Assembly (NCBI RefSeq): GCF_947495665.1
Contig: NZ_CANLZV010000005.1
Span: 1 to 64,000 of the forward strand
DNA length: 64,000 nt
Origin: an uncultured Sunxiuqinia sp.
GTDB lineage: Bacteria > Bacteroidota > Bacteroidia > Bacteroidales > Prolixibacteraceae
Reading direction: 5' to 3'
This document shows positions 1 to 64,000 of this stretch, in pieces (position 1 is the first letter of the stretch; every line of letters starts with the position of its first letter). The notes beneath the pieces are model-generated. The model saw only the letters and a program-made list of their open reading frames with translations. It did not search any database and was not told where the DNA came from. The translations under genes and the position numbers were made by a program.

Positions 1-354
1 ATTATCAAATTTGGAGAACGATGCAAACTAAAACTCTAATAGCAAAATATAATTGACACAGTTTAATGAACACTACCAAATGTTCCCTGAAGATTATCAG
101 TTATTTAGAACGCAAATAAAAAGATACTTATTTGTACATACATTTTGTAAATTTTTATACCTTAATCGGCGAAAACTAACATGACCGAAACCTAAGAATA
201 TGAATCCAAACTCCAGCCCTCCTCCGCTTTTCAATCCGGAATCGCCAAACGATCATTGAGAGTGTAAAAAAACAAGTTGAATAATAGCAGAACAGATGTA
301 CCTAGTAAATATACACAGACGTTGCCACCAATTCTAAGACAAGAAAAACAAAAC
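1..354. other. AT-rich left edge, no confident gene
   Basis: Roughly 70% A+T, far below the GC of the rest of the window. The frame beginning at base 3 is open to a TGA at 54-56 and reads IWRTMQTKTLIAKYN at its end, so the tail of a gene starting left of the window is possible but cannot be supported. A TTG at 277 is in frame with the next gene, but an ATG at 355 is the better start. I see no clear promoter or repeat here. Confidence 0.4.
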
Positions 355-1434
355 ATGAATATTGAATTAGCTCTCAAATTATTAAATGACTTTAAAAAAG
401 TTCCCAAGAACAATATTGACACCCCATTTTTAGAATTATGCAGTTATCCGAAACGACGTTTTGAAGAAATTTGTAGCAGGATTCTTTGTTTCTACTTCAA
501 CCCAAGAAAAGAGCATAGACTTAAAGATTTGTTTATTAGCTCACTTTTAGAGTTATTAGGTAAAACCGATATATCTTATCAAGAAGAACAAATAAAAATA
601 ATTACAGAAGACAATGCAGATGGGAAAAGGATTGATTTAGTAATTTATAGTCCTGACTTCATAATTGGAATAGAGAACAAAATAACTGCCTCATTGTATA
701 ATCCTCTGGACTCCTATAAAAAAAGGTTGCAAGAGTATAATATAGAAAATACCATAAAACTTGTTTTATCGGTTGAGAAAATCACAAAAAAAGAAGAATG
801 TGATTTAATCAAAAACAATGGTTTTATTGCTATAACTTATTCCGAGTTTTTCGAAACCCTAAAGCGTAATATTGGGGGTTATATATCGACTTCCAACCAA
901 AAATACTTAATACAACTTTACGATTTTATTCAAACATTAGAAAATATGAATCCTTTAAATCCAGCAGACAAAAAACTTTCAGAATTTTTCTTTGACAACT
1001 CTTCTCAAATAGATGAATTAATTCTTGTTCATGAGAATTATAAAGAACGAATTCGTAGAATTCAGAGAGATAAAATCTCAGAATTGAAAGAACAAATTTC
1101 TATCAAAACAGACAAAGAGTGGTGGGCTTGGCAAGGTTGGGATTTAGGATTTGATTCATTTAATAAAGACAAGCCGAGAATTGGTATTGAATCTTCGTTT
1201 AAAAATACAAGGACTAATGCTTTAGGAGAATTTAGAATTTACATAACAACCTGGAATCTCAAGGATTGGGTTCCATATGAAAAAACCTTGATGCAGAAAT
1301 TCCCTAATAACTTTTTGGACAAGGTTAATAATCGTGTTTATTTACACATGGATGTAATTCTTGACCAAAATGATGATTTGATATTGGAGAAATTATATGA
1401 ATACTTCAATTTATTAGTAAAAATTACAGAATAA
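355..1434 (+). CDS. PD-(D/E)XK nuclease-like protein
   Basis: Predicted soluble protein of 359 aa with the layout of the PDDEXK_4-type nuclease-like family. An N-terminal stretch with FEEICSRILCFYFNP (about residues 36-50) precedes the core. Candidate catalytic residues are D94 in GKRIDLVIYS and E107/K109 in IGIENKI, the D...ExK signature of the PD-(D/E)XK fold. There is no signal peptide or membrane segment. An in-frame TTG 78 bases upstream would add a basic, unstructured extension; ATG at 355 is preferred because the conserved region begins just after it. The gene is very AT-rich compared with everything downstream, which suggests recent acquisition. It has no recognisable restriction, methylase or toxin partner inside the window. 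Nuclease activity and a defence role are inference from the motif only. Confidence 0.7.
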   Translation: MNIELALKLLNDFKKVPKNNIDTPFLELCSYPKRRFEEICSRILCFYFNPRKEHRLKDLFISSLLELLGKTDISYQEEQIKIITEDNADGKRIDLVIYSPDFIIGIENKITASLYNPLDSYKKRLQEYNIENTIKLVLSVEKITKKEECDLIKNNGFIAITYSEFFETLKRNIGGYISTSNQKYLIQLYDFIQTLENMNPLNPADKKLSEFFFDNSSQIDELILVHENYKERIRRIQRDKISELKEQISIKTDKEWWAWQGWDLGFDSFNKDKPRIGIESSFKNTRTNALGEFRIYITTWNLKDWVPYEKTLMQKFPNNFLDKVNNRVYLHMDVILDQNDDLILEKLYEYFNLLVKITE

Positions 1435-1476
1435 AAAACTGGTGGTAACAAATTGTATATGGCAGGGGTAGGTAGC

Positions 1477-1557
1477 GGTCTGACAAGTCAGACCTTGCGC
1501 TCACTTTCCTGCGAGTCTGACAGGATTTCTGTTGGAAATCCCGCCTGACCACGCAAG
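1477..1557. repeat. Compound inverted-repeat (cruciform-capable) element
   Basis: Three nested or adjacent inverted repeats lie immediately after the AT-rich nuclease-like gene. GGTCTGAC (1477-1484) pairs perfectly with GTCAGACC (1487-1494). CTTGCG (1494-1499) pairs with CGCAAG (1552-1557). Inside that outer stem, 1515-1529 pairs with 1535-1549 at 12 of 15 positions around a TGTTG loop. The GTCTGAC/GTCAGAC word recurs. No T-run follows, so a simple terminator is unlikely. Position at the composition boundary suggests a recombination-associated or cassette-end repeat, which is inference. Confidence 0.5.
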
Positions 1558-1700
1558 ACACGGGCTCCATACTTCATCCGTTCCTCATTAGCCTGTTTCT
1601 GAGGTTCAACCGTCACCGATTCCTATCCCTTTCCTCTGTGCCTGTGCCTGTCCCTGGTGCCTTCGCCTCTGCCTGTTCCTTTTCCCTTTTGTTATCCAGA

Positions 1701-1744
1701 TGTAATTTAACCGTATAAAAACTGTAATCAAGTTGTAATCTAAT
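1701..1744 (+). promoter_or_regulatory. Pho-box-like array, four 11-bp direct repeats
   Basis: Four consecutive 11-mers start at 1701, 1712, 1723 and 1734: TGTAATTTAAC, CGTATAAAAAC, TGTAATCAAGT, TGTAATCTAAT. The exact 11-bp phasing of a T-G-T-rich hexamer is the known architecture of PhoB operators (TGTCAT-type direct repeats in Enterobacteria). The same phasing and core occur before the porin-pst operon at 21639-21682. The first gene downstream is the TonB receptor at 1948. No good -7 element follows at 10 bases (TAATTCGC at 1751 is weak), so the promoter itself is less certain than the operator. Confidence 0.65.
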
Positions 1745-1947
1745 TCCTCGTAATTCGCCTGTGAAAACAAAAGCGACTGGACACGCAGTGGCATGTTTGT
1801 AAAAGGTGATTTTGAACATCGAATTTGGGTGAGCTGCTAAAGCCCGAATTGGCATCAGCCAACCTTTTGTAAACCAGCAACAGCTTGTGTCCATCGGCAG
1901 GAATCAACCCCAGTGGTTGAGCAGATTGGATAATTGATTACAAATTT

Positions 1948-4743
1948 ATGGGACTTAAAAAATTACTTTTCGTTTGCCTGTTGGCAAACTTTTCACAGCT
2001 GGCATCAGCTAAAACTGGATCCCTTGTGGGAACGGTTGTCGATGCAAAAACCAAAGAAACACTGATTGGCGCCACCATCTTTCTGGAAGGAACCAGCTTG
2101 GGAACCATTACCGATTTTGATGGGAACTACCGGTTGGAGCAAGTGCCCGCCGGAAAGTACACGGTGCGTTGCTCGTTTATTTCGTATGAAACGAAAACGC
2201 TCGAAGATGTTACTGTTGTGGAGGATCAAATCGTCGATCTGCCCTTTGTTTTGGGCGAATCAACAGTACAGATTGAGGATGTAAAAGTGGTGGCTAAGGC
2301 CAACCGCGAGTCGGAAACCATGTTGCTGATGTACCAGAAGGAGGCTGCCATTATGAAGGAGTCTATTGGCGCTCAGCAGCTTTCAGCGCAGGGAGTTTCA
2401 GATGCCGCTGCTGCCGCCACAAAAATTACCGGGGTGAGCAAGCAGGAAGGCAGTAAAAGCCTGAACATTCGCGGGCTGGGCGACCGCTACAATGCCACGA
2501 CCCTGAATGGCCTGCCTTTTCCATCCAACAATGCCGAGACCAAGAACATTGACCTGGGACTTTTCTCTTCGGATGTGATTGGGTTCATTGGAGTGGAAAA
2601 AGTAGCTACCAGTGCCTTGTATGGCGATTTTGCGGGGGCCAATATCGACATTGTTTCGAAGAAATTTACCGGCGATCCTTTTTTTGAGCTCGCCCTTAAG
2701 TCCGGCATAAACAGCAGCGTGCCGGGCGTGGATCATTTCTACCTGCAAGACGGGCCGGGCTTTTCGGGTTTCGACAACTTCCAGCCAACGCCTTCCTTGG
2801 ATGCTTATGACTTCGGCAACTCCTGGAACCCGGTGGAGAAAACAGCCATCCCGAACCTGGGAATCGGCCTTTCCGGCGGCAAATCGTTTGAAGTGGCTGA
2901 TTCGAGATTGAATGCCTTTTTTACGGCGTCTTTCGATAATGAATACAGCTACAGCGACTTGATGCAGCGGCGGATTAATGGGAGTGACGATGTGCGCAAG
3001 GACCTGCAAGGCGAGCAGTATGCCTATGAAACGCAGACTACAGCCATGCTTAACCTGAACCTGGAACACAAGCAGTCGGATTACTATTTCAATACCATGT
3101 TGCTGAATTCGTCGAATCAGGACTTGAAAAACCTGCGTGGATTTGTCAAAGACCTGGCTGAAGACAGCGCGCTGATTCGTCGCTCGGAGTTTGAGCGAAC
3201 CACCATTTGGGTGAATCAGCTGTTGGGCGAGCACGAACTGAACCCGCAGGTAACCATGAACTGGGGCCTCTCTTACAACAAAGTACATAACATTACGCCC
3301 GACCGTCGTCACCTTTCCCTGAACGGGCTGAGGGATGGTCGCGCTTATTTTACGGATGACAATGAGTCGGACAACTTTCGCTATTTCCACGACTTCAACG
3401 AAAATGAATATGCCCTGAACTGGAGCACGGCTTACCGATTTGGCGAAGGAATCGGAACAGATGATTTCCGCGGAAAACTTACTCTGGGCTACTCCGGAAA
3501 GTACAAAGAGCGTCAGTTTGAAGCCACTCAGTTTAACCACGACATTTACCGGAACCGGAACATTTTCAACCCACCTCCGGGCGGATACCATGTTTATGTT
3601 GACGTGATGGACGTGGACGCTTTTCTGAATGCTGCCAACCTGCAGCGCCCTGATGGCTATGGCTTTTACCTGAAAACCTTCTTTGGAAACACCATTCGCC
3701 CTTCAACTTACGAGGGAACACAGCTGATCAATGCAGGCTTTGCGTCGCTGGAGTACCAGCTGTCACCAAAACTATTGGGAGTTCTGGGCCTTCGGGTGGA
3801 GAATGTCAACCAGCAGGTCGATTTTGTAACTGCGCTGGATACGGATGGTGGAACCGGCAACTTCAACGAACTGGAAGTTTTACCAAGCTTGTCGTTGCGC
3901 TATGCTCTGAACGAGAAAAGCAATTTACGTCTGGCGGCCAGTAACACGTATGTCTTGCCTCAGTTTACCGAAATGGCCCTGTTTCTATTTGAAGGAATTA
4001 CCGAAACCACGGTGGGTAACCCTCACCTGTATCCTTCCAAAGTGTACAATGGCGACCTGAAGTGGGAATGGTTCCCGAACAGTGGCGAACTGGTGTCGGT
4101 AGCCGCTTTCGGAAAATACATTACCGACCCGATGAACCGGGTGGTGATGGCCTCAGCTTCCAACGATTTTACCTATGCCAATACGGGCGACTATGCCTAT
4201 TTGTATGGCGCGGAGCTGGAAGTGAAAAAAGATTTGTGGACCCAAACAACGGGAACTGACTATCAGAAACTGTTTGCCTCGGCCAACCTGACGCTGATGG
4301 AAACCAGCCAGGAGTTGGATGGGGCTAAAGTTCGGGAAGAGACGAAAGATCAGAACGGAAACTCCCTGATCAATATCAATTTCAACCAGGATAAGGATGT
4401 CTTGCAGGGGGCTGCGCCTTTAATGGCCAATGCCAGCCTGGGCTATAAACGCACCTGGGGCGAAGGGAAAAACGCGCTAAGCTCTTCGCTGGTGTATGGC
4501 TATGTTTCCGACCGCCTTTACCTGATTGGCTTTTCCTCTTTCGGCAACCAGGTCGACAAGCGTGTCCACACGCTCGACTATGTATTGAAAGCATCTTTCA
4601 ATAAGCTGGGCGTGAATTTCTCCGCTAAAAATATGCTCAATGGTGCCATCGACCGGGTGCAGGAAAATGCCTCTGCCGATCACCTGATCAGATCCTACAA
4701 GCAAGGAGTGAAATTCAGTGTAGGACTGTCTTATAAATTTTAA
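1948..4743 (+). CDS. TonB-dependent outer-membrane receptor, putative phosphate-starvation type
   Basis: Outer-membrane active transporter of 931 aa. A signal peptide (about residues 1-21, ending ASA) is followed by a CarboxypepD_reg-like beta-sandwich (about 25-105, with the GSLVGTVVDA opening and TITDFDGNYRL), a plug domain (about 125-245, including SLNIRGLGDRYN and the LYGDFAGANIDI segment), and a 22-strand-type beta-barrel ending in the aromatic YKF. There is no SusC-type N-terminal signature and the partner is not SusD. The next gene, 39 bases downstream, encodes a surface-type lipoprotein, so the two probably form a receptor/lipoprotein unit. The Pho-box-like array about 200 bases upstream suggests induction by phosphate limitation. 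The ligand is unknown; a phosphate ester or other phosphorus-containing compound is inferred from regulation only. Confidence 0.85.
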   Translation: MGLKKLLFVCLLANFSQLASAKTGSLVGTVVDAKTKETLIGATIFLEGTSLGTITDFDGNYRLEQVPAGKYTVRCSFISYETKTLEDVTVVEDQIVDLPFVLGESTVQIEDVKVVAKANRESETMLLMYQKEAAIMKESIGAQQLSAQGVSDAAAAATKITGVSKQEGSKSLNIRGLGDRYNATTLNGLPFPSNNAETKNIDLGLFSSDVIGFIGVEKVATSALYGDFAGANIDIVSKKFTGDPFFELALKSGINSSVPGVDHFYLQDGPGFSGFDNFQPTPSLDAYDFGNSWNPVEKTAIPNLGIGLSGGKSFEVADSRLNAFFTASFDNEYSYSDLMQRRINGSDDVRKDLQGEQYAYETQTTAMLNLNLEHKQSDYYFNTMLLNSSNQDLKNLRGFVKDLAEDSALIRRSEFERTTIWVNQLLGEHELNPQVTMNWGLSYNKVHNITPDRRHLSLNGLRDGRAYFTDDNESDNFRYFHDFNENEYALNWSTAYRFGEGIGTDDFRGKLTLGYSGKYKERQFEATQFNHDIYRNRNIFNPPPGGYHVYVDVMDVDAFLNAANLQRPDGYGFYLKTFFGNTIRPSTYEGTQLINAGFASLEYQLSPKLLGVLGLRVENVNQQVDFVTALDTDGGTGNFNELEVLPSLSLRYALNEKSNLRLAASNTYVLPQFTEMALFLFEGITETTVGNPHLYPSKVYNGDLKWEWFPNSGELVSVAAFGKYITDPMNRVVMASASNDFTYANTGDYAYLYGAELEVKKDLWTQTTGTDYQKLFASANLTLMETSQELDGAKVREETKDQNGNSLININFNQDKDVLQGAAPLMANASLGYKRTWGEGKNALSSSLVYGYVSDRLYLIGFSSFGNQVDKRVHTLDYVLKASFNKLGVNFSAKNMLNGAIDRVQENASADHLIRSYKQGVKFSVGLSYKF

Positions 4744-4782
4744 AATGAATTGAATCGATTACACGAATTAAATTTTTAAAAC

Positions 4783-6960
4783 ATGAAAAAATTACTTTTC
4801 GTATTGTTTGCTATCGTATTGCTGGGCTTTGCCGGATGTAATGAAGACAATCCGACCCCTGAAGTTCCTGAAGAGAATTCGAATCTGGAAGGAGAGGTAA
4901 CAACGGATATGGTTTTGGATGCTAACACCAAGTATAGCTTGACCGGAGCCTTGATTGTAAAAGCAGGGGGTTCTTTGACGATTCCTGCCGGAACGGTGAT
5001 TGAAGCAGTAGGTGGACAAATCTCCTACATTGCTGTGGCACAGGATGCCAAAATCTTTATTAACGGTACGGCCAGTGCACCGGTCGTGATGACTTCAAGC
5101 GACAAAACTTCCGGATCATGGGGTGGTTTGGTTGTTTGCGGAAAAGCGCCAACCAACAAATCGGATGCTTCGGCCGGAGCGGAAGTTTCGGGCTTGCCTT
5201 ATGGTGGCAATGTGGCCGATGACAACTCCGGAGTAATTAACTACCTGCGTGTCGAATACACCGGATTCAACTACAGCGACACCAAGCAGTTCAATGGTGT
5301 TTCTTTCTTCGGCGTAGGATCCGGAACAGAGGTTGATTACGTGGTTTCTTACATGGGTAAGGATGATGGTATCGAGTTCTTTGGCGGAACCGTCAATGCC
5401 TCTCACCTGGTATCTGTAGGAAGTGATGATGATGGTATCGACTTTGCTGATGGCTGGTCAGGAACCGGTGAATACTGGGTCGCTCTGAACTCAACCAAAT
5501 CAGGAATTGAAGGATCAAACAACGGCGACAATGGTGCTGCCACACCAATGACCAACGCAACCTTGAGAAACCTGACTGTTTATGGTATGGGCGAAAAGCC
5601 TTTCTACCTGAAAGAAGGTGCCGGACAGGTAACAGTTGACAACCTGGTAATTGGAGGCTTGGTAGCCAGCAAGGAACAATCCATGTTTTATGCCGATGGC
5701 GACGATGCTGATGCTGCGGCCCGTATTGCAGCTGGTGATGTGGTGGTAACCAACGCTCGTTTTGTGGACCTGGTTGGTGCGCAAACTAAAGCAATGGACG
5801 GATTGACAATTGGCGAAAACCCGGCGGCTACCGGAGCGGGTAACGGCATTGAAAAACCAGACTGGATGCCGGACGCTTTGAATCAGGTCAATGAGTCGAC
5901 TACAGTATTTGGCGATGCGCCAACCGGAGGCGAAGTGGCTTTGAGTGGTGACATTACAACAGATGTTGTGCTGGATGCCGGAACAGCTTATAAACTAACC
6001 GGAGCCTTGGTGGTAAAAGCAGGTGCTTCATTGACGATTCCTGCCGGAACAGTGATTGAAGCCATTGGCGGACAAATCTCTTACATTGCCGTGGCACAGG
6101 ATGCTCAAATCTTCATTAACGGAACTGCGGACGCACCTGTGGTGATGACTTCAGATGATCCAACTCCGGGTTCGTGGGGTGGACTGGTTGTTTGCGGAAA
6201 AGCACCAACCAACAAATCAGATGCTTCAGCCGGAGCGGAGGTTTCAGGCTTGCCTTATGGCGGAAATGTGGCCGATGACAATTCCGGCGTAATCAACTAC
6301 CTGCGTGTAGAATATACCGGATTCAACTACAGCGATACGAAGCAATTTAACGGCGTTTCTTTCTTCGGAGTAGGTTCGGGAACCGTTGTTGATTATGTTG
6401 TCTCTTACAAAGGCAAAGACGACGGAATTGAGTTTTTCGGAGGAACCGTGGATGCTTCTCACCTGGTGTCGGTATACAGCGATGACGACGGGATTGACTT
6501 TGCCGATGGCTGGTCAGGAACCGGCGAGAACTGGTTGTCGTTGTATTCCACCAAATCAGGAATCGAAGGCTCAAACAATGGCGACAATGCGGAAGCTACG
6601 CCAATGACCAACGCCACGCTAAAAAACCTGACCGTTTATGGTATGGGTGAAAAGCCGTTCTACTTTAAAGAAGGCGGTGGTAAGCAAAACATTGACAACA
6701 TCGTGATTGGCGGTTTGGTGGATGGCTCAAGCCATTCCTACTTCTACGCTGATGCCGATGCGGTTGCCCGCATTACTGCTGGCGACATTGTGATTACCAA
6801 TGCCAACTTTGTGGAAATTGGTGATCAGGCAAAAGGTCCCGATGGGCTGACAATTGGTGAAAATACGGAAGCCAAAGGAGCTGGCAATGGCATTGGAAAA
6901 CCAGCTTGGTTGTCTGATGAGCTAAATACCGCCAGCAATGGCGAAGTGATTGTAGACTAA
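4783..6960 (+). CDS. Lipoprotein with two tandem near-identical beta-helix-like halves
   Basis: Predicted surface or periplasmic lipoprotein of 725 aa. The signal peptide ends in GFAGC with Cys19 as lipidation site, followed by an acidic/proline linker (NEDNPTPEVPEEN). The mature protein is two copies of one ~340-residue domain (about 34-385 and 387-725). Each copy contains LTIPAGTVIEA, ISYIAVAQDA, SWGGLVVCGKAPTNKSDASA, GVINYLRVEYTGFNY, KDDGIEFFGGT, DDDGIDFADGWSGTGE and DGLTIGEN. Regular short hydrophobic/Gly turns suggest a right-handed beta-helix, and the Asp-rich turns could bind Ca2+. Each half has one cysteine in VVCG. I know similar single-domain proteins next to TonB receptors in other Bacteroidota, often with uninformative names, and no proven function. 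Co-transcription with the receptor 39 bases upstream and the Pho-box-like array suggest a ligand-capturing partner; this is inference. Confidence 0.75.
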   Translation: MKKLLFVLFAIVLLGFAGCNEDNPTPEVPEENSNLEGEVTTDMVLDANTKYSLTGALIVKAGGSLTIPAGTVIEAVGGQISYIAVAQDAKIFINGTASAPVVMTSSDKTSGSWGGLVVCGKAPTNKSDASAGAEVSGLPYGGNVADDNSGVINYLRVEYTGFNYSDTKQFNGVSFFGVGSGTEVDYVVSYMGKDDGIEFFGGTVNASHLVSVGSDDDGIDFADGWSGTGEYWVALNSTKSGIEGSNNGDNGAATPMTNATLRNLTVYGMGEKPFYLKEGAGQVTVDNLVIGGLVASKEQSMFYADGDDADAAARIAAGDVVVTNARFVDLVGAQTKAMDGLTIGENPAATGAGNGIEKPDWMPDALNQVNESTTVFGDAPTGGEVALSGDITTDVVLDAGTAYKLTGALVVKAGASLTIPAGTVIEAIGGQISYIAVAQDAQIFINGTADAPVVMTSDDPTPGSWGGLVVCGKAPTNKSDASAGAEVSGLPYGGNVADDNSGVINYLRVEYTGFNYSDTKQFNGVSFFGVGSGTVVDYVVSYKGKDDGIEFFGGTVDASHLVSVYSDDDGIDFADGWSGTGENWLSLYSTKSGIEGSNNGDNAEATPMTNATLKNLTVYGMGEKPFYFKEGGGKQNIDNIVIGGLVDGSSHSYFYADADAVARITAGDIVITNANFVEIGDQAKGPDGLTIGENTEAKGAGNGIGKPAWLSDELNTASNGEVIVD
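4885..6930. repeat. Internal gene duplication, ~1 kb direct repeats
   Basis: Nucleotides from about 4885 to 5890 and about 5938 to 6930 encode the same domain twice with long stretches of identical protein, for example the segment from SWGGLVV through YGMGEKPFY with few changes. Synonymous differences are scattered throughout, so the copies are diverging under constraint and are not a recent assembly artefact. A spacer of about 15 codons (NESTTVFGDAPTGGE) separates the copies. Confidence 0.85.
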
Positions 6961-7010
6961 ACTAGACTAACAATATTGAAGTTAAGCAGACTTCAATTCC
7001 CGTAAATTAA

Positions 7011-7047
7011 AAAGTTCCGGCACCTTGTGTCCGGGACTTTTTCTGTT
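7011..7047 (+). terminator. Rho-independent terminator of the receptor/lipoprotein operon
   Basis: A 10-bp stem AAAGTTCCGG/CCGGGACTTT (7011-7020 with 7031-7040, one G-T pair) with a 10-base loop is followed by TTTTTCTGTTT. It lies 50 bases after the lipoprotein stop codon. Confidence 0.85.
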
Positions 7048-7094
7048 TAATTGAACTTTAATTTTTATGTAATCCAGACTTGATCGGGTTGAGG

Positions 7095-7102
7095 TATATT
7101 TG
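7095..7102 (+). promoter_or_regulatory. -7 promoter element TATATTTG
   Basis: Perfect match to the Bacteroidota -7 consensus TAnnTTTG, 22 bases before the ATG of the small exported peptide. Since a terminator lies just upstream, the peptide is probably its own transcription unit. The -33 element is not obvious. Confidence 0.6.
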
Positions 7103-7124
7103 AGTAGAATATAAAATCAACAAG

Positions 7125-7313
7125 ATGAAAGCACTTATCGTAAGCTTTTTGTTAGCCGGAATAGTCAGTTTTTCTTTTGCTGCTGAAAAGGAATCAAAAG
7201 AAAACAAGGCGGCCGATGTCCTTCAGATTCCATACGAAAAAGCAACGGTTGAAGCTGCTCAAATTAGTCCCAAGAAAAACCAGGTGAATTTTAGTCTTAG
7301 AACAGCGGATTAA
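7125..7313 (+). CDS. Small exported peptide, 62 aa, function unknown
   Basis: A 62-aa peptide with a clear Sec signal (MKALIVSFLLAGIVSFSFA, cleavage after FAA or SFA), leaving about 42 mature residues that are highly charged (AEKESKENKAAD) and end in QVNFSLRTAD. I do not recognise a family. It looks genuinely expressed: a consensus -7 element lies 22 bases upstream, and a perfect 10-bp terminator hairpin follows 36 bases after the stop. A strong terminator upstream separates it from the receptor/lipoprotein operon. No second cysteine, lipobox or membrane segment is present, so the product should be periplasmic or secreted. It could also mark a small-RNA locus, but codon structure and the signal sequence favour a protein. 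Confidence 0.6.
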   Translation: MKALIVSFLLAGIVSFSFAAEKESKENKAADVLQIPYEKATVEAAQISPKKNQVNFSLRTAD

Positions 7314-7349
7314 AACGGTTCTGGTTTCTAGTCTATACTTAAGATTGAC

Positions 7350-7378
7350 ACCGCTTCTGAGAGCAGAAGCGGTTTTTT
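7350..7378 (+). terminator. Strong rho-independent terminator
   Basis: Perfect 10-bp stem ACCGCTTCTG/CAGAAGCGGT closing an AGAG tetraloop, followed by TTTTTT. Ends the small-peptide transcript. Confidence 0.9.
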
Positions 7379-7487
7379 CATTTCTTGTAGGTTGATTTCC
7401 TTCTCTTTGCCTATTCCTCTCCCTTTGCCTCTCTATTTTCTTTCCTCCCCAAATCGTAAATTGTAATTGGTTCCCTGGTCAATTGCC

Positions 7488-7952
7488 TCATTCTCCGGTC
7501 AGCAGTTTTTCACTAAAGCTTGAAGTCCATTCGATCAGGCGTTGGCTTTCTTGTTCGGAGAGGCGTGCTTTGGGGTGCATCAGTTTGTAAGAGGCGATTG
7601 GCATTTTGCCATTTCGGATTTCCTTACTCATGTCTTCCATGGCGGCTATCTGATCTAAAATTTCCATGTTCCCCCAGTTGGAAAGATTCAGTTCTTCCTT
7701 CCCTTCAACAATATGGTCGTTAATGAACCACGAAACTGGTGCAAACTGGTGGTACCAAAGGTATTGGGTTTGGTTGGAATGACAGTCGAGACAAGCCTGC
7801 TTGAGCAAGGCCGAAACATCATCGGGCACATCTACTTGCTTAAACAGATGGTTGGGGCTGTCAGTCGCGGTATTCTTCTCGGGTTGAAAAAACTGGATAA
7901 CTACCAATCCCACAATAAATAGCAGGATCAGCAAACGAAAAGCAGTTCGCAT
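7488..7952 (-). CDS. Haem-binding (CxxCH) membrane-anchored protein
   Basis: A 154-aa protein with an N-terminal uncleaved-looking hydrophobic segment (residues 5-20, RLLILLFIVGLVVIQFF) and one c-type haem site C54-x-x-C57-H58 (ACLDCHSN). The following segment YLWYHQFAPVSWFINDHIVEGKEELNLSNW and the KMP motif are characteristic of the Bacteroidota haem-binding domain family (Haem_bd type). Likely a periplasmic c-type cytochrome-like domain tethered to the inner membrane. It is the second gene of a two-gene unit; the upstream gene 24 bases away encodes a related CxxCH protein. Electron-transfer partners are not visible nearby, so the role is unassigned. Confidence 0.8.
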   Translation of the reverse strand: MRTAFRLLILLFIVGLVVIQFFQPEKNTATDSPNHLFKQVDVPDDVSALLKQACLDCHSNQTQYLWYHQFAPVSWFINDHIVEGKEELNLSNWGNMEILDQIAAMEDMSKEIRNGKMPIASYKLMHPKARLSEQESQRLIEWTSSFSEKLLTGE

Positions 7953-7976
7953 AGATGTTTTTTTTGACGTTAAAAC

Positions 7977-8369
7977 CTACTTTTTCAATAAAGCGGAACT
8001 TTCCTGCTTCACCCAGTCAATCAACAGTTTTTTTTGCTCGGCACTCAGTGCCTTTTCCGGCTTGTGCTGCAGAAACTTTTTAGGAGGCATCTCATTTTCC
8101 TCAATGGTTTCGCGAATGTGTTTTAAGGCAAGCAGCCTTTTCGTACCGGTGAGTTGGTGCCAGGTTTTCAGGTCAAGCTCCTCTTTGGCGTCATCGTTTC
8201 GCGAGTCGGTATTGTGGCAGCCAAAGCAGGAATTGTTAAGAATCACTTTGACATTTTGAGGGACTTGCAAGGTGTCGGCTTCGGTTTTGGGATTGGCTTG
8301 TCCGGTCAAAGTAAGCAGGCTGAAGATCATGCTGAGCGCAAAAACAGCCGGTAAGTTTTGTCTTTTCAT
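7977..8369 (-). CDS. Haem-binding (CxxCH) periplasmic protein
   Basis: A 130-aa protein with a Sec signal peptide (about 1-25, ending GQA) and one haem-attachment motif C48-x-x-C51-H52 (SCFGCHNT). Further family features are LDLKTW, an ENEMPPKKF segment carrying a possible axial Met, and KKLLIDWVKQ near the C-terminus. It resembles its downstream neighbour in length and layout, and the pair may be diverged duplicates acting together. Haem needs covalent attachment by a cytochrome c maturation system, not present in this window. Function beyond haem binding is unknown. Confidence 0.8.
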   Translation of the reverse strand: MKRQNLPAVFALSMIFSLLTLTGQANPKTEADTLQVPQNVKVILNNSCFGCHNTDSRNDDAKEELDLKTWHQLTGTKRLLALKHIRETIEENEMPPKKFLQHKPEKALSAEQKKLLIDWVKQESSALLKK

Positions 8370-8536
8370 CGTTTGTATGGTTTAAATGCTTGATTACAAA
8401 TCTTCTTGTTAGGTTTTAAGCACACAACAGGCAAGTGCTTTTAAATGTTGATTGAACTTTCTAAAAAATTTGTAAATAGCGAGTTGCTGCTTTTGCTTTC
8501 CATTCAGAATGGGGAAAGAAACGACCAGTTTGAGCC

Positions 8537-8570
8537 CAAAAAAGCCTGAACAAATGAATGTCCAGGCTTT
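8537..8570 (-). terminator. Rho-independent terminator of the M3 peptidase gene
   Basis: On the minus strand an 8-bp perfect stem AAAGCCTG/CAGGCTTT (8563-8570 with 8541-8548) is followed by a run of six T. It lies 22 bases after the peptidase stop codon. Confidence 0.8.
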
Positions 8571-8591
8571 GTGCTTGCCACTTGGTGCAAG

Positions 8592-10697
8592 TTAGTTTTT
8601 TAGTCCGCTGCGCTCAAGCAAGGCGTCTACGGTTGGCTCTTGTCCGCGGAAACGAACATACAGCTCCATTGGGTTTTCGCTTCCGCCTTTTTCAAGGATA
8701 TTGGTGCGGAAAGCCTTGGCTGTTTCCCGATCAAAAATGCCATGTTCCTTGAAAGCCGCAAAAGCATCGGCATCCAGCACTTCAGCCCATTTGTAGCTGT
8801 AGTAGCCGGCCGAGTAGCCTCCGGCAAAAATGTGGCTAAACGAGGTACTCATCAGACTTCCTTCAACAACAGGGAACAGCTCGGTTGGTGTCATGGCTTT
8901 TGTTTCCACTTCGGCCACTTCCTGTGTTAGCGGCGTAGTAATGTTATGGTAAGCCATGTCGAGCATGCCAAAGCTTAGTTGGCGTTCAGACATGTAGCCC
9001 GACTGGAAGTTTTTGGCAGCGACAATCTTCTCAATCAACTCGGCAGGAATTTTCTCGCCGGTTTCGTAATGAACGGCAAAGCGGTCGAGCCATTCTTTTT
9101 CGTAGGCCCAGTTTTCATGAATTTGCGATGGCAACTCCACAAAGTCCCAGAAGACGTTGGTTCCCGAGGTGCTTTCGTACTGGCACTGGCTCAGCATGCC
9201 GTGCAATCCGTGCCCAAACTCGTGCAAAAAGGTGGTTACCTCATCAAAGGTAAGCAGCGATGGTTTGGTGTCGGTAGGCTTGGTAAAGTTGGTCACTATG
9301 CTGACATGGGGGCGGATGTCTTTTCCATCTTCCAGCCATTGCCCGCGGAAATCGGTCATCCAGGCACCGGAGCGTTTGCCGTCGCGTGGGAAGAAGTCCA
9401 TGTAAAGCACCGAAACAAAGGAGCCGTCGGCATCAAATACCTCGTAAGCTTTTACATCCGGATGGTAAACCGGAATAGATTGGTTTTCTTTCAGCTCAAG
9501 GCCATACAGGGTTTGAGCCAGGTCGAATACGCCATCAATCACATTTTCAAGTTTGAAGTAAGGTTTTACTTCTTCTTCGTTGAATCCGTAACGGGCCTTT
9601 TTCAGTCTTTCTGAATAATAGCCCCAATCCCAGCGTTGCAAATCGCCATCAAAGCCTTCTGAACGGGCAAACTCAACCACCTCGGCAAAGTCTTTCTCGG
9701 CAGCCGGCCGCGATGCCTGGTGTAAATCATCCAGGAATTCCATTACGCGCTCGGGCGTTTCGGCCATGCGGCGTTTCAGCGTGTAGTCGGCATGCGACTG
9801 GTAGCCCAGTAATTTGGCTTTTTCCAGCTTTAGGTTGACAAGGGTATGAATGATTTCGTTGTTGTCGTACGCGTTGCCCTGGTTGCCTTTAGTCGAGAAA
9901 GCCCGGTACATTTTTTCCCTTAATGCACGGTTGTCGGCGTATTTCATGAAAGGGATGTAGCTGGGGTACTGAAGGGTAAAAATCCAGCCTTCTTTGCCTT
10001 TTGACTGGGCCGTGTGGGCAGCAGCTTCTTTGGCAAAATCCGGAAGTCCGGCCAGCTCGTCTTCGTTGGTGATGTGCATTTCAAAGGCATTGGTTTCGGC
10101 CAGCACATTCTCTGAAAACTTCAGGCTTAATTTCGACAGCTCGCCGGTAATTTCGCGGTAGCGGGCCTTGTCGGCATCGTTCAGGTTTGCTCCGCTGCGT
10201 ACAAATCCCAGGTAGGAGTTTTCGAGCAGGGTAGCCTGTTCCGGATTCAGATTCAGCTGGTCTTTTTGCTCGTAAACGGCTTTTACGCGGGCAAACAAAT
10301 CGGGGTTCAACGAAATATCGTTTCCGAATTCAGAAAGCATCGGAGCCACTTCCTGGGCAATCTTCTGAATCTCCTCATTGGTTTCCGCCGAGTTCAGGTT
10401 GAAAAAGATTTTGCGAATGGTTGACAAACGATCACCGGATTTGGTCATGGCTACAATCGTATTCTCAAATGATGCGGGTTCGGGGTTGTTGATAATGGCA
10501 TTAACCTCGGCCCGTGCTTCTTCAATGGCGGCTTTGAAAGCGGGTAAAAAATGCTCGTTTTTAATTTCGCCAAAGGGGGCGGTTTGATGGATATCCTGAA
10601 AAGGTTTCAGTAGCGGATTTTCGCTGTTCTCTGCTTGCGTTGTCATCATAATCAATAAGACTAAGAGGGTGGTTAACACCCTGTAATTGTTTTTCAT
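8592..10697 (-). CDS. dcp: M3 family metallopeptidase (peptidyl-dipeptidase Dcp-like)
   Basis: Zinc oligopeptidase of 701 aa that cleaves short peptides (Dcp removes C-terminal dipeptides). The active-site motif HEFGH lies at residues 492-496 in FLHEFGHGLHGML, and the third zinc ligand should be the Glu in FVELPSQIHENW about 25 residues later. Length and the N-terminal LLKPFQDIHQTAPFGEIKNEHFLPAF segment match the Dcp branch. A signal peptide (about 1-22) predicts export to the periplasm, unlike the cytoplasmic E. coli enzyme but common in Bacteroidota. It is monocistronic with its own terminator. The gene symbol is by family; the exact specificity is not decided by the sequence. Confidence 0.88.
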   Translation of the reverse strand: MKNNYRVLTTLLVLLIMMTTQAENSENPLLKPFQDIHQTAPFGEIKNEHFLPAFKAAIEEARAEVNAIINNPEPASFENTIVAMTKSGDRLSTIRKIFFNLNSAETNEEIQKIAQEVAPMLSEFGNDISLNPDLFARVKAVYEQKDQLNLNPEQATLLENSYLGFVRSGANLNDADKARYREITGELSKLSLKFSENVLAETNAFEMHITNEDELAGLPDFAKEAAAHTAQSKGKEGWIFTLQYPSYIPFMKYADNRALREKMYRAFSTKGNQGNAYDNNEIIHTLVNLKLEKAKLLGYQSHADYTLKRRMAETPERVMEFLDDLHQASRPAAEKDFAEVVEFARSEGFDGDLQRWDWGYYSERLKKARYGFNEEEVKPYFKLENVIDGVFDLAQTLYGLELKENQSIPVYHPDVKAYEVFDADGSFVSVLYMDFFPRDGKRSGAWMTDFRGQWLEDGKDIRPHVSIVTNFTKPTDTKPSLLTFDEVTTFLHEFGHGLHGMLSQCQYESTSGTNVFWDFVELPSQIHENWAYEKEWLDRFAVHYETGEKIPAELIEKIVAAKNFQSGYMSERQLSFGMLDMAYHNITTPLTQEVAEVETKAMTPTELFPVVEGSLMSTSFSHIFAGGYSAGYYSYKWAEVLDADAFAAFKEHGIFDRETAKAFRTNILEKGGSENPMELYVRFRGQEPTVDALLERSGLKN

Positions 10698-10790
10698 TGT
10701 TATTCGTTTTTAAGTTTTCAGTAAATTGTTTGTAGGATGTGTTGTAAGTTGTAACAGAATATTACAGAAAACTTTAAAAATAGTTCATCC

Positions 10791-11378
10791 TTATTTTCGT
10801 TTCTTCTTGCGCTTCTTCTTTTCAACCGACCAGCCAAACTTGCCTATCGGATCGCCGAGCTTAAAATAATGCCCGTGTGAGTAACAAATCGGGTCGGCTT
10901 TCTTCAGGCTAAATGCTCCGGTTTCAGAGTCGAGGTATTGCTCATCAGCCATGACATTCACCACTTCGGAAATAAACATGTCGTGGGTGCCCAGCGAAAC
11001 AATTTCTTTCACCCGACACTCAATGCTGATGGGGGCTTCTTCGATAACGGGGGTTTGGATGACACTTGCCGGAGCCGGAGTCAGTCCCATTTCTTTCCAC
11101 TTGTCGAACTTGCGGCCCGAACGAACCCCGCACCAGTCGGTGGCCCGCGCCAGCTTCTCGGTGGTCAGGTTGATCACGTACTCGCCGGTGCGTTTGATGA
11201 TTTCGTAGGAATGGCGGTTGGGCCGAACCGAAATATAGCACATGGGCGGATCGCTGCAAATGGTTCCAGTCCAGGCAATGGTAATCAGGTTGTATTCGTC
11301 GGGGGTAACACCACAGCTAACCAACACCGCGGGGAGGGGGTACACCATGGTTCCCGGTTTCCAATTGACTTTTGACAT
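10791..11378 (-). CDS. Flavin reductase family protein (flavoredoxin-like)
   Basis: A 195-aa cytoplasmic FMN-binding split-barrel protein of the flavin reductase/flavoredoxin family. Family-type segments are the opening KPGTMVYPLPAVLVSCG, NLITIAWTGTICSDPPMCYISVRP and the GEYVINLTTEKLA region, which line the flavin pocket in relatives. The C-terminus is a lysine/arginine tail (EKKKRKKKRK) that is not part of the fold. Start: a TTG 18 bases upstream is in frame but overlaps the region just downstream of a perfect -7 promoter (TACCTTTG), so ATG at 11378 (MSKVNW) is chosen. The redox partner is unknown. Confidence 0.8.
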   Translation of the reverse strand: MSKVNWKPGTMVYPLPAVLVSCGVTPDEYNLITIAWTGTICSDPPMCYISVRPNRHSYEIIKRTGEYVINLTTEKLARATDWCGVRSGRKFDKWKEMGLTPAPASVIQTPVIEEAPISIECRVKEIVSLGTHDMFISEVVNVMADEQYLDSETGAFSLKKADPICYSHGHYFKLGDPIGKFGWSVEKKKRKKKRK

Positions 11379-11392
11379 GTTTGTGTTTTGGT

Positions 11393-11400
11393 GCAAAGGT
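11393..11400 (-). promoter_or_regulatory. -7 promoter element TACCTTTG
   Basis: Perfect TAnnTTTG match reading on the minus strand, 14 bases before the flavin reductase ATG. It rules out the upstream in-frame TTG as the translation start. Confidence 0.7.
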
Positions 11401-11592
11401 AAAAAAAGTGCCCTAAGTACATCGACTCATGAATGTCTGGGAACGGACTTGCTTTTTTCGGTTTCTGAACCGTCAGGAGGCCGTTTCTCCTCTTGACAAC
11501 TGTTTGGCAGGGTGCATTGTCTTTTAAGTCTAGATCCTTGTGTGTGAGGTGCTTATTTCGTAAATTTAATATTGGACCAAAAATTAACAGTC

Positions 11593-12132
11593 ATGAAAAA
11601 TATCGTTTTTATGTTTTTAGCATGTGTTTTATTATTCGGTACTTCATGCCATGATAAAACAGCGAGGACTGAGCTTGACGCCTTTAAGCTAAAACAGAAC
11701 ATTGAGGAGCAGAATAAGCAAATTATTCAGCGGTATTGGGATGGGAAGTGGAATGAACGACATGCTGAGATTTTAGAAGAGTTACAATCTCCCCATGTGG
11801 TTTATCATGGAACGTCCATGGAGATGAATGGACTGGAAGAGTACAAGGAGGTGTATCAGAGTTATCTTTCAGCAATGCATGATTCCCACCTCACGATTAA
11901 TCAATTAATTGCTGAAGACGATTGGGTGATGAGTCGTGTAAGGCTGGAGGCAGTTCATAAGGGGGATATGGAAGGCCTGCCTGCTACCGGGAAGAAGGTT
12001 GAGGTAGATATCTTTACGGTTTTTCGATTGGTGGACGGAAAGATTGTTGAAGAATGGGAAGTTATGGATGAACTGGGTATGATGATGCAGCTTGGTCTGG
12101 AACTTCAAATGAAGGAAGAAATTAATGAATAG
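11593..12132 (+). CDS. SnoaL-like/ester cyclase-type lipoprotein
   Basis: A 179-aa lipoprotein: the signal sequence MKNIVFMFLACVLLFGTSC ends in a lipobox with Cys19. The mature part has the cone-shaped NTF2/SnoaL-like pattern: an N-terminal helix with IIQRYWDGKWNERHAEILEEL, VVYHG, then the strand series HLTINQLIAEDDWVMSRVRLEAVHKG, VDIFTVFRLVDGKIVEEWEVMDELGMMMQLG. These match 'ester cyclase' annotated proteins, but the fold is used for many activities and a lipidated version need not be an enzyme. Start: an in-frame TTG 21 bases upstream gives a longer N-terminus; ATG at 11593 is preferred since it begins the signal peptide. A near-consensus -7 (TAAATTTA, 11561-11568) lies upstream. Confidence 0.7.
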   Translation: MKNIVFMFLACVLLFGTSCHDKTARTELDAFKLKQNIEEQNKQIIQRYWDGKWNERHAEILEELQSPHVVYHGTSMEMNGLEEYKEVYQSYLSAMHDSHLTINQLIAEDDWVMSRVRLEAVHKGDMEGLPATGKKVEVDIFTVFRLVDGKIVEEWEVMDELGMMMQLGLELQMKEEINE

Positions 12133-12151
12133 GATACTCCCCTTGGCCTCC

Positions 12152-12193
12152 ATTAAGATGGCTTGACGTAAGATAGCGTTGAGCCATCTTAAT
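12152..12193. repeat. Perfect 12-bp inverted repeat with symmetric inner stem
   Basis: ATTAAGATGGCT (12152-12163) pairs with AGCCATCTTAAT (12182-12193). Inside, TG/TG mismatches flank an ACG/CGT stem around an 8-base loop, so the 42-base unit is almost fully symmetric. It lies 20 bases after the SnoaL-like gene and lacks a T-run, so it may act as a weak terminator, RNA stabiliser or repeat element. Confidence 0.5.
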
Positions 12194-12418
12194 ATAAAGG
12201 CGGTTGATTTGTTGGGTAAACGTGCCAAACATGAAACAATAAATTCCTATTTTTAGAAACGCTAATCGACTTGCTAACACCCTTAAAACGAAAACCAATG
12301 AAAAAGCTTCCCGATCAACTTTACCCCGCAAAATCTGTATTTTTTCAACTAATTATTTGCTGCTACAGCAACTCTGCGAGCGCGAAGCTAAATGAGGCCT
12401 GCTAAGAAAGGAAACTGA

Positions 12419-13264
12419 ATGATGCTGTTGAACTACATTCATTGGAATCCGGACCCGGAGATCATTAAGGTTTTTGGGATCTCAATTCGTTATTATTCAT
12501 TGTTATTTGTGAGTGGTCTTTTTCTGAGTCTTTATGTGCTTAGCTGGATATTTAAGCAGGAGAAGCTCTCGAATGACAAGCTGCAAATACTTTCGACCTA
12601 TGGCTTTATTGGTATTCTGGTAGGTGCCAGGTTGGGGCATTGTCTTTTTTATGAGCCTGAATACTATTTATCACACCCCATTGAAATGATTCTTCCAATC
12701 AAATTTCTGGAAAATGGTGGCGTTAAGTTTACGGGCTATCAGGGGCTTGCCAGCCACGGAGGTACTTTAGGTCTAATTGTTGCCATAATTTTTTATTCCC
12801 GAAGAACAAAACACGCCATCATTGATACACTGGATTTGATTGCTGTTGTTGCCGGCCTGGGAGCTGGCTTTATTCGATTGGCCAACCTGATGAACTCAGA
12901 AATTATTGGCCGGCCAACTTTTGCATCCTGGGGCTTTATCTTCGAACGGGTGGATCAAATTCCAAGACATCCAGCACAGCTCTATGAAGCATTGATTTAT
13001 TTTTTGATTTTTGGCATAACATTCACCTTGTATAAAACGAAAAGAGCCTATCTGAGAAATGGATTTTTCTTCGGATTCACCTTGTTGTTAGTCTTTATTG
13101 CCAGGTTTTTTGTCGAATTTATCAAGGAAAGACAAGTGGCATTTGAGGAGAATATGAAATTAGATATGGGACAACTTTTGAGTATTCCCTACATCATCAT
13201 TGGAGTCGGGTTTGTCATCTACGGGATGCAAAAGACAGCAAAAATGAGGGAACTCAGCCTTTAA
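12419..13264 (+). CDS. lgt: Prolipoprotein diacylglyceryl transferase
   Basis: Integral inner-membrane enzyme of 281 aa that transfers diacylglycerol from phosphatidylglycerol to the lipobox cysteine of prolipoproteins. About seven hydrophobic segments are visible. Conserved features are SIRYYSLLFVSGLF in the first segment, GARLGHCLFYEP, the ASHGGTLG loop, and the Lgt signature region FIRLANLMNSEIIGRPT with its Asn, Glu and Gly residues, followed by RHPAQLYEAL. Translation could start at either of two adjacent ATGs. The window encodes many lipoprotein substrates (PstS, SusD, GH3, GH16 and others). Bacteroidota often carry more than one lgt; this sequence deviates from the usual GRIGNFIN core, so it may be the secondary paralogue. 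Confidence 0.9.
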   Translation: MMLLNYIHWNPDPEIIKVFGISIRYYSLLFVSGLFLSLYVLSWIFKQEKLSNDKLQILSTYGFIGILVGARLGHCLFYEPEYYLSHPIEMILPIKFLENGGVKFTGYQGLASHGGTLGLIVAIIFYSRRTKHAIIDTLDLIAVVAGLGAGFIRLANLMNSEIIGRPTFASWGFIFERVDQIPRHPAQLYEALIYFLIFGITFTLYKTKRAYLRNGFFFGFTLLLVFIARFFVEFIKERQVAFEENMKLDMGQLLSIPYIIIGVGFVIYGMQKTAKMRELSL

Positions 13265-13300
13265 TCAGGGGCTCTGGGTTTTGTGTTTCACTGGGAAGAT

Positions 13301-13489
13301 GAGCATGCAGTAGGATGGCCACGAAAGAACGGCTCATTGGAGCGCATTTGCTACGGATGGTTACGAAACGCTTGCGGAGGGCATGGAAATACTCTCGGAC
13401 TACACCGAAATACCGTCGGATTGTTCCGAAATGCCAGCGGATTGAACCGAAACACTTGCGGATCGGACCGAAATCGTTGATTCTGCTAT
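13301..13489. repeat. Degenerate 21-bp tandem repeat, about nine units
   Basis: Units start every 21 bases exactly: 13301, 13322, 13343, 13364, 13385, 13406, 13427, 13448 and 13469 (last unit partial). The later units share CCGAAA at the start and CGGAT near position 12; earlier units are more degenerate. There are no insertions or deletions between units. As 21 is divisible by three, the plus-strand frames encode heptad peptides, one of the type RNTxGLx and another of the type PKxxRIx. Confidence 0.75.
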
Positions 13490-13530
13490 CATTTGGCTGA
13501 TAATCTTTTGGGCATGGAACGTTTTCTTAA

Positions 13531-13559
13531 CTTTTCCAAAGTTTTAAACTTTGGAAAAG
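13531..13559. repeat. 14-bp perfect palindrome between convergent genes
   Basis: CTTTTCCAAAGTTT and AAACTTTGGAAAAG flank a single T. It sits between the ends of lgt and phoR. As RNA it would fold into a hairpin on either strand, but no T-run extends beyond the stem, so termination is only possible, not shown. Confidence 0.55.
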
Positions 13560-13645
13560 CTGGTCTGGACATAAAAATTCCGACTGAGGATTTCAATATG
13601 CATCAATAATTTTATTCGCTATTGTTTCCGGGTTCTGCTCCGGGC

Positions 13646-15418
13646 TTAGCCTTTAGCCAGCGAGAACAGGAACTCGAGTCCTCCTTCGGGCTTGTTACGG
13701 ACCGAGATTTCGCCCTTATGCAGCTGCACCGCATTTTTTACAATAGACAAGCCCAGGCCGGTTCCCCCGTTTTCGCGGGTGCGGCCCTCATCGGCTCGGT
13801 AAAAACGCTCAAAAATACGTGCCAGGTGTTCCTCCGGAATTCCTTTTCCGGTATCGGAATAACTCAGGTAATAAAACTTCTCGTCTTCGAGGTACTGCTT
13901 AATCTGAATGCGCGTATTTTCGCCGGCATAGTTGATGGAGTTCTCAATGAAATTCTGGAAAATGGAGGACAGCAAACTGTCGTTTCCATAAACTTTTACC
14001 TCATCGCTCACGGCCACCTGCACCAGCATGTTACGCTCGTTCAGGCGCGACTCCAGGTTCTCAATCACGTCATTAATCAACGGACGCAGGTGCGTGTATT
14101 TAAATTCAAACAAGTCGCCGGCATCTTCAATGTTGTTGAGCAGGGAAATGTCGTTCAGCAAGTCATTCAGGCGTTCGCTCTGGCTAAAAGCCCGTTCAAT
14201 AAAGTAGTCCAGCTTTTCCTTGGGCAGATTCTTGTTATTCAGAATGGTTTCCAAGTAGCCTTTAACCGAAGCCAGCGGCGTTTTCAGCTCATGCGCAATG
14301 TTGGAGGTCAGCTGCTGTTTCAGCAAACGGCGTTTCTCCGGCTTGGTAATATCGCTGATCAACACCTCGAAACTCTTATCGGGAAAGACGATGCTTTGCA
14401 CCCGGAAATACTTTTCGTTGCGCGAAATGGTAATCGAAAACTGAGGCAGGTCTTTGGGGTTAATCACGATATCACTTTCCAGGTATTTATCGATTTGATA
14501 AACCAGCGGTTTGAAATCCTCAATATCAAAAAGCATCTCGGCCGAAATCGACGAGCGGTCTGAAATCAGGTTGATGTATTGAATGAAATGGCTGTTCGCC
14601 AATATTTTTTCTTTGTTGGGCAGAAAGAAGGCAATCCCCTCGTTCAGGGCATTCAGGTGGTTAAACAATCGCTCCTTCTCGGCAGTCAGGTCTTCCTTGG
14701 CTTCCCTCAGGTCGTTGTAGATGTGCACAATTTGCCGGCGGATATCGCCAAACTCCGAGTCGGCAAAGGTCAGGTTCGGGTCAATATTTTCGTTGCGTCC
14801 GGCGCGGACGGCAAAGTCACGCAGCTTGTTCACAAACTCACCCAGGCGGTTGGTTACCAGCGACAGCAAGCCCCACATAATGACAAAGAGGGCAATCATG
14901 AAGAAGATAAACACCCGCTCGGTCTTCAGAAAATTCTTAATTTCAATGTTGTATTCCACCGCACAGCGCACAAAATAGCCGTTGTAGTAGCGCGCAAAAT
15001 AGTAGAAGTCCTGCCCGGTGGTTTCCGAGTGGCGGATGTTGCTACCGGTTTCGGAGTAAAGCGCCTTTTGCACTTCCGGACGCGAGAGGTGATTCTCCAT
15101 CTGGCTGTAGTCCGACACATAGCTATCGTACAACACATCGCCCTTGGTATCGATCACCGTCACCCGGGTATTGCTTTCCGGAATCAGGTAACGAAGGGTG
15201 TCCAAACGGGCAAAATCCTGCTCCTCCATCACATCGTAATGCTTGATATACCGGCTGGTAAAGCCCGCAATGTTATCCAGCGTATTCTCCAGCTGATCGG
15301 TCCGGTAGCGTTTTTCGCGGTTAAACTGAAAGGCCAGAATCGCGATCATGAAAAAAGAAAATGCAGCAAAAAAGTAGATGAAAATCCGCTGCTTGTATGT
15401 TCTACGTTGAAGTCCCAC
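13646..15418 (-). CDS. phoR: Phosphate-regulon sensor histidine kinase PhoR
   Basis: Membrane sensor kinase of 590 aa that phosphorylates PhoB when phosphate is scarce. A first membrane segment (about residues 12-30) and a second (about 168-188, RVFIFFMIALFVIMWGLLSLV) bracket a periplasmic domain of ~135 residues. A PAS-like cytoplasmic region follows, then HisKA with His376 in NIAHELKTPLASVKGYL and a C-terminal ATPase with NSINYAGENT (N box), DTGKGIPEEHLARIF and GGTGLGLSIVK (G boxes). The start codon is GTG; the next in-frame ATG would delete most of the first membrane helix. It is the last gene of the porin-pst-pho operon. The 102-base gap after phoB holds two short hairpins (CGGCC/GGCCG and TCATGA repeats) that may lower its expression. 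The large periplasmic domain is typical of Bacteroidota PhoR. Confidence 0.88.
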   Translation of the reverse strand: MGLQRRTYKQRIFIYFFAAFSFFMIAILAFQFNREKRYRTDQLENTLDNIAGFTSRYIKHYDVMEEQDFARLDTLRYLIPESNTRVTVIDTKGDVLYDSYVSDYSQMENHLSRPEVQKALYSETGSNIRHSETTGQDFYYFARYYNGYFVRCAVEYNIEIKNFLKTERVFIFFMIALFVIMWGLLSLVTNRLGEFVNKLRDFAVRAGRNENIDPNLTFADSEFGDIRRQIVHIYNDLREAKEDLTAEKERLFNHLNALNEGIAFFLPNKEKILANSHFIQYINLISDRSSISAEMLFDIEDFKPLVYQIDKYLESDIVINPKDLPQFSITISRNEKYFRVQSIVFPDKSFEVLISDITKPEKRRLLKQQLTSNIAHELKTPLASVKGYLETILNNKNLPKEKLDYFIERAFSQSERLNDLLNDISLLNNIEDAGDLFEFKYTHLRPLINDVIENLESRLNERNMLVQVAVSDEVKVYGNDSLLSSIFQNFIENSINYAGENTRIQIKQYLEDEKFYYLSYSDTGKGIPEEHLARIFERFYRADEGRTRENGGTGLGLSIVKNAVQLHKGEISVRNKPEGGLEFLFSLAKG

Positions 15419-15520
15419 AGTATCTGTTTTTAAAAGTTTTAGTAATGATTCATGAACCCACTCATGAGGTGTGCGGCCTAATGGCCGTTTCCATCCCTCG
15501 GGTGAAGGTTCTCGCTTTAT

Positions 15521-16201
15521 TTAAGAATCAAAGCAATAGCCATAGCCCGAACGCCCTTTAATCACGGTGCCATAGTCTTTTATTTTTTTCCGCAAGCGGG
15601 CAATATTCACATCCACATTGCGCTCGGTAACAATTACATCATCACTCCAAATCCGGTCCAGGATTTCCTGTCGCGAGATAAACTTGCCCCGGTTTTTCAT
15701 CAACATCGCCAGAATCTCAAATTCCTTGCGGGTCAGTTTTATCGGTTCTCCATCCAGCGAGGTCATTTTTCGGCTAATATCCAGCTGCAGCCCTTGGTAT
15801 TCGAGCACGGTGGAAGCCTGCTCGGTCATTTTTCCGCGCTTCAGAATGGCCTTAATCCGCACCACCACTTCCTTGATGGAGAATGGCTTGACAATGTAGT
15901 CGTCGCCTCCCACGTTGAACCCTGTCAGCAAATCGTTTTCCGAGCCCTTGGCCGTCAGAAAAATGATGGGAATGTCCAAGGCTTTCTCTTTCCGAAGCAA
16001 ATCCGCCATTTTGTAGCCCGACATGCCGCCCATCATCACATCCAGCAAAATCAGGTGGTAATTTTCAAGCGGCAGCGCTAACGCTTCTTCAGCCGATGCA
16101 GCCACGTCAATTTCAAAACCTTCACTGGATAAATTGAACTGAAGAATTTCGCGCAGGTCCTTTTCGTCATCAACAACCAATATCTTAGGGGTAGTATTCA
16201 T
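15521..16201 (-). CDS. phoB: Phosphate-regulon response regulator PhoB
   Basis: OmpR/PhoB-type transcription factor of 226 aa. The receiver domain (about 5-120) has the acidic pair D11/D12 (VVDDEKD), phosphoacceptor D54 (LILLDVMMGG) and the conserved Lys in DYIVKPFS. The winged-helix DNA-binding domain (about 130-226) contains IKLTRKEFEILAML, the recognition helix region ERNVDVNIARLRKKI and the closing GYGY. ATG at 16201 is chosen; a longer reading would extend 99 bases into phoU with no domain content. It starts 4 bases after the phoU stop, so the genes are co-translated. It should bind the 11-bp-periodic TGTAAT arrays at 21639-21682 and 1701-1744, giving autoregulation of the operon. Confidence 0.92.
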   Translation of the reverse strand: MNTTPKILVVDDEKDLREILQFNLSSEGFEIDVAASAEEALALPLENYHLILLDVMMGGMSGYKMADLLRKEKALDIPIIFLTAKGSENDLLTGFNVGGDDYIVKPFSIKEVVVRIKAILKRGKMTEQASTVLEYQGLQLDISRKMTSLDGEPIKLTRKEFEILAMLMKNRGKFISRQEILDRIWSDDVIVTERNVDVNIARLRKKIKDYGTVIKGRSGYGYCFDS

Positions 16202-16205
16202 GGGC

Positions 16206-16892
16206 CTATTTCTCCAATTTATGATGACGGATATCTTTTCCTTCGATGGAATAAATGGCTGCCTCGGCAATGTTGGTAGCGTGATCAGCAATCCGTTCAA
16301 TGTTCGACATCATTTCTTTAATGGTCACAATGCTCATCAGCAGGTGCTTGTTGCTTTCTGCCGTTTCGGTTTTAGCCAAAATCTTTTTCAGCAACTTATG
16401 GTTGATTTCTTCAAAAACCACATCATTCTTAATGGTCCAAACCGCAAATTCCCGGTCGTCATTCAAATAGGACAGCAAGGATTTCCGAACCATTTTAATG
16501 CTCTGAATGGTCATGGTTGACAAAACTTCCAGCAAACGTTCGTAAATTTCCGGTGTTTTAATCTTATCAATGAAATTGGTGACATTCAGCACAATATCGC
16601 CAATCCGCTCCAGACTCAGAATGATCCGGTAACAAGCCATAATCCAGCGTAAATCAGAAGCTACCGGCTTATACAACACAATGGCATTCACAATTTTTTC
16701 GCTCAGTTTGACTTCCCGTTTATCAATGTCCTTTTCATTCCGGGTAATCTTTTTCAGCAGCTCTTCCGGCACCTCTATTTCTCCCGAAATAATAATCTGT
16801 TCCAGCAAATCCAGCTGTTCCAGCACCAGGTTGGCCATGGCTTCAAAATCTTCCTGGATGTGATTGATCGCGTCGTCTTTTTTTATGGTCAT
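16206..16892 (-). CDS. phoU: Phosphate signalling regulator PhoU
   Basis: Cytoplasmic helical protein of 228 aa, the usual length, made of two three-helix PhoU repeats. Each half carries the E/D-rich metal-binding motif: KEXXID-type NEKDIDKREVKL in the first repeat and related acidic residues in the second (FEEINHKLLKKIL), plus LERIGDIVLNVTNFI and IERIADHATNIAE, the two conserved ER-x-x-D helices. PhoU links the Pst transporter state to PhoR and represses the regulon when phosphate is ample. Placed between pstB (23 bases) and phoB (4 bases). Confidence 0.93.
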   Translation of the reverse strand: MTIKKDDAINHIQEDFEAMANLVLEQLDLLEQIIISGEIEVPEELLKKITRNEKDIDKREVKLSEKIVNAIVLYKPVASDLRWIMACYRIILSLERIGDIVLNVTNFIDKIKTPEIYERLLEVLSTMTIQSIKMVRKSLLSYLNDDREFAVWTIKNDVVFEEINHKLLKKILAKTETAESNKHLLMSIVTIKEMMSNIERIADHATNIAEAAIYSIEGKDIRHHKLEK

Positions 16893-16915
16893 GATTTGAA
16901 TTTATTAAATGACTG

Positions 16916-17695
16916 TTAACCAAATTTTCCGGTCAGGTATTCTTCGGTTCTGGGGTCGATCGGGTTGGTAAACATGTTTTTGGTTTTCCCGTATTCAACC
17001 AACTCACCAAGATACATAAATAATGAATAGTCAGAGATTCGTGCCGCCTGCGACATGTTGTGTGTCACCAGCACAATGGTATAGTTTTCTTTCAGTTTGA
17101 CCAGCAAATCCTCCACTTTGGAAGTGGCAATCGGGTCGAGGGCCGAAGTGGGTTCGTCCATCAGAATCACTTCCGGACTAAAAGCCAGTGCCCGCGCAAT
17201 GCACAAGCGTTGCTGCTGCCCGCCCGAAAGAAAAGTTCCTTTCTTGTAAAGCGAATCTTTCACTTCATCCCAAAGGGCCACATCGCGCAAGGAACGTTCA
17301 ACAATTTCATCGCGCTCCTTCTTTTTGGTTCGAATGCCATTCAGCTTGTAACCGGCAATTACGTTGTCGTAAATGCTCATGGTTGGGAAGGGGTTGGGCC
17401 GCTGAAACACCATGCCCATATGCCGCCTCAACTTGATGGGTGACATGTCGTAAATATTACTGTCATTCAGCAATACTTCGCCCTCTGTGCTGATGTTTTC
17501 ATACAGCTCATGCATCCGGTTCAGGGCGCGCAGCAAGGTACTTTTTCCGCATCCCGAAGGCCCCATAATGGCAGTGACCGTGTTCTTTTTGATTTCAACC
17601 GATACATTTTTGACTGCATAGTTTTTGTCATAGGCAATCGACAAGTCGTTGATCGACAGGATCGGTTTTTTTACTTCAGCTATTGTGTTTGTCAT
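16916..17695 (-). CDS. pstB: Phosphate ABC transporter ATP-binding protein PstB
   Basis: ATPase of 259 aa that powers high-affinity phosphate import. Walker [10 protein letters not shown] at residues 45-53, signature LSGGQQQRL at 156-164, Walker [14 protein letters not shown] with D180/E181, and the switch His in [16 protein letters not shown]. The region [16 protein letters not shown] is typical of PstB. It follows pstA after 3 bases and precedes phoU. Confidence 0.96.
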
Positions 17696-17698
17696 GTT

Positions 17699-18586
17699 CT
17701 AATTTCTTTTGCCTGCCAGTTGTTTCGAAACGATGTTTAAAATTAAGACAATCGCCATTAAAAGCAGGGATGAGCTCCAAATCAGGTCAATCATGTTGGG
17801 GTCGTTATAAAACTCCCAGATTAGCAGCGGAATGGCGCTGGTTGGCTCAGAGATGTCCAGGTTGATGCGCGAACTGCCTAAGGCCGTTAACAAGAGCGGT
17901 GCTGTTTCACCCAAAATACGCGAAATACCCAGCAAAATACCGGTTAGTAAACCACTGAATCCGGTAGGCACCAACACCCTTAAAATGACTTTATGATACG
18001 GAACGCCCAAGGCCAGTGCGGCTTCTTTCAGCGTTTGCGGAATCATTTTCAGCGTTTCCTCGGTTGATCGTACAATCATGGGCAGCATCATAATGGCCAG
18101 CGATACGCTACCTGCCAGGGCCGAATAGCCGCTGGTAACGTGCTTCACCACCCACAAATACGAGATTAAGCCCAATACAATCGAGGGAACCCCCTGTAAG
18201 ATGTCCGAAACATTGCGTGTCAGGTTCGCCATCATCTTTCCCTGGTTTTCATACAGGTAAATGCCGGTTAACACCCCAACAGGGATGGCAATAACAGCTG
18301 CCAGCACCACCATCACCAGCGTACCGACAATTCCGTTGGCTATCCCCCCCGGAATCTTCTCGCCGTTGGCTACTGCGGTCATCGCTTCAAAGGTGTCCGG
18401 CGTATTCTGAATCAGAAAATCAAGACTGATCTGCCGGTAGCCTTCCATCACCAGCTTGAAGATGATCAGCATGATGGGCGAAATGGTGACCAGCGATAAA
18501 ATGACCACGCCGATAAGTACCAGCTTGTCTTTCAACAAACGACCCGACGAGTGATCCTGATTTTTAAGTGCCTGAATTGATTCCAT
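17699..18586 (-). CDS. pstA: Phosphate ABC transporter permease PstA
   Basis: Inner-membrane permease of 295 aa with six predicted helices. The EAA-type loop that contacts PstB is seen as ETLKMIPQTLKEAALALGVPYHKVILRVLVP. The C-terminal GETAPLLLTALG and the SAIPLLIWEFYNDP segment identify PstA as opposed to PstC. It starts 7 bases after pstC and ends 3 bases before pstB. Confidence 0.94.
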   Translation of the reverse strand: MESIQALKNQDHSSGRLLKDKLVLIGVVILSLVTISPIMLIIFKLVMEGYRQISLDFLIQNTPDTFEAMTAVANGEKIPGGIANGIVGTLVMVVLAAVIAIPVGVLTGIYLYENQGKMMANLTRNVSDILQGVPSIVLGLISYLWVVKHVTSGYSALAGSVSLAIMMLPMIVRSTEETLKMIPQTLKEAALALGVPYHKVILRVLVPTGFSGLLTGILLGISRILGETAPLLLTALGSSRINLDISEPTSAIPLLIWEFYNDPNMIDLIWSSSLLLMAIVLILNIVSKQLAGKRN

Positions 18587-18593
18587 TTCCCAA

Positions 18594-19445
18594 TTAGTTC
18601 ATCTTTTTAATTATCAACTTACCCACAGCATTGATGATACCGGTGATCAAAAACAAGAGCAGACCAATGGCAATCAACGAACTCAACTTCAGCCCGTCGG
18701 CTTCGCCAAACTGGTTGGCAATCACACTGGCCATGGTGTTTCCGGTGTCAAAAAAGCTGGACGGAACCACATTGGTGTTTCCAACAAGCATGGTAACGGC
18801 CATAGTTTCTCCCAGTGCACGCCCAAATGCCAGAATGTAGCCGGCAACAATCCCCGACCGGGCATTCGGAATCGTCACCGTAGCGATGACTTCGAGCCGG
18901 GTAGCCCCCAGCGAATAGGCTGCTTCCTTCAAATCGTTGGGTACCATGCTGATGATTTCATTACTCAGCGAAGTGGCATAGGGAATAATCATAATGGCCA
19001 GAATCAAGCTGGCCGTAAAAATTCCGAATCCTCGTCCGCCAAAACCCAGCTCAATCAAAGCTGGCCGCAACACATAGAAGCCCCACAATCCGTATACGAT
19101 TGACGGGATTCCCGCCAATAAATCCACGAGAATACCTAAGATGCGCGCCACACGTGTTCCCCGAAAGTATTCACCCAGAAAAAGAGAGGTGGAAAAAGAC
19201 AAGGGTAAACACAGCAACAAGGCTGCAAAAGAGGTCATCAGGGTTCCAACAATGAAAGGTAAGGCACCATATTCTTCCCGTCCTTCCGTAGGGTTCCACT
19301 CACCGGAAAATATAAACTGCCAGCCAAAGGCTTTGAATGCCGGTACAGCACCACCAACCAAGGAGTAAACCATACCTGCCGCCAGCATCAGAATGAGAAT
19401 GGATACGGAGAATAAAACGGCTTTGGTGATTTTATCACTGTTCAT
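18594..19445 (-). CDS. pstC: Phosphate ABC transporter permease PstC
   Basis: Inner-membrane permease of 283 aa. The PstC-specific periplasmic segment WQFIFSGEWNPTEGREEYGALP precedes the first transport helices; the EAA loop reads NEIISMVPNDLKEAAYSLGATRLEVIATVTIP and FGRALGETMAVTMLVGN follows. It is preceded by an 11-bp hairpin in the pstS-pstC gap, which probably sets the pstS to pstC mRNA ratio. Confidence 0.94.
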   Translation of the reverse strand: MNSDKITKAVLFSVSILILMLAAGMVYSLVGGAVPAFKAFGWQFIFSGEWNPTEGREEYGALPFIVGTLMTSFAALLLCLPLSFSTSLFLGEYFRGTRVARILGILVDLLAGIPSIVYGLWGFYVLRPALIELGFGGRGFGIFTASLILAIMIIPYATSLSNEIISMVPNDLKEAAYSLGATRLEVIATVTIPNARSGIVAGYILAFGRALGETMAVTMLVGNTNVVPSSFFDTGNTMASVIANQFGEADGLKLSSLIAIGLLLFLITGIINAVGKLIIKKMN

Positions 19446-19468
19446 CGACTAAGAGTTTACTCCATTAA

Positions 19469-19498
19469 TCATCGGATGATTTCAGGGTCATCCGATGA
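19469..19498 (-). promoter_or_regulatory. Intercistronic hairpin between pstS and pstC
   Basis: Perfect 11-bp stem TCATCGGATGA/TCATCCGATGA with an 8-base loop, no T-run. Binding-protein genes often have a stem-loop at this place that stabilises the upstream mRNA or attenuates permease expression; the role here is inferred from position. Confidence 0.65.
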
Positions 19499-19511
19499 CT
19501 AAACCATTTAA

Positions 19512-20576
19512 CTATTTTAAAAGTGTTTCACCGCCGTAAGTGACCCCGCGAAGGATCGCTTTGGCTTTCTGCACAGCTGCCTGCGGAAGCGGCGCATAGT
19601 TAACCCGGGCGGCCTGTCCCTGCGCTTCTTCGCCTACCAGCCAATCCAGGAATTCAACCGTAGCCTGGGCCTGTGCTTTGGAGCGGCCATCATACGACTG
19701 GTCTTTATACAGAATAATCCAGGTAAATCCGCTGATGGGGTACGAATCCGGATCGGATGAGTTAGTCAACATCACCCGGGTGTCAGCCGGAATTTCGCCC
19801 TGTGCTGCTGCACTGATGCTTTCAATGCTTGGCAAAATGTAGGCGCCACTGCTGTTCTGCACTTTGGCTGTTTGTATTTTCTGGGCAAAGGCAAACTCAG
19901 AACCGATATAGCCAATGGAGCCTTCGGTTTGGCTAATGGTACCGGCAACACCGGGGTTCCCTTTAGCACCCATACCAACCGGCCATTTCAACGATTTACC
20001 TGTTCCTACAGCATCGGCCCATTTCTGGCTCACTTTACTCATGTAGTCGCTAAAAATATGGGTTGTACCACTACCGTCTGAACGGTGTACAAAGGTGATT
20101 TCCAGGTCTGGAAAGTTCACATCCGGGTTGTTGGCTTTTAAAGCCGGATCGTTCCAGTTGGTAATCTCACCCATGAAGATTTTCTCCAGCAGTTGATCTG
20201 AAAGCTTCAGCTCGTCCACTCCGGGCAGGTTATAAGCAATTACTACGGCCCCAATACAAGTTGGAATGTGGACTACTTCACCCGGCATTTCGCCTAATTT
20301 ACCATCTTCCAGGTAGGCGTCAGTGGCTCCAAAATCCACCACTTTATCTTTCAAACTACGGATACCTCCGCCTGAACCAATACCTCCGTAAGTGACCAGC
20401 ACATCGGTTGCTTTGGTGTAGTTTTTAAATACCAGGTTGTAGTATGGTAGTGGGAAGGTTGCTCCAGCGGCAGTCAGACTAACGCTTTCGTTACCTGAAT
20501 CATTGGTTTTCTTACTTGAATTTTGGCATGCACTAAACAAGACAAGTGCCAAAACAAAGGATACAATTACTTTCAT
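19512..20576 (-). CDS. pstS: Phosphate-binding lipoprotein PstS
   Basis: High-affinity phosphate-binding protein of 354 aa delivering phosphate to PstCAB. The signal peptide MKVIVSFVLALVLFSAC carries a lipobox with Cys17. Phosphate-pocket motifs are AAGATFPLPYY, GIGSGGGIRSLKDKVVDFGATDAYL and HRSDGSGTTHIFSDYM. The start is the ATG at 20576; an in-frame TTG 12 bases upstream is unlikely. Lipidation, as in many Bacteroidota, would anchor it at the membrane in place of a free periplasmic form. It starts 19 bases after the porin gene. Confidence 0.94.
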   Translation of the reverse strand: MKVIVSFVLALVLFSACQNSSKKTNDSGNESVSLTAAGATFPLPYYNLVFKNYTKATDVLVTYGGIGSGGGIRSLKDKVVDFGATDAYLEDGKLGEMPGEVVHIPTCIGAVVIAYNLPGVDELKLSDQLLEKIFMGEITNWNDPALKANNPDVNFPDLEITFVHRSDGSGTTHIFSDYMSKVSQKWADAVGTGKSLKWPVGMGAKGNPGVAGTISQTEGSIGYIGSEFAFAQKIQTAKVQNSSGAYILPSIESISAAAQGEIPADTRVMLTNSSDPDSYPISGFTWIILYKDQSYDGRSKAQAQATVEFLDWLVGEEAQGQAARVNYAPLPQAAVQKAKAILRGVTYGGETLLK

Positions 20577-20595
20577 GACTAAAATCAATTATAGA

Positions 20596-21579
20596 TTAGA
20601 ATTTGATCTCACAATTCAAAAAGACTGATGCACTAAAATCTTTGTTGCTGTCCGCCGGGCTCCATCCCTGGAAGTTAGGCGACAGTTTTACACCTTTAAC
20701 CGGAGCAAACTCCAGTCCGGCCAGATACAGCTGACCATCCTTGCTCAGGTTCCAGTCGTTGGCAGCTCCATCCACAGTGTTGGAATAAAGCTGATCATAG
20801 CGGGCAAACACCTTAATTTTAGAGGCGGCTTTCCAGGTTCCGTAGAACGAAACACCATTTAAATCCTGGCCATCTTTAAAACCGGCATTAAACTGGTGGT
20901 TGTATTCGGCATTGACCGAAAACTTGTCGGCGGCATAACCAATAAAGGTGGCCAGCGACGACTGGGTATTTTCTTTGGAAATAAAATCGTAGTAAACCCG
21001 TCCGGTCAGCTTTTTAGTCGGGGTAAGTGTCACCCCAAAGCCTGTACGGAAGGTGCTGTCGGCCTGTACTTTCTTGTAGCCTTCACCATTGGCCACAATC
21101 ACGTCGGCACTCAAAACATCCGAAAATTGGTAAGCCAAACTAATTCCAAGGTCAGCGCTGGCGTTGTATTTGTGCTCATCCTGAAGCGATTTGTACAAAT
21201 ACCGGTAGCCCCAGGCATTTTCCTGTACTTTAAACTGGGTTGTTGCAATCATCCCGAAATTTGCTGTGAAGTTTCCGGTATGGTATTTCAGGTAAGCGTT
21301 CTTCACGAAAGCAGTCATTTCCAGTCCGCCAACACCGGGATCGGCAACATCTAAAACAATTGCGCCAGACAATTCCCGGCTAAACTGGTGTTGGTAGCCC
21401 AGGTAAACCCGGGTCAGTTCAAAGGTGGAAGCAGATTCACCATCCGAAAATGTACTGTGATAATTACTGTAAATCCGCATAACTGGTTTTCCACTTGGTT
21501 TAAATTCATTGGTTGTTTGGGCCTGGCCCAAGGCGATCATGCTCAACATGACCATTACTAATACGCCAATACGTTTCAT
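20596..21579 (-). CDS. Outer-membrane porin, OprO/OprP-like, of the phosphate operon
   Basis: A 327-aa outer-membrane beta-barrel with a signal peptide (about 1-20, ending GQA), alternating amphipathic strands and a C-terminal NCEIKF aromatic residue. Segments such as FELTRVYLGYQHQFS, GAIVLDVADPGV, FTANFGMIATTQF and ADVIVANGEGYKK resemble the phosphate-selective porin O/P family. First gene of the pst/pho operon, directly behind the Pho-box-like array, so it is the most strongly regulated product and a likely phosphate entry channel. Shorter than Pseudomonas OprP (over 400 aa), so specificity is inferred from context. Confidence 0.8.
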   Translation of the reverse strand: MKRIGVLVMVMLSMIALGQAQTTNEFKPSGKPVMRIYSNYHSTFSDGESASTFELTRVYLGYQHQFSRELSGAIVLDVADPGVGGLEMTAFVKNAYLKYHTGNFTANFGMIATTQFKVQENAWGYRYLYKSLQDEHKYNASADLGISLAYQFSDVLSADVIVANGEGYKKVQADSTFRTGFGVTLTPTKKLTGRVYYDFISKENTQSSLATFIGYAADKFSVNAEYNHQFNAGFKDGQDLNGVSFYGTWKAASKIKVFARYDQLYSNTVDGAANDWNLSKDGQLYLAGLEFAPVKGVKLSPNFQGWSPADSNKDFSASVFLNCEIKF

Positions 21580-21625
21580 ATACTTAAGATTGAATTTTTC
21601 AAATTCCTTTAACAGAATTCACTGA

Positions 21626-21633
21626 CAAATGAA
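21626..21633 (-). promoter_or_regulatory. -7-like element TTCATTTG of the porin-pst-pho operon
   Basis: Seven of eight bases match TAnnTTTG on the minus strand. It begins exactly 10 bases after the last TGTAAT core of the Pho-box-like array, the spacing known between Pho boxes and the promoter hexamer in other bacteria. The ATG of the porin lies 46 bases downstream. Confidence 0.55.
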
Positions 21634-21638
21634 GACCT

Positions 21639-21682
21639 AAAACATTACAGGTCCGTTAATGAAATATTACAATTCGATTAAA
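21639..21682 (-). promoter_or_regulatory. Pho-box-like array upstream of porin-pst-pho operon
   Basis: Reading the minus strand from 21682: TTTAATCGAAT, TGTAATATTTC, ATTAACGGACC, TGTAATGTTTT. These are four 11-mers in exact phase, two with a perfect TGTAAT core and two with a shared TAA. The downstream operon encodes PhoB itself, supporting this as the PhoB operator of this organism. Confidence 0.75.
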
Positions 21683-22005
21683 TTCGTCATTAAGAATTGG
21701 TAACACCTCTCAAGAAACACACCTACCCCCCTAACAGCCTAATACTTGCAAATTGTTGCAAAAAGATTACAAATCAAACTTTTTTCGACCAACAGATTAC
21801 AAAGGCTGAAATCTGCTCCTCTTCCAGACCTCCCATCAAGGAAGCTCTGCGCTTCACCCCAACACACATCTGCAGATGCAGCAACCTACACCATTCAAAA
21901 ATAATAAAAGCAGAAATAACACTTCAGGTATTTTATGCAAAACACAATCAGCCAGGCAATTTCCGACATCGCATTCAGACGGGCACAGAAATCCAAAACT
22001 ATTTT

Positions 22006-22013
22006 TAGATTTG
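22006..22013 (+). promoter_or_regulatory. -7 promoter element TAGATTTG
   Basis: Perfect TAnnTTTG match 95 bases before the TonB receptor ATG. The predicted leader contains the hairpin TTTTATCC/GGATAAAA (22021-22028 with 22042-22049). Confidence 0.5.
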
Positions 22014-22107
22014 CATGTTTTTTTATCCAAGTGAAATGGTAGGATAAAAGCATGATGTTCTGTTGAACCTTGCTCCTCCTTCATTGCTAACTCAATTACA
22101 ATCCATT

Positions 22108-24567
22108 ATGATTTTACGAAATGTTCTCTTTTTTATTTGCTTGCTGCTGGCAGCAAATGCAACCGCTTCCAATGTTACCGGAAGGGTTATTGATTACGAG
22201 GCCAAAGAACCCATGGAATACGCCAGTGTGGCTTTGTATCAATCCGAAAACCAGGAGCTGGTGGCTGGCGGAATCACCGATGTATCGGGCAAGTTCACTT
22301 TCACTAAAATTAAAGCCGGAAGCTACTTTGTGCAGATTCAGTTTATGGGCTATGAGAAACAAGCATCCGAAGTATTCCGGATAAGTGCCGACAAACCGGT
22401 AGCGCTGGGCGATATTGCCCTGACTCCTTCACAGGTGCTGGTTGACGAGATTGCGGTAACCGGAACCAAAATACAAGCATTTAACAAGCTCGATAAGCAA
22501 CTGTATAAAGCCGATCAGTTTGAGTCTGCTCAAGGCGGTTCGGCCATCGATGTCCTCAAGAATATGCCCTCCGTTTCGGTCAATGGGTTGGGTGAAATTT
22601 CCATGCGCGGCTCCTCCGGCTTTCTGCTCTTGGTTAATGGCAAGCCGGTATTGGCTGATCCGCAAAGCATGTTAAGTCAACTGCCGGCCAACACTATCGA
22701 AAATGTCGAACTGATCACCTCTCCGTCAGCCAAATACGATCCGGATGGCAAGGGTGGAATCATCAACATCACCACCAAAAAAGGAAGCAGCGACCATACC
22801 GGGCTTAGTATCAACCTTAAAGGAGGCCTGCCCAGCACCACTACCTTTGGCAACGAAGATCAACCTGTTCGTTATGCGGCCGATGCCAGTTTCAGCTACC
22901 AAAAGGATAAGTGGGACATCACCCTTAGCGGAAATTACGCCCGCGACGATCTGGCCGGCTTTCGCGATGGCTATGTCCGGATTACCAATCCGGAGAATGG
23001 CACCATCAATCATTTTCCGAGTGCCGGAGAACGTAGTTTTTACCGCTACAACTACATGGGGCGGGCATCTGTCAGCTACGCTGCCGATGAAAACAATGTG
23101 ATCTCACTGGGTGTGTACAGCGGCAAACGCTACCAGGAACGCGATGCCAACATCTTTTACAAGAACTCGCAAACCGATTTGCAGGATAACTTCATCTACC
23201 ATTTCAACTACTACAACCCCAACAAGCAGATCAAGCAAGGAACCTTTACCCTGGGGAACCTGGACTACACCCACACTTTTGCCAATCAGTCCCACCTGAC
23301 GCTTTCGGGCCTGTATGAATACGATGATTTGTATGGCAACACCCACAACTACAACCTGAGCAGACAGGGAGGCGAAGTGTTGCAATACGTCCAGAATCCG
23401 TACGAGAAACCCATTAAAGGCTACCGCCTGAAAGCCGACTACCGCCTGCCCGTGGCCAGTGGCATGCTGGAAACCGGTTACCAGTTTCGCAACGACCGCC
23501 AAGATGGGGTATTCGACTACCTGGTGACTCCCTTTGATCCGAACCAACCCGGCCTGGATCAATTTAGCGGAACAGCCGTTTCAAAAAACCGGATCAATTC
23601 GGCCTACGTCCAGTATTCGGCACAAAGAGACCGTTTGGAATATTCGGCGGGCTTGCGTTACGAGTATTCAAGCCGTACCGTTGTTTTATCGACCGATCCC
23701 AACCCACACAAGCTGAAACTGTCCAACCTGTTTCCCTCGATCAGTGCGCTTTATGCATTAGATAACGACTGGAAAGTGAAAGGAGCTTACAGCCGTCGGA
23801 TTCAGCGATCGTCCAACAACCAGCTCAACCCAATTCCGGAGCGTGAGCACTCCGAAACCCTGGAAATTGGTGATCCGGATCTGCGTCCGGAGTTGATCAA
23901 TTCCTTCGAGCTGGGGCTGATTAAAACCTTTGACAAAGGTTCCCTGTTTACCACAGCTTATTACCGCTCAAGCAAAGATCCGGTGCAACGGGTTAACAGC
24001 GTATATGCCGACACCATCCTGAACCGGGTGTATACCAATGTTGAAAAAGCAACCGCCTTGGGCCTTGAACTGGGTGTAAATGTGCAGCCCGTCAGTTGGT
24101 GGAATTTTTACCTGGGAACCACGATTTACAAGCAGAAATACGAGGGTGACCTGGTCATTCTGGGTGAGCCGGTTCGGATTGATCCAAAAGACGATTGGGT
24201 ATATTCCATCAATGCAAACACCAACTTTACACTGGCTCCCACCTGGAGCCTGGATGCCAATGTGAATTACCTTTCGGTGCGCCCAACAGCACAAGGCGAA
24301 GATTCCCGTTTTTTAAGCCCCAACCTCAGCCTGAAAAAGAGTTTATTCAACAACCGGATGACCGCCAGCGTGCAATGGCAAAACATTGACCTGGGCATGC
24401 ATGAAAGCAACCGGCAGCGCATCACTACCTGGGGCAAAGACTTCTATACCACCACCAATTACATTTATGAAACAGATATGATTTTGGTGAACCTCAGCTT
24501 CAACCTGAACAAGAAAAACATCAACAGCAAACTCCCCAAAAGTGAGTTTGGCGAAAAAGAGTTTTAG
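22108..24567 (+). CDS. TonB-dependent receptor-type outer-membrane protein (OMP_b-brl_3-like)
   Basis: Outer-membrane protein of 819 aa. Signal peptide (about 1-21, ATAS), CarboxypepD_reg-like domain (about 23-105, with SNVTGRVIDYEAKEPMEYASVALY and DVSGKFTFTKIKAGSYFVQI), plug (about 120-215, with GSAIDVLKNMPSVSVN, SMRGSSGFLLLVNGKPV and GGIINITTKKG), then a barrel of the 'outer membrane beta-barrel family protein' type. ATG at 22108 starts the signal peptide; an earlier in-frame start at 22063 lies inside the predicted leader and adds 15 non-signal residues. No SusD partner is present. It is divergent from the phosphate operon, with no 11-bp array on its own side. The substrate is unknown. Confidence 0.85.
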   Translation: MILRNVLFFICLLLAANATASNVTGRVIDYEAKEPMEYASVALYQSENQELVAGGITDVSGKFTFTKIKAGSYFVQIQFMGYEKQASEVFRISADKPVALGDIALTPSQVLVDEIAVTGTKIQAFNKLDKQLYKADQFESAQGGSAIDVLKNMPSVSVNGLGEISMRGSSGFLLLVNGKPVLADPQSMLSQLPANTIENVELITSPSAKYDPDGKGGIINITTKKGSSDHTGLSINLKGGLPSTTTFGNEDQPVRYAADASFSYQKDKWDITLSGNYARDDLAGFRDGYVRITNPENGTINHFPSAGERSFYRYNYMGRASVSYAADENNVISLGVYSGKRYQERDANIFYKNSQTDLQDNFIYHFNYYNPNKQIKQGTFTLGNLDYTHTFANQSHLTLSGLYEYDDLYGNTHNYNLSRQGGEVLQYVQNPYEKPIKGYRLKADYRLPVASGMLETGYQFRNDRQDGVFDYLVTPFDPNQPGLDQFSGTAVSKNRINSAYVQYSAQRDRLEYSAGLRYEYSSRTVVLSTDPNPHKLKLSNLFPSISALYALDNDWKVKGAYSRRIQRSSNNQLNPIPEREHSETLEIGDPDLRPELINSFELGLIKTFDKGSLFTTAYYRSSKDPVQRVNSVYADTILNRVYTNVEKATALGLELGVNVQPVSWWNFYLGTTIYKQKYEGDLVILGEPVRIDPKDDWVYSINANTNFTLAPTWSLDANVNYLSVRPTAQGEDSRFLSPNLSLKKSLFNNRMTASVQWQNIDLGMHESNRQRITTWGKDFYTTTNYIYETDMILVNLSFNLNKKNINSKLPKSEFGEKEF

Positions 24568-24590
24568 CAACTGCGGAGGATTTATAACCA

Positions 24591-24628
24591 ATAAAGCCCG
24601 GAGATTAATCTCCGGGCTTTATTTTTTT
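24591..24628 (+). terminator. Strong terminator between TonB receptor and metK
   Basis: Perfect 14-bp stem ATAAAGCCCGGAGA/TCTCCGGGCTTTAT with a TTAA loop and seven T on the plus strand. The symmetric stem may also serve metK on the other strand, but that side has only a short T-run. Confidence 0.9.
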
Positions 24629-24645
24629 ATTGTATGCTGTTCGAC

Positions 24646-25899
24646 CTATAGATCAAAGGCTGCTTTGATGGTATCGACATAGTCGAGTTTTTCCCAGGTA
24701 AACAGTTCCACTTTCTTCTCAACCTTACCGAAATAAGGGGAATCAAAGGTTTTGGTAACCACAGCAGGCGTACGCCCCATGTGTCCGTAGGCCGCTGTTT
24801 CGCGGTAAATCGGGTTACGAAGCTTCAGGCGCTCTTCGATGGCTGCCGGACGCAGGTCGAAAATCTCCTGTACCTTTTTGGCAATTTGTCCGTCATCCAG
24901 CTTCACGTTGGCTTTTCCGTAGGTATCGATAAACAAACCTACCGGCTGAGCCACACCAATTGCGTAAGCCAGCTGAACCAACACCTCATCGGTCACGCCA
25001 GCGGCCACCAGGTTTTTGGCAATGTGACGGGCTGCATAAGCCGCCGAACGGTCTACTTTGGAAGGGTCTTTCCCGGAGAAAGCACCACCACCATGAGCTC
25101 CTTTTCCACCATAGGTATCCACAATAATTTTACGGCCGGTCAAGCCGGTATCGCCATGAGGTCCGCCAATCACAAACTTTCCGGTTGGGTTTACATGGTA
25201 GATAATATCGCTGCCAAACAAGGCTTTCACGCGCTCAGGAAGTTGAGCAATCACCCGTGGCATTAAAATCGTAATGACATCTTCCTTGATTTTCGCCAAC
25301 ATGGGCTCATCGGCATCAAACTCATCGTGCTGCGTTGAAACCACAATGGTATCAACACGTTTCGGGCTATGATCATCGTTGTATTCAATGGTTACCTGCG
25401 ACTTGGAATCCGGACGCAAGTAGGTCATTTCCTTTCCTTCGCGACGAATAACCGCCAGTTCCATCAAAATACGGTGCGATAATTCAAGAGGAAGCGGCAT
25501 GTAGTCATCGGTTTCCTTGCTGGCATAGCCAAACATCATTCCCTGGTCGCCGGCGCCCTGATCCATTTTATCGGTTTTATCCACCCCGCGGTTGATGTCG
25601 GGACTTTGTTCATGAATCGCCGTCAATACGCCGCAGGAGTCCCCATCGAAGCGGTAAGCGGCTTTGGTGTAGCCAATCTCGTTAATCACCTTACGGGCAG
25701 CTTCCTGCACATCTACGTAAGTTTTCGATTTTACCTCGCCGGCCAATACCACCTGTCCGGTTGTTACCAGAGTTTCAATCGCCACTTTAGAGTTGGGGTC
25801 AAAAGCCAGAAACTCATCCAGCAAGGCATCTGAAATCTGATCAGAAACTTTATCCGGATGCCCCTCGGATACTGATTCGCTTGTAAATAAATAACTCAT
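24646..25899 (-). CDS. metK: S-adenosylmethionine synthetase
   Basis: Cytoplasmic enzyme of 417 aa making S-adenosylmethionine from methionine and ATP. Conserved elements are the opening [30 protein letters not shown] (the GAGDQG methionine-site loop), [20 protein letters not shown] and [19 protein letters not shown] (P-loop-like GGGAFSGKD). ATG at 25899 is chosen since the family begins with MSYLFTSE; the longer reading adds residues from the leader RNA. The gene is monocistronic with a long structured leader starting from a consensus promoter at 26068. Confidence 0.97.
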
Positions 25900-26062
25900 A
25901 TCGAAGTATATTAAATGAACAACTTTGCCTGACACAAACTCATTGCGTCAGTCTAAAATCAGCGGTAAAAAAGGAGATTGAATGGAAATCCAAAAGGTAA
26001 AGCCGATTGCTTTAGCATTTTTTTAGTGTGGTTGCAATCAATCTCAAATCTTTCCACAATGA
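25900..26062 (-). promoter_or_regulatory. Structured metK 5' leader, candidate riboswitch
   Basis: The predicted transcript start (about 26062, from the TACATTTG promoter) leaves a leader of about 160 bases. It contains a 6-bp hairpin TAAAGC/GCTTTA (26009-26014 with 25998-26003) followed by a pyrimidine-rich stretch, and a 9-bp stem CTGACGCAA/TTGTGTCAG (25943-25951 with 25929-25937, one G-U) ending 29 bases before the ATG. I do not recognise the SAM-I core. A SAM-responsive element is plausible by position only. Confidence 0.4.
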
Positions 26063-26416
26063 TGGCACAAATGTACAATCTTTTTTTGGGATACAAAACA
26101 ATCAGAATCAGAGCATCAGCAAAAAGTTAAGCGAAGTAGTTGATGGCCTAAAACGAAAGAAAAAGCATATTATTCAGGGAGTAACCGGTTCGCCTAAAAA
26201 TTTCAAGCAAAAGTTATTCCCTCAGCAAACTCATTTCTCGGGAAAGTTAATCCACAAAAACCACTGCTTCGAATTATCAATCGTCGCATTTTAAAAGATT
26301 TTCCCGACATACTTGGGTTGATCCACGGTATCCTTGCCAGACACTGGATCTAAACTCACGACAACCTCAAAATCAGAAAAATACCATGCATCTTCACACG
26401 AAATTTAAATGGTAAT
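26063..26416. other. Intergenic region with metK promoter, otherwise empty
   Basis: Holds the metK promoter at its left end. The remainder up to the DUF493 gene is AT-rich and shows only a weak 6-bp inverted repeat GATCCA/TGGATC near 26322-26350. An 88-codon open frame on the plus strand overlaps the metK promoter and has no coding character. I see nothing else. Confidence 0.5.
26068..26075 (-). promoter_or_regulatory. metK: metK promoter, -7 element TACATTTG
   Basis: Perfect TAnnTTTG on the minus strand, preceded at 18 bases by TTTG, which fits the Bacteroidota -33 element. About 170 bases upstream of the metK ATG, implying a long leader. Confidence 0.65.
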
Positions 26417-26689
26417 TTACAGGACGATCACGCCTTCAATTTGCCCAACCTTCTCAGTTACCTCTACAATCTCATCCGCATTTTGCATGGTCGCCACGCA
26501 GGTAATGGCCACATGCGCAAGGTTGGAAGTATGTTTGTAGGAAATTTTGCCATGTTCAGGCAACAAGGCCTTAATTTGCTCCACATTGCCATCTTTGTTT
26601 GGGGTAATGAACTTAAACATGTATTCCAACGGCCAGGTTTCGCTCTCCATCAACCGATACCGCAAATTTTTATATTTATCTCGCTCCAT
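26417..26689 (-). CDS. DUF493 (YbeD-like) family protein
   Basis: A 90-aa cytoplasmic protein of the DUF493/YbeD family, small ferredoxin-like alpha/beta proteins of unclear, possibly regulatory, function. Recognisable segments are TWPLEYMFKFITPNKDGNVEQIKALLP and the strand pattern HVAITCVATMQNADEIVEVTEKVGQIEGVIVL. The start is set by an AAGGAG ribosome-binding site six bases before the ATG; a longer in-frame reading of 120 aa has no family similarity at its N-terminus. No operon partner. Confidence 0.75.
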   Translation of the reverse strand: MERDKYKNLRYRLMESETWPLEYMFKFITPNKDGNVEQIKALLPEHGKISYKHTSNLAHVAITCVATMQNADEIVEVTEKVGQIEGVIVL

Positions 26690-26695
26690 AATAAT

Positions 26696-26701
26696 CTCCT
26701 T
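26696..26701 (-). promoter_or_regulatory. AAGGAG ribosome-binding site deciding the DUF493 start
   Basis: Strong Shine-Dalgarno sequence, unusual in Bacteroidota, six bases before the ATG at 26689. It favours the 90-aa product over the longer open frame. Confidence 0.7.
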
Positions 26702-26915
26702 CCTAAGGTGCAACGCATCTGCTGCGCTTTTTGTTTGTCCCTTCAAACCTGAATAACTGCCAACCTCTGGCTTCAACATAAGCTACCGGGACGAATCACA
26801 TCTCGCGGCAACCTTTTATTGTCGAAAACGTTAGCTACTTAAAAGCAACAAACTTAACGACAAACTGACTGGTGAAAGCCAGGCTCCGGGAAATTCGCCA
26901 AAGAAAATCTAAAAA

Positions 26916-27896
26916 ATGGAAAAAATGAAAGCCATAGCTTATAAAAGATACGGGGGACCGGAAGTGCTGGAACTCGTAGAGGTAGAAAAGCCAAGCCCAA
27001 AAACCCATGAGGTGCTCGTAAAAATACAGGCCACTACCGTAACAACCACCGAATGCTACTTCCGCCAAGGCAAACCATTTATGACCCGGCTGTTCACCGG
27101 ACTTGTGAAACCCAAAATCAACCGGCTGGGAGAAGAGCTGGCAGGTGAAATTGAAGCCGTAGGGCAAGAGGTTCAACGCTTTAAAAAGGGCGATCTGGTA
27201 TTTGGAACAGCAGGACCCGAATTTGGAGCCAATGCCGAATACATTTGCCTCCCCGAGGAAGGGGTTCTGGCCCCAAAGCCGGCCGGGATTAGTCCGGAAG
27301 AAGCCGCTGCCAGCGTGGATGGCTTTTTAACGGCTCTACCCTTTCTCCGCGATACCGGCAAAATCAAACCAGGCCAACGCGTGCTGATTTACGGAGCTTC
27401 CGGAAGTGTTGGTTCTTCGGCCGTTCAGTTGGCCAAGTACTTCGGCGCAGAAGTAACAGCTGTTTGCAGCAGCACCAATATTGAGTTGGTTAAATCGCTT
27501 GGAGCAGACAAGGCCATTGACTATTCTGCAGAAGATTTTACGCAAAACGGGCAAACTTACGATATCATACTGGATGCGGTGGGAAAAATCCGCTTTCCTC
27601 AAGTTAAGAAAGTACTGAGTCCGAACGGTACCTTTCTGGAAGTGGCTATTGGTCTGGGCGTTCTTCCAAACGTGCTATGGACTTCGCTCGTTGGAAAACA
27701 AAAAGTGAAGATTGCCGCCACAGGCTTGCGCCCTCCAAAAGAAAGAGCCAAAGACCTGCTTCTGCTGAAAGAACTGCTGGAAACCGGCCAAGTAAAACCA
27801 GTCATTGACCGGACTTACGCGCTGGAGCAAATTGCTCAGGCGCACACCTATGTCGACCAGGGACATAAAAAAGGCAATGTGGCCATTGTTGTTTAG
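26916..27896 (+). CDS. NAD(P)-dependent zinc-free alcohol dehydrogenase/quinone oxidoreductase-like
   Basis: Medium-chain dehydrogenase/reductase of 326 aa. The N-terminal GroES-like domain (MKAIAYKRYGGPEVLELVEVEKP, GEELAGEIEAVGQEVQRFKKGDLVFG) is followed by a Rossmann fold with the nucleotide motif VLIYGASGSVGSSAVQLAKYFGAEVTAVCS (about 155-185). The zinc-binding cysteine cluster of classical alcohol dehydrogenases is absent, placing it with the quinone oxidoreductase-type enzymes. A second ATG three codons in (MKAIAYK) is an equally good start. Substrate unknown; monocistronic. Confidence 0.8.
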   Translation: MEKMKAIAYKRYGGPEVLELVEVEKPSPKTHEVLVKIQATTVTTTECYFRQGKPFMTRLFTGLVKPKINRLGEELAGEIEAVGQEVQRFKKGDLVFGTAGPEFGANAEYICLPEEGVLAPKPAGISPEEAAASVDGFLTALPFLRDTGKIKPGQRVLIYGASGSVGSSAVQLAKYFGAEVTAVCSSTNIELVKSLGADKAIDYSAEDFTQNGQTYDIILDAVGKIRFPQVKKVLSPNGTFLEVAIGLGVLPNVLWTSLVGKQKVKIAATGLRPPKERAKDLLLLKELLETGQVKPVIDRTYALEQIAQAHTYVDQGHKKGNVAIVV

Positions 27897-28032
27897 CCCC
27901 AAGCCCGGCAAGCCTCCCCGCTGCTATACTTGCTTTCGCCCCCAATTGTGTGGAAGAAATAAAAGCTCTTCAGGAATTCATCCTTCACAAAAACTTTGTA
28001 AACTTACTGTGCCAAATATTTAATCCAACACG

Positions 28033-30663
28033 ATGCACACTCTTCTTTCACGGTTTCTGCAAACACTGGTTTTCCTATGTCTTGTCACTTCCGGCTCAGC
28101 TCAGCAAGTCTCCTGGCCCACACCAACCCGCGAATCAAAACCATGGACACGCTGGTGGTGGATGGGCAACGCGGTTGACCAGGAAAACATCACACGCGAG
28201 TTGCAGGAAATGGCCCGAGCAGGAATTGGTGGGGTTGAAATAACCCCCATCTATGGGGTCCAAGGCGAAGATCAGCGGTTTATTGAATTCCTTTCGCCCG
28301 AATTTTCAGACCTGATTCGCTACACCGTCAACCAAGCCCACGGTTTGGGAATGGGTGTGGACCTTCCTCCCGGAAGTGGCTGGCGCTGCGGAGGTCCGTT
28401 TGTTCCGGAAGAAAAAGGCTTGTGGTCGTTGGAAATACAGCAAACGGAACTGCGTGAAGGTGAAAAGTGGCAAGCACCAAACAAGCTATCCGGTCGGTTG
28501 GCTGCCGCTTCTTTTGTCAATTCCAAAGGAGAAACAACGGTACTGAATACTGCCGGGCAATTTACCGCACCTCAAAACGGCACCGTTTACCTGGCACTAC
28601 GCCAGAAGAATAAAGACAAGGTAAAACGCCCCTCACAAGGAGGTGAAGGTTGGGCGATTGATACTTTTGACCAAACAATTTCGAACTGGTATTTCAATGA
28701 ATTCTGGAACAAACTGGGGATTGACGAAGGTTTGCTTCGTTGCTTTTTTCACGATTCGTTTGAATATACCGGTGACTTTACCCCCCATTTCACCGAGGAA
28801 TTCCGCAAGCGAAGAGGTTACGACCTGGCACAATACCTGCATGTGCTGACCGACGACTATCCCGACAAAGAGCTGGTTGCCCGTGTCAAATCAGATTACC
28901 GGCAAACGCTGTCCGACTTGGTGCTGGAGTCCTTTATCCAACCCATGACTGCCTGGGCCAACAGCCATCAAAGTATGAACCGCAACCAGGCACACGGTTC
29001 GCCCGGAAACATTCTGGATTTGTATGCTGCCTGCGACATTCCCGAAACAGAGATTTTCAAAACAATTGAGCCGGGTACGGTCCGTATTTTTGTCAATAAA
29101 TTTGCGTCTTCAGCCGCCCATGTTACCGGTCAAAAGCTGGTTTCAGCAGAAAGCTTCACTTGGCTCAATGAGCACTGGACAGTAAATACTTCAGACATGG
29201 TGCGGGCAACCAACCGACTTTTTCTGGCAGGCGTAAACCACCTGTTTTTTCATGGCACCTGCTATTCGCCGGCTGATGCCCCATGGCCCGGATGGTTATT
29301 CTATGCCTCTACCCAGGTGAACAACCGCAACCCCTTGTGGCGTGAGCTTCCTGCCTTGTTTCAATACATCGAACGTTCTCAGAGCCTGCTTCAGCAAGCC
29401 AGTCCGCAAAACGACCTGCTGGTGTATTGGCCTTATTTTGACGTGGCAGCCAGCGAAGGACGGCTTTTCAACAACCTGAACATTGATAAAGGTGATCAGG
29501 CCTCCTGGTTTAGCGACTTTCCACTGGCCGGGCTTTCCGAAAAACTGACCAAGGCCGGATACAGTTTCGACTACATCTCCGACAAGCAATTGCTAAACTG
29601 CCGGATTCAGGAGGGTGAAATCGCTACGGAAGGAAAAGCCCGGTATAAGGCCGTGGTAGTTCCCAAAACGGCTTATATGCCTTTGGCAACCATGCAGCAA
29701 CTGGTGCAGTTGGTGGCAAGTGGTGCAAAGGTATTTTTTGATGAAAGCTTGCCGAAAAGTGTTCCCGGCCTGGCCAACCTTCACGAGCGGGAACAGCAAC
29801 TGATGAAACTTCAGTTAAGCCTGTCTCCCGAAAAAACGACTGGGAAAGTACTGGAACTACTTGCAGGTTCCGGGATTCGGGGAGAAGTTTCGCTGACCGA
29901 AAACGGATTTTATTATCGCAAAATGAAGCTGGGCCATGATGATTTGTATTGGATTGTCAATTCCACAACCGATCAGAAAGACGCCTGGCTTAGCTTGAAT
30001 GCTTCAGCCCGATCCTATGTTTTTATGAATCCGATGAACGGCGAAATTACGCTCGCCGGGCAAAAAGGAGATTCGGTCCGGATTCAACTCGAATCAGAGC
30101 AGGCACTGTTTATCCTCTGCTCCAGGAACAAGGCAAAGGCACCGGATTATCGCTACGAAAATTCCGACCAAATGCCCCATGAAGCTGGTTCGCTCTGGAA
30201 AGTTGAGTTCATTGAGGGCGGCCCCGTATTCCCCGGCAACCTGCAAACCGACGAGCTGCTGTCGTGGACTAAAATGGGTGACATGGAAACCCGTCGTTTT
30301 GCCGGAACAGTGCGCTACACCACCCTATTTAACCGCGACCAAACCGAAAAAGAGGCTTTGCTGGACTTGGGACTTGTGAAAGATTGTGCCCGGGTAATCC
30401 TTAATGGCAAAGACTTTGGAACTTTGCTAGGCCCAGTGTACAAGGTGAAAGTAGACAACCTGGTGCCCGGGAAAAACATCCTGCAGGTTGAAGTGACCAA
30501 CGTGGCTGCAAACCGCATCCGCGACTTAGACCGCCGGGGAATTGTCTGGCGTAAGTTTCATGACATCAATTTTGTAAACATCAACTACCAGCCCTTTGAC
30601 GCTTCTTCCTGGGAAATCAAGGATGCCGGCTTATTAGGCCCAGTGTTCTTAAAAGCGTTTTAG
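28033..30663 (+). CDS. Glycoside hydrolase, GH106 (alpha-L-rhamnosidase) type
   Basis: Secreted glycosidase of 876 aa with a Sec signal peptide (about 1-23, GSAQ). The N-terminal region has the family opening PWTRWWWMGNAVDQENITRE, AGIGGVEITPIYG and LGMGVDLPPGSGWRCGGP, characteristic of GH106 alpha-L-rhamnosidase-type barrels. The centre carries further barrel segments (FFHDSFEYTGDFTPHF, SAESFTWLNEHW, NHLFFHGTCYSPADAPWPGW). The C-terminus (about 730-876) is a galactose-binding-like beta-sandwich with LDLGLVKDCARVILNGKDFG. GH106 enzymes with known structure are longer (over 1000 aa), so an accessory domain is missing or specificity differs. A near-consensus -7 (AAACTTTG, 27991-27998) lies 34 bases upstream. 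Not in an obvious PUL. Confidence 0.75.
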   Translation: MHTLLSRFLQTLVFLCLVTSGSAQQVSWPTPTRESKPWTRWWWMGNAVDQENITRELQEMARAGIGGVEITPIYGVQGEDQRFIEFLSPEFSDLIRYTVNQAHGLGMGVDLPPGSGWRCGGPFVPEEKGLWSLEIQQTELREGEKWQAPNKLSGRLAAASFVNSKGETTVLNTAGQFTAPQNGTVYLALRQKNKDKVKRPSQGGEGWAIDTFDQTISNWYFNEFWNKLGIDEGLLRCFFHDSFEYTGDFTPHFTEEFRKRRGYDLAQYLHVLTDDYPDKELVARVKSDYRQTLSDLVLESFIQPMTAWANSHQSMNRNQAHGSPGNILDLYAACDIPETEIFKTIEPGTVRIFVNKFASSAAHVTGQKLVSAESFTWLNEHWTVNTSDMVRATNRLFLAGVNHLFFHGTCYSPADAPWPGWLFYASTQVNNRNPLWRELPALFQYIERSQSLLQQASPQNDLLVYWPYFDVAASEGRLFNNLNIDKGDQASWFSDFPLAGLSEKLTKAGYSFDYISDKQLLNCRIQEGEIATEGKARYKAVVVPKTAYMPLATMQQLVQLVASGAKVFFDESLPKSVPGLANLHEREQQLMKLQLSLSPEKTTGKVLELLAGSGIRGEVSLTENGFYYRKMKLGHDDLYWIVNSTTDQKDAWLSLNASARSYVFMNPMNGEITLAGQKGDSVRIQLESEQALFILCSRNKAKAPDYRYENSDQMPHEAGSLWKVEFIEGGPVFPGNLQTDELLSWTKMGDMETRRFAGTVRYTTLFNRDQTEKEALLDLGLVKDCARVILNGKDFGTLLGPVYKVKVDNLVPGKNILQVEVTNVAANRIRDLDRRGIVWRKFHDINFVNINYQPFDASSWEIKDAGLLGPVFLKAF

Positions 30664-30845
30664 GAGCCATTCTCCAGGCTCAAAAATGCCCTCAGATTGA
30701 TGAAGTGACAGACATTTACAGGGAAGAATCACGTCTTTTTTATTTTGATTTAAATCAATCTTAACCGAGAACTATTTTAGCCGATAAATAGTTATATTAG
30801 CCTGGTCAGAGATTATGATTTACACTGTTTTGAGAATATACATTG

Positions 30846-32879
30846 ATGCTTATACCAACTAATACGCGCCTGCTTTTTTTTGCTGTTTTTTTCCTAACTC
30901 TTTACACTGGGTTAGCGCATAGCTCCCATCAGGAAAACTTGAATGACTTGTTAGCAGATACACAGGGAGATTCGGCCAAAGCAGAACTTTTAAAGAAGTT
31001 GGCGCAGTCTTCGTTGGAAAAAAACAAATCCGTATACTTCTACACCTCAGCCCTGGAGTTTGAGAAAGACTCTTTCCAACGCGCATTCATACTGGATAAA
31101 ATTGGGGTTTTCAACTGGCAACTGGGCAACTTTCAGGAAGCCATTAATTATTTCAACCAATCCCATGCCCTCTTTACCGAGCTGAATGACAGCCTGTGGC
31201 TGGGGAAGGTACTTAACAACATCGCCGTCGTCAATTGGGGCATGGGCAACAGCATCGATGCACTCAGGCATTACCAGAAAGCACTTACCATCCGCGAAGC
31301 CATCAATGACACGAATGGCGTCTCCAAAGTGATGAACAACATGGGCCTGGTTTACCAGGAATGGGGCTTGTACGACAAAGCTTACGAACTTCACTACCAG
31401 GCACTGGAACAAGCCAGGCAGATAAAGAGCATGAGTTCGGTGGCTTATTCGTATGCCAACATTGGCAATTGCTACGAGAAAATGAATGAGCTGGACAAGG
31501 CGCTAAAAAATTACACCCAAGCACTGGATATTCTTACGGAAAAGGAGGACGACAATCCTTCCTATTCGTTTGTATCGGTCAATATTGCGAATGTCTACAG
31601 CAAAATGAACCAGCTGGATTCGGCTCAGTATCATTACCGTCAGGCGGTGAAATACGGCATTCAAATGAACAACCTCAACCGGATTGCCATTGCTGAACAT
31701 CACTTGGGACACAATTTTTTGCACCTTAACCAGCTGGATTCGGCCCGGTACTATACGCAAAAAAGCCTGAAGCTTTCGCAAGAAAAAAACTACGCCGGAT
31801 TGATTCGCGACAACCTTTTTGTTTTAGCTGAAATGGCCGAAAAAGAAGGACAGACGACTAATGCCCTGAAGTATTACAAACAAGCATCAGCCCTGAAGGA
31901 CAGTCTTTTTAGTGCAGAAGAACTCACGAAGTTTAATGACCTTCAGGTCAAGTATTTCACCGAACAACAGGAAAAGGAAAACCAGATTTTAAGGACAAAC
32001 AATGAGCTTCAGCGGGTAACCATCCGGCAACAAAAAATGGTCAGTCACATTCTCATTACCGGTGGTGTGCTGGTCTTGCTGATTTTAGTTGTTGTAGCCC
32101 GAAGTCGCATATCCTTGAAAAAGCTGAGTGTGCGTCTTGAAAAGTCGGAAGCCGAATTGCGAAAAGTAAATGCCGATAAAGACAAGTTTTTCACCATCAT
32201 TGCACACGACCTGAAAAGCCCTTTCAATGGATTTTTGGGAACCACCGATCTGCTAGTCAATAATTTTGACGACCTACCCCCCGGTACCATCAAGAAGTTC
32301 CTGGTAGCCCTAAAAGATTCTTCTTCCAACCTGTATGCCTTGTTGGAAAGTTTACTGCAATGGGCACAAGTTCAAACGGAAACCATGCAATACCAGTTTG
32401 AAAAGATTGATGTGCATGAAATTGGAATGAATGTAAGTCAGCTACTTGAAAGCAACGCTGCCCAGAAAGAAATCAGCCTGGTCCGTAAAATCCAGAAAGA
32501 CACCCTGGCTTATGGCGACGAAAAATCCGTTTCCAGTGTTCTTCGGAACCTGGTTTCCAACGCCATCAAGTACACCAACCCGGGAGGTGAGGTGGTGATC
32601 GAAACCGTGAAAAAAGCAAACTACATTGAAATTTCAGTGTCAGACAACGGTATCGGTATGAATAAACAAACCCGCGACAAACTCTTCGACATCACCCAGA
32701 TGATTTCCCAACACGGCACCCAAAGCGAACAGGGAACGGGCTTGGGACTTATCCTTAGCAAAGAGTTTATTACAAAGAACAAGGGACAAATCTGGCTTGA
32801 AAGCGAACCCGGAAAAGGCAGTAAGTTCACCTTTACTTTGCCGGTATCCAATCACCAGAACGAGAATACGCCAAGCTAA
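30846..32879 (+). CDS. TPR-repeat sensor histidine kinase
   Basis: Membrane histidine kinase of 677 aa. Signal sequence (about 1-25), at least six tetratricopeptide repeats in the periplasm (about 60-370, e.g. GNFQEAINYFNQSHALF, GNSIDALRHYQKALTI, LYDKAYELHYQALEQA, NELDKALKNYTQALDI), a membrane helix (about 395-418) and a short coiled coil. HisKA follows with His454 in FTIIAHDLKSPFNGFLG, and an ATPase with NLVSNAIKYTNPGG, DNGIGMNKQTRDKLF and QGTGLGLILSKEFI. The reading begins at ATG 30846; the TTG immediately before is not needed. No response regulator is adjacent, so the partner is encoded elsewhere. The TPR sensor probably reads protein or envelope signals, which is inference. Confidence 0.85.
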   Translation: MLIPTNTRLLFFAVFFLTLYTGLAHSSHQENLNDLLADTQGDSAKAELLKKLAQSSLEKNKSVYFYTSALEFEKDSFQRAFILDKIGVFNWQLGNFQEAINYFNQSHALFTELNDSLWLGKVLNNIAVVNWGMGNSIDALRHYQKALTIREAINDTNGVSKVMNNMGLVYQEWGLYDKAYELHYQALEQARQIKSMSSVAYSYANIGNCYEKMNELDKALKNYTQALDILTEKEDDNPSYSFVSVNIANVYSKMNQLDSAQYHYRQAVKYGIQMNNLNRIAIAEHHLGHNFLHLNQLDSARYYTQKSLKLSQEKNYAGLIRDNLFVLAEMAEKEGQTTNALKYYKQASALKDSLFSAEELTKFNDLQVKYFTEQQEKENQILRTNNELQRVTIRQQKMVSHILITGGVLVLLILVVVARSRISLKKLSVRLEKSEAELRKVNADKDKFFTIIAHDLKSPFNGFLGTTDLLVNNFDDLPPGTIKKFLVALKDSSSNLYALLESLLQWAQVQTETMQYQFEKIDVHEIGMNVSQLLESNAAQKEISLVRKIQKDTLAYGDEKSVSSVLRNLVSNAIKYTNPGGEVVIETVKKANYIEISVSDNGIGMNKQTRDKLFDITQMISQHGTQSEQGTGLGLILSKEFITKNKGQIWLESEPGKGSKFTFTLPVSNHQNENTPS

Positions 32880-32961
32880 GGGCTGAAGCCAGCACGTTGC
32901 ATAAACAAGTTTTTCTTCCAACCATCGCTTTTCCAATCGGTGAAAAATTAATTCCGCCTAT

Positions 32962-32969
32962 TACCTTTG
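32962..32969 (+). promoter_or_regulatory. -7 promoter element TACCTTTG
   Basis: Perfect TAnnTTTG match 25 bases before the ATG of the lipocalin-like lipoprotein gene. Confidence 0.65.
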
Positions 32970-32994
32970 CCTGTCAACTAAAAATAAGAAAGCC

Positions 32995-33378
32995 ATGAAC
33001 ACACACATCGAAAACAGTTCCCCACAAATCCGTGCCGGACTCGGTATTCTGGCAGCAGCAGTCCTACTTTTACTTTCAGCATGCAGCAATCCCAAAGATC
33101 AGCTCATTGGATCGTGGACACAATCCATTCCCGGACAGGAACCCAAAGTACAAGGATTTGAATTGAAGGAAGATGGCAAGGCTTCATCGATTAACATGAG
33201 CACCTTACAATACAAAAGCTGGAGCAATACCGACACACAGCTCATACTCTCAGGAAAAAGCATTGGCAACGGAGTAAGCTTCGATTTCACCGACACCCTG
33301 TTAATTCAGAAAATTACAGCCGACTCACTCATTTTAAAAAGGGGACAAGGACAATGGAGCTACACACGCCAGCAATAA
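32995..33378 (+). CDS. Lipocalin-like lipoprotein
   Basis: A 127-aa lipoprotein with lipobox LLLLSAC and Cys30 after an unusually long polar N-terminus (MNTHIENSSPQIRAG). The mature domain opens with DQLIGSWTQ, followed by beta strands with FELKEDGKASSINMSTLQYKSWS, TQLILSGKSIG and SLILKRGQGQWSYTR, the pattern of small Bacteroidota 'lipocalin-like' proteins whose ligands are unknown. Has its own promoter; faces the convergent glycosyltransferase gene with only 16 bases between stops. Confidence 0.65.
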   Translation: MNTHIENSSPQIRAGLGILAAAVLLLLSACSNPKDQLIGSWTQSIPGQEPKVQGFELKEDGKASSINMSTLQYKSWSNTDTQLILSGKSIGNGVSFDFTDTLLIQKITADSLILKRGQGQWSYTRQQ

Positions 33379-33394
33379 GGTTCAAGCAGCTCCG

Positions 33395-34396
33395 CTAGGC
33401 CATCAGCAGAAAATCGGAACCTGCCTGGTAGTTGCGCTCCAGCAGGAAGTTGGTTATTTTTTCGCGGGCACCACGATTGCCCACCATCGACAGGATAAAC
33501 TGCTGCCCCGGAGCTGGAATATCCACATACGAGCGACAGGCTTTTTCTGTGGTTTTACCGGCTTTCAAGTCGTAGTAGCCCGAAATCGTCAGGCCCTGCT
33601 CTTCCAGCAACCGGGCCCGTTGCCGCGCTTTGCGTCCGGCACCCCACACCCACAATTCCCTTTGCGGATGCGTACGCACAAACCAACGGGCAAAATAGTA
33701 CGCCTTGGTTTTGTAAAACGCCTCAGCACTATAGCGATCATCGGTACGGGTTAAACGGGTTTCCGAATCATGCCACTCGTGCAGCATTTCGGGCAGTTGG
33801 TAAAACCGGACACCGGCATCCAACCAACGTAGGAACAACTCATAATCTTCCGGAAAATCCCCCTCCCGGTAGTTCCCGTGCTTTCCAACCAGTTCGGCCC
33901 GAAACATCACCGTGGGCTGAATAATTGGAATCTCCACCAGCCGGTTCTGAAAAATGGCGTCAGAGGCGTGAAAGGAATTAACCCAGTTGACAAATCGCTC
34001 CAGTCCCTTTGATGGCAAGGGGGAAACATGCTTCACCTGGCAGCCCACCAAGCCTATATGCGGATGCTGCTGTAAAAACTGAAATTGCTTTTCCAGGCGT
34101 TCGGACAGCGACACATCATCAGCATCCATTCGGGCAATAAATGCTCCCCGGGCCTCCTGCATGCCTCGGTTCATGGCAAACACAACCCCCTGCTGATTTT
34201 CCTGAATGACTCGGACACGTGCATCAGTCTGAGCAAATTCGCGGCCAATTTCGCCACCGCGGTCGGTCGAATTATTATCTACCAGCAACAACTCAAAATC
34301 CGTGAATGTCTGATTCAAAATAGAGGTAACAGCACGATTTAGGGTATTTTCGGCCTGATAAAAAGGTAGGACAACGGAAACAGCACAAAAACTCAT
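33395..34396 (-). CDS. Family 2 glycosyltransferase
   Basis: GT-A fold transferase of 333 aa. Opening SVVLPFYQAENTLNRAVTSIL and LLLVDNNSTD form the nucleotide-sugar site; the metal-binding DxD is MDADD (D91-D94). FPEDYELFLRWLDAG is the typical acceptor-side ED motif. Past residue ~240 the C-terminal part (LWVWGAGRKARQRARLLEEQGLTISGYYDLK) resembles a small Rossmann-like extension with a GAGRKAR nucleotide loop, which is not part of the core GT2 fold. It begins 9 bases after gldA, so the two are co-transcribed. The acceptor is unknown. Confidence 0.8.
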   Translation of the reverse strand: MSFCAVSVVLPFYQAENTLNRAVTSILNQTFTDFELLLVDNNSTDRGGEIGREFAQTDARVRVIQENQQGVVFAMNRGMQEARGAFIARMDADDVSLSERLEKQFQFLQQHPHIGLVGCQVKHVSPLPSKGLERFVNWVNSFHASDAIFQNRLVEIPIIQPTVMFRAELVGKHGNYREGDFPEDYELFLRWLDAGVRFYQLPEMLHEWHDSETRLTRTDDRYSAEAFYKTKAYYFARWFVRTHPQRELWVWGAGRKARQRARLLEEQGLTISGYYDLKAGKTTEKACRSYVDIPAPGQQFILSMVGNRGAREKITNFLLERNYQAGSDFLLMA

Positions 34397-34405
34397 AGGC
34401 AGAAA

Positions 34406-35323
34406 CTAACGGGTTGTGCGGGTTAATTCCCGGAAAACATCTTCCAGGCCAGCCTGTTTTTCATTCATGGTCAAAATAACCAATCCGTGCTCAACGGCAA
34501 AGTGAAAGATGGACGGACGCAAATCTCGCTCATCCGAAGCGGTCAACAACGCAACATTCTCGGAAACAACTTGCAGGCTGTCTACGCCCGGAAGCTGCTT
34601 CCAGCTTGCTTCATTCACCGGGGTGGAAAGTTCGACCAGCACCTGCTGCCGACTCAGTAGTTGACCCGACTTGACCAGATCGACCGAGCCATCGGTCACC
34701 AAATTTCCCCGGTTGATGATGATCACCCGGTTGCAGATGGCTTCCACTTCCTGCATGATGTGAGAAGAAAAAAGCACGGTCTTCTCCCGACTGATCGTGC
34801 GAATCAGGCTTCGTATTTCATCCAACTGGTTGGGATCAAGTCCGGTGGTTGGCTCGTCCAAAATCAACACCGAAGGATCGTGAATCAGTGCTTGGGCCAG
34901 CCCCACCCGTTGGCGATAACCTTTCGACAGCTGCCGTATTTTTTTGTGCTGCTCCAGGCCCAAACCGGTCATTTCAATCACTTCAGCAATCTTTTGCTTT
35001 TTATTTTGAAGCTGATAAAAACCGGCAGCAAACCCCAAAAATTCTTTGACATATAAGTCCGTATACAACGGATTGTGCTCGGGCAAATAGCCAATTTCCC
35101 GTCGCAAGGCATAGTTCTCTGGAGTCATCTGCTCACCATTCAGCAGCACCTCTCCTGAATCGGCCGCCAAATAACCGGTCATAATTTTCATCAAGGTAGA
35201 TTTTCCAGCACCATTAGGCCCCAGAAAACCAACCAACTCTCCTTCTTCAAACTGAAAGCTTACTTCGTCCAGCGCTTTTTGAACTCCATAAGTTTTGCAT
35301 ATCTTGTCAACTTTTACCGGCAT
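34406..35323 (-). CDS. gldA: ABC transporter ATP-binding protein, GldA-like
   Basis: ATPase of 305 aa. Walker A GPNGAGKST, signature LSKGYRQRVGLAQAL, Walker B VLILDEPTTGLDP and switch His in VLFSSHIMQEVEAIC. The C-terminal domain (ELSTPVNEASWKQLPG..., ending LEDVFRELTRTT) matches GldA, the ATPase of a gliding-motility-associated transporter in Bacteroidota; the permease GldFG is not adjacent here. ATG at 35323 is chosen: a longer reading of 338 aa would run through a perfect -7 promoter. Homologues occur in non-gliding species, so motility is not implied. Confidence 0.82.
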   Translation of the reverse strand: MPVKVDKICKTYGVQKALDEVSFQFEEGELVGFLGPNGAGKSTLMKIMTGYLAADSGEVLLNGEQMTPENYALRREIGYLPEHNPLYTDLYVKEFLGFAAGFYQLQNKKQKIAEVIEMTGLGLEQHKKIRQLSKGYRQRVGLAQALIHDPSVLILDEPTTGLDPNQLDEIRSLIRTISREKTVLFSSHIMQEVEAICNRVIIINRGNLVTDGSVDLVKSGQLLSRQQVLVELSTPVNEASWKQLPGVDSLQVVSENVALLTASDERDLRPSIFHFAVEHGLVILTMNEKQAGLEDVFRELTRTTR

Positions 35324-35343
35324 GACTTCAAACTTAGTTTTCT

Positions 35344-35351
35344 CAAAAGTA
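35344..35351 (-). promoter_or_regulatory. -7 promoter element TACTTTTG of gldA
   Basis: Perfect TAnnTTTG on the minus strand, 20 bases before the gldA ATG. It supports the shorter gldA start. Confidence 0.65.
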
Positions 35352-35592
35352 CGTGATTTCGGGCAAAACAGAAAGTTGAGCAAGTCACGAAGAATTAAGT
35401 TTAACCTAATACCTGACTGCAAAAAAATGCCTTTCTTTCGGACGTTAAAAATCGGTTCGTCAAATGGGAAAAAAGGCGTTCTTCAAACGCGAATAACACT
35501 AGTGATTTTCAGTCAGAAAACACTCCTCCAGAATTCTTTTCACTGAGCGCAGGAATTTCGGCTTGGGGATTTTTTATTTCTTAACTTTAAAT

Positions 35593-35600
35593 TAACTTTG
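35593..35600 (+). promoter_or_regulatory. -7 promoter element TAACTTTG of ispG
   Basis: Perfect TAnnTTTG match 27 bases before the ispG ATG. It overlaps the in-frame TTG that would otherwise extend ispG by ten residues. Confidence 0.65.
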
Positions 35601-35627
35601 TGGCGCTCAAAAAATGCATGGCTGAAG

Positions 35628-37490
35628 ATGAAAGATCGGAATTTTAATTATATCAAAGATTTAACAAAATACCAGCGCCAATCAACGTCTACCGTTACGA
35701 TTGGGAAAGTGCCAATGGGAAGTGATTTCCTGATTCGCATTCAATCGATGACTGACACCGACTCGCGGGATACCGATGCAACTGTTGAACAGATCATCCG
35801 GATTATCAAGGCTGGTGCTGACTATGTGCGGGTAACCGTCAAAGGGATCAATGATGCGGAAAACCTCAAAAACATTAAGAAGGAGCTGGTAGCCCGAGGC
35901 TATGAAACACCGCTTATCGCGGACATTCATTTTAACCCGCGCCTGGCAGAAGTGGCAGCCAAGTACATTTCAAAAATCCGGATTAACCCCGGAAATTTCT
36001 ACGACAAACGTGCTCGTTTTGAGCATCATTTATACACCGATGCGGAATACAAAGCCGAGCTGAGTAAAATTGAAGAGCAATTTATTCCGTTCCTTGAAAT
36101 GTTGAAAAAAACCAACACGGCTTTGCGCATTGGAGCCAACCAGGGCTCTCTTTCTGACCGGATTATGAGCCGTTTTGGAGACACCCCGGCCGGAATTTCC
36201 GAATCGGTCATGGAATTTCTGCGCATCTGCAAAAAAGTAGATTACAACAACGTAGTCATCTCCATCAAGTCGAGCAACACCCGGATGATGGTGTACACGG
36301 TTCGGCTTCTGAATAAAAAAATGCGCCTGGAGGATATGAAATTTCCGCTTCACTTGGGCGTTACTGAAGCAGGCGAAGGCGAAGACGCCCGCATCAAGTC
36401 CGCCGTTGGCATTGGCGCCTTGCTGGTTGACGGAATTGGCGATACCATTCGGGTTTCGCTCACCGAATCGCCGGAAGCTGAAATTCCGGTGGCTCAAAAA
36501 ATTATCAATCATGTGACCTCCTATCAAGGTCACGCCCCTATAAAAGCGCCTCTTTTTGCGCAAACCAACCCATTTGAATACGAACGTCGATCGGTACGTC
36601 CGGTGATGAATATGGGCGATAAGCAAGTTCCGGTGGTCGTCGCTGACTTGCGCGACCGTAGCATGGCCGAAATTCTTCCACTGCGCGGCAAACAAATACC
36701 GGAGTACTTCCTGAAAAATGATGAAGTGCTGGATCTGGAAGGAAACGCATACCCCATTCTTTCGATTGATGAGTACCTGTTTGGTGGCTCACACTGGGGA
36801 CAGATGAAGTTTATCCGCACCAACAAGCCGGAGTTTGACCGTTTCATGGCCGAGAACCCAGAGATTATCACCAAGCTGAAACAAACCCGTAAAACGGTTC
36901 TTATTCTGGAAAGCTTTAACAAAAACCCGCTGGCCGAGTTGCGCGCGTTCTTTATGAATCTGGAAACGCACATCTGGAAAGTACCGGTAATCATCTACCG
37001 CCGCTACAACGAACAAAGCCTGGATGACCTTCAAATTAAAGCTTCGGTGGATTTGGGTGGCTTATTGCTGGATGGTTATGGCGATGGTCTGTGCATCACC
37101 AATGACGGCGACAACATCACCTTTACCGACCTGAAAAACCTAAGTTTTTCCATTTTGCAGGCCAGCCGCATGCGGGTAACTAAAACCGAGTTTATCTCGT
37201 GCCCCGGCTGTGGTCGTACTCTTTTCGACCTGCATGAAACCACCAAGAACATCAAGGCGCATTTCAAGCACCTGAGCCACCTGAAGATTGGCGTAATGGG
37301 TTGCGTGGTGAATGGGCCCGGCGAAATGGGCGATGTGGATTACGGCTTTGTAGGAGCCGGACCAGGCAAAGTAAACCTCTACAAGGGACAAACCCTTAAG
37401 AAGCGACACATTCCCTTTGAAAATGCCGTTTATGAACTGGAAACACTCATTCGCGACAGTGGCGACTGGAACGATCCGGAAGAGAACTAG
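35628..37490 (+). CDS. ispG: 4-hydroxy-3-methylbut-2-enyl diphosphate synthase, long form
   Basis: Penultimate MEP-pathway enzyme for isoprenoid precursors; reduces methylerythritol cyclodiphosphate with a [4Fe-4S] cluster. The 620-aa protein has the N-terminal TIM barrel (PMGSDFLIRIQSMTDTDSRD, ADYVRVTVKG, LIADIHFNPRLA, RINPGNF), the large central insert (about 290-500) found in Bacteroidota, Chlamydia and plants, and the C-terminal cluster domain with C525, C528 (SCPGCGR), C559 and E566 (GCVVNGPGE). ATG at 35628 is chosen because the upstream TTG lies within the promoter. The gene ends by overlapping the convergent HAD gene by 4 bases. Confidence 0.96.
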   Translation: MKDRNFNYIKDLTKYQRQSTSTVTIGKVPMGSDFLIRIQSMTDTDSRDTDATVEQIIRIIKAGADYVRVTVKGINDAENLKNIKKELVARGYETPLIADIHFNPRLAEVAAKYISKIRINPGNFYDKRARFEHHLYTDAEYKAELSKIEEQFIPFLEMLKKTNTALRIGANQGSLSDRIMSRFGDTPAGISESVMEFLRICKKVDYNNVVISIKSSNTRMMVYTVRLLNKKMRLEDMKFPLHLGVTEAGEGEDARIKSAVGIGALLVDGIGDTIRVSLTESPEAEIPVAQKIINHVTSYQGHAPIKAPLFAQTNPFEYERRSVRPVMNMGDKQVPVVVADLRDRSMAEILPLRGKQIPEYFLKNDEVLDLEGNAYPILSIDEYLFGGSHWGQMKFIRTNKPEFDRFMAENPEIITKLKQTRKTVLILESFNKNPLAELRAFFMNLETHIWKVPVIIYRRYNEQSLDDLQIKASVDLGGLLLDGYGDGLCITNDGDNITFTDLKNLSFSILQASRMRVTKTEFISCPGCGRTLFDLHETTKNIKAHFKHLSHLKIGVMGCVVNGPGEMGDVDYGFVGAGPGKVNLYKGQTLKKRHIPFENAVYELETLIRDSGDWNDPEEN

Positions 37491-38116
37491 TTCCGTCCAA
37501 AAAGTGCCTGCAGGTTTTGTTCCATTGTCAGGTGAACAGCATGCATGCCTGCTTTTTCTGCCCCAAGGGTATTTTCCTTCGAATCGTCGATGAATAATGT
37601 CTCCTGCGGATTTAGCCCGGCATGGTTGAGTACCGTCTGGAAAGATTCCACACTTGGCTTCCGCTGATTCAGCACATGCGAGTAGTAATCATTCTCGAAC
37701 AAGTCTGATATTGGAAAGCCAAACCGCTGCTGAAACAGCGTCTGAAAATGATTCAGATGAATGTTATTGGTATTGGAAAACAGGTAAAGTTTGTAGCTCT
37801 TTTTCAGCTCATGAAGCAAGTTAATGCGGTCGTCTGAGAAGTCAATGATCATGGCGCACCAGGCTTTATCGATCGCTTCATCACTGGCAGGCTCCGGCAA
37901 CAATTCCCGAATACCATTCCGAAACTGCTCGTCCGATAGCAAGCCTTTTTCCATTTGCAGGAAAACCTCGTGCTGATAGCCCCAGCCACCATGGTTAATG
38001 GCATTCGTCAATCCCAGCGACTCAAAGGCTTTGATGGACCGCTGCGCGTCGATATGCAGCAATACGCCGCCTAAATCAAAGATGATATTATTTACTTCTT
38101 GAGGAATCTTATTCAT
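37487..38116 (-). CDS. HAD superfamily hydrolase (subfamily IA)
   Basis: Cytoplasmic phosphatase-like protein of 209 aa. HAD motif I is FDLGGVLL with nucleophile D14 and Gly in place of the usual second Asp, common in the YihX/HAD-IA group. Motif II is LFSNTN, motif III RKPSVESF and motif IV FIDDSKENTLGAEKAGM. The cap is a helical bundle (residues ~20-90). Substrate unknown, probably a small sugar phosphate. A perfect -7 element lies only 5 bases before the ATG, so the mRNA is probably leaderless. Confidence 0.85.
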   Translation of the reverse strand: MNKIPQEVNNIIFDLGGVLLHIDAQRSIKAFESLGLTNAINHGGWGYQHEVFLQMEKGLLSDEQFRNGIRELLPEPASDEAIDKAWCAMIIDFSDDRINLLHELKKSYKLYLFSNTNNIHLNHFQTLFQQRFGFPISDLFENDYYSHVLNQRKPSVESFQTVLNHAGLNPQETLFIDDSKENTLGAEKAGMHAVHLTMEQNLQALFGRN

Positions 38117-38121
38117 GCCGG

Positions 38122-38129
38122 CAAAATTA
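38122..38129 (-). promoter_or_regulatory. -7 promoter element TAATTTTG, leaderless HAD gene
   Basis: Perfect TAnnTTTG on the minus strand with five bases (CCGGC) before the start codon, so transcription should begin at or next to the ATG. Confidence 0.5.
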
Positions 38130-38175
38130 AGGATTGTTTCCCGAACAGAAAATAGCCGGTCTTTCGTTCTCCTGA

Positions 38176-39945
38176 TTAGCGAACCGAGATCAGCTGCGAG
38201 GACAGCTGATTGATTCTCAACAAATACATTCCGGTTTGCAAGCCATTCAGATCGAGGCGATAATTCCTGGCCCGAAGACCTGACTTAACCATCAGCAACT
38301 GCCCGCTCATGCCATAAACTTGCACGCTATTCAACGGTTCGTTCGAATCAATATTGACAAACTGCTGTGCCGGATTGGGGTAGACCAAAAATTCGGGCGC
38401 ACTGAACCAATCCTCTGCTGCTGTGCTTTTTGCTTCCTGCAACCGGACATTTTGAAGTTGAAGCTGACCACTACCAGCCTTCCCAAAAATTCCGTAGTTG
38501 ACGTACACCCGGATTTCCGCAATTTTATCCAGCAGAAAAGAGCCGTCGGTTTTGGACGCAAAATGGTGGTAATGAAAATGAAAACTGTCGTCCTGATCAA
38601 ACGATTCCATTTTAAACAGATCAACCAACTCTACGTGCCCATTTACATCCACCAAATCGAAGCGCATATTGGAAGGCGGATTGGCCGGATCAATCTTTAG
38701 CTCCAGGGCCAGTTCATTATGTGCAGTCAGGTCAATCAGGCCATTAAAGACGTAAGAAAAATAGGCATTTTGAGAAGGATTGTTAATATCGAAGTCCACC
38801 AACAATACGCCATCCGATTCAGCCAAAGTCAAACTGTTATCGGTACCGGCATGGGTCTGCCACAGCAGCTCCTGATCCTCATTCACCGGAGCAACATCAA
38901 ACCCCTCCGCATCCGGTTGAATCAGGTAATCAACATGAAAAACATCCGACACCACCGCATCACAAGCGGTTGACACTTCCACCTGAATGTCGCCGGGAGC
39001 ATCATTCCATTGTACGGTAATGGCTGAGGTACCTACTCCACTTAGCACAGTTACACCTTCGGGCAGCAGCCAATTGTATTGCGCTCCTTCAATGGCATTA
39101 ACAGCATAGCTAGTCTCTTCATTCAAGCTGTTCAGCTGAGATCCCTGAATCACCGGTTTGGGCAGTTTACTGGCATACACACGAACGTAATCAACCGTCA
39201 TGGTTGCTTCCGTCAGGTTCGGATCAATGCCCTCTGCTCCTCCCCAGTTTCCTCCAATGGCGACATTCAGCATCAGGTGAAACCGTTTGTCAAACGGCCA
39301 CTCTTTATAGGTTCTGTTTTCATTGTTGAAAGTAAAATACAGTTCGTCATCCACATACCAGCGCATGGTTTCTTCGGTCCACTCCAGGACATAAACATGA
39401 AAATTGGCCATGGCATCGTCAATGGTGATGCTTCCGCCCTTCTGCGTTCCAATGCCGTGATTATACGCCTCGGTATGGATGGTGCCGTGCACCACGCCCG
39501 GGTCATAACCCACATGCTCCATGATGTCAATCTCGCCGCTGGCCGGCCAGCCACCATATTCCCAGTCGGTAGGCAGCATCCAGATAGCCGGCCAGGTTCC
39601 TTTACCCGAAGGCAACTTGGCCCGCACTTCAATCCGCCCATATCGCCAATCCCCTTTTCCTTTGGTAATTAAACGCGCTGATGTCCAGTTATTATCCTTC
39701 TTAACCGCCTTAATGTAAAGGTTTCCGTTTTCAACCCAGGAGTTGGTGCGTGTATTGGTATAGGTTTGCAACTCATTGTTTCCCCAGCCACCACCACCAG
39801 TGTCGTAGCCCCATCTTTCTTCGGAAGGAGCTCCGTCCGTGCTAAATTCATCCGACCACACCAGTTTCTCACAATCTTGTTGGGCAAATACTCCGTGGCT
39901 TGGCAGGAAAGCAAACAGCAGCAGGAAAAAGCTTAGGTAATTCAT
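38176..39945 (-). CDS. GH16 beta-glucanase with carbohydrate-binding domain and T9SS sorting tail
   Basis: Secreted endo-glucanase of 589 aa. Signal peptide (about 1-22, VFAQ); GH16 catalytic domain (about 26-260) with the EIDIME motif, nucleophile E138, D140 and acid/base E143, and aromatic cleft residues (WPAIWMLP). A PKD/Ig-like domain (about 262-345) and a jelly-roll binding domain (about 355-500) follow. The last ~75 residues (VYPNPAQQFVNIDS, VQVYGMSGQLLM, GMYLLRI) form a type A sorting domain for type IX secretion. Probably cleaves beta-1,3- or mixed-linkage glucan outside the cell. ATG at 39945 starts the signal peptide; a GTG six bases upstream is less likely. Last gene of the glucan utilisation locus. 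Confidence 0.88.
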   Translation of the reverse strand: MNYLSFFLLLFAFLPSHGVFAQQDCEKLVWSDEFSTDGAPSEERWGYDTGGGGWGNNELQTYTNTRTNSWVENGNLYIKAVKKDNNWTSARLITKGKGDWRYGRIEVRAKLPSGKGTWPAIWMLPTDWEYGGWPASGEIDIMEHVGYDPGVVHGTIHTEAYNHGIGTQKGGSITIDDAMANFHVYVLEWTEETMRWYVDDELYFTFNNENRTYKEWPFDKRFHLMLNVAIGGNWGGAEGIDPNLTEATMTVDYVRVYASKLPKPVIQGSQLNSLNEETSYAVNAIEGAQYNWLLPEGVTVLSGVGTSAITVQWNDAPGDIQVEVSTACDAVVSDVFHVDYLIQPDAEGFDVAPVNEDQELLWQTHAGTDNSLTLAESDGVLLVDFDINNPSQNAYFSYVFNGLIDLTAHNELALELKIDPANPPSNMRFDLVDVNGHVELVDLFKMESFDQDDSFHFHYHHFASKTDGSFLLDKIAEIRVYVNYGIFGKAGSGQLQLQNVRLQEAKSTAAEDWFSAPEFLVYPNPAQQFVNIDSNEPLNSVQVYGMSGQLLMVKSGLRARNYRLDLNGLQTGMYLLRINQLSSQLISVR

Positions 39946-39957
39946 GAACACACGATG

Positions 39958-40809
39958 TTAAATTTTCTGATAAACACGAACATAGTCCACTTCCATCGTA
40001 CTCGGGAAAATAGTTGGATCAACCCCTTTCAATCCGCCCCAGCTTCCCCCAACAGCAAGGTTCAGTATAAGGTGAAAGCGCTTGTCGTAAGGCCATTCAT
40101 CAGGCCCAGTCCCCTCATTTTCAAAGGTGAAAAAGTGTTGCCCATCTACATAAACCCGGTATTCTCCGGGCTCCCACTCAAGTTGGTAAACATGAAACTG
40201 CTCATAGCAAGTGGGCACAATGATCGTGTCAGACCGCTGAGTGCCAACCTTATGATTGTACGTTTTGGTGTGTGACGAAGCCAGAATGGTATCAGGCATG
40301 TAACCCACATTTTCCATGATGTCGATTTCACCACTAGCTGGCCAGCTGCCATACGCCCCATCTGTTGGCAACATCCAAATGGCCGGCCACAAACCCCGTC
40401 CTTTCGGTAGCTTGGCACAAACCTCTATCTTCCCATAAAGCCAATCGCCTTTCCCTTTAGTTATTAGGCGTGCCGAAGTGTATTTATGGTCTTTATAAAA
40501 CTCCTGAATAGCCGTGATAAATAGTTTCCCCTCTTTCACCTCCGCATTGGCCAGCCGTCGGCTGGTATAAAACTGTGCCTCCTGGTTTCCCCATCCCCAG
40601 TCATTTCCATGGGTATCGTAGCTCCATTTCGAGGAATCCGGCAGACCTTGGTAATCAAATTCATCCGACCACACCAGCTTATAGCCGGGGTAAGCTTCTT
40701 CCCGATTCGATTTGAAATTGCTACAGGAAACACTAACAACCGCTAACAAAAACAGGACGACTGAAGTAAAATGCGTTCGCTTCATATATCGATACGTTGA
40801 CTGATTCAT
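39958..40809 (-). CDS. GH16 beta-glucanase lipoprotein
   Basis: Single-domain GH16 enzyme of 283 aa anchored as a lipoprotein (lipobox VSVSC, Cys29), likely on the cell surface. Catalytic motif GEIDIMENVG with E161, D163, E166; WPAIWMLPTD and FHLILNLAVGGSWGG are typical of laminarinase-type GH16. The ATG overlaps the stop codon of the GH3 gene (ATGA), implying translational coupling; an alternative start MKRTHF is eight codons further in. The catalytic domain is clearly paralogous to the T9SS GH16 next door (both share TSARLITKGKGDW). Confidence 0.9.
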   Translation of the reverse strand: MNQSTYRYMKRTHFTSVVLFLLAVVSVSCSNFKSNREEAYPGYKLVWSDEFDYQGLPDSSKWSYDTHGNDWGWGNQEAQFYTSRRLANAEVKEGKLFITAIQEFYKDHKYTSARLITKGKGDWLYGKIEVCAKLPKGRGLWPAIWMLPTDGAYGSWPASGEIDIMENVGYMPDTILASSHTKTYNHKVGTQRSDTIIVPTCYEQFHVYQLEWEPGEYRVYVDGQHFFTFENEGTGPDEWPYDKRFHLILNLAVGGSWGGLKGVDPTIFPSTMEVDYVRVYQKI

Positions 40810-43058
40810 TCGTTAACTGAAAACTCCGCATGCAAGCCTTCCTGTGAATTGGTTCCCACCCACACATCAAAATCGCCGGCTTCAACAACATAGTCTTTGC
40901 CGTTAAAAAACTCCAAATCTTTTGCCTTCAGTTGAATTACGACATTTTTGGTTTCTCCCGGTTTTAAAGTGACTTTCTGATACCCTTTCAATTGTTTGAC
41001 CGGGCGGGTAACACTTCCAAATCGGTCACGAATGTAGAGCTGAACCACCTCTGCAGCTTCGTACTTGCCGGTATTTTTCAAATCAATTGACACTTCAATA
41101 ACGCCATCGGTTCCCATGCTGTTGGCCGATAATTCCAAATTGGAATAATCAAACGAACTATAGCTTAATCCAAAGCCAAACGGAAAAAGTGGCTCAAAGC
41201 CGGCATCCAGGTAATGCGAGGTGTTTCCCAGCGAGTGCTGCGTGGCTTCAGCCGGAATTTTATTAATATCGGTCCATTGCTCATAATCAGCCGGACGTCC
41301 GGTGTTTTTATGGTTGTAGTAGATAGGGATTTGCCCAACTGTTTTGGGGAAAGTAACCGGCAGTTTTCCGGACGGAACCGTTTCGCCCAACAACATGTCA
41401 GCAATAGCCGGACCACCCATGGTTCCGGGATGCCAGGCGTACAATACGGCATCAGCCAGTTGCAGTTCGCGCGCAATGGTCAGTTGGCGTCCGGCCATGA
41501 TCACCACCACCACTGGTTTCCCGGTTGCCTGAACAGCTTCCAGCAGTTCGGTTTGGCTGCCTTGAAGATTCAGGTTGGCCAGACTATGGGCTTCGCCCGA
41601 AAGAATCGACTCTTCACCCAGAAACAGAACAGCCACATCCGATTTTTTCGCAGCCTCAACAGCGGCGACAAAGCCTTCTGTAGATTTAGTACGGCTAATC
41701 TCCAGTCCTTTTGCAAAATTAATTTTAGCGTCGCCCAGCTTGGCTTTCAAAGCAGTAAGCGGAGTCACCGAATTTTCTTTGTTCCCATCAAACACCCAGG
41801 TTCCCATCTGGTCGTGTGGCGAATCGGCCAAAGGGCCAATCACCGCAACCGAGCTAATGTCATTGGACAAGGGCAGTAATTCGTTCTTGTTTTGAAGCAG
41901 CACAAAACTTTCGCTGGCTGCCTGTTGGGCAATTTCTTTATGTTTTTCGGCCAGAAGTGTTTTTTCGGCCAATGTTTCATCGGTATAGGGATTTTCAAAT
42001 AAGCCCAGGTCAAATTTTAAGCGCAAGATATTGGCCACATACCGATCAATGGTAGCCATATCGATTTTGCCTTCGTCCAACAGCGCTTTTACATTTCCGG
42101 CGTAGCAGTCGCTGGCCATTTCCATATCAACACCAGCCATTAATGCTCGTTCGGCAGCTTCTTTCTTATTGGCGGCATAGCCATGAGGAATCATTTCGGC
42201 AATGGATGCCCAGTCGCTGACTACCATTCCCTGGTAGCCCCACTCCTGCCGCAAAATCTGCTTCAGGGTAAATTCGTTTCCACTGGTTGGAACGCCGTTC
42301 AAATCGTTGAAGGCCGACATAAAGGTAGCTACGCCGGCATCGGCAGCAGCTTTAAAAGGAGGTAAATAATCATTCCGAAGCTGAACTTCCGGAATCAAAG
42401 TCGTATTGTAATCGCGTCCGCCTTCGGCTGCCCCGTAGCCCACAAAATGCTTGGCACAGGCAGCAATGGTTTTCGGATCACTCAAATCATCGCCCTGAAA
42501 CCCTTTAACCATGGCTTTAGCCATAACAGAGGTCAGGTAAGTATCTTCGCCACAGCTTTCGGCAATACGCCCCCATCGCGGATCACGCGACACATCAATC
42601 ATCGGGGCAAAGGTCCAGTGAATGCCTTCAGAAGCGGCTTCTACGGCAGATACAGCCATCGTTTTTTCTGCTATTTCAGCATTCCAGCTAGCCGCCAACC
42701 CTAATGGAATGGGCATGATGGTGCGGTAACCATGAATCACATCGCGGGCAATAACCAGAGGAATTCCCAAACGGCTTTCTTCTACTGCAACTTTCTGCAG
42801 CTCATTGATCGTTTCGGCACCAACCAGGTTTAAAATAGAACCCACTTTCCCATCTTTAATGGCTTGTTTTGCATTTTCCGGTCCGCCTAACTGGCCGGGA
42901 TCAAACTGCGACATCTGTCCCAGCTTTTCCTCCAGTGTCATTTGGGAAATCAGTTCCTTTATCCTTTTGTCTGTCTGTTCTTTCTTGTCCGAAGAAACTG
43001 GTGCACAGGCTCCGGTTAGCAGGAGCAGTCCAATTAAAAATAAGGAGATTGCTTTCAT
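40806..43058 (-). CDS. bglX: GH3 beta-glucosidase, BglX-like lipoprotein
   Basis: Exo-acting beta-glucosidase of 750 aa that would release glucose from the oligosaccharides made by the GH16 enzymes. Lipobox LLTGAC with Cys18. N-terminal barrel with DPRWGRIAESCGEDTYL, KHFVGYG and nucleophile D282 in GMVVSDWAS. The alpha/beta sandwich domain has VAVIGPLADSP, and the fibronectin-like C-terminal domain starts near DYSNLELSAN. Length matches periplasmic BglX. The downstream GH16 gene overlaps by 4 bases. A hairpin separates it from the upstream glycan-binding protein gene. Confidence 0.92.
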   Translation of the reverse strand: MKAISLFLIGLLLLTGACAPVSSDKKEQTDKRIKELISQMTLEEKLGQMSQFDPGQLGGPENAKQAIKDGKVGSILNLVGAETINELQKVAVEESRLGIPLVIARDVIHGYRTIMPIPLGLAASWNAEIAEKTMAVSAVEAASEGIHWTFAPMIDVSRDPRWGRIAESCGEDTYLTSVMAKAMVKGFQGDDLSDPKTIAACAKHFVGYGAAEGGRDYNTTLIPEVQLRNDYLPPFKAAADAGVATFMSAFNDLNGVPTSGNEFTLKQILRQEWGYQGMVVSDWASIAEMIPHGYAANKKEAAERALMAGVDMEMASDCYAGNVKALLDEGKIDMATIDRYVANILRLKFDLGLFENPYTDETLAEKTLLAEKHKEIAQQAASESFVLLQNKNELLPLSNDISSVAVIGPLADSPHDQMGTWVFDGNKENSVTPLTALKAKLGDAKINFAKGLEISRTKSTEGFVAAVEAAKKSDVAVLFLGEESILSGEAHSLANLNLQGSQTELLEAVQATGKPVVVVIMAGRQLTIARELQLADAVLYAWHPGTMGGPAIADMLLGETVPSGKLPVTFPKTVGQIPIYYNHKNTGRPADYEQWTDINKIPAEATQHSLGNTSHYLDAGFEPLFPFGFGLSYSSFDYSNLELSANSMGTDGVIEVSIDLKNTGKYEAAEVVQLYIRDRFGSVTRPVKQLKGYQKVTLKPGETKNVVIQLKAKDLEFFNGKDYVVEAGDFDVWVGTNSQEGLHAEFSVNE

Positions 43059-43080
43059 GTTTGTAGCGTGTAAGAAACCT

Positions 43081-43104
43081 GACCTGCCCCCAATCGGGCA
43101 GGTC
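43081..43104. promoter_or_regulatory. Intercistronic hairpin between glycan-binding protein and GH3 genes
   Basis: Perfect 9-bp stem GACCTGCCC/GGGCAGGTC. On the coding (minus) strand it is followed by AGGTTTCTT, a weak T-tract, so it may attenuate transcription or stabilise the upstream SusCD mRNA. Confidence 0.55.
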
Positions 43105-43131
43105 GGTTTTTAGTTAAGATTCAATTTGTAA

Positions 43132-44901
43132 TTACTTGATTTGTGCCGATTTGATTCCCTCTACGTGAGGACCGGCCAATTCATCGAAATAGAATTCATG
43201 GGTTCCTTCTCCAACACCTGGATTCAGCATGATACGTACGATATCATAGAAATCATGACTTACAGCAGCATCAGGATCGGTTACATCATTGGTAAATACT
43301 CCGCCTGCCGAACCATTATTGGCAACACCGGCAAAGTCGTATTCAGCCACTTCCCAGGTATTATCTTCTTGAATCGTGTAATTCAATTCCACACCTGACA
43401 TCCAGGCATCGCCACCCCAATCCGTGTTTTCCAGTTTCAGCAGCACCACATCGCCTGCTTTACCGTACACCATGATTTTGAAAGTTGAGATGGAGCGCAA
43501 GTCAAAGCGATAGCCGGAAGGCAGCTTCATATTCGCATTCGCCCATGGATTGTCTGTTTTAGAATACATCGCTACACTGGCACTTCGGTTTGGATAGATC
43601 CGGTCAGGATTTGCCATCGTAACGACAGAGCAATCCTCGCCAACAACAGCAGCCATAGCCACTTCGCTAAAGTCGTTGTACATGACCATTTCATCCAGTA
43701 AGAATGGAACATAGTCTGGATGATTCGTCGTAACAGTCACCGTTTCAGATAAATTCAATTCCCCGATAGAAGTGTTCACAACCGCTGAAATCATAAAGGT
43801 TCCGGCACGCATGTAAGTATGCGAAACAACATCCGTATAATTGTCAGCCACCACTGTAGTACCATCACCAAAGTCGAAAGTTACCCCATTGATCGCCTGA
43901 CCTTCAGGAATAGCAGCATTTGCCAATGAAACTTCGTAGGTATTAACCGCTGTTGCCGATAAGTCGTTAACCAATAGTTCTGCAGAAACAGCTGGTTTTA
44001 CATATCCTTTAGGAATCAACTGAAAATGCCAGGCATTCCCTTCAACACGGTCGGTTGCAACTAGCTCCATCAGGTTCTCTTCCAATCTCAAAATTTCGTA
44101 AGAACCATTGACGGCTCCTACGTCGAAACATGGGAACATTGGCGTAGGTCCGGAAAGCGTTAAATACCACTTACCATCTCTTTCCTCGACAAACCAACTT
44201 CCGGGCGAGGGTGTGTAGTCCACCACAAAGTCCGAATCATCTTCATAACCGTTGCTATAACCCGGGCTATCGCTAACAAAAGCCTTCACATAACTTTGTC
44301 CTTTATTCTCCAAAGTAGCCACAAAGCCATTGATCTGAAAGTTAATCTCATCATCGTACAAGACGCCAACGCCTTGCTTGGCCAGCGGGCCGGCAGACCA
44401 CCATGCCAGTCCGTTTGAACCGGCAGGTCCAACACCAAGATGCCCTTGGGACAAACTATCCAGCACCCAGGTTTTTCCATCCAGGTCATCGACTCCACCA
44501 CTCAGGAAAATAAACTTTTCGTTGGAAAAAATAGAGTAGTCTGTTTCTTCCTGAACAACCTGAGCGACAACTTTTTCAGTAAACGCACCGGTATTGGTGG
44601 TAATCGTCAATGTTACGTCATAGGTTCCGGGCAGCGGGTAATAGGCCACAATTTCTTTGCCTTCGGCAACATTTCCATTGCCCAAATCCCACTTTATCAA
44701 ATGGATGCCCGAAACACCCGCATTACTTACCATATTGAAATGATAGGCATCACTCCCCTGGCTAACAGTTGCCGTCACTTCCTCGGCCGAAGGCGGGTAG
44801 CTCTCTCTGGCGTCGCCCGAATCAAATTCCTGTGGCTCACAGCCAATGAAGAACATCGTCAACATGGACATCAGCAAGCCTAGTTTAAATATATTTTTCA
44901 T
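43132..44901 (-). CDS. PKD-domain surface glycan-binding lipoprotein
   Basis: Lipoprotein of 589 aa (lipobox FFIGC, Cys21) directly after susD, the SusE/SusF position. Two PKD-type domains are visible: one near residues 45-115 (LIKWDLGNGN, PLPGTYDVTLTITT) and one near 305-390 (VTFDFGDGTTVV, YMRAGTFMISAVVNT). A central domain (about 120-300) of SusE-like or lipocalin-like strands lies between them. The C-terminal ~170 residues form a jelly-roll carbohydrate-binding-like domain (YRFDLRSISTFKIMVYGKAGD, EFYFDELAG). It should bind the beta-glucan at the surface; no catalytic motif is present. Confidence 0.8.
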   Translation of the reverse strand: MKNIFKLGLLMSMLTMFFIGCEPQEFDSGDARESYPPSAEEVTATVSQGSDAYHFNMVSNAGVSGIHLIKWDLGNGNVAEGKEIVAYYPLPGTYDVTLTITTNTGAFTEKVVAQVVQEETDYSIFSNEKFIFLSGGVDDLDGKTWVLDSLSQGHLGVGPAGSNGLAWWSAGPLAKQGVGVLYDDEINFQINGFVATLENKGQSYVKAFVSDSPGYSNGYEDDSDFVVDYTPSPGSWFVEERDGKWYLTLSGPTPMFPCFDVGAVNGSYEILRLEENLMELVATDRVEGNAWHFQLIPKGYVKPAVSAELLVNDLSATAVNTYEVSLANAAIPEGQAINGVTFDFGDGTTVVADNYTDVVSHTYMRAGTFMISAVVNTSIGELNLSETVTVTTNHPDYVPFLLDEMVMYNDFSEVAMAAVVGEDCSVVTMANPDRIYPNRSASVAMYSKTDNPWANANMKLPSGYRFDLRSISTFKIMVYGKAGDVVLLKLENTDWGGDAWMSGVELNYTIQEDNTWEVAEYDFAGVANNGSAGGVFTNDVTDPDAAVSHDFYDIVRIMLNPGVGEGTHEFYFDELAGPHVEGIKSAQIK

Positions 44902-44921
44902 CGTTTTTTCGTTTTTAGCGA

Positions 44922-46451
44922 TTAATAACCATCATTTTGAACCAGCTTGAACTCACCTTCTGTTTTGTCGATTTCAGATTGAGGAATCGGCAGGTACTTT
45001 TTAGTGGGTGCCCACGTACGGTTTGAAGAGTATTCAGGAAGATTCTCAGTTAAGGTATTGGCTTCGCCCCAGCGAACCAGGTCCCAGAAACGCATGCCTT
45101 CACCTAAAAATTCACGGCGTCTTTCCAGTTTGATCAACTCTGTTGTTGGCGCAGCAGTGGCCAGGCCGGCACGCTCTCTGATTTCAGTAATAGCGACTTC
45201 AGCTGTCAACTGGCCTACTGGCGCTACACCGTGAACAACGATCAATTCAGCCGCATTCAACAGTACTTCGGCGTAACGGAAAATACGCAGGTTGTTTTCG
45301 TAGTTCAGGTCAACATCACCCGGTGGCTCGTTATACCCTTCGCGAGCGGCATATTTAGCCATAAAGTATCCTGTATTTTGGAAACGTGGCGTATAGGTTC
45401 CATCTGCAAAATGATTGATAGATGCACTCAGGCGCTTATCGCCATCTTCATAAATATCCACGATTTCTGGGCGTACGGGCCCAAAACCCCAGCCGCCTTT
45501 ATACACCGACAAGCCACTGAGTTCGTCAGCACCACTCAAACCGTTTGGCGAGATGAAAGCAGGCAAGTTGGTTCCAAAACCAGTCCAACCGTCACCCCAT
45601 GTTTTACCACCATATTCTCCCGGAAGATGATTTGTTTCCAGAATAGATTCAGCACCAAACTCACCTTCCCGGGTCCAGATCGATGCAAAATCAACCAGGC
45701 TGTAAGCACCACTTTCATAAATTTCGTTCATGTCAGCCAGTACTTCAGCATATCTTGATTCATCGTTTTGATACATCACCACGCGGGCTTTCAGCAACAT
45801 GGCAGCAGCTTTAGTGGCCCGCCCCTGATCAGCACCCGAAACACTCATAGGCAGCTTGTCGCCTTCCAGTGCAAAATTGACATCCTCAATAATTTCGGCA
45901 TAAATTTCATCAGCGGAGTACTGACGGGCAAAATAAGGTTCTTCCAAATCTTCTTCGAAATAAGGAATGTTGCCCCAGAATTTCCACAGCCAATGCATGT
46001 AATAAGCACGCAGGAAATGCGCCTCAGCTTTGTATTGAGCCAGACGGGTTTCATCGACATCAACGGCATTTTCGCATGCTGAAATGGCATTGTTACACCG
46101 AGCCAAGGCGTTATAGTAAATGATCCAAAGGCCTTCGGGCAATTCGTCCGGAGTAGCATCGAGTTGTGACAAACGGTACAACTGTCCCTGGTCACCAGCG
46201 TCACCACCACCTTTAAAGATATCATCTGAACGTAGGTCAGACATCAGCACTATACTGTTGTAGTTTTGGTTGGCATAACTATCAAACAGCAGCACCTGAT
46301 AGCAGGAGCCTAAGTTTGATAAAATAGCACCTTCCGTTGCCGGGCCACCGGCTTCTTGCGAATCGGTCGGGTAATTGGTCAGGAAATCATCCGTACACGA
46401 TGTAAATCCCAGGATCGCAATAAACGCTATTGCTTTGATATATTTATTCAT
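44922..46451 (-). CDS. SusD/RagB family nutrient-binding lipoprotein
   Basis: Outer-membrane lipoprotein of 509 aa, lipobox GFTSC with Cys19, that caps the SusC transporter. It has the helical SusD fold with TPR-like pairs (LARCNNAISACE, AEAHFLRAYYMHWLWKFWGNIPYFEED), RYAEVLLNAAEL, and the C-terminal SusD_RagB region with LIKLERRREFLGEGMRFWDLVRWGEA and the final KYLPIPQSEID. It sits 21 bases after susC. The glycan is inferred to be beta-glucan from neighbouring GH16 and GH3 enzymes. Confidence 0.94.
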   Translation of the reverse strand: MNKYIKAIAFIAILGFTSCTDDFLTNYPTDSQEAGGPATEGAILSNLGSCYQVLLFDSYANQNYNSIVLMSDLRSDDIFKGGGDAGDQGQLYRLSQLDATPDELPEGLWIIYYNALARCNNAISACENAVDVDETRLAQYKAEAHFLRAYYMHWLWKFWGNIPYFEEDLEEPYFARQYSADEIYAEIIEDVNFALEGDKLPMSVSGADQGRATKAAAMLLKARVVMYQNDESRYAEVLADMNEIYESGAYSLVDFASIWTREGEFGAESILETNHLPGEYGGKTWGDGWTGFGTNLPAFISPNGLSGADELSGLSVYKGGWGFGPVRPEIVDIYEDGDKRLSASINHFADGTYTPRFQNTGYFMAKYAAREGYNEPPGDVDLNYENNLRIFRYAEVLLNAAELIVVHGVAPVGQLTAEVAITEIRERAGLATAAPTTELIKLERRREFLGEGMRFWDLVRWGEANTLTENLPEYSSNRTWAPTKKYLPIPQSEIDKTEGEFKLVQNDGY

Positions 46452-46472
46452 AACTTCTTCTGTTTTTATTGA

Positions 46473-49400
46473 TTAGAAAGTAATATTGGCACCAATGTTA
46501 ATGGTTCTTGATTGAGGATAGATTCCCCGGTCAATACCAATGGTAGTATAGCCACCCGATGCAACTTCAGGATCAAAACCATCATAATCCGTAATTGTAA
46601 ACAGGTTTTCAGCCGACACAAATACACGCAGACGGGAGATTGATGCTTTGTGCAACAACTCTGTTGGCAACGAATAACCCAGCTGAACATTTTTCAGGCG
46701 GGCATAGGAGCCATTCTTGATGTACAAATCAGATGAACGCCAGTTCCGGTTATTGTTTTGATTCGTCATGCGCGGAATTGAATTGGAAGTTCCTTCGCCA
46801 GTCCAGCGATCCAAAATCCAGCTTGGACGGTTCATGGCAGGAATGTCACCACGCTGTGAGAAGTCAAAGATGTCGTTACCTAATGAACCTTGCCAGAACA
46901 TATTGAAGTCAAACTGCTTCCATTCTGCACCAACCGTAAATCCATAGGTCCAGTCCGGCATACCTTTTCCAATTTTCGTTTTATCATCATCGGTAATGCT
47001 TTCATCACCATTCAGGTCTACAAAACGCACATCTCCAGGCTTGGCATTTTCGCCGTACAAGCTGTTGTAAGCATCCGCTTCGGCTTGGTTTTGAATAAGA
47101 CCATCAGTTTGGAAACCGTAGAAATAAGGGAATACTTCGCCGTTCATCCCTTTCACATAACTTCCTACACCTGAAGCTCCAGCATTTTCATAAATAGCTT
47201 CACCGGATTCATTTCCCATGTTGATCAGCTTATTTTTCAGGTAAGTGGCATTGGCCGAAATGTTGTAGCTAAAATCACCAGCACTTCCGCGGTAACCCAA
47301 TTCAAACTCCAATCCGCTGTTTTCCATATCACCGGCATTGGCAATCGGAGCACCTTTTCCTACATAACCAGGAATCGGCTGATCAATCAACATTCCATTG
47401 GTGGTCTTTTTGAAATAATCGAAACCGAAGGATAAAGCGCTGTTTAAGAACCGGGCATCAAAACCGAGGTCAATTTGCTCCGACTCTTCCCATTTCACAT
47501 TGGCATTAGCCAATTTTGAAGGGGCACTACCATACTGCATATACATGGCATCACCTGCACCGAAATAATAGTTTTGGTTACCATCCATCAAACTGGTGTA
47601 AGAGAAGTTTCCAATCCGGTTGTTTCCGTTTGTCCCCCAGCTTGCTCTAAGCTTCAGGTAGTTGAACCATTCCGGAATATCTTCCATAAAAGCTTCGTTA
47701 GTCACATTCCATCCCACAGAAACAGAAGGGAATACCGCCCATTTGTTATTGGGTCCAAATGAAGAAGAACCATCGCGGCGAATAGTCGCCTGCAACATAT
47801 ACTTTTCATCATAGTTATAGTCTATCCGTCCGAAGTAAGAAGCCAGAGTTTCATTGGAGAAACCTTCTGTTCCACCGCTAACACGTCCTTCGGTAGGAGG
47901 AGCAATCGCGTAGTCGATATTGGCTTTATTCGGATCGCTTTCCAGCAAGTCGTAATCATCGCCTGACAGGTGACGAACGGTGTACTCCTGAGCCGATTGA
48001 CCCAACAATACCGTAAAGCTGTGTTTTTCGTTGATCGTTTTGTTGTAGGTCAATGTGTTTTCAAGCTGCCACACGAAACCTCGATGCATGTTTGAATATA
48101 CATGGCTTTGCGTCAGGTCTTTCCCCTGCGTCGCTAAGAAGTGCTCAAATTCATAGCCATCGGCTCCCCAGAAAGCGAGGTCAACACCGTAGCTTGATTT
48201 GAATTTCAGTCCTTCGATCACATTGATTTCTCCCCAGAAAGAAGAAACAAATTTATCTTCATTGTTTTGAGCTCCGGTTGGTGCATTAAGCATCGCTACC
48301 GGGTTGGCAATTTCCTGGAAACCTGCTGGCGGAATCGAAAATACGTTTCCGTTTTTATCTTTTACGGCATTGGGATAGTCAGCCAGAACCCCATCCGGAT
48401 CCTCAGCATACACCGGAACAAGAGGATTGAACGTCAGGGCACTTCCCAAAATGGAACCATACTCAGAGTTGGTTTCAATACCACTGGACAACACCCGGGA
48501 ATAACCGGCATTCACGCCTACCTTCACATTGTTCAGGAAAGAACGATCGGCTTCAAACACATTGTAAGTGGTGTTCGAACGAATACTGTAACGCTCATAA
48601 TTTGAACGACCATAGTCGCCCCCTACAATACCTTCCTGGTTCAGATAACCAAAGGATAAGAAGTAAGTAACATCTTCGTTGCCTCCGTTAATGCTGATTT
48701 GGTGTGACTGCACCGGAGCATCGTAGTTGAACGTTTCATCCTGCCAGTCCGTTCCGGCTCCAGCATTGGCAATTTGTTCGGCTGAGTAACGAGGAGCTTT
48801 GTTATCATTGAGCTCCGATTCATTCATAATCAGCATGTATTCCTTAGCATTCAAAACCGATTTCTTTTTCCATGGGTTTTGCCACCCATACGAAAAGTCA
48901 TAGTTAATAGAGGCTTTTCCGGACTTACCTTTTTTGGTGGTAATCAGAATTACGCCGTTGGCAGCACGGGCTCCATATACAGCTGCAGAAGCCGCATCTT
49001 TCAGCACCTCCACGGATTCAATATCGGTTGGGTTTAAGTAGCTAATACCGCCACCAACAGCCATTCCATCTACAATATAAAGGGGTTCGCTATTGTTAAT
49101 CGTACCAATACCCCGAATCCGAACTTTCGAGTCTGATCCAGGCTGACCAGAGCTTTGCGTAATCTGAACTCCGGAAACCCGTCCTTTCATGACATCTTCA
49201 ATCCGCGTTGGAGTGGAGTTCTCCAGCTCTTCGGAAGACACACTACTAATGGCGGCCGTTACCACACTTTTTTTCTGTACACCATAACCAACCACAACAA
49301 CTTCATCCAGGTCGGTAAAATCTTCGGCAAGTGCAACATTAATTACAGCCCTTCCATCAACAGGCAACACCTGGCCCTTCATCCCAATGTAGGAGAATTC

Positions 49401-49607
49401 CAGAATGGCAGAGGATGGAACTTCAAGCGTATAATTACCATCAAAATCAGTAATTGTACCCGTAGTCGTTCCCTGAATAACTACAGACACCCCCGGAAGA
49501 GGTTGTCCATCTTCTTTAGCTGTTACCTGCCCCGAAACTGATATCTCCTGGGCAAATAAACTCACGCTAAAAAAAGAACAGAATAGGAAAAACAAGATTC
49601 TTTTCAT
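46473..49607 (-). CDS. SusC/RagA family TonB-linked outer-membrane transporter
   Basis: Glycan importer of 1044 aa. Signal peptide (about 1-19), CarboxypepD_reg-like domain (about 22-95), and the SusC-specific stretch DLDEVVVVGYGVQKK before the plug (about 115-230, VRIRGIGTINNSEPLYIVDG and DAASAAVYGARAANGVILITTKKG). The barrel ends in INIGANITF. It pairs with the SusD 21 bases downstream. First gene of the beta-glucan operon, 245 bases from the regulator; that gap has only a weak -7 candidate (TGGATTTG, minus strand, 49663-49656). Confidence 0.95.
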   Translation of the reverse strand: MKRILFFLFCSFFSVSLFAQEISVSGQVTAKEDGQPLPGVSVVIQGTTTGTITDFDGNYTLEVPSSAILEFSYIGMKGQVLPVDGRAVINVALAEDFTDLDEVVVVGYGVQKKSVVTAAISSVSSEELENSTPTRIEDVMKGRVSGVQITQSSGQPGSDSKVRIRGIGTINNSEPLYIVDGMAVGGGISYLNPTDIESVEVLKDAASAAVYGARAANGVILITTKKGKSGKASINYDFSYGWQNPWKKKSVLNAKEYMLIMNESELNDNKAPRYSAEQIANAGAGTDWQDETFNYDAPVQSHQISINGGNEDVTYFLSFGYLNQEGIVGGDYGRSNYERYSIRSNTTYNVFEADRSFLNNVKVGVNAGYSRVLSSGIETNSEYGSILGSALTFNPLVPVYAEDPDGVLADYPNAVKDKNGNVFSIPPAGFQEIANPVAMLNAPTGAQNNEDKFVSSFWGEINVIEGLKFKSSYGVDLAFWGADGYEFEHFLATQGKDLTQSHVYSNMHRGFVWQLENTLTYNKTINEKHSFTVLLGQSAQEYTVRHLSGDDYDLLESDPNKANIDYAIAPPTEGRVSGGTEGFSNETLASYFGRIDYNYDEKYMLQATIRRDGSSSFGPNNKWAVFPSVSVGWNVTNEAFMEDIPEWFNYLKLRASWGTNGNNRIGNFSYTSLMDGNQNYYFGAGDAMYMQYGSAPSKLANANVKWEESEQIDLGFDARFLNSALSFGFDYFKKTTNGMLIDQPIPGYVGKGAPIANAGDMENSGLEFELGYRGSAGDFSYNISANATYLKNKLINMGNESGEAIYENAGASGVGSYVKGMNGEVFPYFYGFQTDGLIQNQAEADAYNSLYGENAKPGDVRFVDLNGDESITDDDKTKIGKGMPDWTYGFTVGAEWKQFDFNMFWQGSLGNDIFDFSQRGDIPAMNRPSWILDRWTGEGTSNSIPRMTNQNNNRNWRSSDLYIKNGSYARLKNVQLGYSLPTELLHKASISRLRVFVSAENLFTITDYDGFDPEVASGGYTTIGIDRGIYPQSRTINIGANITF

Positions 49608-49852
49608 ACGATAAGTTTTTAAATAGCAAATAATTATTCTTCACTTAGGAATTTCAAATCCATAAGCGAAAATGGAGTAAAGAAACCTCACTTTAAAATT
49701 TTTTAACACTTCAATAATGCTACATGGTCTTTATTTCCACCCCTACAACAATACATCAATCAAAAACAACACACACTGACTGACAGACGTTTAGCTCTGA
49801 TTAACGATTGTTTTTGCATACATCATCTGAAAATATGCTTTACAACAGAAGT

Positions 49853-52759
49853 TTAAATGCTAGCGATAAATGAGCTCAAATTGGTGTCACGATCAAGCCC
49901 CAGTTTTTTCCGAAGGCGGTACCGGCCAATTTCAACACCGCGAGAGCTTATGTTTTGCAGTGTCGCAATCTCTTTGGTGGAAATATTCATTTTAATGTAG
50001 GCACAGAGTTTTTGCTCCCGGGGGGTTAGCGTTGGGAATTTTTCAGTTAGTCGCTTGAAGAAGTCTTCGTGTACTTCATCAAAATAGGTTTCAAAAAGCT
50101 CTTGCTGCTTTTTATTATCAAATTCCCGGTCAATCCGGCTAATAATCAAACTGATTTTTGATTTCACGGTACTGTCAGTCACCAGGGTTTGCAGACTTTT
50201 AAGCTCCGTTTTCAGTTTGCCCATAAATTTGTTCTTCTGAACCAGACTCATCGTTTGGTTGGCTAACTCCTTATCCAAATGAATCATTTTTCCCCGCAAC
50301 TTTTCATTCCTGAGCTTCACGATCTCCCGCTCTGAAACCAACACTTCACGCTGGTACTGATGAATCCGCTTCCGGTATTCCTGCAGGTTTTTGAGCCGTT
50401 CCTTTCGTTTGGATACCTGCATGCGGTAGTAAACCCACCAAATAATAGCCGCGATCAATAGCAGGCCACTAAGCATGTAAACAAACCAAGCCAAAGCTGA
50501 CCGATACCAAGGCGGTTTGATACTAAATGAAAAACTTGCTGGTTGACTTTCGTGCCCAAATGGATTAACGGTTTTCACCTTGAAGGTGTAATCACCTTCC
50601 CGCAAGTTCATAAACTCCGAGCTCGCCTCCTCCGACCATTCTGACCACTCGGTACTGTAGTTCTCCAAAAAATAACTGAACCGAATCCGATTCAGGTTTT
50701 TATAATCCGGACTTGAATAGACAAACTTCAAGTTGTTTCCTTTAAATTTAAAGGCCAGGGAGTCCTCCGGAAAGTTTTCGTCCATCAAATTGGGATGGAA
50801 TCTTTTTTGATTCAGCTGATTCACCACCTCCCGGATGTACACCTGTTCCTGACGGTCTTTTTTCGGCTGGTAACTGGGAGAATAATGGGCCAGACCATCT
50901 TCAAGCGAGATAAAAGTATGCTCCATATCAACCACATTGATATGCTGGAAGCCGGAAATGGTAAGTCCCGCTATCTTTTCAAAAGGCCCCACCACTTTCG
51001 TATAGCTTCCATCCTCGAGAAACCGCAACACCCCTGGTCCGTTTTCTCCGATAAACCAAATGTTGTTGTACTGATCTTCTTTGATGTAATCGACATTATT
51101 TCCCTCTCCAAAGAGTTTATTATATTCGACTGAGCGCTCAAACCGATTCAAAGCCTGATCGTAGGTATAGATTCCGTTGGGCGAGGTAAAAAGAATGTCA
51201 CCCTTAATGGTCATCAGGTTGATATAAATATCAGAAGGAAGCCCATCGTTTGAGTTGTAAAAATCGTAATGAACAACCCGGTCGAGCGCTTCATTTAAAC
51301 GCATCCGGAAAACACCTTTAAAACCATGACTCATCCAAATATCGCCATTCTCATCCTGAGCCATCAGTTTAGACGACTCAGAGAAATCCTTGACCTGAGT
51401 CACGAACTCCCAGGACTGCCCATCGGCGGTCTTCCTGAAAAGAGTCAGTCCGTTATAATTTCCACCAAGCAGGTAATCGTCATTTTGCATGAGTTCGATG
51501 AAAATCCAGGCCCCACGAACATCCGAAATCATTCGGGCCGTTTCACCCGCAATCTCATAAGTCCCATTATCATGTCCGCACAGCACAACCCCATTATGAA
51601 CCCCCAAATACCAAACCTGACCAATGGTTTTTGGAATCAACCGAAAGCCTTTAGGATCAATCGTCACATCTTCAGGCCAGTCTTTTACATACAGGCCATG
51701 ATTGGTGCCCACATACAACTTCCCGTTATGAACCAATGACGTGTAAGTAGCCCCTAGTCCTTCCGGGTCAAACATGAACGTAAACGGAGATCCCACATCA
51801 ATGTAATCAATGCCATTATCCAGTCCGAGCCATAAATTACCCTCCTGATCAGCCCCAATGCTAAGGATCGTATTATTCTGCAAGCCTTTTTTCTTGTTCA
51901 CATGCTGGATAATTTGCCCGGACTCATCGGTAATAAGTAAACCTCCCTGAATGGTTCCAAAAGCATAGTAAGCCTCGTTAAACCGCGTGGCCGAAAAAAT
52001 CTGATTTTCAAGCAAGAAATCATTGGCCGGGCCTTTCCATGGCGTTAACTTCTCCCCGTCATAACTATACACCCCATGGTTGGCCGTACCAATAAGCACC
52101 CGGTTATTGTAAACGGGCAGTATCGCCCAAATTTCCTTATCATCAAGCTCATCCAGCCCTTTCAGCTTGAAAAAATGCCCTTGACGGTATTCGCACAATC
52201 CGTCCACCTCATCCTGTACCCACAGGTGTCCATTAACATAGAATGAAAATCGAATCCGGTTGGATAAGGGAACACTTACAATGGCTTCATTCCGATAGAT
52301 AAACAAATGTGTGTACGACTGAAAAACAACACCAAAACTGGTTAAGTGAATGCACCAAATTTCTTCAAAATTCCGTTCGTCAACCGCCACCAAATCCAAC
52401 AGAGAACGGTATTGAAGCTCTCCTTTGGCATCGGGCTCCATGTACCCAAAGTCATTTTGTTGCCCCACATAAATACGCCCATTATCGTCAATCTGCAAAG
52501 CCCGAACAATGGAGCGATTGGGCAAGCCATAAAGCTGCCAGTGGTTACCATCAAATTCAAGGACCCCATCGTTATTGGCAAAGTACATGAAGTTAGACTG
52601 GTTGGAAGCAATGTGCCAGTTTTGCGCACTGCCTCGATATTCCTGTTTCGAGAAGTGTTGGATGTCGGGAATCCCCACATCTTTCAATTGCCCAAACGAC
52701 AAATTGGTTATCGTCAGGATACAGGCAAGCATCAGATATCGCAGATAGTTAGTAGGCAT
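49853..52759 (-). CDS. Membrane regulator: propeller sensor, Y_Y_Y domain and LuxR-type HTH, no kinase
   Basis: Inner-membrane transcription regulator of 968 aa next to susC. Signal peptide (about 1-23), two periplasmic beta-propeller halves made of Reg_prop-type repeats (e.g. NTILSIGADQEGNLWLGLDNG, YIKEDQYNNIWFIGENGPG), a Y_Y_Y domain (about 670-740), and a membrane helix (ALAWFVYMLSGLLLIAAIIW). A basic coiled coil (about 775-870) follows, and a C-terminal LuxR/GerE-type HTH (LTPREQKLCAYIKMNISTKEIATL, ISSRGVEIGRYRLRKKLG). The histidine kinase and receiver domains of hybrid two-component systems are absent, so the signal must pass directly across the membrane. Likely activates the glucan operon. 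ATG at 52759 is chosen; an earlier GTG lies upstream of the promoter. Confidence 0.88.
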   Translation of the reverse strand: MPTNYLRYLMLACILTITNLSFGQLKDVGIPDIQHFSKQEYRGSAQNWHIASNQSNFMYFANNDGVLEFDGNHWQLYGLPNRSIVRALQIDDNGRIYVGQQNDFGYMEPDAKGELQYRSLLDLVAVDERNFEEIWCIHLTSFGVVFQSYTHLFIYRNEAIVSVPLSNRIRFSFYVNGHLWVQDEVDGLCEYRQGHFFKLKGLDELDDKEIWAILPVYNNRVLIGTANHGVYSYDGEKLTPWKGPANDFLLENQIFSATRFNEAYYAFGTIQGGLLITDESGQIIQHVNKKKGLQNNTILSIGADQEGNLWLGLDNGIDYIDVGSPFTFMFDPEGLGATYTSLVHNGKLYVGTNHGLYVKDWPEDVTIDPKGFRLIPKTIGQVWYLGVHNGVVLCGHDNGTYEIAGETARMISDVRGAWIFIELMQNDDYLLGGNYNGLTLFRKTADGQSWEFVTQVKDFSESSKLMAQDENGDIWMSHGFKGVFRMRLNEALDRVVHYDFYNSNDGLPSDIYINLMTIKGDILFTSPNGIYTYDQALNRFERSVEYNKLFGEGNNVDYIKEDQYNNIWFIGENGPGVLRFLEDGSYTKVVGPFEKIAGLTISGFQHINVVDMEHTFISLEDGLAHYSPSYQPKKDRQEQVYIREVVNQLNQKRFHPNLMDENFPEDSLAFKFKGNNLKFVYSSPDYKNLNRIRFSYFLENYSTEWSEWSEEASSEFMNLREGDYTFKVKTVNPFGHESQPASFSFSIKPPWYRSALAWFVYMLSGLLLIAAIIWWVYYRMQVSKRKERLKNLQEYRKRIHQYQREVLVSEREIVKLRNEKLRGKMIHLDKELANQTMSLVQKNKFMGKLKTELKSLQTLVTDSTVKSKISLIISRIDREFDNKKQQELFETYFDEVHEDFFKRLTEKFPTLTPREQKLCAYIKMNISTKEIATLQNISSRGVEIGRYRLRKKLGLDRDTNLSSFIASI

Positions 52760-52763
52760 GAAA

Positions 52764-52771
52764 CAAATATA
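52764..52771 (-). promoter_or_regulatory. -7 promoter element TATATTTG of the PUL regulator
   Basis: Perfect TAnnTTTG on the minus strand, only four bases before the ATG, so the regulator mRNA would be leaderless (or start at the next in-frame ATG at 52732). Confidence 0.5.
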
Positions 52772-52822
52772 GTTAAAATCAGATTTTACACCGACCAATT
52801 GCCTAAAATCAGGGCAGAGCTG

Positions 52823-52830
52823 TATTTTTG
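52823..52830 (+). promoter_or_regulatory. mtnN: -7 promoter element TATTTTTG of mtnN
   Basis: Perfect TAnnTTTG with TTG 21 bases upstream as a -33 element, 21 bases before the mtnN ATG. Divergent from the regulator promoter about 50 bases away. Confidence 0.65.
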
Positions 52831-52851
52831 TCCAAACATTGTAAATATAAA

Positions 52852-53595
52852 ATGATGAAAACCGGACTAATTGGCGCGATGCGGGAAGAGATCCTGCTTT
52901 TAAAAAAAGACATCCAACAGTTAAAAACCGACAAATTTGGTTCCCGCGAATTCTATTCCGGCACCCTTAACGGGCAGGAGCTGGTCATGGCCTTATCGGG
53001 CTGGGGAAAGGTTGCCGCCGCCTCAACTGCAACCACCCTGATTAACCACTACCAGGTGGATCAACTGGTCTTTATCGGGCTGGCCGGTTCAGTTCAGCCA
53101 CAACTCAACATTGGCGATATTGTGGTAGGCAACCAGCTCATTCAACACGATGTCGATTTGACACGCTTAGAGGGCTTTCCGAAAGTTGAATCACCATTTT
53201 GGAAGACCTTTGAATTCAATGTTTTTCCGGATTCCGGTGCCAAAGCACTTTCTGCTGTTGATAATTTTGTTCTCAATTTGAAAAACGGCCAGTATCCGGC
53301 AATCAATGCCAGCTATGCCCCCACAGTACATGTTGGAGCCATTGGTACGGGTGATCAGTTTATTGCTTCCAAAGAAGGAAAAGTGCGCATAAACGAACGC
53401 TTCCCACAAATTTTGTGTACTGAAATGGAGGGAGCAGCCATCGCCCAGGTGAGTGCTGATTACCAGCTTCCATGCACGGTCATACGAATTATTTCAGACC
53501 ATGCCGACGAAGAGGCTCATGACTCATTTTCCAAGTTTTTGTTTGAAGATATTAGTCAGATATCCGTGGAAATTATCAAGCTGCTTTTGTCCTAA
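52852..53595 (+). CDS. mtnN: 5'-methylthioadenosine/S-adenosylhomocysteine nucleosidase
   Basis: Cytoplasmic nucleosidase of 247 aa that removes adenine from methylthioadenosine and S-adenosylhomocysteine, products of SAM use. PNP/UDP-phosphorylase fold: IGLIGAM-type start (TGLIGAMREEI), ALSGWGKVAAASTATTLI, FIGLAGSVQPQLNIGDIVVG, GAIGTGDQFI, CTEMEGAAIAQV with the substrate-binding Met-Glu pair, and catalytic Asp in RIISDHADE. Two adjacent ATGs are possible starts; a longer reading from TTG overlaps the promoter. Confidence 0.92.
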   Translation: MMKTGLIGAMREEILLLKKDIQQLKTDKFGSREFYSGTLNGQELVMALSGWGKVAAASTATTLINHYQVDQLVFIGLAGSVQPQLNIGDIVVGNQLIQHDVDLTRLEGFPKVESPFWKTFEFNVFPDSGAKALSAVDNFVLNLKNGQYPAINASYAPTVHVGAIGTGDQFIASKEGKVRINERFPQILCTEMEGAAIAQVSADYQLPCTVIRIISDHADEEAHDSFSKFLFEDISQISVEIIKLLLS

Positions 53596-53871
53596 TCGGC
53601 TGAAAAATAAACTATGAAAGATAAATAACTGACAACAAGGAGCATAAATCAAACAAGCCAAAAAATCCAAGAAACACAATCGGCAGCCGGTGAGTTTGGC
53701 ACAGTAATTGTATATACCAAGTCAAGAGAAAACAACATATACGCCACTTAGCCGTGGAAACAATTAAACAAAACAATTTAGTTAGAACCAGAAAACAAAA
53801 ATCTCCAAAGTAACGTGCTTTGGAGATTTTCTTTTTTAGCCCTTCAGGCTATTCATTCATTGGCTTTTACC
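53596..53871. other. Intergenic region between convergent mtnN and beta-mannosidase
   Basis: AT-rich, with no open frame of note. It contains only the bidirectional terminator at its right end. Confidence 0.5.
53798..53837. terminator. Bidirectional rho-independent terminator
   Basis: Perfect 13-bp stem AAAATCTCCAAAG/CTTTGGAGATTTT with a 7-base loop. CTTTTTT follows on the plus strand and TTTTTGTTTTC on the minus strand, so it can serve both mtnN and the beta-mannosidase gene. Confidence 0.85.
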
Positions 53872-56451
53872 TTATTTGAATGCTGCGTCCAAGGTTTGTA
53901 TGTTGAACACTTCCCGCAACTTTTCTTCTGAAACACTGGTTGAAAGCGTGATCTCGGCCGTTTCGTCCGGCAGCAAATCAAAGTAATTATCCGAGAAAAA
54001 TCCCTCTTCATCACCAATCGTCATGAACAGGTTTTTGGCCAACTTATCGGTTTTAACCGAAATTGTATAACCACCTTCTTCAGGTACAATTTCATAAGTC
54101 ACCTCAGGCGTTGGAAGCTTCATTTCCTTTACCGGCCGGAAATAAAACACGTTACTGGCAATTACCTTTCCGCCCTCAATCACTTCAGCAACCAATACCT
54201 GGCGGTAGCTGTCCTTATCCCGTAAAAAATCATAGCGGTTAACATCGAAATAAGAGGCGCTGGAATTGGCAGGAACATCGGCCAACACGGCTTTTTCCCA
54301 AACAACTTCCCCATCAAAGTTAACCATCCGAAGATTCAGCTGGGCATTAATCTCCCGAAGCTCATCATTTACAATGCCCACTTTCAGGAAGTTTTCATCG
54401 ATATAGGGTGATACCAGAACGGACTCAAAGCCTTTCTTTACAAAGTACTGCAAGGCTTTCCAGCGCTGGTAATAGTCGGTTGAACTCCATGAGGCCACCG
54501 GCCAGCAATCGTTGATTTGCCAGTACAAGCTCCCCATGCAAAAAGGCATCGCTCTTCGGTGTCCCTCCACGGCAAACTTAATCCCTTCGGCTTGCAACAC
54601 ATGGTTTACATATAGAAACGACTCAAAATCCTTGGGCTGGTCATAATCCTGCAACATGTAGTATTCAATGGTTTTATTGCCAATTGACGAACGCTGATGA
54701 GAATTCATGACTTCGGAAACAATGTCATAGTCCTCAGGGAGCGCGTATTGCTTCACACTCTTAAACTCCGGAAACGACTGGAAACCGTATTCGCTCATAA
54801 AACGGGCAATATGCGTGGCGTAGGTTTGGAAGGGTTCTTTTCCCCACCAAACGCCCCAATAATGCTCATCACCATTAACCAGGTCTGCCGGTACACCGGT
54901 GCCTGACGATGGGCTGGATGCCCAATAGGACCGGGAAGCATCAAAAGCCTCCACCGCATCGGGCAAAATTTTGTGGAAAATATCCTCATACGCTTTCCAC
55001 ATTTTGTCGGCATTCGCCTGGTTTTTAGCTTCTTCATCGCGTTTCCAGCCCCAACCATACCAGGCCGCAAGTATTTCATTGTTGCCACACCACAAGGCAA
55101 TACTGGGGTGATTACGCAAACGCTTGATGTTATCAATGGCTTCTTCTTTCACATTATTCAGAAAAGCCTCATCGCCCGGATACATGGAGCAGGCAAACAT
55201 AAAATCCTGCCACACCAGAATTCCGGCTTCATCGCACAAATCATAGAAAATATCGTTCTCGTAGATCCCACCTCCCCAAACACGCAGCATGTTCATGTTC
55301 GACGTTTTTGCCGTATTGACCACCTTGCGGTATTGCTCATCCGACACGCGCGCAACAAAAACATCGTTGGGAATGTAGTTGGCTCCTTTCATAAAAACGG
55401 GCACTCCATTGAGCTTGAAATAGAAAGAGGTTCCATCTTCATCCTGATCACGAACCAGCTCCAGGGTTCGAATTCCAATCCGATCGGTCTTTTGAGTGGT
55501 CCGGTCATTGACCGTCAGGTTGGCTGTAATCGTATAAAGCGGCTGTTCGCCCAACCCATTGGTCCACCACAACTTCGGATTTTCAATTTCAAAATCGACG
55601 GAATAGGTATGCAACCCTTTTTGAAGGTTGACCACAACAGAGCCGGCCTTTTGGCCATCCACCTCAACCCGGTAGGTGGCGGGTTTCTCAGTCTCCGAAT
55701 CAACTTCAATAATCGCTGAAAATTTGGCTAAATCATCCTGAACTTCATGCTGAACCACCTGCAGGTTCTCTATCCGGGCTTCATCCCAGGCTTTCAGATG
55801 TACCGGCCGCCAAATACCACTGGGCACCAGGCGTGGCCCCCAATCCCATCCAAAATGATAAGGCGCTTTACGCACGTATGCGCTCACTTTCTTGCCTCCC
55901 TCAACCTCACCAATTGCAGCCAGGTCGTTGTCTGAAACCATGATAACAAAGCCATTGGCATCGTATTTTTTGATTCCTTCCTGGATGGGTGAAAGAAAAG
56001 TGATCAGCAAGGTGTTTTCCCCCTCTTCCAGGTAGGGTTTAATATCGACCAGGTATTCCCGGAACATGTTGTCCGTTGCGATTACTTGCTGGCCATTCAC
56101 AAACACCTGCGCATAGGTATCAAGCCCTTTAAAGTCGAGCGCAATACGGTCTTTCCTTAGAAGCGTTTTGTCAACAGTGAATGACGTTTTATAATCCCAG
56201 TCCAGCTTATCAATCCACTGCACATCGCGCTCGTTCAGCCGGTAGAACGGATCTTCAATCTTGCCGTTAGCCAGCAGGTCGGTATGAACACTCCCGGGCA
56301 CCGTGGCTGGCAACCATTCATTTTTTCCGTGTTCCGAAAATTGCCATCCTCCATTCAGTAAGGTTGAAGTCATAAGAGCAGGGTCTTTAGGCTGGCAAGC
56401 AAACAAAAGCACACTGGCCAGCGTGAATAATAAGGATCGATACCTTTTCAT
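53872..56451 (-). CDS. GH2 beta-mannosidase lipoprotein
   Basis: Exo-beta-mannosidase of 859 aa. The lipoprotein signal MKRYRSLLFTLASVLLFAC gives Cys19. Sugar-binding N-domain (NGGWQFSEHGKNEWLPATVPGSVHTDLL), WDWGPRLVPSGIWRPV, an immunoglobulin-like domain, then the barrel with acid/base E459 in WCGNNEI and nucleophile E554 in FMSEYGFQSFP; YWQINDCWPVASWSS is typical of the mannosidase branch. A longer reading would add 54 residues that cover the terminator of the upstream operon; ATG at 56451 is clearly right. Monocistronic between two terminators. Possibly acts on mannan or N-glycan fragments. Confidence 0.9.
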   Translation of the reverse strand: MKRYRSLLFTLASVLLFACQPKDPALMTSTLLNGGWQFSEHGKNEWLPATVPGSVHTDLLANGKIEDPFYRLNERDVQWIDKLDWDYKTSFTVDKTLLRKDRIALDFKGLDTYAQVFVNGQQVIATDNMFREYLVDIKPYLEEGENTLLITFLSPIQEGIKKYDANGFVIMVSDNDLAAIGEVEGGKKVSAYVRKAPYHFGWDWGPRLVPSGIWRPVHLKAWDEARIENLQVVQHEVQDDLAKFSAIIEVDSETEKPATYRVEVDGQKAGSVVVNLQKGLHTYSVDFEIENPKLWWTNGLGEQPLYTITANLTVNDRTTQKTDRIGIRTLELVRDQDEDGTSFYFKLNGVPVFMKGANYIPNDVFVARVSDEQYRKVVNTAKTSNMNMLRVWGGGIYENDIFYDLCDEAGILVWQDFMFACSMYPGDEAFLNNVKEEAIDNIKRLRNHPSIALWCGNNEILAAWYGWGWKRDEEAKNQANADKMWKAYEDIFHKILPDAVEAFDASRSYWASSPSSGTGVPADLVNGDEHYWGVWWGKEPFQTYATHIARFMSEYGFQSFPEFKSVKQYALPEDYDIVSEVMNSHQRSSIGNKTIEYYMLQDYDQPKDFESFLYVNHVLQAEGIKFAVEGHRRAMPFCMGSLYWQINDCWPVASWSSTDYYQRWKALQYFVKKGFESVLVSPYIDENFLKVGIVNDELREINAQLNLRMVNFDGEVVWEKAVLADVPANSSASYFDVNRYDFLRDKDSYRQVLVAEVIEGGKVIASNVFYFRPVKEMKLPTPEVTYEIVPEEGGYTISVKTDKLAKNLFMTIGDEEGFFSDNYFDLLPDETAEITLSTSVSEEKLREVFNIQTLDAAFK

Positions 56452-56512
56452 TTGATGATAATGTTTAATTTGTAGACTCAAAAATGGTGAATGGATGCTA
56501 GAATTACAAACA

Positions 56513-56545
56513 AAAAATCCGAAGGAAAATTGCCTTCGGATTTTT
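56513..56545 (-). terminator. Terminator of the Gfo/Idh-isomerase operon
   Basis: Perfect 13-bp stem AAAAATCCGAAGG/CCTTCGGATTTTT with a 7-base loop. On the minus strand TTTTTTG follows, 16 bases after the oxidoreductase stop codon. Confidence 0.85.
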
Positions 56546-56560
56546 GAATGAGCTGTACGC

Positions 56561-57874
56561 TTAAATTTTTGGTAAGGTCCATGGACTTCGGTAAGTCGGA
56601 ACCAGGTATTCATTGGCTTCCGGATCGTCTATAAACAAGCTCTTTTCGCTGTCCCAATACAAGCGGCGGCCGGTTTTCAGGGCAATGTTGCCCAAATGTG
56701 CCACACGCGCGGTATTGGCAGCTATTTCAATGCTGCAATTCAAATCGCGCCGGCGATTGCGAACCCCATTCAGGAAGTCAGCCATATGCAGGTCCAGGCC
56801 TTTCCCTGACCCTTTTTGCAACTCCACACGCTCCACCAAATCCTTATCATTTTTGCGCTCGGGAATTACTTCCCAGCCCTCGCGGTCAACAACCAGCGTG
56901 CCGTTGTTACCAACGAAGCCCACGCCATGGTTACGTCCAAAGTGGCCGCCATCAATGCCGGTTCCGTGGTCCCACAGCATGGTAAACCCATCAAATTCAT
57001 AGAGAGCCTGCAAGCTGTCAGGCGTTTCGGCAGCGTCATCGGGGTAGGCAAACTTACCGCCCATGGCCATCACCGATTTGGGGGCCTTGGCCTGCATGCC
57101 AAATAGACCATAATCAATGATGTGCACGCCCCAGTCGGTCATCAATCCGCCGGCATAATCCCAAAACCACCGGAAATTGAAGTGAAAACGATTGGGATTG
57201 AACGGGCGCTTTTCGGCCGGCCCGAGCCAGAAATCATAGTCCACGCCTTCCGGAGCTTCCCGGTCAGGTTTCACCGGAACGGGCTCCATCCAACCTTGAT
57301 AAGCCCAGGTGCGCACGGTGCGGATTTTGCCCAGCTTCCCAGAATAAACATACTCAACAGCATCGCGCCAATGGGGATCACTTCGTTGCCACTGCCCCAC
57401 CTGAACCACGGTTTTATACTTGTGAGCTGCGGCTTCCATCAGGTTGATTTCCTCGATGGAATTCCCCAGCGGCTTTTCACAATAAATATCTTTGCCAGCC
57501 TGACAAGCCTCAACAAAAGGCAGGCAGTGCCAGTGATCCGGCGTTCCGATGATAACCACATCCACCTCCGGATCAGCAATCAACTGGCGATAGTCGTTAT
57601 ACGCCTTGGGTTTCTTCCCTTGCAACTTTTCGGTGTCCGTCAGTCGGGCATCCAGCACCCGCTGGTCCACATCACAAATGGCCACACACTCGGTATTGGG
57701 CTGCCCCAAAAACGCACGCAAGTCGGCAAAGCCCATGCCTTTTGCACCAATCAACCCACAACGGATTACCTTGTTGGGCGAGCAGGCGCTCATGGCAGCC
57801 GGCATCGAGGCCGCCAGGCCCACTGCAGCTGTTGCCGCAGTGGTCTTCTTGATAAATGATCTTCTACTAGTCAT
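56561..57874 (-). CDS. Gfo/Idh/MocA oxidoreductase with Tat signal
   Basis: NAD(P)-dependent sugar oxidoreductase of 437 aa. Twin-arginine signal SRRSFIKK followed by a hydrophobic segment (TAAVGLAASMPAAMSA) predicts export of the folded protein with its cofactor. Rossmann domain with VIRCGLIGAKGMGFADL and VAICDVDQR; the EKPLG motif (YCEKPLGN) holds the catalytic lysine. The C-terminal alpha/beta domain contains GGLMTDWGVHIIDYGLFGM. Third and last gene of an operon with an isomerase-like protein and a second Gfo/Idh enzyme. Substrate unknown; such exported enzymes are linked to oxidation of glycosides or aminosugars in Bacteroidota. Confidence 0.88.
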   Translation of the reverse strand: MTSRRSFIKKTTAATAAVGLAASMPAAMSACSPNKVIRCGLIGAKGMGFADLRAFLGQPNTECVAICDVDQRVLDARLTDTEKLQGKKPKAYNDYRQLIADPEVDVVIIGTPDHWHCLPFVEACQAGKDIYCEKPLGNSIEEINLMEAAAHKYKTVVQVGQWQRSDPHWRDAVEYVYSGKLGKIRTVRTWAYQGWMEPVPVKPDREAPEGVDYDFWLGPAEKRPFNPNRFHFNFRWFWDYAGGLMTDWGVHIIDYGLFGMQAKAPKSVMAMGGKFAYPDDAAETPDSLQALYEFDGFTMLWDHGTGIDGGHFGRNHGVGFVGNNGTLVVDREGWEVIPERKNDKDLVERVELQKGSGKGLDLHMADFLNGVRNRRRDLNCSIEIAANTARVAHLGNIALKTGRRLYWDSEKSLFIDDPEANEYLVPTYRSPWTLPKI

Positions 57875-57889
57875 TGGTTCGGTTATTAA

Positions 57890-58885
57890 TTATTCCTTCT
57901 GCATGGCATCATCAAAGGCAATGTCCGAAGGAGCAAAGTCACTGTAGCGCACAAACTCGCAGGACTCAGCAGCGCCGGCTTCACGATCCATGCCACTGTC
58001 TTCCCACTCAATGGATAATGGGCCTGAATACTGAATGGTATTCAGCGCGCGGATGATGTTTTCGAAATCGATTTTTCCCCGTCCTACACTTCTAAAATCC
58101 CAGTAGCGACGATGATCTCCAAAAGGAGTATGACCTCCGAATACTCCGATAGTGGTAGGCACATCGCTCCAATACACGTCTTTCATATGCACATGAAAAA
58201 TGCGGTCGGCAAAGTCGTAGATGAAGCGCACATAGTCGACATGCTGATAGCCCAAGTGGCTGGGATCGTAGTTAAAGCCAAAAGCCGGATGATAATCCAA
58301 GGCTTTCAGAGCCATTCCGGCGGTTTCAATGTCAAAAGCGATTTCGGTTGGATGCACTTCCAAGGCAAACTTCACCCCTATTTTCTGGTATTCATCCAGA
58401 ATGGGTTTCCAACGTTTGGCAAAATCCTCAAACCCCCGGTCAATCATGTCCTGCGACATCGGTGGAAAGGCATACAACAAGTGCCAGATGGAGCTGCCGG
58501 TGAATCCAACCACCGTATCCAAACCCAGTCGTTTCGCCACATGCCCGGTTTTAATTATTTCCTGTGCCGCACGCTGGCGAACACCTTCCGGATCGCCATC
58601 GCCCCAAATGTAATCGGGTAAAATGTTTTTATGCCGCTCATCAATATTGTCGCAAACACATTGCCCCACCAAGTGATTGGATATGGCGAATAACTGCAAA
58701 TCATACTTTTCCATGATCGCCTTCCGCTCGTCACAATACTCTTGGTCGGCTTTATCAACTTCCATGTGGTCGCCCCAACAGCATAGTTCCAGGCCATCGT
58801 AGCCAAAATCCTTGGCTTTCTGACACATGGTTTCGAATGGTAAATCAGCCCATTGTCCGGTAAATAAGGTTACTGGTCTGCCCAT
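57890..58885 (-). CDS. Sugar phosphate isomerase/epimerase-like TIM-barrel protein
   Basis: Metal-dependent xylose isomerase-like (AP_endonuc_2) barrel of 331 aa with no signal peptide, so cytoplasmic. Metal-ligand candidates are in [46 protein letters not shown] and [11 protein letters not shown]. Family members isomerise or epimerise keto-sugars. It starts 107 bases after the upstream Gfo/Idh gene and ends 15 bases before the Tat-type Gfo/Idh gene, so the three act on the same sugar in all likelihood. Confidence 0.85.
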
Positions 58886-58936
58886 AGTTTTATTTTTAAG
58901 TGGTTATTCTGATTAGATAATTAGTTATTGAACGTG

Positions 58937-58979
58937 CGTTGTTGGCTGAAGCCCTTCAAGGAATGCCTCCCCAACAACG
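58937..58979 (-). promoter_or_regulatory. Intercistronic stem-loop in the Gfo/Idh operon
   Basis: Perfect 9-bp stem CGTTGTTGG/CCAACAACG enclosing a 25-base loop that can form its own short TGAAG/CTTCA helix. It sits just after the first Gfo/Idh gene. No T-run, so mRNA processing or partial attenuation is more likely than full termination. Confidence 0.5.
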
Positions 58980-58992
58980 AAGCGTGGTCTGC

Positions 58993-60153
58993 TTACTCCT
59001 CAAACCTGACCCATTTTACCGTATCGCTGTAGCCCGCTTCCACCACCGTGTCAATAAAGCGCATGCCCCGAACACCATCTTCAATGCCCGGAAAGTCAAG
59101 CATGGCAGCGGTGGGTTGTTCGTTGTTCATTTTGGCGCGAACAGTTAAGGAGAAGTTGCGGTAAATGTTGGCAAAAGCCTCGAGGTAGCCTTCGGGATGC
59201 CCGCCGGGAGTGCGGGTGTTGTGCTGCGAAACAGCGCCCATTTGTCCCGTTCCTACGCGTACCATCTCTGTCGGACGGTCGGCCCATTTCATCCAAAGGG
59301 TGTTGGGTTCGTGCTGATTCCACTCCAGTCCGCCTTTGTCGCCATACATCCGTATTTTCAGCGCATTTTCTTCGCCGGTAGCAATTTGTGTGGCCATCAA
59401 AACACCACGCGCCCCGTTGTCAAAACGCAGCAAAGCGGCACCATCATCGTCCAGCAAACGTCCGGGTACAAAAACATTGAGCTCGGCGCAGAGTTCCGTC
59501 ACTTTCAATCCTGAAATATATTCTGCCAAATGATGAGCGTGTGTTCCGATATCGCCCATGCAACCGGCTTTGCCCGATCGTTTGGGGTCGGTACGCCAGC
59601 TGGCTTGCTTATTCCCGGTATCCTCGAGCTTCGAAGCCAGCCATCCTTGCGGGTATTCCACATAAATGCGTTTAATCTCGCCCAGTTCGCCACGGGCCAC
59701 GCGCTCTTTGGCTTCTTTTACTGCCGGATAACCGGAATAGGTATGCGTCAGGGCCAAGGTCAGGCCGGTTTCCTGCAACTTCGATTGAAGCGACAGTGCT
59801 TCGTCCAGCGTAAAGGTGATGGGCTTGTCAATGACCACATGAAACCCGTTTTCCAGGGCCATCATGGCCGGGGCAAAATGCACAAAGTTGGGGGTTACAA
59901 TGGTCACAAAGTCCATGCGTTCGCCTTCGGGCAAGCGGGCTTCCTGTTCAAACATTTCCTGGTAGGTTGTGTACACCCGGTTTTCGGGAAGAAAATACGA
60001 TTTACCCGAAGCTTTCGAGATTTCCGGATCAACACTGAAACAGCCACACACCAGTTCAATCTGGTTATCCATAAAAGCGGCAAGACGATGAACGGCACCA
60101 ATGAAGGCATCTGAGCCTCCTCCGACCATTCCCATGCGAAGTTTACGATTCAT
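58993..60153 (-). CDS. Gfo/Idh/MocA oxidoreductase (cytoplasmic)
   Basis: NAD(P)-dependent sugar oxidoreductase of 386 aa without signal peptide. Rossmann start [18 protein letters not shown], the catalytic-lysine motif DKPITF (in place of EKP), and [22 protein letters not shown] with the His pair near the active site. First gene of the operon, from a consensus promoter at 60186. Together with the isomerase-like protein and the Tat-exported paralogue it could run an oxidation-isomerisation-reduction cycle on one sugar, which is inference. Confidence 0.88.
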
Positions 60154-60185
60154 AGTAATTGGTTTATTAGACTTTAAGTACTTCT

Positions 60186-60193
60186 CAAATGTA
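60186..60193 (-). promoter_or_regulatory. -7 promoter element TACATTTG of the Gfo/Idh operon
   Basis: Perfect TAnnTTTG on the minus strand, 32 bases before the first ATG of the operon. Confidence 0.6.
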
Positions 60194-60290
60194 TAAAACT
60201 TCTGTTGAAGACGGAAAAAACAGACCAGAATAGTATCGGGAAAGACAAAAGCTTCGGGTCAGGCTGAAAGACTCCCCCAAAGCCCTTCTT

Positions 60291-60671
60291 TTAGCTTTCG
60301 GCGTCCCCGTTCTGCTTGTTTTCGGCTTCCTTCAACCGGGTGATTAACGAGCGGACTTCTTTCAGCTGGTCAAACGTCAACTCGCGCAATTGTCCGCGTA
60401 TATTCAGCGGAATCTGTTCGCGCACCAAGGCCTGCAAGGGATGATTTTCCGGCAAAGGCTCCTGCCCATCATCCTCCCATTCCATTAAATCGTTGGGCGT
60501 GCAATGCAATGCCCGGCAAATGGCGCTGAGGTGATTTAGCTTCAGCTGGGTGATTTTCCCGTTGAGCGAACGCGTGGCCACATTGGGGGTCAGTCCCTGC
60601 TTAATTAAGAAGTTGTAAGGATTGGCAATTCCTTTAATTTCGAGTAAATAGCGTAGGTTGTAGTGTAACAT
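60291..60671 (-). CDS. XRE-family helix-turn-helix regulator
   Basis: A 126-aa DNA-binding protein. The N-terminal ~70 residues form a Cro/C1-type HTH: YNLRYLLEIKGI, NFLIKQGLTPNVATRSLNGKITQLKLNHLSAICRALHCTPNDLMEW. The C-terminal part is a charged helical tail (LRELTFDQLKEVRSLITRLKEAEN), perhaps for dimerisation. It lies upstream of the Gfo/Idh operon in the same orientation, with a separate promoter between, and may or may not regulate it. No phage genes are near. Confidence 0.78.
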   Translation of the reverse strand: MLHYNLRYLLEIKGIANPYNFLIKQGLTPNVATRSLNGKITQLKLNHLSAICRALHCTPNDLMEWEDDGQEPLPENHPLQALVREQIPLNIRGQLRELTFDQLKEVRSLITRLKEAENKQNGDAES

Positions 60672-61087
60672 GACGAAGAATAGTTTTAGTGAGTTACGAT
60701 AAGCTCATTAAAGTTAAAACTAATTCTTCATTCTTGAAAATCAAATCTTTATTAATTCGAATCATTCCTAAATTGTACAAATACCCTTATGCATTGATCA
60801 AATACAATTTATCATTGTTCAAATCCTGATCAGGGTCCGGCAAAACTTATTCTCAATTTTCAAGAAGTATTACTTCATTCAAAAAACCATAGTCTGCATT
60901 CTATCAAACCACTTATACTTTTTACAAAACTACTAGCTTCTTTCCCAAAACTAAATCTATCTTTACCAAGGATCCTATTCCACAAAGGAATAGAACTAAA
61001 CGAAATTAGCTGAAAGGACTCGTAAAATCTACTTGTAATCTGCAAGAAATAAAGCTATTTTTGAGTTCTCACTAAACCAAACACAAC
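60672..61087. other. AT-rich divergent intergenic region
   Basis: About 70% A+T, between the XRE regulator (minus) and the Tat-type isomerase gene (plus). The right end carries a complete promoter (TTG at 61033-61035, TATTTTTG at 61056). On the left a near-consensus TAACTTTA on the minus strand about 40 bases before the XRE start may be its promoter. No gene, repeat or RNA seen in between. Confidence 0.5.
61056..61063 (+). promoter_or_regulatory. -7 promoter element TATTTTTG with -33 TTG
   Basis: Perfect TAnnTTTG with a TTG exactly 20 bases upstream, 24 bases before the isomerase ATG. One of the best-spaced promoters in the window. Confidence 0.7.
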
Positions 61088-62011
61088 ATGAAACGACGTA
61101 ATTTTATAAAAAACACGGCCATCGGAGGCTTTGCTGCCACAGGATTAGTTTCAGGGCTTTCGGCCACCGCTTCAACTTCAAAAGAGTCAAACTCCGCTCA
61201 GTTTAAACTGAAATATGCTCCCGGACTGGGAACCTTTAAAGAACTTGCCGGCAATGATCCCATTGACCAGATAAAATTTATGCACGACCAAGGCTTTCGC
61301 GCCATTTTCGACAATGGGCTGATGCACAAAGATCCGGCGCTGCAGGAAAAAATTGCCAACGAACTGGCCCGGTTGGGGATGGATTTAGGTCCGTTCGTTT
61401 TGTATGCCGATTTTAGCGTGAAATCGTTTGTTACGCAAGATCCGGAGATCAAAGAAATGCTGAAAAACAAAATGAAGGAAGGTCTGGAATGCGCCAAACG
61501 AACCAACGCCAAAACCGCGCTGGTGGTTCCCGGACGCTTTGCCGACAACCTGGAATGGGATTACCAAACCGCCAACGTCATTGACAACATGCGCATGTGC
61601 TGCGACATCGTTGAACCTGATGGTCTGACACTGGTTTTGGAACCCCTGAATGCCTGGAAAGACCATCCCGGATTATTCCTCACCAAAATTCCGCAAACAC
61701 ACATGATTTGCCAGGCCGTTAACAGCCCAAGCTGTAAACTGGTGAACGACTTATACCACCAACAAATTACCGAAGGCAACCTGATCCCCAATATCGACAA
61801 AGCGTGGGATTCCATCGCTGCTTTCCACATTGGCGACAACCCGGGCCGCAAAGAACCAGGCACCGGCGAAATCAATTTTGTGAATGTCTTTAAACACATC
61901 CATAGCAAAGGCTACGATGGAGTACTATGCTGCGAGCACGGCCGCAGCCTGCCCGGCAAAGAAGGCGAACTGGCCTTCATAGAAGCTTACCGCAAAGCAG
62001 ATAATTTTTAA
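61088..62011 (+). CDS. Tat-exported hydroxypyruvate isomerase-like TIM-barrel protein
   Basis: A 307-aa protein with a twin-arginine signal (KRRNFIKNTAIGGFAATGLV). The barrel is of the hydroxypyruvate isomerase/AP_endonuc_2 type: FMHDQGFRAIFDNG, ALVVPGRF, LTLVLEPLNAWKDHPG with a metal-ligand Glu, SCKLVNDLYHQQITEGN with Asp/His ligands, FHIGDNPGRKEPGTGEINF and VLCCEHGRS with the last Glu. Periplasmic location means the substrate is a free sugar or hydroxy-keto acid. It may work with the Tat-type Gfo/Idh enzyme nearby, though transcribed in the opposite direction. Confidence 0.82.
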   Translation: MKRRNFIKNTAIGGFAATGLVSGLSATASTSKESNSAQFKLKYAPGLGTFKELAGNDPIDQIKFMHDQGFRAIFDNGLMHKDPALQEKIANELARLGMDLGPFVLYADFSVKSFVTQDPEIKEMLKNKMKEGLECAKRTNAKTALVVPGRFADNLEWDYQTANVIDNMRMCCDIVEPDGLTLVLEPLNAWKDHPGLFLTKIPQTHMICQAVNSPSCKLVNDLYHQQITEGNLIPNIDKAWDSIAAFHIGDNPGRKEPGTGEINFVNVFKHIHSKGYDGVLCCEHGRSLPGKEGELAFIEAYRKADNF

Positions 62012-62030
62012 GTGAAAAAGATAAAACCCA

Positions 62031-62063
62031 AGCAAGAAAGCCTTCCAATTTTGGAGGGCTTTT
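62031..62063 (+). terminator. Rho-independent terminator
   Basis: Stem AAAGCCTTCC/GGAGGGCTTT (62037-62046 with 62053-62062, one G-T pair) around AATTTT, followed by TTTTGCTTT; flanking AGCAAG/TTGCT can extend the stem. Confidence 0.7.
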
Positions 62064-62203
62064 GCTTTCTATACCAAATCATGCGGCAATATCTGCCGGC
62101 GATCCGCTTTTGATATTTGTGGCTCCTCACTTGTTTTTTGATCACAATCCATCTGGCTTAGAACTTTTCCAAGGGGCAATTCATGTTTTTCAACAGAAAA
62201 ATG

Positions 62204-62211
62204 TACTTTTG
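62204..62211 (+). promoter_or_regulatory. asnS: -7 promoter element TACTTTTG of asnS
   Basis: Perfect TAnnTTTG match 64 bases before the asnS ATG. Confidence 0.6.
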
Positions 62212-62275
62212 CTGTTCAATTTTAAATCCTGAAAGTCAGGGATAACACCAAAATCTGCAAAAAAGGAAAAACAAC

Positions 62276-63712
62276 ATGAAACGACTGAAAATTAAAGAAG
62301 TATTGACTGGCGGCCAAGTGGGTCAGCAAGTGTTGGTAAAAGGATGGGTACGAACCAAGCGCGGCAGTAAGAATGTCAATTTTATCGCCCTGAATGACGG
62401 ATCAACCATCAATAATTTGCAGGTTGTTGCTGATGTTGAAAAGTTTGGTGAAGAATTATTGCATAACATCAATACCAGCGCCGCACTGGGCATTACCGGT
62501 GAGTTGGTTGAATCAATGGGAAGCGGACAAGCCTTAGAACTGGTGGCTTCGGAAATTACGATTTACGGAAAATCCGATCCGGAAAAATACCCCATTCAAC
62601 CCAAAAAACACAGCCTGGAGTTTTTACGTGAAAACGCTCACCTCCGCTTTCGTACGGCTACTTTTAGTGCCGTTTTTCGCATTCGTCATGCCATGGCTTT
62701 TGCCATTCATAAATATTTCAACGACAAAGGCTTTTATTATTTGCATACCCCAATCATCACAGCTTCGGATGCTGAAGGCGCCGGACAAATGTTTCGGGTA
62801 TCCACCCTGCCTGCCGTTGAGCCTCCTTTAAATGAAGAAGGGGAAATTGACTATACCCAAGATTTTTTCGGACGTCCGACCAACCTGACCGTTTCGGGCC
62901 AGCTGGAAGGCGAGCTGGGAGCAACTGCTTTGGGTGAAGTGTACACTTTTGGCCCCACTTTCCGTGCTGAAAACTCAAACACCACCCGCCACCTGGCCGA
63001 GTTCTGGATGATTGAGCCGGAAATGGCATTTTACGAGCTGAAGGACAACATGGATCTGGCTGAAGACTTCCTGAAGTACCTGATTCGTTATGCCCTGGAC
63101 AACTGCATGGACGACCTGAAGTTTTTGAGCAACCGCCTGCAGCAAGAAGAAAAAAACAAACCACAGGATCAGCGTTCCATGGAGTTGATTGAAAAGCTTC
63201 AGTTTGTATTGGAGAATGATTTCATCCGCTGCACGTACACCGAAGCCATTGACATTCTGCGCAATTCCAAGCCATTCAAAAAAGGCAAATTCCAATATCC
63301 GGTAGAATGGGGCATCGACCTGCAAAGCGAGCACGAACGTTACCTGGTTGAAAAGCATTTCAAGAAACCCGTCATTCTTATTGACTATCCAAAGGATATC
63401 AAGGCTTTCTACATGAAGCAGAACGATGATGGCAAAACCGTGGCCGCCATGGATGTATTGTTCCCTCAAATCGGGGAAATCATCGGTGGATCAGAGCGCG
63501 AATCCGACTACGACAAGCTGGTTAAGCGCATGGAGGAAATGGATGTTCCAACTGATGAAATGTGGTGGTACCTCGACACCCGCCGCTTCGGAACCGTGCC
63601 TCACGCTGGTTTCGGCTTAGGCTTCGAACGCTTTATTTTATTTGCTACCGGCATGGGAAATATTCGCGACGTCATTGCCTTTCCACGGACACCCAAAAAT
63701 GCTGAGTTCTAA
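62276..63712 (+). CDS. asnS: Asparagine--tRNA ligase
   Basis: Class IIb aminoacyl-tRNA synthetase of 478 aa. OB-fold anticodon domain (about 15-105, [25 protein letters not shown]), motif 1 around [21 protein letters not shown], motif 2 [21 protein letters not shown] and motif 3 [27 protein letters not shown]. The EPE after motif 2 and overall length distinguish it from AspRS. Own promoter and terminator. Confidence 0.96.
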
Positions 63713-63741
63713 ACGAAAGAATTATTCATTGATAATAAATC

Positions 63742-63774
63742 AAAGAGGCTGTCCGCAAAGGATGGCCTCTTTTT
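63742..63774 (+). terminator. asnS terminator
   Basis: A 13-bp stem AAAGAGGCTGTCC/GGATGGCCTCTTT (two wobble pairs) with a GCAAA loop and a short T-run, 30 bases after the asnS stop. Confidence 0.8.
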
Positions 63775-63786
63775 GATTACAAAGCT

Positions 63787-63794
63787 TATATTTG
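63787..63794 (+). promoter_or_regulatory. -7 promoter element TATATTTG before rpoN
   Basis: Perfect TAnnTTTG 40 bases before the rpoN ATG. A second perfect match, TAACTTTG at 63811-63818, lies 16 bases before the ATG; either or both may be used. Confidence 0.5.
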
Positions 63795-63834
63795 TTATCC
63801 CGATAAAAGTTAACTTTGAAGAAAATAGGATAGT

Positions 63835-64000
63835 ATGCCATCTCAGAAATTAAGTTTACAGCAAAAACTGTTACAAAAGCTTTCACCTCAGCAGATTCAG
63901 GTGATTAAGCTTTTGGAGATCCCTACTATTCAGCTCGAACAGCGCATCAAAAAAGAGATTGAAGAAAATCCGGTTCTGGAATTGATTGATGACGAACCCA
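63835..64000 (+). CDS. rpoN: RNA polymerase sigma-54 factor (N-terminal part, truncated by window end)
   Basis: The first 55 codons read MPSQKLSLQQKLLQKLSPQQ and continue with IQVIKLLEIPTIQLEQRI and EENPVLELIDD. This is the glutamine- and leucine-rich activator-interacting region I of sigma-54, which is required for response to bacterial enhancer-binding proteins. The rest of the gene lies beyond the window. It follows asnS after a terminator and has its own promoter elements. Confidence 0.92.
   Translation, partial: MPSQKLSLQQKLLQKLSPQQIQVIKLLEIPTIQLEQRIKKEIEENPVLELIDDEP

Follow-up and report, generated by a model that had tools for sequence, protein, structure and literature searches.

What controls a TonB-dependent receptor and a lipoprotein that are encoded some distance from a phosphate-transport operon, and what do they carry? 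The question is raised by a 64-kb stretch of DNA from an uncultured Sunxiuqinia sp. (contig NZ_CANLZV010000005.1, positions 1 to 64,000; hereafter the window), in which four 11-bp direct repeats (1701..1744, forward strand) precede the two genes. A preliminary description, made from the sequence alone, had likened these repeats to a Pho box, the operator of PhoB, and had assigned the pair to the Pho regulon as importers of a phosphorus source.

The receptor/lipoprotein operon and the pst/pho genes of the window

The receptor gene (1948..4743, forward strand) encodes 931 amino acids in which Pfam recognizes a carboxypeptidase-regulatory-like domain, a plug and a barrel. It scores below the cut-offs of the NCBIfam models TIGR04056 for SusC/RagA (60.4 bits, cut-off 368.25) and TIGR01782 (148.7 bits, cut-off 310). 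The adjoining gene (4783..6960, forward strand) encodes a putative ElpS/FI-FIII-like lipoprotein of 725 amino acids. Its lipid cysteine is followed by NEDN, and it consists of one domain repeated in tandem (approximately 4783-5931 and 5905-6957). The Pfam scan assigned it to no family, hence it lacks a SusD_RagB domain. Past the pair lie a partial, weaker copy of the array (7044..7073, forward strand), which is fuller before the corresponding gene in relatives, and a 62-amino-acid ORF (7125..7313, forward strand) without Pfam family. Comparison suggests that this ORF is what remains of a free-standing CarboxypepD_reg-like protein (about 117 amino acids in relatives), with both ends kept and the middle lost. 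Full-length versions with fuller boxes were seen at four loci (L285, L290, L291 and L292). At another locus, a stand-alone CarboxypepD_reg-like domain (PF13715, L093:3353-3712) lies 3' of a Pho box and is similar to the N-terminal domain of that locus's TonB receptor. In the window, the pair is separated from phoR by unrelated genes (8592-13264), those for an M3 peptidase and Lgt among them.

The pst/pho genes are on the reverse strand. They comprise a PhoR-type sensor kinase (13646..15418; Pfam HisKA, HATPase_c), a PhoB-type response regulator of the pst-linked type (15521..16201; Response_reg, Trans_reg_C) and phoU, pstB, pstA, pstC and pstS (16206..20588; Pfam matches for PhoU, the ABC ATPase and the PBP). 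pstA and pstC were named from gene order and similarity without a Pfam scan, and pstC shares 73-94% identity with its counterparts in 16 relatives from the same family. The first gene of the operon (20596..21579, reverse strand) probably encodes an outer-membrane barrel; its homologues head the pst operon in relatives, and its product has no Pfam match, Porin_O_P (PF07396) included. Before this gene, and on its strand, lie four further 11-bp repeats (21639..21682) with the cores TTTAAT, TGTAAT, ATTAAC and TGTAAT in order from 21682 to 21639, followed by TTTG at 21629-21626 (reverse strand). The preliminary description was accurate in all of this architecture: four 11-mers in 11-bp phase at 1701-1744, three with a TGTAAT core, the same design before the pst/pho operon, and a distance of about 12 kb (11.9 kb from the array to the end of phoR at 13646).

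The receptor-side array

The array reads TGTAATTTAAC (1701-1711), CGTATAAAAAC (1712-1722), TGTAATCAAGT (1723-1733) and TGTAATCTAAT (1734-1744). The TGTAAT core is exact in the first, third and fourth units, and the second is degenerate (CGTATA). A fifth 11-mer, TGTTATCCAGA (1690..1700, forward strand, core TGTTAT), stands in phase on the 5' side, and a similar unit is present in several relatives. The array thus contains the two or more same-orientation 11-bp direct repeats that characterize a PHO box. Twenty nt past the start of the last repeat lies TTCG (1754..1757, forward strand), a -7-type element and variant of TTTG.

Scored over four units, the receptor-side and pst-side arrays account for the two real scores of 21 and 20 out of 24, each the best of its strand in the window; 300 first-order Markov versions of the 64-kb window, searched on both strands, reached 20/24 once and never 21. 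Across all 4.73 Mb of the genome, these two arrays alone contain the exact pair TGTAAT-N16-TGTAAT. With one mismatch allowed the pair is little enriched (30 occurrences versus 22 for the reversed pattern), while TGTAAT-N5-TGTAAT with up to one mismatch occurs 37 times versus 14. Because the mismatched 22-bp pair is barely enriched, the strength lies in the full array. The leader of about 190 nt between array and receptor gene, unlike the array and the -7 box, is not conserved among relatives. A structured leader was considered and rejected on this ground and because Rfam returned a single sub-threshold match, to a worm snoRNA.

Genome-wide search with a profile from relatives

Loose consensus scans were too noisy to define a regulon, and we therefore built a profile, R1, of 61 positions from 32 sites, none of them from this genome. 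Forty sites outside the window were reduced to 33 by dropping those at least 80% alike, and one more, upstream of an 'OprP'-led operon, was dropped. R1 was run on the whole 4.73-Mb genome, which gave 16 matches with E≤10 among the 150 of 1655 first-look candidates that were scored. The preliminary description had proposed such a genome-wide scan with a 4 x 11-bp matrix built from 21639-21682; the scan with R1 placed the pst operon first (41.4 bits, E 4.9e-10) and the array at 1701-1744 second (33.4 bits, E 1.6e-7). The third match (C4:199084-, E 1.3e-6) heads genes for SusC, SusD and an Exo_endo_phos protein. The fourth (C14:46565-, E 5e-4) likewise heads SusC and SusD genes; further downstream, Pfam identifies a GH92 glycosidase, an alkaline phosphatase and a metallophosphoesterase. 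The PHO boxes of a genome are expected to precede pst as well as further phosphate genes, and the top four matches are found in such places. The partial copy at 7044-7073 ranks fifth (E 0.056), and a match at noise level (E 2.2) lies before a PHO4/Pit-type transporter (L181). Both SusCD operons (L178 on G000:C4, L179 on G000:C14) combine phosphatase-family genes with strong boxes, and the GH92 glycosidase of the C14 operon might hint at phosphorylated mannan.

The same profile, applied to seven relatives with 150 candidates scored in each, gave 22 matches with E≤0.01. They precede receptor-lipoprotein operons (5), pst (5), a lipoprotein (1), genes for the small CarboxypepD_reg-like protein (4), phoB (2, in one genome), Pit (1), SusC (1), sigma/anti-sigma-like pairs assigned by eye (2) and an unassigned gene (1). 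Many of the receptor-lipoprotein, pst and lipoprotein matches belong to the training set or are near copies of it; the other eleven lie outside it. No housekeeping promoter was recognized among the 22, counting two labelled by eye and one unassigned. The sigma/anti-sigma-like pairs (L288 on G001:C105 and L295 on G005:C149) perhaps pass phosphate control to further TonB systems.

Conservation of the array and of the gene neighbourhood

Lipoprotein homologues were found in 45 of the 61 genomes searched, which comprise the present one and 60 relatives, and 53 stretches from relatives were examined (median 12.5 kb, many ending at contig ends; one match at a contig start, G050:C36, was left out). 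Of the 53, 18 contain an orthologue of phoB, phoR, phoU or a pst gene of the window, 17 a relative of the first protein of the pst operon, and 25 one or the other; six further stretches carry a PhoB-like regulator of a second type. At four loci (L094, L104, L106 and L108) the receptor and lipoprotein genes lie directly 3' of pst-phoU-phoB-phoR.

The array was scored in 59 upstream regions of at least 150 nt from these stretches and the window, and in a pst set from which one stretch, L147, was left out as it gave no pstC match (its pst site was later found as L277). With a TGTAAT core and an 11-bp step, a score of at least 18/24 was reached by 14 of 27 receptor-led operons and 16 of 18 pst operons, the window being included in both, by 11 of 17 regions before a lipoprotein gene without such an upstream partner, and by one of 15 operons led by the pst-first relative. 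The preliminary description had taken absence from orthologous loci as evidence against its reading. By the score of 18/24 the array is present before most pst operons and about half of the receptor-led ones. It is missing from the other 13 of 27, among them L091, a close relative whose receptor and lipoprotein are 60% and 75% identical to those of the window.

Steps of 8-10 and 12-14 bp gave zero or one case in each set, and the 11-bp step on the reverse strand gave none in the receptor-led and pst sets, one in the lipoprotein-only set and three of 15 before the pst-first relative, where a divergent phoB often uses the same upstream region. When the six letters of TGTAAT were rearranged in the 59 other possible ways, the nearest alternatives were shifted readings of the same core, such as TTGTAA (7/27, 7/17 and 14/18 in the receptor-led, lipoprotein-only and pst sets) and GTAATT (5, 8 and 10). 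In the pst-first-relative set, other arrangements reach 3 of 15 and TGTAAT 1.

The array at 1701-1744 is thus very probably a Pho box, a prediction from sequence, simulation, the genome pair count and the profile. Its match to the pst switch and its presence in many relatives make it very probable that exhaustion of phosphate switches the pair on. Its assignment to the Pho regulon, already made in the preliminary description, seems to us almost certain in view of the genome ranking, the recurrence in relatives, the spacing to the -7 box and the linkage to phoB, phoR and pst.

The lipoprotein and the putative cargo

A model of one lipoprotein domain (pLDDT 87, pTM 0.86) consists mostly of short strands. 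The PDB fold search gave nothing at E≤0.001 (best 1.6e-3), and no PDB relative was found by sequence or profile. The fold matches listed (50 of 392; TM 0.13-0.44) are mainly carbohydrate-acting beta-helices and phage tailspikes, with a few adhesins. Because they are weak, we took the fold class alone from them, and the lipoprotein is predicted to be a beta-helix. The residues invariant in 35 aligned rows include D194, D195, E198, D216, D217, D220 and E243, acidic positions that would suit a metal site.

Acidic residues after the lipid cysteine are reported as a surface-export signal in this phylum (PMC5080379). At least two D/E residues at positions +2 to +6 occur in 23 of 26 lipoproteins with a receptor upstream. 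The window protein (C-NEDN) carries the acidic residues right after the cysteine that mark a surface-exported lipoprotein (LES). Lipoproteins encoded after the pst-first relative begin with CRK in 15 of 15 cases (CRKS in 14), and none has two acidic residues; 13 of the 16 other lipoproteins are acidic there. Since acidic residues constitute the export signal, the lipoprotein of the receptor is expected outside and the CRKS form inside, and surface display of the window lipoprotein is likely as far as these residues tell. Porin_O_P (PF07396) was found in none of six partners of CRKS lipoproteins that were scanned; lacking a Pfam porin family, such a partner is unproven as a phosphate channel.

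Downstream of the lipoprotein genes, 126 ORFs in the same direction include small CarboxypepD_reg, T9SS-sorted and MORN proteins, phoB/phoR, one Pit and one Na/Pi cotransporter, a company that points weakly to phosphate rather than its esters. We consider it fairly likely that the pair imports a phosphorus source. The strongest competing explanation retains phosphate control of the operon and drops phosphorus import: the lipoprotein would be a surface enzyme or a phosphatase activator, and the receptor would carry another cargo. The weak fold likeness to mainly carbohydrate-acting beta-helices is in keeping with it, as are a pectate lyase gene 3' of one lipoprotein copy (L112) and the report that overproduced ElpS raised secreted phosphatase activity, purified ElpS having none (PMC2996285). 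However, the lipoprotein genes keep company with phoB/phoR/pst and with transporters, and a BLAST of the 126 downstream ORFs against three phosphatase-family references gave no match, although one Pfam metallophosphoesterase (L111) appeared among ten downstream proteins scanned. We therefore rate this explanation as unlikely, if still a serious competitor to import of a phosphorus source.

A more specific form of the import reading would be a two-sided phosphate relay at the outer membrane of Bacteroidota, in which an acidic beta-helix lipoprotein stands outside by the TonB receptor and its CRKS form inside by the barrel-like pst-first relative. Their common ligand would be phosphate, perhaps with calcium, suggested as a co-ligand by the invariant acidic residues, and the receptor would be an energized importer of inorganic phosphate under a Pho box. 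We regard this relay as speculative and on balance rather improbable.

The regulator

In B. fragilis, recombinant PhoB is reported to shift a 512-bp fragment of the pstC promoter, and pstC expression to drop to trace levels without phoB (PMC3547664); that paper does not contain the word "consensus". A pstC match was obtained in six of eight genomes searched. Before pstC of B. fragilis Q1F2 (L266) we find TGTAACATAAA TGTAACACCTT TGAAACACTTC CTTCAAACGGT ATTCACACATC CTTAATACTTA, nine bases and TTTG, that is, six 11-bp steps, three of them with TAA, and TTTG at offset 20. Array-like matches were found at three of seven pstC loci of named genomes (L264, L265 and L266); the other four have no array within 1.5 kb upstream, and the operon may begin further off. 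As an internal control, all eight phoB genes situated inside a pst-phoU operon lack an array (scores of 12-14), and ten other phoB genes score at least 18 (three), 16-17 (five) or 13-14 (two).

The genome encodes a second PhoB/PhoR-like pair, divergent beside the Pit transporter (L181:2367-4197, G000:C5 approximately 66366-68196). Conceivably this regulator, or another one of the OmpR type, is the main binder of the array and the pst-linked PhoB does not activate this operon. By Pfam, L181 indeed encodes a Response_reg/Trans_reg_C regulator and a HisKA kinase. In F. hibernum, the regulator adjoining the receptor shares 66% identity with that of L181 and 38% with the window PhoB, and, where a regulator of either type was found, the second type is linked to the pair in 17 of 20 named loci and in six of 23 relative stretches. 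The pst type is linked in three of the named loci but in 17 of the 23 relative stretches, which represent the window's own group, and arrays precede pst as well as pst-type phoB genes that have their own promoter. We find the L181-type explanation improbable, and under either regulator control would still be by phosphate. The pst-linked PhoB is highly likely to be the main binder at 1701-1744, and both regulators may read the same repeat.

Promoter geometry and distribution in the phylum

The spacing was examined in 42 sites that had been selected solely for their repeats. In 33 of them TT(T/A/C)G begins exactly 20 nt past the first base of the last unit; the second most frequent offset is found in five sites, and 1000 shuffles gave at most six at any offset. 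The array therefore occupies the fixed position relative to the core promoter that is typical of a PHO box. The main sigma factor of the phylum is reported to have the -7 consensus TAnnTTTG, with TTTG near -33 in B. fragilis (PMC7366714). From this consensus and the 20-nt offset, the last repeat would take approximately the place of the -33 element.

When named genomes were searched with the lipoprotein alignment, at least 595 stretches were confirmed, of which 80 loci were kept (Flavobacterium, Aquimarina, Bacteroides, Sphingobacterium, others and a few MAGs labelled Acidobacteria or Poribacteria); 77 had upstream DNA to analyse and three had none. In 38 of the 77, the highest-scoring profile match on either strand of the entire locus lay no more than 400 bp before the operon, for 1.1 expected, with the reservations that the profile includes the -7 box and that a training locus probably comes from the same genome as at least L208 (identical 61-nt site). 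A match in this interval was among the top three of the locus in 52 of 77. The homologues outside Bacteroidota labels, in MAGs of Acidobacteria (L240, L245) and Poribacteria (L252, L261), have a receptor in front in three of four cases, and the profile scores before them are negative.

A second test was anchored on TTTG(C/T), which was present in 59 of 71 promoters. TAA peaks at -18, -29, -40, -51, -62 and -73 from the anchor (15, 35, 31, 16, 27 and 24 of 59), and at least two in-phase TAA units occur in 41 of the 59 anchored receptor promoters, against zero to three of 59 when the phase is shifted by 1-5 nt. The flavobacterial core is closer to TAACA than to TGTAAT. Two or more in-phase units are also seen in 55 of 266 anchored promoters of other genes at the same loci, a control contaminated by phosphate genes: the cases with at least three units, not all of them identified, include lipoprotein genes, a Pit-like transporter and a Porin_O_P gene. 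Two rival readings, a repeat arisen by chance in AT-rich DNA and a promoter feature general to the phylum, might draw on the mild enrichment of the loose 22-bp pair, the generality of the -7 box and the in-phase units of some control promoters. Both are hardly credible: chance was rejected by the simulation and by the strict 11-bp phase in relatives and named loci, and a general promoter element by the genome-wide ranking, whose four best matches all precede phosphorus-type operons.

Computation showed the array itself, its conservation, the genes that share it in the genome and its spacing; together these suggest the following sequence of events under PhoB control. PhoR phosphorylates PhoB under phosphate shortage, as is established for this family, and would do so here. 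PhoB would then bind head to tail on four or more 11-bp units of the form T(G/T)TAA(T/C). The last unit, 20 nt before the TTTG of the -7 box, would place PhoB approximately at the -33 element, where it would recruit RNA polymerase and switch on receptor and lipoprotein as one operon. At the surface, the lipoprotein would hold the phosphorus source and the receptor would pull it across the outer membrane. For this locus we infer PhoB binding, induction, surface display and import, and we consider the explanation as a whole quite likely.

With a Pho promoter code for Bacteroidota, a phylum that abounds in guts, soils and coastal water, the phosphate-starvation regulon could be deduced directly from raw genome sequence. 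Such a code also points to uncharacterized phosphorus receptor/lipoprotein systems. In the window, it turns a loose link, a receptor near pst, into a prediction at named bases.

Comparison with known systems

The array shares with the E. coli PHO box its head-to-tail 11-bp direct repeats before pst and other phosphate genes (PMC4415409). It differs from it in its core (TGTAAT or TAAC instead of CTGTCAT), in its four or more units and in being locked, in Bacteroidota, 20 nt from a TTTG -7 box. No Pho box for Bacteroidota was found in the open-access literature searched, most subscription papers lying outside it; in the available text of the review PMC4415409 "Bacteroidetes" occurs zero times and no Bacteroidota Pho box is described.

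PusCD, of the SusCD-like systems for phosphate utilization, is likewise a TonB receptor and lipoprotein induced by phosphate, an induction that is predicted for the window pair. Unlike in PusCD, the window lipoprotein has no SusD domain (Pfam) and no phosphatase is encoded 3' in the window. Another parallel, compared by description, is ElpS of Caulobacter (Cc0170), a lipoprotein secreted on phosphate starvation whose gene adjoins that of a TonB receptor (Cc0171) and for which the authors note Bacteroides homologues (PMC2996285). In contrast to the window lipoprotein, ElpS is encoded beside a type II secretion cluster, and its receptor is reported to be constitutive (PMC2996285).

A further counterpart is found in F. 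johnsoniae, where a receptor (Fjoh_0545) and the lipoprotein FII (Fjoh_0546, with a pectin-lyase-type annotation) are induced on phosphate depletion and adjoin oprP-phoR-phoB (PMC8115612). The term "Pho box" is not used in that paper. FI, FII and FIII are all induced by low phosphate and resemble a lipoprotein of Caulobacter, for which the ElpS paper is cited (PMC8115612). The preliminary description had regarded this lipoprotein family as usually unnamed, a view that these published, ElpS-like homologues qualify. In F. hibernum (L190) a Porin_O_P gene, the kinase and the regulator are followed by a divergent receptor and lipoprotein, the latter, in the gene-order place of FII, being 43% identical to the window lipoprotein. 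Compared with the F. johnsoniae pair, that of the window lies 6.7 kb from phoR, near the other PhoB type, and its lipoprotein of 725 amino acids is duplicated in tandem. Because the F. johnsoniae homologues are already known to be induced by low phosphate, and ElpS with its receptor resembles the pair, the latter is not new in kind. The gene pair thus has studied relatives; what is new here is the promoter code and the partner-specific lipoprotein signals, the latter offering an entry to the role of the lipoproteins that are abundant in phosphate-starved F. johnsoniae.
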